Positions 1 through 23,621 of a stretch of DNA of 23,621 nt are shown here, piece by piece. Below the pieces are notes generated by a model. The model ran no database searches and was not told where the DNA came from. It saw only the letters and a list, made by a program, of their open reading frames with translations. This stretch comes from a virus. The translations under genes were made by a program, and so were the position numbers. Numbering within the stretch: position 1 is the first letter of the stretch; every line of letters starts with the position of its first letter. The stretch is from the IMG/VR virus record IMGVR_UViG_3300042896_001079, positions 1-23,621 of that record; one strand, written 5' to 3'.

Positions 1-1
1 C

Positions 2-565
2 ATCCCTTCGGCCTTCGGCGCCTCGGCGGCCGATCTCGAATCCGATCTGGTCTATTCGATCTTGACCTCCAACCCGCTGATGGGCGACGGCGTCGCGCTG
101 TTCAACGCAGGCCACGGCAATCTCGGCACGGCCGGGGCGATTTCTGAAACCACTTTGGCCGAGGCCTATCGCCTGTTCGGCAACCAGCGCGGGCTGGAGG
201 CGCGGCAGATTTCGGTCCAACCCCGCTATCTGATCACCCCGCCCGGCAGCCGGTCGGTGGAGGCGCGCAAGAACGTCACCGCCACCACCCCGAATGCCGT
301 CGCAGGCGTGAACGCCTTCGCCGGACGGTTGGAGCCAATCGAAGAGCCCCGCCTGATCCCGGCGGCCGGGGCCGATCCATGGTTCTTGGCCGCCGATCCG
401 AACCGGATCGACACGGTGGAGTACGCCTATCTCGACGGCAGCAACGGCGTTTACACCGAAACCCGCATGGGCTTCGAGGTCGATGGCATGGAGATCAAGG
501 CACGCCACGACTTCGCCTCCAAAGCCATCGACTGGCGCGGGCTCTACCGCAACGCGGGCGTCTGA
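2..565 (+). CDS. Phage major capsid protein, C-terminal part (protease-capsid fusion type), cut by the window edge
   Basis: The reading frame is open from the first bases of the window, so only the last 187 codons of the gene are present. The translation contains LTSNPLMGDGVALFNAGHGN, a stretch typical of the capsid half of phage proteins that fuse a ClpP-like prohead protease to the major capsid subunit. The C-terminal end (YAYLDGSNGVYTETRMGFEV) is also typical of this family. The protein should form the procapsid shell after protease release. The TTG at 62 is only an internal codon, because coding sense continues upstream. The protease half cannot be seen, so the fusion is inferred from the family. 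A DUF2190 gene follows 37 bases later behind an AGGAG site, the usual head-gene order. Confidence 0.88.
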   Translation: MPSAFGASAADLESDLVYSILTSNPLMGDGVALFNAGHGNLGTAGAISETTLAEAYRLFGNQRGLEARQISVQPRYLITPPGSRSVEARKNVTATTPNAVAGVNAFAGRLEPIEEPRLIPAAGADPWFLAADPNRIDTVEYAYLDGSNGVYTETRMGFEVDGMEIKARHDFASKAIDWRGLYRNAGV

Positions 566-602
566 TCCTTCCCATCACCCCTCAAATCTCAGGAGACCTC
601 TG

Positions 603-944
603 ATGAAAAACTTCATCGGCGTGGGCAACCGCGTCACCCTGACCGCTGCGGCGGTCACCACCTCCGGGCAACCGGTGCTCATCGGCTCGCTCTTCGGCAT
701 CGCCGAAAACGCCGCCGCGATCGGCGAGCCACTGGTACTTGTGATGAACGGCATTTACGATCTGACCAAGACCGCCTCGCAAGCCTGGACGGTCGGCCAG
801 CTGATTTATTGGGATGTCGCCACATCGCGGGTGACAAACGTGGTGGCCACCAACAAGCTGGTGGGCGTCGCCGTGCTGGCGGTCGGTGCTGGGGCGGGTG
901 AGATCGTTGGCCGGGTGCGCCTGACCGCGGCCTGCGCCAATTGA
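603..944 (+). CDS. DUF2190 family phage protein, probable head decoration protein
   Basis: The 113-residue product starts MKNFIGVGNRVTLTAA and is rich in Gly, Ala and Val. It has the pattern of the small DUF2190 proteins encoded straight after the major capsid gene, which are thought to decorate or stabilise the head. The ATG at 603 has AGGAG about 8 bases upstream. A longer frame from 483 would run into the capsid gene and was not used. The region around residues 55-75 (YDLTKTASQAWTVGQLIYWD) matches the usual core of the family. The stop overlaps the TTG start of the next gene, so the two are probably translationally coupled. The decoration role is inference; the family match is firm. Confidence 0.8.
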   Translation: MKNFIGVGNRVTLTAAAVTTSGQPVLIGSLFGIAENAAAIGEPLVLVMNGIYDLTKTASQAWTVGQLIYWDVATSRVTNVVATNKLVGVAVLAVGAGAGEIVGRVRLTAACAN

Positions 945-1255
945 CCGCCTTCGATCTGGCAGCGGACTCGCTCTTCGCGGATCAGAACCTTGCCGTTGAT
1001 GCGCTGCTGCGCCTCAGTGGCAGCGGTCCGGCACAACCGATCCGGGTTATCCGGGCGATGCCGGACCAGTTCGCCAGTTTCGGCGAGGGGCGGTTTGTGG
1101 TCGATACCGTGCTGTTGAACATTCGCCTCGCCGACGCCCCGGCGCTGTCGGCGGGCGACACGGTCGAAATCGCGGGGCAGTTGCATGAGGTGCAAGGCAC
1201 CCCAACCCGCGACACCAACCGGTTGGTCTGGCGGGCCGAGGCGCGGGCGTTGTGA
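941..1255 (+). CDS. Phage head-tail joining/attachment protein
   Basis: This 104-residue protein begins at a TTG that overlaps the stop of the DUF2190 gene. Its C-terminal half (ALSAGDTVEIAGQLHEVQGT, then TNRLVWRAEARAL) has the small beta-rich layout of lambda FII-like head-tail attachment proteins, which form a ring between portal complex and tail. Size (about 100 residues) and position between capsid/decoration genes and tail genes fit that role. It ends in a GTGA overlap with the DUF6441 gene. The exact family is not certain: the assignment rests on size, predicted beta-strand pattern and gene order. Confidence 0.6.
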   Translation: MTAFDLAADSLFADQNLAVDALLRLSGSGPAQPIRVIRAMPDQFASFGEGRFVVDTVLLNIRLADAPALSAGDTVEIAGQLHEVQGTPTRDTNRLVWRAEARAL

Positions 1256-1893
1256 AACTTCTTGCCGACATTCAGGGCGATATCCGGGCCATGATGAAGC
1301 AGGAGTTGGAGGCGGCCGAGCGCGCCGTGACTGCCGGGGTTTCGGAGGCCGCCAGCGGATTGCAGACCGCCTGGCGCGGTCAGATCACCGGCGCAGCGCT
1401 GGGCCTAGGCCTCGCCAATTCGATCCGCAAGAAGCTCTACCCAACCAGCGGCGCCTCGATCCGCGCGGCGGCAGTGGTCTATTCCAACGCCTCCAAAGTG
1501 GTCGACGCCTTCGATCGCGGCGCCCTGATCCGCGCGAAGAACGGCTTCTGGCTGGCGATCCCGACCGCAGCCGCTGGCAAGAAAGGGGTCGGCAACAAGC
1601 GGATCACCCCGGGCGGCTGGGAACAGCGCACCGGCCAGCGGCTCCGCTTCATCTATCGGCGCGGGCAGCCCAGCCTGCTGGTGGCGGAAACCCGGCTGAA
1701 TTCCAAGGGCCGGGCAGTTGTGTCAAAATCTAAAACCGGCCGTGGGGTTGCGACCGTGCCGATCTTCATTCTCGTGCCGCAGGTGAAGCTGCCGAAACGG
1801 CTGAGCCTGGACGGTACGGCGCGAGAGGCAGAGGCGCGGCTGCCGGGGCTGATCGTGGCAAATTGGATTTCACGCACAGTAGGCAAAAGATAA
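1252..1893 (+). CDS. DUF6441 family phage protein, tail completion/minor tail type
   Basis: The 213-residue product starts MKLLADIQGDIRAMMKQELE and continues with an alpha-helical N-terminus (AAERAVTAGVSEAASGLQTA), then LANSIRKKLYP and a WLAIPTAAAG segment. This arrangement is characteristic of DUF6441 proteins found between head-joining and tail-terminator genes of alphaproteobacterial siphophages. A role in tail completion, similar to lambda gpZ, is inferred from position only. The GTG start at 1252 overlaps the previous stop by four bases. The gene is rightward like its neighbours, but after it the series is interrupted by a leftward gene whose 3' end lies only 18 bases away, with no clear terminator between them. 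Confidence 0.75.
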   Translation: MKLLADIQGDIRAMMKQELEAAERAVTAGVSEAASGLQTAWRGQITGAALGLGLANSIRKKLYPTSGASIRAAAVVYSNASKVVDAFDRGALIRAKNGFWLAIPTAAAGKKGVGNKRITPGGWEQRTGQRLRFIYRRGQPSLLVAETRLNSKGRAVVSKSKTGRGVATVPIFILVPQVKLPKRLSLDGTAREAEARLPGLIVANWISRTVGKR

Positions 1894-1911
1894 TCGCTTT
1901 CTCTGCGCCTG

Positions 1912-2433
1912 TCAGCCTGCGAATTTCTTTATATAGTTATTCGCAGTCGCGCCTGACGATGAGTCTTTGACTCCCTTCCTACCGCCGATAAGTCGCTCTG
2001 CGATTTTATTTGAAGGGCTGTTAGTCAAGTCAACTACAGCTTCTATGAAATACCCTTCTTTGAATTTTCCTTTGATGCCCGAGTTAAATTCCGCCAAAGA
2101 CTTTTCTGCAATGCTCCGACCCAACCCCCTGCCTCTTTCAAGCTTGTCTACTGCCCAGTCAATCTGCCACACAGGAGCGCTTCCGATAGCCCTATCGACC
2201 AGCACAACACATCGCGCGATCACTTTAGTTCTGTCCGAAGGTGAAAAAATTACATAGCTGATCCGTGGCGTGCCATTCGGGCTATCAGCGTGGACGTAGA
2301 TGTCTTTGTGTATACGCCCTTGCTCCAAGCTTATGCTGCCATTCTTTACTGCGGAAGCAATCTGTACTAAACCCTGCTCAGCCATTTCGGCGCCGGTTTG
2401 TTTCGCAGATTTCTTTTTAAAAATCCCAAACAC
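1912..2433 (-). CDS. GNAT-like acetyltransferase domain protein, prophage moron
   Basis: A leftward gene inside the rightward late operon. The GTG at 2433 is preferred because it gives the natural N-terminus MFGIFKKKSAKQTG and has GAAGGGG about 6 bases upstream; an ATG at 2481 would add 16 residues. The product has 173 residues. Two stretches resemble a GNAT fold: ERGRGLGRSIAEKSLAEF fits motif A (R/QxxGxG/A, the acetyl-CoA pyrophosphate loop), and EAVVDLTNSPSNKIAERLIG fits the following strand plus N..S..lyeklG helix. G+C is visibly lower than in the flanking structural genes, which suggests separate acquisition. Substrate and role are unknown. GNAT membership is inferred by eye and could be wrong. 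Confidence 0.6.
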   Translation of the reverse strand: MFGIFKKKSAKQTGAEMAEQGLVQIASAVKNGSISLEQGRIHKDIYVHADSPNGTPRISYVIFSPSDRTKVIARCVVLVDRAIGSAPVWQIDWAVDKLERGRGLGRSIAEKSLAEFNSGIKGKFKEGYFIEAVVDLTNSPSNKIAERLIGGRKGVKDSSSGATANNYIKKFAG

Positions 2434-2629
2434 ATTGAACCCCTTCAATGAAAAACTGCGGTCTACGCGATCAAGATTCAATCAATTCAAGGAATAACTT
2501 GATCCGAGATGATTCTAGCCGAGCAAGATACTTTTCGTCCTATGCACGCTCGGGGTCAAGGTTTCATGTCTCCCGGACGCAGGGTTCTGCGCGGTGCGTT
2601 ATCCTGCACTCCGATGCCTGAGGTAAGAA

Positions 2630-3052
2630 ATGTCCACCACACGCGAAACCATCCTCACCGCGCTGCACGCGCGGCTGCAGCCGCTTGCAGCCACAGTAAT
2701 GCGGGACGAAGTCCTGCCCGAACGCATCCCGCCCGCGGGACTGATCATCCTGCGCGACGGCCAGCCGGGCGAGCCGGAAGTCACGCTGTCGCCGCTGCGC
2801 TACCACTTCCAGCATCGGGCGGAGTTGGAGGTGATTATCCAAGGCGCGAATGATCGCGCCACGGCTTTCGATACGCTGATCGCGGCGATCGGCACCGCAC
2901 TTGCCAGCGACCGTACCCTTGGCGGGATTTGCGACTGGCTCGAGGCGGAAGCACCGGCCTCAGTCGATTTACCGGTCGAAGGCGCGGTGAGCCTAAAGGC
3001 GGGAGTTATCACCGTGGTGCTGCATTATTCCACTGCAGACCCTCTCGGGTAG
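2630..3052 (+). CDS. Probable phage tail terminator / tail completion protein (gpU-like)
   Basis: The 140-residue product (MSTTRETILTALHARLQPLA...) matches the group of small phage proteins found just before the tail tube gene in alphaproteobacterial siphophages, similar in layout to lambda gpU: an N-terminal helix, a middle strand pair (YHFQHRAELEVIIQG), a helix (AFDTLIAAIGTALASD), and a C-terminal strand (AGVITVVLHYSTADPLG). Such proteins cap the tail tube and connect it to the head. Homologues are sometimes misnamed acyl-CoA transferases. The ATG at 2630 has GAGG about 7 bases upstream. The gene lies between two inserted leftward genes, which supports the view that those are later insertions. 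Confidence 0.65.
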   Translation: MSTTRETILTALHARLQPLAATVMRDEVLPERIPPAGLIILRDGQPGEPEVTLSPLRYHFQHRAELEVIIQGANDRATAFDTLIAAIGTALASDRTLGGICDWLEAEAPASVDLPVEGAVSLKAGVITVVLHYSTADPLG

Positions 3053-3062
3053 CGTCGGAGGA

Positions 3063-3287
3063 TCACGAACGTGCACCACCACGTTTCGGATCGTCGCCCA
3101 GGAGCCAGAGCAGAAGGCACGCAAGTATTGGCGAAAAGATCAAGCTCAGCAAAACCCAGCCGATCACACTGCGACCACGGCTCTCAGCCATCCGGGCGGG
3201 CAGAAGAATATAGAACCAGACGACGAGGTATAGGGCAAACAGTGCAAGGATAATGCCTAGAAATCCGGACGTTGCATCTTCCATCAT
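3063..3287 (-). CDS. Small two-helix membrane protein, prophage moron
   Basis: A leftward frame whose product from the ATG pair at 3287/3284 is 74 residues. It has two hydrophobic segments, about residues 8-27 (FLGIILALFALYLVVWFYIL) and 40-65 (IGWVLLSLIFSPILACLLLWLL), separated by a basic loop ARMAESRGRSV, and a charged tail DDPKRGGARS. The loop-helix pattern RGRS..GW.LLSL.FSP.LA is one I associate with small bacterial and phage membrane proteins of unknown function. GGGTAGGG lies just upstream of the start. The longer 127-residue reading from 3446 would overlap the tail tube gene and is unlikely. The gene occupies almost the whole gap before the tail tube gene. Superinfection exclusion is possible but unproven. 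Confidence 0.6.
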   Translation of the reverse strand: MMEDATSGFLGIILALFALYLVVWFYILLPARMAESRGRSVIGWVLLSLIFSPILACLLLWLLGDDPKRGGARS

Positions 3288-3382
3288 CACCCTACCCGAA
3301 GCTGTCTTCTGCTGAATGCATAGACGCTTAGGACGCTGCACCCAAGACCTAACCAATCCCCGAAAAATAAAAGGAAATCCCG

Positions 3383-4321
3383 ATGGCACGTGCGCAAGGC
3401 GCGCGGGCGCAGATGGCGCTTGCGTTTGAGACGGTTTACGGGACACCGCCGGTGAGCGGCTTCCGACTGATGCCCTTCGCCCGGGCGACGCTCGGCTCGG
3501 AGCAGCCGCTCCTAGAATCCGAACTGCTGGGCTATGGCCGCGATCCCTTGGCCCCGATCAAGGACGCGGTCACGGTCGATGGCGAGGTGGTGATCCCGAT
3601 TGACGTGGAGGCCTTTGGGTTCTGGCTGAAGGCGGCGTTCGGTCAGCCCTCCACCGCTGGCACCACGCCGAAGACCCACACCTTTCAGTCAGGCAACTGG
3701 ACCCTGCCCAGCATGGCCGTTGAGGTCGCCATGCCAGAAGTGCCGCGCTTTGCGATGTATTCCGGCTGCGTGCTGGATCAGCTTTCCTGGCAAATGCAGC
3801 GGTCGGGTCTGTTGACCGCTACCGCCCGCCTCGTTGCGCAAGGCGAGACCATCGCCGCCACGACAGCCGTAGGGACACCCACGGCGCTGGGCCTGCAGCG
3901 CTTCGGCCACTTCAACGGCACGGTAAAGCGCAACGCCACTGTGCTGGGCAATCTGGTCTCGGCCGAGATCACCTATTCCAACAACCTCGACCGGATCGAG
4001 ACCATCCGCGGCGATGGCCGCATCGATGGGGCTGACCCGACCAAGGCCGCGCTGTCCGGTCGCATCGAAGTGCGATTTGCCGACAGCACGCTAGTCACTC
4101 AGGCGATCGACGGCACGCCTTGCGAGCTGGAGTTCAGCTACAGCCTCGGGGCGAACGCGAGTTTCACCTTCACCGCGCACGCCGTCTATCTGCCGATCCC
4201 CCGGATCGAAATCGCCGGGCCGCAGGGCGTGCAGGCCAGCTTTGACTGGCAGGCCGCCAAAGCCACCAGCCCCGCCCGCATGTGCACCGCCGTTCTCGTC
4301 AACACACTCGCAGGATACTGA
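3383..4321 (+). CDS. Phage tail tube (major tail) protein
   Basis: The 312-residue product begins MARAQGARAQMALAFETVYG, the start typical of alphaproteobacterial siphophage tail tube proteins, and continues with TPPVSGFRLMPF, a long beta-rich core and a C-terminal domain rich in Thr and Ala. The protein should polymerise into the tail tube around the tape measure. The ATG at 3383 is preceded by AAAGGAAA. Gene order (terminator before, chaperone with frameshift and tape measure after) fits the assignment. The segment around residues 190-215 (VSAEITYSNNLDRIETIRGD) is typical of tube proteins of this group. Confidence 0.82.
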   Translation: MARAQGARAQMALAFETVYGTPPVSGFRLMPFARATLGSEQPLLESELLGYGRDPLAPIKDAVTVDGEVVIPIDVEAFGFWLKAAFGQPSTAGTTPKTHTFQSGNWTLPSMAVEVAMPEVPRFAMYSGCVLDQLSWQMQRSGLLTATARLVAQGETIAATTAVGTPTALGLQRFGHFNGTVKRNATVLGNLVSAEITYSNNLDRIETIRGDGRIDGADPTKAALSGRIEVRFADSTLVTQAIDGTPCELEFSYSLGANASFTFTAHAVYLPIPRIEIAGPQGVQASFDWQAAKATSPARMCTAVLVNTLAGY

Positions 4322-4323
4322 TC

Positions 4324-4761
4324 ATGATCCGACTGAATCTGACCGCCACCCCGCAGTGGCTTGACCTCGCCCCCGGACTGCGCCTGCTCGTCGGTCCGCT
4401 GACCACCGCCTTGATGGTTTCCGCCAGAGCGGACATTGCCATCGAAAGCCTGCCGGAAACCGCGACAACCGAGGAACTCGCCCTGGCCATGGCGAAAGCC
4501 GTCGCCCGCCGGGCTATTCTGGACTGGGAGGGCGTTGGCGATGAAGATGGAAACGTCGTCGCCGTTACCCCCGAGGGCATCGACGCCCTGCTGGAAATCT
4601 GGCCGGTCTTTGAAGCCTTCCAGACCGGCTATGTCGCAAAGGGCCTGATCCTGGACGCGGAAAAAAACGTCTCCGCGCCCTCGCCGAGTGGTCCTTCGGC
4701 GGGGGTGAACGATATTGCGCCGCCTGCGCGGGCCCGTGCCCGGACTGCCCCGCAAGACTGA
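4324..4761 (+). CDS. Tail assembly chaperone, short (unshifted) product
   Basis: The ATG at 4324, behind AGGA, follows the tail tube stop by two bases and gives a 145-residue protein beginning MIRLNLTATPQWLDLAPGLR. The middle part (ESLPETATTEELALAMAKAV, then DALLEIWPVFEAFQTGYVAK) is helical and acidic, as expected for the G-like chaperone that coats the tape measure during tail assembly. Its last 30 residues (after the AAAAAAAC run) are low-complexity Ser/Pro/Ala/Arg, which suggests that this end is only the default tail of a frame that is partly abandoned at a -1 shift site. An upstream in-frame ATG at 4282 lies inside the tail tube gene and was rejected. Confidence 0.75.
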   Translation: MIRLNLTATPQWLDLAPGLRLLVGPLTTALMVSARADIAIESLPETATTEELALAMAKAVARRAILDWEGVGDEDGNVVAVTPEGIDALLEIWPVFEAFQTGYVAKGLILDAEKNVSAPSPSGPSAGVNDIAPPARARARTAPQD

Positions 4762-4988
4762 ACCGCCCGCACACGCAGGACGGCTGGCAGGTCTGGGATC
4801 TGGTCGGCCGCCTTGGCGGCCAGCTGCGGGTGATCCCGAGCGCTGTGCTCGGCTGGGACATGGGCGCGGCCCTCGCTCTGTCTCAGGCGTTGGGCATCGA
4901 CGCTCTGATCACCGCCGAACTGCTGCCTGAGATCGAGGCGGTGATGGTGCGCAAGCTGAACGAACAAATCGGAGAGAACCATGGCTGA
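4324..4988 (+). CDS. Tail assembly chaperone, -1 frameshift fusion product (DUF1799-like extension)
   Basis: Joining frame 4324-4668 to the -1 frame from 4668 to the stop at 4986-4988 gives about 221 residues. The -1 frame has no ATG, GTG or TTG near its beginning, yet codes an obvious protein: RLRALAEWSFGGGERYCAAC, then DGWQVWDLVGRLGGQLRVIP and ALGIDALITAELLPEIEAVM, ending near KLNEQIGE. This resembles the DUF1799 partner of phage tail chaperones, equivalent to the T part of lambda gpGT. A CxxCxxxCxxC cluster near the fusion point could bind a metal. The extension overlaps the tape measure start by eight bases, so the three products are coupled. Confidence 0.78.
4662..4668 (+). promoter_or_regulatory. 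Programmed -1 ribosomal frameshift slippery heptamer A AAA AAC
   Basis: In the chaperone frame the codons are GAA AAA AAC, so the heptamer A AAA AAC is in the exact phase required for tandem -1 slippage. It sits at the point where the zero frame turns into low-complexity sequence and the -1 frame becomes protein-like. A stimulatory structure downstream was not demonstrated by eye. Confidence 0.8.
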
Positions 4989-7389
4989 GAAAAAGGTCAG
5001 CGTCCGCCTGTCGGCGGTCGGCGGACGGCAGGTGCGCGCCGAGCTGGAAGGCATCGGCGATGCCGGGGCCCGTGGCTTCGGCCGTCTGTCGTCGGAAATG
5101 GAAATGGCAAACACCCGGCTTGTCGGCTTTGCTCGAAAAGCCGGGATCGCATTGGCGGCGGTGACCGCTGCGGCCGCCGCTGCTGGTGTGGCGATGATCC
5201 GATCAGGGTTGGAGACCATCGGCGCACAGGCCGATATGGCCGCCTCGCTCAAAACCACCGTCGAAAGCCTGCAGGTGCTGACATGGGCCGGGGAATTGGC
5301 CGGGGTTTCGATGGGCGAAATCGAACAGGCCACAAAGAAACTGACGACCCGGCTGTCGGAAGCGGCAGCTGGATCAGGATCAGCAGTCGGCGCCTTGCAG
5401 CGGTTGAACCTGACCGCGGCCAAATTGCAAGCCATGCCGCTGGATCAGCGTATCGTCGCCATTCAGGAGGCGCTGGCGCGTTTTGTGCCCGAGGCCGAAC
5501 GCGCCGCCGTCGCCTCCGATCTCTTCGGCGATCGGGCGGCACTGGCCTTTCTGCGCATCGATCCGGCGACCCTGCGCGAAGCGGCGCAGGATATGCGGGA
5601 TTTCGGGGTGGCGGTTAGCGACACGGATGCGGCGCAGATCGAACGCACCGGCGATGCGATCGCAAAGCTTGGCCTGATCTGGCTCGGCCTGACAAACCGC
5701 CTCACGGCTGCCGTCGCCCCGGCCTTGGAGGTAGTGGCCAACGCCCTAGCGGACATGGCGCGCAGCACCGGGCCGATCGGCATCGCGATCACGGCGCTCT
5801 TCGACAACCTCGGGCGGCTAACGACCTACGCCGCCACCTTCGCCGCCCTGATGGCCGGGCGCTGGGTCGCCGGGCTCGCGGCGGCTGCCCTGTCGGTGCG
5901 AGGCCTCGCAACCGGTCTTGTCATCCTGCGCGGGGCACTGATCCGGACCGGCATCGGCGCGCTTATCGTTGGCGCGGGTGAGTTGGTGTTCCAGTTCACG
6001 CAACTGGTCTCCAGCGCAGGCGGCTTTGGCAACGCGATGGGTCTGCTGAAGGACGTCGTGGTCGAGGCCTGGGAACGGATCAAAATGGGCGCCACGGCGG
6101 CGGGCGCTGCCGCCAGTGCGATGTTTTTCGACATCAAGGCTGATGCCGCCAGTGGCATGCAAAGTGCGATCGAGAGCGTGGTGGGCTTCGGCAATACCGC
6201 CGCCAACACCTTCGAGGGCGCATTTGAGGCCATCAAAGCGATCTGGGGCCTGTTGCCCGCCGCTATCGGCGATCTGGCCTTCCAAGCAGCCAACAGCCTG
6301 ATCGAAGGCGTCGAAAGCATGCTGAACGGCGTGGTCGCGCGGATCAACGGCTTCATTGAAGGGGTCAATTCCGGGCTGGAAGCGCTGGGCTCGGAACGCA
6401 GGATCACGCTTCTGGGCGATCTGGACCTTGGCGAGATCGAGAACCGCTTTGCCGGGGCGGCCACGCAAGCAGGAACGGCGGCGAAAGATGCGTTCGACCG
6501 GGCCTTCGAGGACAACCCGCTCGCAGTGCCGGACTTAGGGCTGAACGATATCGCCCGCGAAGCCCTGACCTCGGCCAACACCTACCGCACAGCGGCCAGT
6601 GATCTTGCGACTGGGGCGCTCGCGCCACTTGCCAGCTGGCAGGCGTTGCAGGCTGCGGTCGCCGGTGCAGGCACCGAAGGGGAAGCAGCACTTGAAGATG
6701 CTGCCGATGCTGCCGACTCGTTTGACGAGTCCATAACAGCGGCCGGGCGGGCAGCGGGAGGCGCCGGTGCAGCGGCTGCCGACGGCGCAGAGGCAGCAAA
6801 AACCGGCTGGGCGGCGGCGGTTGCCACACTCGCCGACTATGCCGCCAAGGCGCACGACATCGGCGGTGATATCGGCCAAACTCTGGTGGGAGCGTTCCAG
6901 AGCGCGGAAAATGCCGTGGCCGAATTTGTCAAAACCGGCAAGCTCGACTTCCGCAGCCTTGTCACCTCGATGATCGCCGATCTGGCGAAACTGGCCGCCC
7001 GACGTTTCATACTCGGCCCCATCGCAAATGCCCTGTCGGGCGCGCTGGGCGGCGCAGGCGGTCTCTTTGCCGATATCCTGCATTCCGGCGGCACGGTCGG
7101 TGCAGCGGGATCAGGTCGCATGGTGCCAGCAAAGACCTTCGCCGGGGCACCGCGCATGCATTCCGGCGGTTGGGCCGGGCTGAAACCAGACGAGGTGCCC
7201 GCGATCCTGCAAAGGGGCGAACGGGTTCTGTCGCGCCGGGAAGCTGCCGGTTATGGGCAGGCGCAAGGCACCGCGCCGAATATCTCGGTGACCATCATGT
7301 CCCGCGATGCCGAAAGCTTCCGGCAATCGCGCACGCAGGTGGCGGCCGACATTGCCCGTGCAGTGTCTGCCGGGCGGAGGGGCATGTGA
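4981..7389 (+). CDS. Phage tail tape measure protein
   Basis: The 802-residue product is the longest of the tail-shaft genes and has the tape measure composition: long Ala-rich helical stretches, a hydrophobic N-terminal segment (IALAAVTAAAAAAGVAMI, about residues 56-73), further hydrophobic parts near residues 280-330, and a C-terminal PAILQRGERVLSRREAAGYG segment around residue 740 typical of lambda-like and GTA-like tape measures. It determines tail length and is ejected at infection. The ATG at 4981 follows GGAGAG and overlaps the chaperone extension. The stop shares one base with the next ATG (TGATG). Confidence 0.9.
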   Translation: MAEKKVSVRLSAVGGRQVRAELEGIGDAGARGFGRLSSEMEMANTRLVGFARKAGIALAAVTAAAAAAGVAMIRSGLETIGAQADMAASLKTTVESLQVLTWAGELAGVSMGEIEQATKKLTTRLSEAAAGSGSAVGALQRLNLTAAKLQAMPLDQRIVAIQEALARFVPEAERAAVASDLFGDRAALAFLRIDPATLREAAQDMRDFGVAVSDTDAAQIERTGDAIAKLGLIWLGLTNRLTAAVAPALEVVANALADMARSTGPIGIAITALFDNLGRLTTYAATFAALMAGRWVAGLAAAALSVRGLATGLVILRGALIRTGIGALIVGAGELVFQFTQLVSSAGGFGNAMGLLKDVVVEAWERIKMGATAAGAAASAMFFDIKADAASGMQSAIESVVGFGNTAANTFEGAFEAIKAIWGLLPAAIGDLAFQAANSLIEGVESMLNGVVARINGFIEGVNSGLEALGSERRITLLGDLDLGEIENRFAGAATQAGTAAKDAFDRAFEDNPLAVPDLGLNDIAREALTSANTYRTAASDLATGALAPLASWQALQAAVAGAGTEGEAALEDAADAADSFDESITAAGRAAGGAGAAAADGAEAAKTGWAAAVATLADYAAKAHDIGGDIGQTLVGAFQSAENAVAEFVKTGKLDFRSLVTSMIADLAKLAARRFILGPIANALSGALGGAGGLFADILHSGGTVGAAGSGRMVPAKTFAGAPRMHSGGWAGLKPDEVPAILQRGERVLSRREAAGYGQAQGTAPNISVTIMSRDAESFRQSRTQVAADIARAVSAGRRGM

Positions 7390-8015
7390 TGGCGTTTCAC
7401 GAGGTCAGATTTCCCGACAACATCAGCCGCGGCGCGCGAGGCGGGCCGGAACGGCGCACCCAGATTGTCGAAATGGCGAGCGGCGATGAGGAGCGGAATG
7501 GCTCCTGGGCAGACTCGCGGCGGCGCTATGATGCCTCTTATGGCATTCGCAAAGCCGACGATCTTGCAGCCGTCACAGCGTTTTTTGAGGCGCGGCGTGG
7601 GCGGCTCTACGGGTTTCGGTGGAAAGACTGGGCCGATTACAAGTCCGGCCTGCCGTCCGCCAGCCCCGCTGAGACCGACCAAAGCATCGGCACCGGCACG
7701 GGTGCCGCGACCACATTCCAGCTGGTGAAACGCTACACCAGCGGGGCGCAATCCTGGCCCCGGACAATCACCAAACCCGTGGCCGGAACTATCGCCCTTG
7801 CGCTGAACGGGGTGCCCCAAATCACCGGCTGGACGGTCAATACCACCACCGGCGTCGTGACCTTCGCTGCGGCCCCTGCCCCCGGCATCGCGATCACGGC
7901 CGGTTTCGAATTCGACGTGCCGGTGCGCTTCGACACCGACACGCTGGACGTCACCCTCGATTTCGAGCGGCTGGGCTCGATCACATCCATTCCCTTGATT
8001 GAGGTGCGCCGATGA
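7389..8015 (+). CDS. DUF2460 family distal tail protein (GTA ORFg12-like)
   Basis: The 208-residue product starts MAFHEVRFPDNISRGARGGP, the hallmark N-terminus of DUF2460/TIGR02217 proteins, followed by RRTQIVEMASGDEERNGSWA and a FFEARRGRLYGFRWKDWADY motif. In the Rhodobacter GTA the equivalent protein (g12) is the distal tail hexamer that joins tube and baseplate hub. The C-terminal half is beta-rich and ends FERLGSITSIPLIEVRR. The start overlaps the tape measure stop by one base, and the stop overlaps the next ATG by four bases (ATGA), so translation is coupled. Confidence 0.9.
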   Translation: MAFHEVRFPDNISRGARGGPERRTQIVEMASGDEERNGSWADSRRRYDASYGIRKADDLAAVTAFFEARRGRLYGFRWKDWADYKSGLPSASPAETDQSIGTGTGAATTFQLVKRYTSGAQSWPRTITKPVAGTIALALNGVPQITGWTVNTTTGVVTFAAAPAPGIAITAGFEFDVPVRFDTDTLDVTLDFERLGSITSIPLIEVRR

Positions 8016-8888
8016 AACTTCTCCCAGCAGGCCTGCAGGTCCATTTGGATGACGGCACCACCACGCTGGCGTGGTGTTGGCGGATCGAACGGGCCGATGG
8101 CGCAGTGTTCGGTTTCACCGACCATGATCGCACTTTGCTGATCGTGGGCACCGCCTATGAACCCGACACTGGTTTCGCAGCCTCTGAAATCCGTGCCAGT
8201 GCCGATTTCTCAGTCGACGGGCAGGATGCCGAAGGCGCATTGCGCTCCGACCGGATCACCGAGACCGACATTCTGGACGGGCGCTGGGACAACGCGGCGA
8301 TCGAGGTCTGGCGGGTCAACTGGGAGGATGTGGTGCAGCGCGTCCTCATGCGACGCGGCAATCTCGGCCAGATCAGGCGCGGCAAGCAGGTGTTCGTCGC
8401 CGAGGTGCGGTCGATGACGCATTTACTCAATCAACCGGTCGGGCGAACCTACCAGTATTATTGTGACGCGGAACTCGGCGATGCGCGCTGCGGGGTCAAT
8501 CTGGCGGCACCCAGCTATTCGGGCAGCGGATCGGTGACTGCGGCTTCGGACGTTCACGACCGCGGGCCTTGGCGGTTTCTCCGCGAGCTGGTTTGCCCTC
8601 GGCCGGGTGGAATGGACCAGCGGTGCCAATGCCGGGCGCCGGGCCGAAGTGTCGATCCATGCAAGCACGGCCGGGGTCGCCCAGATCACTTTGATTGAAG
8701 CGCCGGTGCGCGCGATCGCGCCGGGCGATGGGTTTTTTATCCAGGCGGGATGCGACAAGCAGTTCGCGACCTGCGGTGCCAAATTCGGCAATGGCGTGAA
8801 CTTCCGCGGTTTCCCCTCAATCCCGGGCGACGACACCATCGTGCGCTATCCGACGCAAGGCGATGGCAGCACGGGGCAGCCGCTATGA
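8012..8888 (+). pseudogene. DUF2163/TIGR02218 tail hub protein (GTA ORFg13-like), frameshifted
   Basis: The first part (from MKLLPAGLQVHLDDGTTTLA to SGSVTAASD) and the last part (from TFTTAGLGGFSASWFALGRV through VEWTSGANAGRRAEV to the end) are both typical of DUF2163 baseplate hub proteins, but they lie in different frames. The switch falls at about 8546-8552. Without repair, translation from 8012 leaves the family sequence there and stops at 8698 after about 50 unrelated residues. Inserting eight bases, by duplicating CGGACGTT, restores ...ASDVRTFTTAGL... and a protein of about 294 residues, close to the family length. The GTA homologue binds the distal tail ring and the megaprotein, so loss would be expected to stop tail assembly. 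A sequencing error is the main alternative. Confidence 0.8.
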
Positions 8889-9313
8889 TCTTTGCATCTG
8901 CCGACCGGGTTGTCGCCGCTGCACGGGTCTGGCTTGGCACGCCTTACGTGCATCAGGCGAGCGTATTGGGCGCGGGCTGCGACTGCCTCGGTCTTGCCCG
9001 CGGCGTCTGGCGCGACTTACATGGGCCTGAACCTGTCACCCCGCCGCCCTACACCCGCGACTGGGGCGAGGCGGGCGGGGCGGAAGTGCTGGCGGAGGCC
9101 GCGCGGCGCTTCCTATTGGAAATCCCGATCTCGGCGGCCGGGCCCGGGGCGCTGATCCTGTTTCGCATGGCCCGTGGCGCCCCCGCCAAGCATTGCGGCA
9201 TCCGCAGCGAGACCGGCCTGATCCACGCCTACGAGGGCGCGGGCGTCATTGAAGAACCATGGAGCCCGATTTGGGCGCGCAGAGCAGCCTTCGCTTTTCA
9301 CTATCCGGAGTAA
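8885..9313 (+). CDS. NlpC/P60 family phage cell wall peptidase (GTA ORFg14-like)
   Basis: The 142-residue product is a short NlpC/P60 cysteine peptidase. Catalytic residues are visible: Cys34 in GAGCDCLGLARGVW, His103 in AKHCGIRS, and His114 in GLIHAYEGAG as the likely third position. The N-terminus (ADRVVAAARVWLGTPYVHQA) is the usual start of the family. In phage tails and the GTA, this protein sits at the tip and opens peptidoglycan during DNA entry. The ATG at 8885 overlaps the hub gene stop by four bases. A longer frame starting at 8750 merely runs back through the hub gene. Confidence 0.9.
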   Translation: MIFASADRVVAAARVWLGTPYVHQASVLGAGCDCLGLARGVWRDLHGPEPVTPPPYTRDWGEAGGAEVLAEAARRFLLEIPISAAGPGALILFRMARGAPAKHCGIRSETGLIHAYEGAGVIEEPWSPIWARRAAFAFHYPE

Positions 9314-9319
9314 ACCACC

Positions 9320-12300
9320 ATGGCAGCAATCCTTCTCGGCGGCATCGGCTCGGCGCTGGGCGCAGGCTTTGGCGGCACGTTCCTTGGTCTTTCGGGTGCC
9401 GTGATAGGCGGCGGCCTCGGTTCGCTGATCGGCACCGCGATCGACTCTCGCATCATCTCGTCCTTCACGCCCGATCAGCGGCAGGAAGGCGCGCGGCTGG
9501 ATGAATTGCGTGTCACCAGCGCCACTGAAGGCGCGGTGATCCCGAGAGTCTATGGCCGGATGCGGGTCGGTGGCAACATCATCTGGGCCACGGATTTCCG
9601 CGAAGTTTATTCCGAAACCCGCCAGGGCGGCGGCGGAAAAGGCGGCGGTGGCGGCGTGGTGGTCGAGGAGTACAGCTATTTCGCGAGCATCGCTGTCGCA
9701 ATTGCAACCGGGCCGATTGGTGGGATCGGTCGCATCTGGGCCGATGGCAGCGCGTTTGATGTGCCCGGCGCTGTCTGGCGGCTGCACCGCGGCACGGAAA
9801 CCCAGATGCCCGATCCGTTCATCGAAGCGACGATGGGCGCTGGCCTTGCCCCCGCCTATCGCGGCACGGCCTACATCGTGTTCGAAAACCTCGCTTTGGC
9901 GACGTTCGGCAACCGGCTGCCGCAGCTTTCCTTCGAGGTCTATCGCCCCAGCGAGGAGCCCGACAGCGCCGAGCAGCTTCTCACGGCGGTGAACATGATC
10001 CCGTCCTCGGGCGAGTTCATCTACGCCACCGAACCGATCACCCGGGCGGTAAGCGGCGGCGCAGTGCTGCCCGAGAACGTGAATTCGACCGGCGGGCAGT
10101 GCGATTTCCTGACCTCGCTCGATCAGTTGGAAGCCACGGCGCCAAACTGCAAATCGGTGTCGCTCGTGGTGGCGTGGTTCGGCACCGACCTGCGGGCGGG
10201 CAGTTGTCAGATCAGGCCGGGCGTGGAAACCGCGACCAAGGTGACTGCACCGAAGCTCTGGCAGGTAAACGGGGTGGCTCGTTCCGCCGCCTATGTCGTC
10301 TCGCAAATCAGTGGCAGCCCTGCCTATGGCGGAACGCCGAGCGACTTTTCCGTGGTGCAGGCTATTCAGGAACTGAAAGCCCGCGGGTTTCGGGTGACGT
10401 TCTATCCGTTCCTGCTGATGGATGTGCCCGAGGCCAACACGCTGCCCAACCCCTATTCGAACAACGCCGCGGCGCTGGGCCAGCCGAAATACCCCTGGCG
10501 GGGCCGGATCACTTGCTCGCCCGCCGCAGGGTTTGTTGGCACGGTCGACAAGACCGGGGCGGCGTCCAGTCAGGTATCGGCGTTCTTTGGGGCGGCAGTG
10601 CCTGCCAATTTCGCGGTGTCGGGCACGACGGTGTCCTGGACCGGATCGCCTTCCGACTGGGGCCTGCGCCGGATGATGCTGCACTACGCGCACCTCTGTG
10701 TGGCGGCCGGTGGTGTCGATGCATTCCTGATCGGCAGCGAGTTGCGCGGGTTGACCCAGATCCGATCCGGCGCCAGCACCTATCCGGCCGTCACCGCCCT
10801 GCAAAGCCTCGCGGCGGCTTGCCGGTCGATCTTGGGCGCAGGCACCAAGATCAGCTATGCGGCCGACTGGTCGGAATATTTCGGCCACCAGCCACAAGAT
10901 GGTACGAACGATCTGTTCTTTCACCTCGATCCGCTCTGGGCAGATGCCAACACCGACTTCGTCGGCATCGACAACTATATGCCACTGTCGGATTGGCGTG
11001 ACGGCGATCAGCATCTCGACGCCCTCGCAGGCTGGCCCGCGATCTATGATCTGCCCTATCTGCAGTCGAACATCGAAGGCGGCGAAGGGTTCGACTGGTT
11101 CTATGCCTCCGACGCGGATCGCGCCGCTCAGATACGCACGCCGGTCACCGACGGCGCCTATGGCAAGCCATGGGTGTTTCGGACCAAGGATGTCCGTAGC
11201 TGGTGGCAAAATCCGCACTTCAACCGGCCCGGCGGGGTGCAGAGCGGATCGCCAACCGCATGGGTGCCGCAATCGAAACCGGTCCGCTTCACCGAAGCTG
11301 GGGCACCCGCAGTCGATCGCGGCACCAACCAGCCGAACGTGTTCTATGACCCGAAATCCTCGGAATCCTTCCTGCCCTACTTTTCGCGGGGCTATCAGGA
11401 TGATCTCGTGCAGCGGCGATACATCGAGGCACTCTATCCCTATTGGAACGACCCCGCGAAAAATCCAGCATCGGGGCTGTTCGCGGGCCGGATGATCGAC
11501 ACTGCCGAAATCGCCATCTGGACATGGGACGCCCGGCCCTACCCGGCCTTCCCGGTGCGGTCCGACGTCTGGTCCGACATCGACAACTACCGGCTGGGCC
11601 ATTGGCTGACCGGCCGGATCGGCGGCTGCGGCTTGGCCGAGCTGGTCCGCGAACTCTGCCTTACCGGCGGCGTGCCGCTGGATCTGATCGACGTGACGCA
11701 ACTGGCGGCCACCGTACCGGGCTACGCCATCACCGCCATTGAAAGCGCCCGGGCGTCGATTGCGCCGCTGGCGCAGTTCTACGGCTTTGACGTTGTCGAA
11801 ACCGGCGGCCAGTTGCGTTTCGTGCCACGCGGCCGGGCCGCAGTGGCCCAGATCGCCCCCGACACGCTGGTGATCACCGATCGGAACGCGGAGGACATCA
11901 GCTTCACCCGGGCGCAGGAGACCGAATTGCCCCGCGCGTTGAAATGGCGGCTGCTGATGCCGGATGAGGATTATGGATCGCTGTCGGTTGAGGCACGCCG
12001 GATTACGGTCGACACCGCCCGGGTGCGGACCGAGCAGTTTCCGATCGTCTATCCAGCCGCCTTGGCCGATCGGGCGGCACGCCGCTCACTTTATGAGGAA
12101 TGGGTGGGCCGCGAGGATGCCGCCTTTGCCCTGCCGCCGTCCCGTCTGGCACTGGACCCCACCGACGTGATCCGCCTCGAACATGACGACCGGACGCCCG
12201 ACTATGTGATTGCCCGGATCACTGATGGCGGCGCGCGGCGCATTGAGGCCAAGCGCACCGATCAGACCCTCTATGATCTGCCGCCGGGCCCGGAGCGCAC

Positions 12301-13264
12301 TCCGGCCTTCATTGCGCCGACGGTGTTCGGCCCTCCGGCGGCGATCCTGATGAACCTGCCGCAACTGGCCGACGATATCCCGGCCCACCGCCCCTATGCC
12401 GCAGTCTTTGCCGCCCCTTGGTATGGATCGGCGCTGATCTGGCGCAGCCCGTCCAGTGACGGCTTCATGGCGCTGGGCACACTGGGCCAGCCCGCCAGGC
12501 TCGGCACGCTGGCCTTCGACTTCTTTTCCGGACCGGTCTGGCGCTTTGATGATGGCAACGAGCTGTGGGTCGATATCACTGCGGGCACCTTCAGCAACCT
12601 CGACAACGAGGCCTTGCTCGCCGGGGGCAATCCACTTGCGATTGAGGCCGCACCCGGCATCTGGGAGATCATCCAGTTTGGCACCGCCGCATTGCAAAGC
12701 CCCGGCCGTTGGAAGCTGACACACCTCTTGCGCGGCCAGTTCGGGACAGAAGATGCCATCGCCAATCCGGCCCCAGCCGGGGCACAGGTGGTGGTCCTAA
12801 AAAGCGCTGTGGTGCCGGTCGCGATCGTGGAAAGCGATGTCGGCCTGCCCGCGAACTGGCGGATTGGTCCGTCAACGGTCGCAGCCGCCGATCCGCTGAA
12901 CCTGCAACTGGCCTTCACGCCATCAGGGCGCGGCCTGCGCCCGTTCAGCCCGGCGCAGCTGCGCGGGATGCCACAGCCAGGGGGCGATTGGCTGCTGACC
13001 TGGCTGCGGCGCACCCGGGCCAGCAGCGGCGACAGTTGGGTGCTGGTCGATGTGCCGCTTGGCGAAACTACCGAGGCCTATGATCTGGAAATCCTGAACG
13101 GCGCTGCGGTTGTGCGGACAGTGTCCGGAATCGCCATGCCCTCGTTCCTCTACACCGCCGCGATGATGGCCACCGATTTCGGCGGGCCGGTCACAACATT
13201 GCGTTTCCGCGTCTATCAGATCGGCGCGCTGGGCCGCGGAGCGGCCGCCGAAGCCTTCGTCTGA
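9320..13264 (+). CDS. Tail tip/host specificity megaprotein with GTA TIM-barrel-like domain (ORFg15-like)
   Basis: At 1314 residues this is the longest gene. It opens with a Gly/Ala-rich hydrophobic segment (residues about 5-45), then LRVTSATEGAVIPRVYGRMR, typical of tail tip proteins. The central part holds the GTA TIM-barrel-like domain (YAADWSEYFGH near residue 513, FVGIDNYMPLSDWRDG near 550, WTWDARPYPAFPVR near 735). The later part matches the phage-tail_3 region (about 800-1000) and a C-terminal beta-rich region. The GTA homologue is the central baseplate megaprotein that contacts the host receptor. The ATG lies six bases after the NlpC stop. The large antisense frame here is a by-product of codon bias. 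Confidence 0.92.
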   Translation: MAAILLGGIGSALGAGFGGTFLGLSGAVIGGGLGSLIGTAIDSRIISSFTPDQRQEGARLDELRVTSATEGAVIPRVYGRMRVGGNIIWATDFREVYSETRQGGGGKGGGGGVVVEEYSYFASIAVAIATGPIGGIGRIWADGSAFDVPGAVWRLHRGTETQMPDPFIEATMGAGLAPAYRGTAYIVFENLALATFGNRLPQLSFEVYRPSEEPDSAEQLLTAVNMIPSSGEFIYATEPITRAVSGGAVLPENVNSTGGQCDFLTSLDQLEATAPNCKSVSLVVAWFGTDLRAGSCQIRPGVETATKVTAPKLWQVNGVARSAAYVVSQISGSPAYGGTPSDFSVVQAIQELKARGFRVTFYPFLLMDVPEANTLPNPYSNNAAALGQPKYPWRGRITCSPAAGFVGTVDKTGAASSQVSAFFGAAVPANFAVSGTTVSWTGSPSDWGLRRMMLHYAHLCVAAGGVDAFLIGSELRGLTQIRSGASTYPAVTALQSLAAACRSILGAGTKISYAADWSEYFGHQPQDGTNDLFFHLDPLWADANTDFVGIDNYMPLSDWRDGDQHLDALAGWPAIYDLPYLQSNIEGGEGFDWFYASDADRAAQIRTPVTDGAYGKPWVFRTKDVRSWWQNPHFNRPGGVQSGSPTAWVPQSKPVRFTEAGAPAVDRGTNQPNVFYDPKSSESFLPYFSRGYQDDLVQRRYIEALYPYWNDPAKNPASGLFAGRMIDTAEIAIWTWDARPYPAFPVRSDVWSDIDNYRLGHWLTGRIGGCGLAELVRELCLTGGVPLDLIDVTQLAATVPGYAITAIESARASIAPLAQFYGFDVVETGGQLRFVPRGRAAVAQIAPDTLVITDRNAEDISFTRAQETELPRALKWRLLMPDEDYGSLSVEARRITVDTARVRTEQFPIVYPAALADRAARRSLYEEWVGREDAAFALPPSRLALDPTDVIRLEHDDRTPDYVIARITDGGARRIEAKRTDQTLYDLPPGPERTPAFIAPTVFGPPAAILMNLPQLADDIPAHRPYAAVFAAPWYGSALIWRSPSSDGFMALGTLGQPARLGTLAFDFFSGPVWRFDDGNELWVDITAGTFSNLDNEALLAGGNPLAIEAAPGIWEIIQFGTAALQSPGRWKLTHLLRGQFGTEDAIANPAPAGAQVVVLKSAVVPVAIVESDVGLPANWRIGPSTVAAADPLNLQLAFTPSGRGLRPFSPAQLRGMPQPGGDWLLTWLRRTRASSGDSWVLVDVPLGETTEAYDLEILNGAAVVRTVSGIAMPSFLYTAAMMATDFGGPVTTLRFRVYQIGALGRGAAAEAFV

Positions 13265-13295
13265 TCCTTTCCCCTAAAACCTTGGAGGCATTGGC

Positions 13296-15224
13296 ATGAG
13301 CCAATCCACGAATCTTGCGCTGCCCTATCTCGGGGCCAGCCAATCGCAAAAGCATGTCACGGTGAACGAGAGCCTGCGGTTTCTCGATGTGCTGGTGCAG
13401 ATCGCTATCAAAAGTGCTGCCCTGTCCGCCCCGCCAGGCGCGCCAGCCGACGGCCAGCGCTGGATCATCGGGCCCGCCCCCACCGGTCTCTGGGTCGGGC
13501 GCGCGACCCAGATCGCCGCCTGGCAGGACGGGGCGTGGGTCTTCTATGCCCCGAAGGATGGCTGGCTTGCCTGGAACGAGGCCACGCTCAATTCGCTGGT
13601 GTTCAGCGCGGGGGCATGGGTGTCGCTGATTGGTGCGCTATTGGCCGCGGGCGTGGCCGATAGCGCCTTCACGCTGACCGATGATGCCGATCCGTCCAAG
13701 AAAGCGACGTTCGAACTGGCAGGCATCACCACTGGCACGACCCGGACCTTTACCCTGCCCAACACCACCAGCGAGTTGGCGATCCTCGCAGGCACCCAGA
13801 CCTTTACGGGCAACAAGACGTTCACCGGCACGCTGACAGCCTCCGGCACGGTAACGGTTTCCGCGGCGGCCGCCACGATCGGCACGGCCACCACGACTGC
13901 CACCTACGGCATGGGCACCGGTGCAACGACGACCGGCCTGACCAAGACCGTCAACCTAGGCACCGGTGGCGCGTCGGGATCGACCACGGTCGTGAACATC
14001 GGCCCGGTCGCGGCAGGCGCAGGCGGCACGACGGTGGTGAATACGCCGACGGTCACCTTTGCCAATGCGGTCACGCAGGTCGGCATGCCGCAGGCAAACC
14101 TCACCTCGCAGCTGCTGGGCCTCGGTGGCGCCACCGCCGACAGCTATAACCGGATGTCGATCAACACCCCGGCCATGCTCTTCAACAACGCCGGTGCCGG
14201 GATCGAGGCAACGGTCAACAAGGCGGCCCCCGCCAATGACGCGGCCTTCGCCTTCAAGACCGGGTTTTCTGCGCGGGCGCTGATCGGGCTGCTGGGCGGC
14301 GACAACTTCGGCTTCAAGGTCAGCCCGGACGGCTCAGCCTTCTTTGACGCCATCACCATCGACCGCAGCAATGGTCAGGTCGAACTGCCGCAGCCCACCA
14401 TCCTGCCAGGACTGGCCGCAGCCCCTTCCCCGCCGCCGACGGGAAAGATCGCGGTCTATGCCCGCAACCGCGCAGGCGCGCCGTGGGTCGATGTCATGCG
14501 CCCGTCCGGACGGGATTTCCCGCTGCAGCCGCATTTCGGGGTGAACCGGATTGCGAACTGGTCGCCGTCGGTCACCACCACGATCACCACCGAAGGTCTG
14601 CCGATCACTTCCGTCGGCACGGTCTCGCATCCCACACTGGCAGCCACCAACCTCGCGGCCAGCATGCGGCGCTGGCGTCTGACCTCGGCTGCAGTGGTGG
14701 ATTCGGTCGCAGAACAGCGATCTGCGGGCTGGGCCTGCTGGCGCGGCAATGCGGCAGGCCTCGGCGGCTGGACCTTCGTCACCCGGCTCTCATTGACCAC
14801 ACTGCAGGCGACCGGGATGGGATTTTTCGGCCTCTATGGCTCCACGGCCGCGCTGGCCGCCACACTGACCCTGGCCACAGTGCTGAATTGCATCGGCATC
14901 GGCTTTCAGCGCGGCACCCATGCCAACTGGCAGCTGGTGGCCAATGACGGCACCGGCGCACCGACCCTTACCGACCTGGGCGCCAGCTTTGCCATCGCGA
15001 CCGGCGGGGTGCTGACGCTCTATGTCGCTGCAGCACCGAATGCCGCCTCGGTCTGGGTCCGGCTGGTCAATGAGGTTTCGGGCGCCGTGTTTGAGGCCGA
15101 AATCACCGCCGATCTGCCCGCCAACACGCAGTTCCTCTCGCCCCGCCTTTACCTAAACACCGGCGCCACCGCGGCGGCCGTCGCCTACGACTGCTCCGGC
15201 GTCTACGTCGAAACCGATTATTGA
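13296..15224 (+). CDS. Tail fibre/receptor-binding protein with N-terminal DUF2793 domain
   Basis: The 642-residue product begins MSQSTNLALPYLGASQSQKH, the DUF2793 signature, and this domain spans about residues 1-110 (including DGWLAWNEATLNSLVFSAGA). Residues about 165-255 are Gly/Thr repeats such as GTGGASGSTTVVNIG, which look like a fibrous trimeric beta-structure. The C-terminal 190 residues form a Thr/Ala-rich beta domain likely to be the receptor-binding tip. A GGAGG site lies about 7 bases before the ATG. Position straight after the tail tip gene supports a fibre or spike role. The receptor is unknown. Confidence 0.85.
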   Translation: MSQSTNLALPYLGASQSQKHVTVNESLRFLDVLVQIAIKSAALSAPPGAPADGQRWIIGPAPTGLWVGRATQIAAWQDGAWVFYAPKDGWLAWNEATLNSLVFSAGAWVSLIGALLAAGVADSAFTLTDDADPSKKATFELAGITTGTTRTFTLPNTTSELAILAGTQTFTGNKTFTGTLTASGTVTVSAAAATIGTATTTATYGMGTGATTTGLTKTVNLGTGGASGSTTVVNIGPVAAGAGGTTVVNTPTVTFANAVTQVGMPQANLTSQLLGLGGATADSYNRMSINTPAMLFNNAGAGIEATVNKAAPANDAAFAFKTGFSARALIGLLGGDNFGFKVSPDGSAFFDAITIDRSNGQVELPQPTILPGLAAAPSPPPTGKIAVYARNRAGAPWVDVMRPSGRDFPLQPHFGVNRIANWSPSVTTTITTEGLPITSVGTVSHPTLAATNLAASMRRWRLTSAAVVDSVAEQRSAGWACWRGNAAGLGGWTFVTRLSLTTLQATGMGFFGLYGSTAALAATLTLATVLNCIGIGFQRGTHANWQLVANDGTGAPTLTDLGASFAIATGGVLTLYVAAAPNAASVWVRLVNEVSGAVFEAEITADLPANTQFLSPRLYLNTGATAAAVAYDCSGVYVETDY

Positions 15225-15236
15225 AGGACAAACCCC

Positions 15237-15545
15237 ATGGATGAGAAAACCACGATCTTGCAGGAGGTTGGCGCTGCTTTCCGCGACCACGGCGTGACCG
15301 CCGCGATCACAGCCCTTATCGGCGGCACGATCGCGCTGCTGGCCGCGGTCACGCGCAAGGCCTTTACCAACGACGCCATGCTGGCCCGGCTCGACCGGGA
15401 ACTCGCGGCGGAGCGTGACCGCGCCGATCGCCAGCGGGCCGAGGACCGCGACGACGATGCCGATCGGCTGGAACGCATCGAGACCGATATCCGCGCGATG
15501 CGCGATCTGATGTTTGAGGCCTTCCAGCGCGGCCGCACCGACTGA
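15237..15545 (+). CDS. Small protein with one membrane helix and charged coiled coil, possible lysis accessory
   Basis: The 102-residue product has one hydrophobic helix (about residues 19-38, TAAITALIGGTIALLAAVTR) followed by a strongly charged helical region (LDRELAAERDRADRQRAEDR and on), likely a coiled coil. It follows the fibre gene by 12 bases behind GAAGGA and precedes a terminator and the endolysin gene. This layout suggests a membrane protein of the lysis cassette, for example a holin-like or pinholin-type partner. No specific family was recognised, so the role is inferred from context only. Confidence 0.6.
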   Translation: MDEKTTILQEVGAAFRDHGVTAAITALIGGTIALLAAVTRKAFTNDAMLARLDRELAAERDRADRQRAEDRDDDADRLERIETDIRAMRDLMFEAFQRGRTD

Positions 15546-15579
15546 GAACCCGACCAACATTCCGATCCACCCGCACCTG

Positions 15580-15598
15580 CCCGCAAGGCGGGTTTTTT
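15580..15598 (+). terminator. Rho-independent terminator after the tail/lysis junction
   Basis: CCCGC, loop AAG, GCGGG form a five-pair G+C stem followed directly by six T residues. It stands 35 bases after the stop of the membrane protein gene and 33 bases before the endolysin ATG, so it may end or attenuate the structural transcript ahead of the lysis genes. Confidence 0.65.
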
Positions 15599-15630
15599 CA
15601 TGCCCGGCGACGGGCGAAAGGAGCCACCCC

Positions 15631-16284
15631 ATGAATATCGACACCCGCGATCCCCTCCGCTTGATCCAAAGCGGGCTGGAAAAGCTCGGCCATTCCCCCG
15701 GCGCCATTGATGGCCTCTGGGGCCTGCGCACCGCCCGGGCGATGAAAGCTCTGCTAGCCGCGAACGGTCGCGCGGCATCCGTGGCACCGCCCGGCCCGCT
15801 GCCCTGGATCACCGAAGCCAAATCCGCCCTCGGCCGTCACGAGGCCCGCGACCGGTCCTGGTTGATGGATTGGCTGAAACGCGACGGCCGGTCGCTGGGC
15901 GATCCCTCGAAGAACACGTGGTGCGGGGACTTCGTGGAAACCTGCATCCGCATGGCACTGCCCGACGAACCGCTGCTCGGCGCGCTGGGCACCAACCCCT
16001 ATTGGGCCCGGCATTGGTTGCAGTTCGGGCGCGAGGTGCAGCCGATCATCGGTGCCGTGCTGATCTTCGAACGCGGGTCCGGTGGCCACGTCGGTTTCGC
16101 GATCGGCCAGGACGATGCGCATTTCTATGTGCTGGGCGGCAACCAGTCCGACGCCGTGACCATCGCACGTGTCGCCAAGTCCCGCCTCCTCGGCGCGCGC
16201 TGGCCCGCAACCTACCCGCCCCGACAACTGCGCCTGCCGACGATGAAGCCGGGCGAATTCCTCGCAACCACCAATGAAACTTGA
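15631..16284 (+). CDS. Phage endolysin, TIGR02594/CHAP-like peptidase with N-terminal peptidoglycan-binding-like region
   Basis: The ATG at 15631 has AAAGGAG about 8 bases upstream and gives 217 residues; a longer frame from 15514 crosses the terminator and was rejected. Residues about 8-46 (LIQSGLEKLGHSPGAIDGLW...) resemble a peptidoglycan-binding type 1 repeat. The rest matches TIGR02594 proteins: Cys98 in NTWCGDFVETC as nucleophile, His153 in GGHVGFAIG, and Asn171 in LGGNQSDAV as the third residue. It should cut peptide bonds in peptidoglycan to release phage. The next gene, a small holin-like protein, starts 13 bases later. Confidence 0.85.
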   Translation: MNIDTRDPLRLIQSGLEKLGHSPGAIDGLWGLRTARAMKALLAANGRAASVAPPGPLPWITEAKSALGRHEARDRSWLMDWLKRDGRSLGDPSKNTWCGDFVETCIRMALPDEPLLGALGTNPYWARHWLQFGREVQPIIGAVLIFERGSGGHVGFAIGQDDAHFYVLGGNQSDAVTIARVAKSRLLGARWPATYPPRQLRLPTMKPGEFLATTNET

Positions 16285-16297
16285 ACCGGAGAACACC

Positions 16298-16474
16298 ATG
16301 CTGAAGCCTGCACTTCTGGCGTTGATCCGCCAAATTTTAACTGTCGCTGGCACCGCACTGGTCGCCAAGGGCTACGTCCAGGCATCCGAGGTCGAACCGG
16401 TGATCGGCGCGCTGCTGACCATCGGCTCAGTGATCTGGTCTGTCGCCGAAAAGCGCGGTCGGTATCGCACCTAG
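16298..16474 (+). CDS. Putative holin, Pam3-gp28 type
   Basis: The product from the ATG at 16298 (CGGAGA upstream) has 58 residues: LIRQILTVAGTALVAKGYVQ, then ASEVEPVIGALLTIGSVIWS and a basic end AEKRGRYRT. Two hydrophobic segments separated by a short polar turn and a basic C-terminus fit a small holin, and the pattern resembles the Pam3-gp28 group of putative holins. An ATG at 16274 in the same frame overlaps the endolysin end and lacks a ribosome binding site. It is the last clear phage morphogenesis/lysis gene in the window. Confidence 0.72.
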   Translation: MLKPALLALIRQILTVAGTALVAKGYVQASEVEPVIGALLTIGSVIWSVAEKRGRYRT

Positions 16475-16550
16475 CGACAGTGACAGCCTGCCTTCTGGGA
16501 ACGCAAATGGTTCGTCACTCCAGCGGAAGGCGGTCACGCGTGTCGAATTT

Positions 16551-16868
16551 GTGATCAATCAGCTCGTCCGAGCGGTTCCCGGCCCTCAGCCGACATTTGG
16601 TGAGCTATCGCCGCCCAACGAAAACGGCCATCCGGTTGCCTATCTTGGTGATTTTCTGAGCACCGTGCAGCGCCGCGTGAAAATCTGGAGAGCAGAACTG
16701 GCCAGATCCTTGGCGTTCGGAGACGGCGAGGCTGCGTCCCAACTGATGACCTCTGGCGCGCTGCGCCATGCGGAAGCCTCGCGCGTCAGAGGTCATCAGC
16801 AGTCACCCGAACTGTGGTTGAGTGAGCGCGACAATCCCCAGGAACATAGGTCTGAGGCAAGAACTTGA
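16551..16868 (+). CDS. Small hypothetical protein, doubtful
   Basis: A 105-codon frame from a GTG. The first two thirds read like a protein (LVRAVPGPQPTFGELSPPNE, then YLGDFLSTVQRRVKIWRAEL) with plausible alpha-helical periodicity, but no ribosome binding site is obvious and no family was recognised. The 3' part coincides with a long inverted repeat at 16743-16799, so that part may have an RNA or DNA role instead. The frame is open upstream of the GTG, so a different start or a decayed gene is possible. Confidence 0.3.
   Translation: MINQLVRAVPGPQPTFGELSPPNENGHPVAYLGDFLSTVQRRVKIWRAELARSLAFGDGEAASQLMTSGALRHAEASRVRGHQQSPELWLSERDNPQEHRSEART
16743..16799. repeat. 18-bp near-perfect inverted repeat with 21-base loop
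   Basis: CTGATGACCTCTGGCGCG at 16743-16760 pairs with CGCGTCAGAGGTCATCAG at 16782-16799 with only one G.U/mismatch position. No T-run follows, so it is not a standard intrinsic terminator. It may be a recombinase or regulator site or a structured RNA. Confidence 0.7.
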
Positions 16869-17032
16869 TTCCTCAGAAACATCTCTGGCTGCGACAGTAC
16901 GGCCTCGCATCTTGATCGTCGTGCTACAGTTTCTCGTTCCAGCCAATAAAACCAACGCCGTGTGCGAATGGGCGGGGTTGTCCGGTCACTCTGAAAGGAC
17001 CAAGTTAGAGGCCTGTCCCTTCAGGAGATCCG

Positions 17033-17614
17033 ATGGCCCATATCAGCTTCACCGAAAAACTGCCGACCGACGCGCGCCAGTATTATATGCAGGCGGGAGG
17101 CTTTGTGCTGCTGCGCTTCGTGAAAGACAGCGAGAGCTTCTCTGTCATGACAGCCACAGCCTCAGAGGACAAACCCCACGCGCCTGGGCCGGAGCGGGAG
17201 CATCTCAGGCAGGTCATCTTCCGGCGCGCCGACGGCAGCCCTGCCATACCCTTGAAGCCGAAGGCACCCGTGCCAGAAGCCATGCTTGCAAAGGTATACC
17301 CCGACGCGGCGGCCCTGATTGGGGCAGCTGAGGTGGCCCTGCAAGGCATTGGCAGCCTTGTGAAGCACCGAAAGGACCAGTGGGGACGACGCTACGTTGT
17401 CGTGCACGACGTCTCCGACCCGACTGAAATGCGCCATGCGGCCAACCGTGTTGCGAAGGCACTTGGGCTAGAGGCCGTCGACACGCCATGGATCGTCGAA
17501 GCGGCCGACAAGGAGATGAGGGACATCTATGAAGAGTTCGCGATTGACGATCTCGGCGGAGACGCTTTCCTCAACGATGGCGTCTGGATAACGAAGGACG
17601 GCAAGCTGGTCTGA
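17033..17614 (+). CDS. Hypothetical protein of unknown function
   Basis: The ATG at 17033 is preceded by AGGAG at a good distance and opens a 193-residue frame of ordinary codon use: MAHISFTEKLPTDARQYYMQ, a middle acidic/basic mix, then YVVVHDVSDPTEMRHAANRV and a C-terminal end FLNDGVWITKDGKLV. No membrane segment or signal peptide is visible. I did not recognise a family. It stands alone between the lysis genes and a transposase remnant, which suggests cargo DNA rather than phage structure. Confidence 0.65.
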   Translation: MAHISFTEKLPTDARQYYMQAGGFVLLRFVKDSESFSVMTATASEDKPHAPGPEREHLRQVIFRRADGSPAIPLKPKAPVPEAMLAKVYPDAAALIGAAEVALQGIGSLVKHRKDQWGRRYVVVHDVSDPTEMRHAANRVAKALGLEAVDTPWIVEAADKEMRDIYEEFAIDDLGGDAFLNDGVWITKDGKLV

Positions 17615-17660
17615 TCGGGATCGCCGGGCGCACTCGGCCGCGACGGCGACGGCGACGGCG

Positions 17661-17836
17661 CTGCAATCACACCACTTCCGCTCGGATGAAACAGGAAACC
17701 AAGCTGCACCGCTATGTGCTGCTCTACAACCAGCAGCTGCAGCAAAACGCCCTTGCAGGCACTCGAGGATTGGCACAAACTGCAGCCGGACATGTTCAGG
17801 AAACAACCTTACTACCTGCCAGGATGTGATAACTAG
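17661..17836 (+). pseudogene. Remnant of the C-terminal end of a DDE transposase/integrase (IS481-like)
   Basis: Three short pieces in different frames match the end of a known transposase type: LQSHHFRSDE at about 17661-17690, then ETKLHRYVLLYNQQLQQNAL at about 17695-17754, then LQALEDWHKLQPDMFRKQPY and YLPGCDN with stop at 17834-17836. Homologues read continuously through ...LHRYV.LYNQQLPQSAL....LQA..DWHK..P.LF.K.PY..PGCD. At least two frame disruptions make this a dead remnant. The IS481 assignment is from memory of the motif. The short CGACGG repeat just upstream (about 17640-17660) has no clear meaning. Confidence 0.7.
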
Positions 17837-17901
17837 GCCAATTGGACGGAATAGGGCGACCTCTTTCTTCTTAAAATTTGTCGAAAGGCGATTCCAAATT
17901 T

Positions 17902-17928
17902 TTGGCAACGTCATCGTACGCATAATTC
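17902..17928 (+). promoter_or_regulatory. Weak candidate promoter for the two-gene polymerase operon
   Basis: TTGGCA at 17902-17907 and TAATTC at 17923-17928 are 15 bases apart, 17 bases before the ATG at 17945, in an A+T-rich stretch. Spacing is short and the match is modest, so this is only a candidate. Confidence 0.25.
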
Positions 17929-17944
17929 AGGGAAACAGGTCGAG

Positions 17945-18898
17945 ATGAGCAACGATCATGATGACTCGTTGGTTTGGGTAAGTGACTTGGATGATTACGT
18001 AGATATCCGAGCTATACCCGACGAAGGAATGGAAGAAGAAGAAGCGATCGCCCTAAACGATTTGCTGGATGAACTTGGGGAGTTCCCACTCTTTTCAGGC
18101 AAATCCATTTCCGCGAGAGCGCTTAATGATCGCGGCATATCTCCGGACAAATGGCTTTGGGCAAAACATGAAGCAGAACATGCACTTCATGAACAGTTCG
18201 ACTGGAGCCGTATAGAACTTCTCTTGGTCAAAGACCTGCTTTCCTTGGGCAGGCGTTATGCTGTGGCGCGATACGCAAAATGGGAGAGTATCTCCTATCA
18301 TGCTGCCTTGACTGCCACCTTTCCGCACGGTTTCAGAGCACTTCTTGACCAATTTCTAGACGGGCAAAAAGGCTTCGAATCCATCGAGCAGCGGCGTTCG
18401 ATCCATTCGTCTCTGCAACGCGTTTCTTCAGCAGATGGTCTGACTGCCTATCACCGAACAGGCATATTGCAATTAGCAATACACAAGAGCGCGAATGATG
18501 CGTTCGCATACCTATGTCTAGAGAAAAATGCGATGAGAAACATTCTCTCGCTCGCCCGCCTGCACTATTCAGTTTGCGAGATAGGTGGCCTCAACCTACT
18601 CGGACTACGGTGTCTCGAACAATCGTACAAGAACGCTCGAATCGAGACTATGCGCCAGATCGATCATCGCTCGCCAATCGGCCGTCGGCATATCCAGAAC
18701 TGGACGCTAAGACATCATCATCCTCTAACTTATCTCTATCCGTACGCAATCCGGCATGCGATCGCTCGAGGCATTGCCGATCGGGAGGCTAAGTTCGAAC
18801 CAACAAACCGTTCTATCGCGGTGAACGAGCTCGCTCTGGCGCACTGCGGGATCTGGCTGATGAGGCAGACCGCCAAAAGTAGCGCTGGCTACCTATGA
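17945..18898 (+). CDS. Unrecognised 317-residue protein, first gene of the polymerase operon
   Basis: The first ~45 residues are strongly acidic (SDLDDYVDIRAIPDEGMEEE and on), and the rest is helical and basic, rich in His and Arg (for example IGRRHIQNWTLRHHHPLTYL). No membrane segment, nuclease or helicase motif was recognised. HEAEH at residues 75-79 resembles the HExxH zinc motif, but the charged inner residue makes that weak. The stop overlaps the ATG of the polymerase-like gene by four bases (ATGA), so the two proteins are probably made in fixed ratio and act together. In phi29-type genomes the terminal protein gene lies directly before the polymerase, so a primer-protein role is one idea; a defence effector or regulator is another. 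Confidence 0.8.
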   Translation: MSNDHDDSLVWVSDLDDYVDIRAIPDEGMEEEEAIALNDLLDELGEFPLFSGKSISARALNDRGISPDKWLWAKHEAEHALHEQFDWSRIELLLVKDLLSLGRRYAVARYAKWESISYHAALTATFPHGFRALLDQFLDGQKGFESIEQRRSIHSSLQRVSSADGLTAYHRTGILQLAIHKSANDAFAYLCLEKNAMRNILSLARLHYSVCEIGGLNLLGLRCLEQSYKNARIETMRQIDHRSPIGRRHIQNWTLRHHHPLTYLYPYAIRHAIARGIADREAKFEPTNRSIAVNELALAHCGIWLMRQTAKSSAGYL

Positions 18899-20676
18899 GC
18901 AGTGTCTTTCGTTTCCAGTGCCCTACGGCCATTGCACCGGGAAACACTGAGAAACTGCTTCGCAAACGAAAGCGGCGGGAAGTTATTGATCTAATTCCAA
19001 TAGCGGCGGATTCATCCTCGATTACGGATACTAACGGCACATGGCCGATTGAAGCGTATAGGAACTTTGCCGCTGGACGTCGTGTCACGCTCACCCGCAT
19101 AGAAGCAGATCTCATCGCTATTGCTAATCCTGGCGTACGACCTCCAGCGGTACTGGAAGACGATCACCCTTGGCTTCCACGAATGCCTTTCCTGAGTAAT
19201 TCCGAGGCGAACTTTAGATCCCTCAACTCCATCATCCGTCTTTACGGTCGCCACTTGGTTACTGCCGCCGCCTTCTGCGATGTGAAGTGGAACACCATTT
19301 GCAACGCGATCCGGACGAAGAACGATATGGATGCGCGATTTTACACAGCATGGCACCTGCCAATCCAAGACGTCTTTATCCTTGAAGAACTCCGCCTTGA
19401 CCGAAGCGTAGTCGCCATCGACTTCAACGCCATGTATTCCGCTTGCATGCAGCAGCGGTTCCCAAAGTCTGCAGCGATGCGATATATCTCTTACAATAGG
19501 GACGTCAGATCGGACGAATGCTTACCAATTGGACTTTACCGTTGCGTTCTTCGGAACCCATTCTCCGACTTCATTTGGAAGCACAACCCTTTTCGTAGCT
19601 TCTTCTCGGGGCGGCACCTTCAAACAATGCTATCAGAACCGGTCGAGGTGGATCTCCATGAGTTTGAAGTTGATTTCTTTAGACGCCATTTCAAACACAT
19701 ACATTTGATAGATGCCGTGATATCAGATCAAAGCATCGAGCACCCTCTGGCGCGAGAAGTTCGACGTTCCTTCGCGCGTCGCAAGCACTACCATGCGCAG
19801 GGCAACAAACCGCTTGCCGATCGCGAAAAATACCTCGCAACGTTGATGTCATCATGCTCACAAAGGCCCAGCAGATCGCGCCGAATCTTTGGGTCGCGAA
19901 ATGGTGCGGACGAATACCTCCTAAATAACTACGGCATAAAATCCAACGCGGATGAGCCTGATAGCGCTTCGGAAATCTGGCTCCGGGGGCGGAAGGGTAT
20001 AACCGCGGCGGTAACGCCGAACGGCCTGACCGTTGATGCACCAGATCTTCTTGATGGTACGGCTCATTTTCTGCTAAATCAGCGGATCGTCGCCCGGGGA
20101 CGTATTTGCATTCTCGAAGCAATGGAAAGGATATCTAATAGCGTGCCCGACGTAGAAATTTGTTACGTCAATATCGATTCTATTCACTTCTCGCTTCCGA
20201 CTATCCATCTTGCGAATACACTGGCGTCTCTTGAGGCTGAAGCGTCAAAGGAAATGGGCTCATTCAGGATTGAATCTGTCACCCGCCATGGTCTCTGGCT
20301 CGAGCCCGGTCGGTATTGGCTATATAGCGAAATCGTCGAGAAGTTTAGAAATCGGGGTGTCAGTGATCGGGTTAAGCCTTTTAAGGATCACGCCATCCAT
20401 GTCACGAGCAGGAAGATCGGCGATCTTCATATTCCCATCAGGATGACAATCCGGATGGATAGGACCATGTCCGATACGAGATCTGTCATCGACGATGTGC
20501 ATGTTGGAATCGCTCGACAGAGCCTGATTGAGGTTGGTAACGCTAGCTCGTTTGTCGGCGTCTTGGAGCAATTAGATGTAAACCAAAAGACTTCGATCTC
20601 GAAGCGCATTCGCGCATTTGAGGATCTGCGCGTGCGCGTCGATAGAAAAACGTCCCGCTGCCTCGGGACGAGTTAA
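18895..20676 (+). CDS. Divergent family B (phi29-like) DNA polymerase without recognisable exonuclease motifs
   Basis: The 593-residue protein carries the family B palm motifs in order. Motif A is IDFNAMYSACM with Asp176 (compare DVNSLYPAQM in phi29). A degenerate motif B lies near Lys312 (EKYLATLMSS, for KxxxNSxYG). Motif C is YVNIDSIHF with Asp428 (compare YCDTDSIHL). WLEPGRYWLYSE near residue 470, followed by RNRGVSD, resembles the KxY segment. The two aspartates that bind metal in this family are kept; the first Asp of DTD is Asn. Only 175 residues precede motif A, against about 248 in phi29, and no DxE exonuclease motif is visible. G+C is lower than in the phage genes. It may synthesise DNA in a defence system or replicate a protein-primed element. 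Confidence 0.72.
   Translation: MSSVFRFQCPTAIAPGNTEKLLRKRKRREVIDLIPIAADSSSITDTNGTWPIEAYRNFAAGRRVTLTRIEADLIAIANPGVRPPAVLEDDHPWLPRMPFLSNSEANFRSLNSIIRLYGRHLVTAAAFCDVKWNTICNAIRTKNDMDARFYTAWHLPIQDVFILEELRLDRSVVAIDFNAMYSACMQQRFPKSAAMRYISYNRDVRSDECLPIGLYRCVLRNPFSDFIWKHNPFRSFFSGRHLQTMLSEPVEVDLHEFEVDFFRRHFKHIHLIDAVISDQSIEHPLAREVRRSFARRKHYHAQGNKPLADREKYLATLMSSCSQRPSRSRRIFGSRNGADEYLLNNYGIKSNADEPDSASEIWLRGRKGITAAVTPNGLTVDAPDLLDGTAHFLLNQRIVARGRICILEAMERISNSVPDVEICYVNIDSIHFSLPTIHLANTLASLEAEASKEMGSFRIESVTRHGLWLEPGRYWLYSEIVEKFRNRGVSDRVKPFKDHAIHVTSRKIGDLHIPIRMTIRMDRTMSDTRSVIDDVHVGIARQSLIEVGNASSFVGVLEQLDVNQKTSISKRIRAFEDLRVRVDRKTSRCLGTS
20646..20670 (-). terminator. Candidate leftward rho-independent terminator
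   Basis: CGTCCCG at 20651-20657 and CGGGACG at 20664-20670 form a perfect seven-pair stem with a six-base loop. On the minus strand it is followed by TTTTT, so it could end leftward transcription just before it runs antisense into the polymerase gene. It overlaps the last codons of that gene. On the plus strand no T-run follows. Confidence 0.45.
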
Positions 20677-21055
20677 AAGTTCCAGTTTCAAATGGACCGT
20701 AGGTCTCCCGCAAGGGGCGTGTTCGGAGAACACTGACCGCAGGAACGGACGAGCCGGGCAGATCCTGCGAATATCAAGGTACAGGACGTTAGAATATAAT
20801 ACCAGCGCCATATAAGGATGCCGACTTGGCTCCCGACCCTGGAAGCCATTGCCGCGGTTCCGCCCTCCCCGGGGAACGAATTGGATACCGGCGCATGAAA
20901 AGCGACAGCATGCTGACCTTCGCCTAGGTCGGCACGCCGGGGGCTGTCCGCGTCGCAACTCGGCCTATTTTGTTGACCTATTGTTGACCCAGCCGGGCGG
21001 TATACAAACACCCCACAAGATTTCTCTTGCAGAGTATTGTTATTCAACGATTTTT
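20677..21055. other. Gene-free segment before the attachment site
   Basis: I see no convincing gene here. It contains a perfect palindrome GTGTTC-GGA-GAACAC at 20719-20733 that could be an operator, a TATAAT-like hexamer near 20795, a 26-codon frame from 20818 (MPTWLPTLEAIAAVPPSPGN) too short to judge, and two direct copies of TTGTTGACC at 20970-20978 and 20981-20989, eleven bases apart. Confidence 0.5.
20970..20989. repeat. Tandem TTGTTGACC repeats, candidate integrase arm sites
   Basis: Two copies of TTGTTGACC begin eleven bases apart, about one helical turn, 67 bases left of the tRNA fragment. A similar pair, GTTGATGT at 21243 and 21254, also eleven bases apart, lies on the other side. 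Arm-type binding by a tyrosine integrase is inferred. Confidence 0.4.
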
Positions 21056-21103
21056 TGGTTGCGGGGGCAGGATTTGAACCTGCGGCCTTCAGGTTATGAG
21101 CCT
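21056..21103 (-). other. 3' half of tRNA-fMet(CAT), attachment site core
   Basis: Read on the minus strand, the segment contains AGGCTCATAACCTGAAGG (anticodon arm with CAT), GCAGGTTCAAATCCTGC (T arm) and CCCCGCAACCA (acceptor strand with encoded CCA), as in an initiator tRNA. The 5' half is missing: upstream on the minus strand there is no CGCGGGG acceptor partner and no D arm. Such 3' fragments arise when a tyrosine integrase recombines at a tRNA gene. Because the tRNA reads leftward, an element using this copy as its end extends to the right, or two elements meet here. Confidence 0.78.
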
Positions 21104-21180
21104 ATAATCCAACGATTCCAATAAGTTATGAAAACCAGCTACTTAGCCACTAAGCCTTTGATTTCGCCAATTTCCCGACC

Positions 21181-21261
21181 CCGCATTCGCCGATATTCGC
21201 CCGCATTCGTCTGCAAACACAGCGCTAAACGTGCATTCGCGGGTTGATGTGGTGTTGATGT
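21181..21261. repeat. Helically phased ATTCG repeats and GTTGATGT pair next to the attachment core
   Basis: ATTCG occurs at 21185, 21195, 21205 and 21235, all in steps of ten bases, within units like CGCATTCGCC. They are followed by GTTGATGT at 21243 and 21254. The phasing places the copies on one face of the helix, as expected for protein-binding arrays such as integrase or repressor sites. The whole stretch 21104-21416 otherwise shows no supported gene. Confidence 0.45.
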
Positions 21262-21416
21262 AGACGATCTCTGCGCTCCGCATGGCCTTAATCGCAAACG
21301 GCCCTCTTCTGCCGTTCGTCGTCGGTAGCATGCTGCTTTGCAACTTCACCGAACCGGCCACTCGTGGATCGCGCTGCATTTTTTGCTACCGACTGTCGCT
21401 AATGCGGGCGAAGCGG

Positions 21417-21883
21417 TCAGTCTTGTTCAGGCAAAAACGCTTTTCTGATTGCCTCAGAGAACGCCCTAAGACGCGCAGGATTCAACTTGAGTTCATCCCG
21501 CAATGACTTCGGAACTTCAACCTGAACGCCACTCCCTGTGCGCCCTCGGTTACAAATGTTGTTTGGATGAGCACCGGCAAGATCCCCGGACTTAACCTCA
21601 GCGGAAAAACCGGCAAGTTTGATTTGCTCTTCCATCCTTTCCAGAGTCGGAGCGTCTAGTCCGCCCAACCAAACAGTTTCGGGATCATCGCGGTCGCTGC
21701 GGCCGTGGATTGCAACAACAACTTCGCACTTTCCTGTAGCATCAATAGCCTGCGACTCGTCATACTTGTGAGATGTGACGTGCAAGTCGCCGTGCGGCCT
21801 TTTCCGAAGACCCTCGAAACAGTAAAGTGACAAGTCTCCTCCGGCGATGTCAAATGCAATCTCGGATGTCCCTGGCTCAATTT
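21417..21883 (-). pseudogene. Poly-gamma-glutamate hydrolase family gene, C-terminal fragment (interrupted by IS)
   Basis: On the minus strand this codes KIEPGTSEIAFDIAGGDLSL, then GDLHVTSHKYDESQA, EVVVAIHGRSDRDDPETVWL and GAHPNNICNRGRTGSGVQVE, which is the recognisable body of the poly-gamma-glutamate hydrolase family (PF05908, YjqB-like). Known members are zinc-dependent enzymes that cut poly-gamma-glutamate and are often carried by phages, where they clear a capsule. The Glu of GTSE and the His of TSH and IHG are present. The first 42 residues lie beyond the IS at 23116-23241, and joining the halves gives about 197 residues, near the family length. The insertion removes the start, so the gene should be inactive. 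Confidence 0.82.
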
Positions 21884-21910
21884 TGGACCTGTCCCGGTTT
21901 CGTTCCGGTC
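21884..21910 (+). repeat. IS3 element left terminal inverted repeat
   Basis: It starts TGGACCTGTCCCGG and ends TTCCGGTC. It differs from the complement of the right repeat at positions 11, 17 and 18 only. Confidence 0.85.
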
Positions 21911-21946
21911 TTTTGAGAGCAATACTCGCCATCAAGGAGACCGGAT

Positions 21947-22222
21947 ATGGCAGCGATACACAGCGACGAGTTCAAGCGGGATGCAGTTCGCATCGCGACG
22001 ACCAGCGGCCTGACGAAGCGTCAGGTTGCGTCTGATTTGGGGGTTGGTCTTTCGACCCTGAACAAATGGGTGAAGATGGTTTCTGATGAGGCAGGTCCGC
22101 CCGATCCAGACCAGAACCTTTTGCGCGAGAACGAACGGCTTCGGCGTGAGAACCGGATTCTCAAGGAGGAGAGGGAGCTGCTAAAAAAGGCCACGCAATT
22201 CTTCGCGGCCCAAAAGCCGTGA
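21947..22222 (+). CDS. IS3-family transposase OrfA (helix-turn-helix protein)
   Basis: The 91-residue product begins MAAIHSDEFKRDAVRIATTS and contains the helix-turn-helix LTKRQVASDLGVGLSTLNKW (about residues 22-41), which binds the IS ends. The second half, ENERLRRENRILKEERELLK, is a leucine-zipper-like coiled coil that mediates OrfA/OrfAB pairing. GGAG lies upstream of the ATG. It contains an in-phase A AAA AAG and ends in a GTGA overlap with OrfB. OrfA alone usually regulates transposition; the fusion OrfAB is the transposase. Confidence 0.93.
   Translation: MAAIHSDEFKRDAVRIATTSGLTKRQVASDLGVGLSTLNKWVKMVSDEAGPPDPDQNLLRENERLRRENRILKEERELLKKATQFFAAQKP
22183..22189 (+). promoter_or_regulatory. 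A AAA AAG slippery site for OrfAB -1 frameshift
   Basis: The OrfA codons are CTA AAA AAG, so the heptamer is in phase. The -1 frame is open from 22189 (GGC CAC GCA) through the OrfB GTG at 22219, which allows a continuous OrfAB transposase, the known IS3-family mechanism. Confidence 0.8.
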
Positions 22223-23076
22223 AGTTCGCGTTTCTGGATGATTATCGCGGCGCGCTTTCCAGGGCGCATGCCTGCCGCGTCATGGGGGTCACTGATCGTG
22301 GTCTTCGGGCCTGGAAACACCGCCCTGTATCCCATCGGCAGCGGCGCGATATGGTGCTTTTGGCGCATATCCGCAACCAGCACAGATTGAGCCAGGGCAG
22401 TTATGGTCGCCCCCGAATGACGGAAGAGCTGAACGAATTGGGATTGCGTGTCGGGCACCGTCGAGTTGGGCGTCTGATGCGACAAAACGCGATTTGCGTG
22501 ATCAGAACCCATAAATTCAAAGCAACTACGGACACCGACCACACATTCAACATCGCGCCAAATCTCTTGCAGCAGGATTTTGCTGCGAGCCAACCCAACC
22601 AGAAATGGGCCGGTGACATCACCTATGTCTGGACGCGCGAAGGCTGGGTCTATCTGGCCGTCATCCTGGACCTGCATTCCCGCCGGGTGATCGGATGGGC
22701 CATCAGCAACCGGATGAAGAAAGACCTGGCGATCCGCGCCCTCAACATGGCAATTGCCCTGCGCAGGCCCCCGAAGGGCTGCATTCACCACACAGACCGC
22801 GGCAGCCAATACTGTTCGCACGACTATCAAAAGATCCTGAGAAAACATGGTCTGACAGCGTCCATGAGCGGAAAGGGCAATTGCTATGACAACGCAGCTG
22901 TCGAGAGCTTTTTCAAATCCATCAAAGCCGAAATGATCTGGCGCAGAAACTGGCAGACACGAAGAGAGGTCGAAGTCGCCATTTTCGAATACATCAACGG
23001 CTTCTACAATCCGCGACGCCGACATTCAGCCTTGGGTTGGAAAAGCCCCGTGGCCTTCGAACGCAAGGCCGCCTAA
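22219..23076 (+). CDS. IS3-family transposase OrfB (DDE integrase core)
   Basis: The 285-residue product has an HTH_21-like segment (GSYGRPRMTEELNELGLRVG, about residues 54-73) followed by the rve core with the DDE triad: Asp in WAGDITYVWT, Asp in HHTDRGSQYCS, and Glu in NCYDNAAVESFFKSIKAE. The C-terminal YINGFYNPRRRHSALGWKSP is the standard end of IS3 transposases. The GTG start overlaps the OrfA stop, so it may be made alone or as the OrfAB fusion. No frame break is visible, so it may still be active. Confidence 0.94.
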   Translation: MKFAFLDDYRGALSRAHACRVMGVTDRGLRAWKHRPVSHRQRRDMVLLAHIRNQHRLSQGSYGRPRMTEELNELGLRVGHRRVGRLMRQNAICVIRTHKFKATTDTDHTFNIAPNLLQQDFAASQPNQKWAGDITYVWTREGWVYLAVILDLHSRRVIGWAISNRMKKDLAIRALNMAIALRRPPKGCIHHTDRGSQYCSHDYQKILRKHGLTASMSGKGNCYDNAAVESFFKSIKAEMIWRRNWQTRREVEVAIFEYINGFYNPRRRHSALGWKSPVAFERKAA

Positions 23077-23087
23077 CATGAGCACGT

Positions 23088-23114
23088 GACCGGAACAGAA
23101 CCGCGACAGGTCCA
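23088..23114 (-). repeat. IS3 element right terminal inverted repeat
   Basis: On the minus strand it reads TGGACCTGTCGCGG and ends TTCCGGTC. The stop of OrfB lies 12 bases before it. Confidence 0.85.
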
Positions 23115-23115
23115 G

Positions 23116-23241
23116 TTTTCCTCCGTGAGGTGCCATGATCAAGACGTCCGATCCTCTATCCTCGACCATTATGCGGTAATCAATTCCGCGCTTTTCTTGT
23201 GCAAAAAGCTGTTTGAAGTTAGAATATTGGTCGGCATTCAT
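23116..23241 (-). pseudogene. Poly-gamma-glutamate hydrolase family gene, N-terminal fragment
   Basis: On the minus strand the ATG at 23241 opens MNADQYSNFKQLFAQEKRGI, then DYRIMVEDRGSDVLIMAPHG, running to GGK where the IS begins. DYRI..EDRGS.VLI.APHGG is the conserved start of the poly-gamma-glutamate hydrolase family, with the metal-binding His of APHGG. It joins in frame, after removal of the IS and one target copy, to KIEPGTSE on the other side. GAGAG lies about 10 bases before the ATG. Translation of the present sequence would run a short way into the IS. Confidence 0.8.
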
Positions 23242-23621
23242 TTTGGCGCTCTCGAAAAGTTCAGTTCTTCTAAACTGGTGAATGCATCGCCTGTCTGCAA
23301 TGGGCTCCAAGCAGCCTTGCGGCAGTGCAGCTTGACCCCGCTGACTCGCCAAAGTCAATCATCGACGTGCCCAACCCTTTGCCGCCAATCGGCCCTTGAT
23401 GAATGCCGCAGTGCAGCTTCCCCAAAACGGGCATCCGTGGTTGCGCCAGCGAAGTCGCTTCCAACACCCGACTTGTGCAAACTTGGGTTCTCCGACGCAG
23501 ACCACCTTGATCCCACAAGCGGTCGTCAAAGCTTTTATCTAGCGAACTTTGGCGCGGCGCATTCGAGTAGACAGCGCCCCGTCAGGTCCTGCCTTGCCGC
23601 CTGAAAGTGCGAATAACGGAT
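23242..23621. other. Terminal segment without a supported gene
   Basis: Frames in this stretch have no convincing start or protein-like composition. GCAGTGCAGCTT occurs twice, near 23322 and 23408, in the same direction, which suggests duplicated intergenic or decayed sequence. The promoter of the poly-gamma-glutamate hydrolase gene should lie at its left end but was not identified. Confidence 0.4.

Follow-up and report, generated by a model that had tools for sequence, protein, structure and literature searches.

A tRNA-fMet fragment between two unlike repeat pairs in a viral record probably marks the junction of two stacked prophages

The window takes in an entire linear virus record (23,621 bases). 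It carries late genes of a phage that we call phage A, a fragment of a tRNA gene with a pair of short repeats on either side, and a right-hand part that we assign, on the evidence given below, to a second element, element B. Its features are the following (coordinates in the window, strand, description).

62..16284, plus strand: tail and lysis module of phage A, from library matches and matches to relatives
4981-7389, plus strand: tape measure gene
9320-13264, plus strand: gene for a GTA TIM-barrel-like tail protein
15514-16284, plus strand: lysin gene
17033..20676, plus strand: right-end cargo bay of phage A, with three ORFs (193, 317, and 593 aa)
20972..20991, plus strand: left arm pair GTTGACCTATTGTTGACCCA, two direct repeats with an 11-bp period, putative right-end arm sites of phage A; the same pair occurs in relatives
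21056..21103, minus strand: putative attachment-site core, the 3' 48 nt of tRNA-fMet, identical to the 3' part of the intact gene at locus L109
21104..21261, plus strand: putative left-end flank of element B, unlike the A-type left end
21243..21262, plus strand: right arm pair GTTGATGTGGTGTTGATGTA, putative left-end arm sites of element B, at offset 139
21417..23358, minus strand: poly-gamma-glutamate hydrolase gene in two parts (21417-21935 and 23026-23358), in what would be B's cargo bay
21884..23114, plus strand: IS3-type insertion with ORFs at 21947-22222 and 22219-23076 and with rve and HTH domains

The initial annotation had placed phage late genes to the left of the core, which is where the tail and lysis module indeed lies. 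The nearest named phages to its TIM-barrel-like protein are those of Rhodobacter capsulatus, RcKai, RcHotPocket, and their relatives, which share this protein with the window (59% over 97% for phages such as RcKai); a near nucleotide search returned no match between that group and the window. Among the loci compared, the nearest relatives of phage A were L113, in the genome of an uncultured lake Rhodobacteraceae (G005; TIM-barrel protein 93.8%, next gene 95.5%, lysin 90%), and L109, in Fertoeibacter niger (G006; 89.5% for the lysin and 97%, over 300 aa, for the gene that follows the TIM-barrel gene). The left arm of the window, GTTGACCTATTGTTGACC, which belongs to the GTTGACCTATT class, is found at these two loci as well. 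To the right of the core, the window holds only the hydrolase gene and the insertion sequence and ends 2.4 kb beyond the right arm; no tyrosine integrase was found within its 23.6 kb. The insertion, which we read as a member of the IS3 family from its rve and HTH domains and its terminal inverted repeats (21/24 positions), splits the hydrolase gene, an unsplit relative of which lies in phage contig L045 (7473-8063, 85% at the amino acid level).

Next, we looked into the tRNA fragment. Positions 21056-21103 match the 3' part of the intact gene at L109 (19176-19252, called as tRNA-Met(CAT) by ARAGORN), which we take, by its sequence, to be an initiator tRNA; the block of identity between the two runs from 21053 to 21103, and the core covers the gene from anticodon to CCA. 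The 5' part of the gene (GACGAGCTACC...) is absent at the window core, and neither ARAGORN nor Rfam found a complete tRNA in the window, so that the fragment is, as had been proposed, a 3' piece lacking its 5' half. The core was present in 41 viral stretches. Among cores, letters of the T stem vary pairwise by eye (gggggcagg..cctgcgg, gggggtagg..cctacga, ggggacagg..cctgtga), and these paired changes seem to mirror allelic variants of tRNA-fMet in the hosts.

The repeats beside the core were also where the initial annotation had put them, as pairs with an 11-bp period on both sides. On the left, GTTGACC occurs at 20972 and 20983, with the 8-mer TTGTTGAC at 20970 and 20981; on the right, GTTGATG occurs at 21243 and 21254, with the 8-mer GTTGATGT at those same positions. 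In 20,000 Markov shuffles, an exact 8-mer repeated at an 11-bp period arose in 0.4% of cases for the left side and 0.3% for the right side. We rejected a chance origin because the pairs recur at constant offsets from the core in related sites. The GTTGACCTATT left pair was also found in L055/L113, L109, L112, L170, L185, L040, and L111, and a right pair identical to the window's was found in L087 (Rhodovulum strictum), where it adjoins a reverse-oriented tyrosine integrase. The left and right motifs of the window differ from each other at 6 of the 7 letters and fall into different motif classes. The proposal that copies of CAACGATT at 21045 and 21110 frame the core like an integrase site was not supported: an 8-mer shared as closely as these copies arose in 1.3% of shuffles, and since the left copy appeared, by eye, in no other of the loci compared, we give CAACGATT no meaning.

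To place this arrangement among its relatives, we surveyed sites with the same core. Our starting point was plasmid pRA03 from Roseicitreum antarcticum, in which similarity to the window extends beyond the tRNA fragment. Scanning bacterial and archaeal genomes once with the core and right arm yielded 62 stretches, most of them from Rhodobacterales according to their record titles; viral contigs, scanned twice, yielded 62 with the left arm and 6 with the right arm. All loci combined made 135 sites that were distinct over 60 bases on each side, so that any site truncated by a contig end may count twice. The left arm was present in 99 of the 135 sites, at an offset of -117 to -121 from the core in 97 of them, and the right arm in 68, at an offset of 138 to 141 in 53 and of 148 to 150 in the other 15. 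Downstream of the left arm came an intact tRNA (58 sites), a right arm (32 sites), or neither (9 sites); an intact tRNA followed the right arm in 0 of 68 sites, and of the 59 right-arm sites in which a left arm was present or the sequence ran 140 bases or more leftward, 32 had a left arm. By comparison of these sites, the layout is that of an integrase attachment site in the 3' half of a tRNA gene, with the fixed-distance pairs resembling the arms of a tyrosine-integrase attachment site; left arms are the right ends of elements and right arms their left ends. The two right-arm distance groups, at about 139 and 149 bases from the core, lie roughly one helical turn apart, the latter farther out, and where an integrase was paired with an arm of the 148-to-150 group, it pointed forward in every case.

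We then asked whether the arms on opposite sides of a core belong to one element or to two, comparing them at seven motif letters. Both ends could be read in ten elements (one each in G008, G012, G015, G017, and G026, two in G016, two in G014, and one in G006), and the mismatches between an element's own ends were, in this order, 1, 0, 0, 0, 0, 5, 1, 0, 4, and 1 (mean, 1.2). Among the 32 cores with both arms, the window included, the mean mismatch across the core was 3.44, compared to 3.54 after random re-pairing, and the left and right motifs were identical at the compared letters in 6. Own ends were more alike than the two sides of 34 other junctions, a set that excludes the window and consists of 31 both-arm sites and three further junctions (Mann-Whitney test, P value = 0.004, uncorrected for kinship). 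Because own ends mostly match and both-arm sites pair as if at random, the arms on opposite sides of a core mostly come from two neighbors. The stretches in G016 (116 kb) and G014 (97 kb) had been considered as breaches of the one-motif pattern and were set aside as such, since each holds a further core ending in GAGCCG; each consists of two tandem prophages with that core between them. Once they were split at the extra core, two of the four resulting elements had matching ends (mismatches of 0 and 1), but the ends of the other two were unlike (5 and 4), and these two exceptions among the ten show that the arms of one element can diverge.

The arms also go with the integrases. Across 29 distinct integrase/right-arm pairs, likeness over the N-terminal 65 aa of the integrase tracked likeness of the right arm (Mantel test, 2,000 permutations, r = 0.69, P value = 0.0005, uncorrected for kinship), as would be expected if the N-terminal domain reads the arm. 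For GTTGATGTGG arms with the second repeat GTTGATGTA, 7 of 7 distinct integrases pointed back to the core from 2.9 to 11.6 kb away. Integrases of the relatives, in both classes, gave tyrosine recombinase matches below curated cutoffs.

With this background, the window can be read against the possibility, also raised in the initial annotation as an attP-like site, that its site is the attP of a single phage, carried on a free circle, a concatemer, or a plasmid, in a mosaic whose arms have diverged or been swapped. Both arms do flank the core, as they would in an attP, and the ends of one element were unlike in 2 of 10 cases. A possible precedent is pRA03, a circular plasmid with a single core whose arms differ at 6 of 7 letters. 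Pieces of phage flank its core on either side, and its backbone is of the repABC type; it may therefore be either a junction that has been transplanted or the broken circle of one phage whose arms are unlike. Against a single attP, the window's two arms do not share the motif of one integrase, a rule with exceptions in those 2 of 10 elements, and a mismatch of 6 was reached by none of the ten. Moreover, the A-like element in G006 (32137-49222) has GTTGACCTATT at both ends and the intact tRNA-fMet at its right end, and the flank of its left end is unlike the window's right flank. This G006 element is itself a remnant, in which the integrase gene is cut and directly joins the middle part of the gene that follows the TIM-barrel gene. 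The cut falls near residue 110 of the integrase (L133, 8002-8346, and L109, 12796-14584, on contig C12), and the N-terminal piece of an integrase is located in the neighboring element, about 34 kb from the remnant. Taking the 6 of 7 mismatch together with the G006 element, we assign the two half-sites of the window to different elements.

The closest relative of phage A bears on the same question. In G005, the core downstream of phage A is followed by an arm of another class, then an integrase, and then a second tail module about 63% alike. By this order of genes, G005 holds two prophages in tandem; a circular form of phage A in G005 was ruled out by that second tail module past the junction. 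That the closest relative has another prophage next to it speaks against the single-attP reading. We consider the single attP an unlikely alternative, at roughly one chance in nine.

Weighing these observations, we regard the window as a hybrid junction, in which the attR of phage A is fused with the attL of element B and two elements are stacked at one tRNA-fMet gene; we put the probability of this reading at about 85%. It is the best reading because the right ends of A-type relatives vary in their partner, meeting an intact tRNA in L109 and a second prophage in G005, and because the window's arms belong to two classes. The suggestion in the initial annotation of a tandem integration, with the intact tRNA beyond the right edge, is in line with both observations. 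A reading in which phage A alone integrated, with host DNA to its right or a decayed remnant that resembles an element end, could draw on the fact that, transposase aside, the sole gene on that side of the core is interrupted by the insertion. The right end of phage A should then adjoin an intact tRNA, however, and the right flank looks like an element end: positions 21055-21261 are 93.2% identical to L061, the left end of an element in Pararhizobium antarcticum with no left arm beside it, and in 7 of 7 distinct cases the integrase accompanying the right-arm class is reverse-oriented. A decayed element B would, in addition, still make a tandem, and we hold an A-only integration to be very improbable. 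Least probable of all, with hardly any weight in our estimate, is an assembly chimera of two contigs joined at the shared core. Such a core is common to many elements, so an assembler could in principle have joined two of them there, but in G005 this phage type is joined, at the corresponding place, to a different element, tandem pairs are found in other assemblies (G014 and G016), and cores with unlike arms occur in G015 and G017.

The tandem junction could have arisen as follows. The attP of phage A would have recombined with the 3' half of tRNA-fMet, leaving the phage's right end with its own GTTGACCTATT arm sites beside the core, and element B would have integrated at that core by means of its own integrase and GTTGATGTGG arms, an order of events that we infer. 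Each integration would copy the 3' half of the tRNA, and therefore the inner copy would be truncated and the copy at the far right would be the intact gene. The repeats would presumably bind the N-terminal domains of the integrases. Element B should carry a reverse-oriented tyrosine integrase a few kilobases past the window, and an intact tRNA-fMet should lie at its far end, as is seen at the outer end in relatives.

Between the lysin gene of phage A and the core, the window and the closest relative differ: the stretch 16461 to about 20950 is absent from that relative. The ORFs of 193, 317, and 593 aa within it had no match in Pfam, PHROG, NCBIfam, or PADLOC. For the 593-aa ORF, no relatives were found in the viral contigs or in the phage collection, and comparison to solved structures gave weak matches only (E values of 0.6 and above). 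It contains DFNAMYSACM and CYVNIDSIHF, which by eye we take to resemble motifs A and C of family-B DNA polymerases. Among 390 genomes drawn from the order of G008, two had a relative of this ORF: in G241, a protein 53% alike is located after a relative of the 317-aa ORF, and G336 has a fragment, with a GTTGA arm pair and a partial core located about 2.5 kb to its right.

In relatives, the stretch between core and integrase carries varied genes. We scanned 31 of the 83 ORFs from 26 of these bays (one per bay, nearly always the largest, plus five), counting as defense genes those with a PADLOC family match at an E value below 1e-20 other than to WYL or DEDDh. A matching ORF was present in 16 of the 26 bays (L010, L043, L069, L070, L071, L083, L085, L087, L088, L093, L106, L110, L115, L142, L145, and L150), as a raw count. 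The matched families include GajA, GajB, an oligonucleotide cyclase, PDC-S25, Dsr1, HerA, LmuB, and DrmD. Because the bays of relatives often carry known defense genes, the unmatched module of the window is a candidate of the same kind. We tentatively suggest, as a possibility that we rate below even odds by a wide distance, that tRNA-fMet in Rhodobacterales and their neighbors serves as a stacking platform, with a shared core and private arms read by each element's own integrase; that the flanks are exchangeable, defense-rich cargo bays, a junction thereby forming a composite defense island; and that the three-ORF module of the window, with its polymerase-like motifs, is an undescribed defense system.

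Tandem prophages at tRNA genes are already known, and the window as read here adds a case at tRNA-fMet. In Mycobacterium abscessus, prophages prophiT36-2a and prophiT36-2b lie in tandem at a tRNA-Thr gene, virions of each have been detected, and the authors argue for two integrase-mediated events (PMC9934374). The window is like that pair in having two different phages with closely related cores at one tRNA gene and a central attR/attL hybrid; it is unlike it in host, tRNA, and phages, and arm sites as motif tags are not among the features of the pair in the passages of that paper which describe it (PMC9934374). Tandem accretion has also been described for ICEs, IMEs, and CIMEs (PMC5704250), which are conjugative or mobilizable elements, whereas the elements here are prophages, mostly of Rhodobacterales. 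In Sinorhizobium meliloti, certain tRNA genes are integration hot spots, with one double insertion into a tRNA-Lys gene (PMC11476347). Alphaproteobacterial tRNA genes are repeated targets in both cases, but the hot spots named in the relevant passages on S. meliloti are genes 010, 030 (tRNA-Asn), and 039 (tRNA-Lys), not tRNA-fMet (PMC11476347). We found no paper on tandem prophages at tRNA-fMet or in Rhodobacteraceae in the open-access library searched.

The unmatched module of the window would be a candidate worth testing, given the defense genes in the bays of relatives. In fragmentary viral contigs, the mismatch between arms offers a simple sequence-based aid in distinguishing a tandem junction from an attP, and it would be useful where the intact tRNA lies out of sight. 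Because the core is common to these elements while the arm motif and the N-terminal domain of the integrase vary together, stacking and single exit are both conceivable: a single tRNA gene can accumulate phages that are unrelated, yet these could in principle leave singly.
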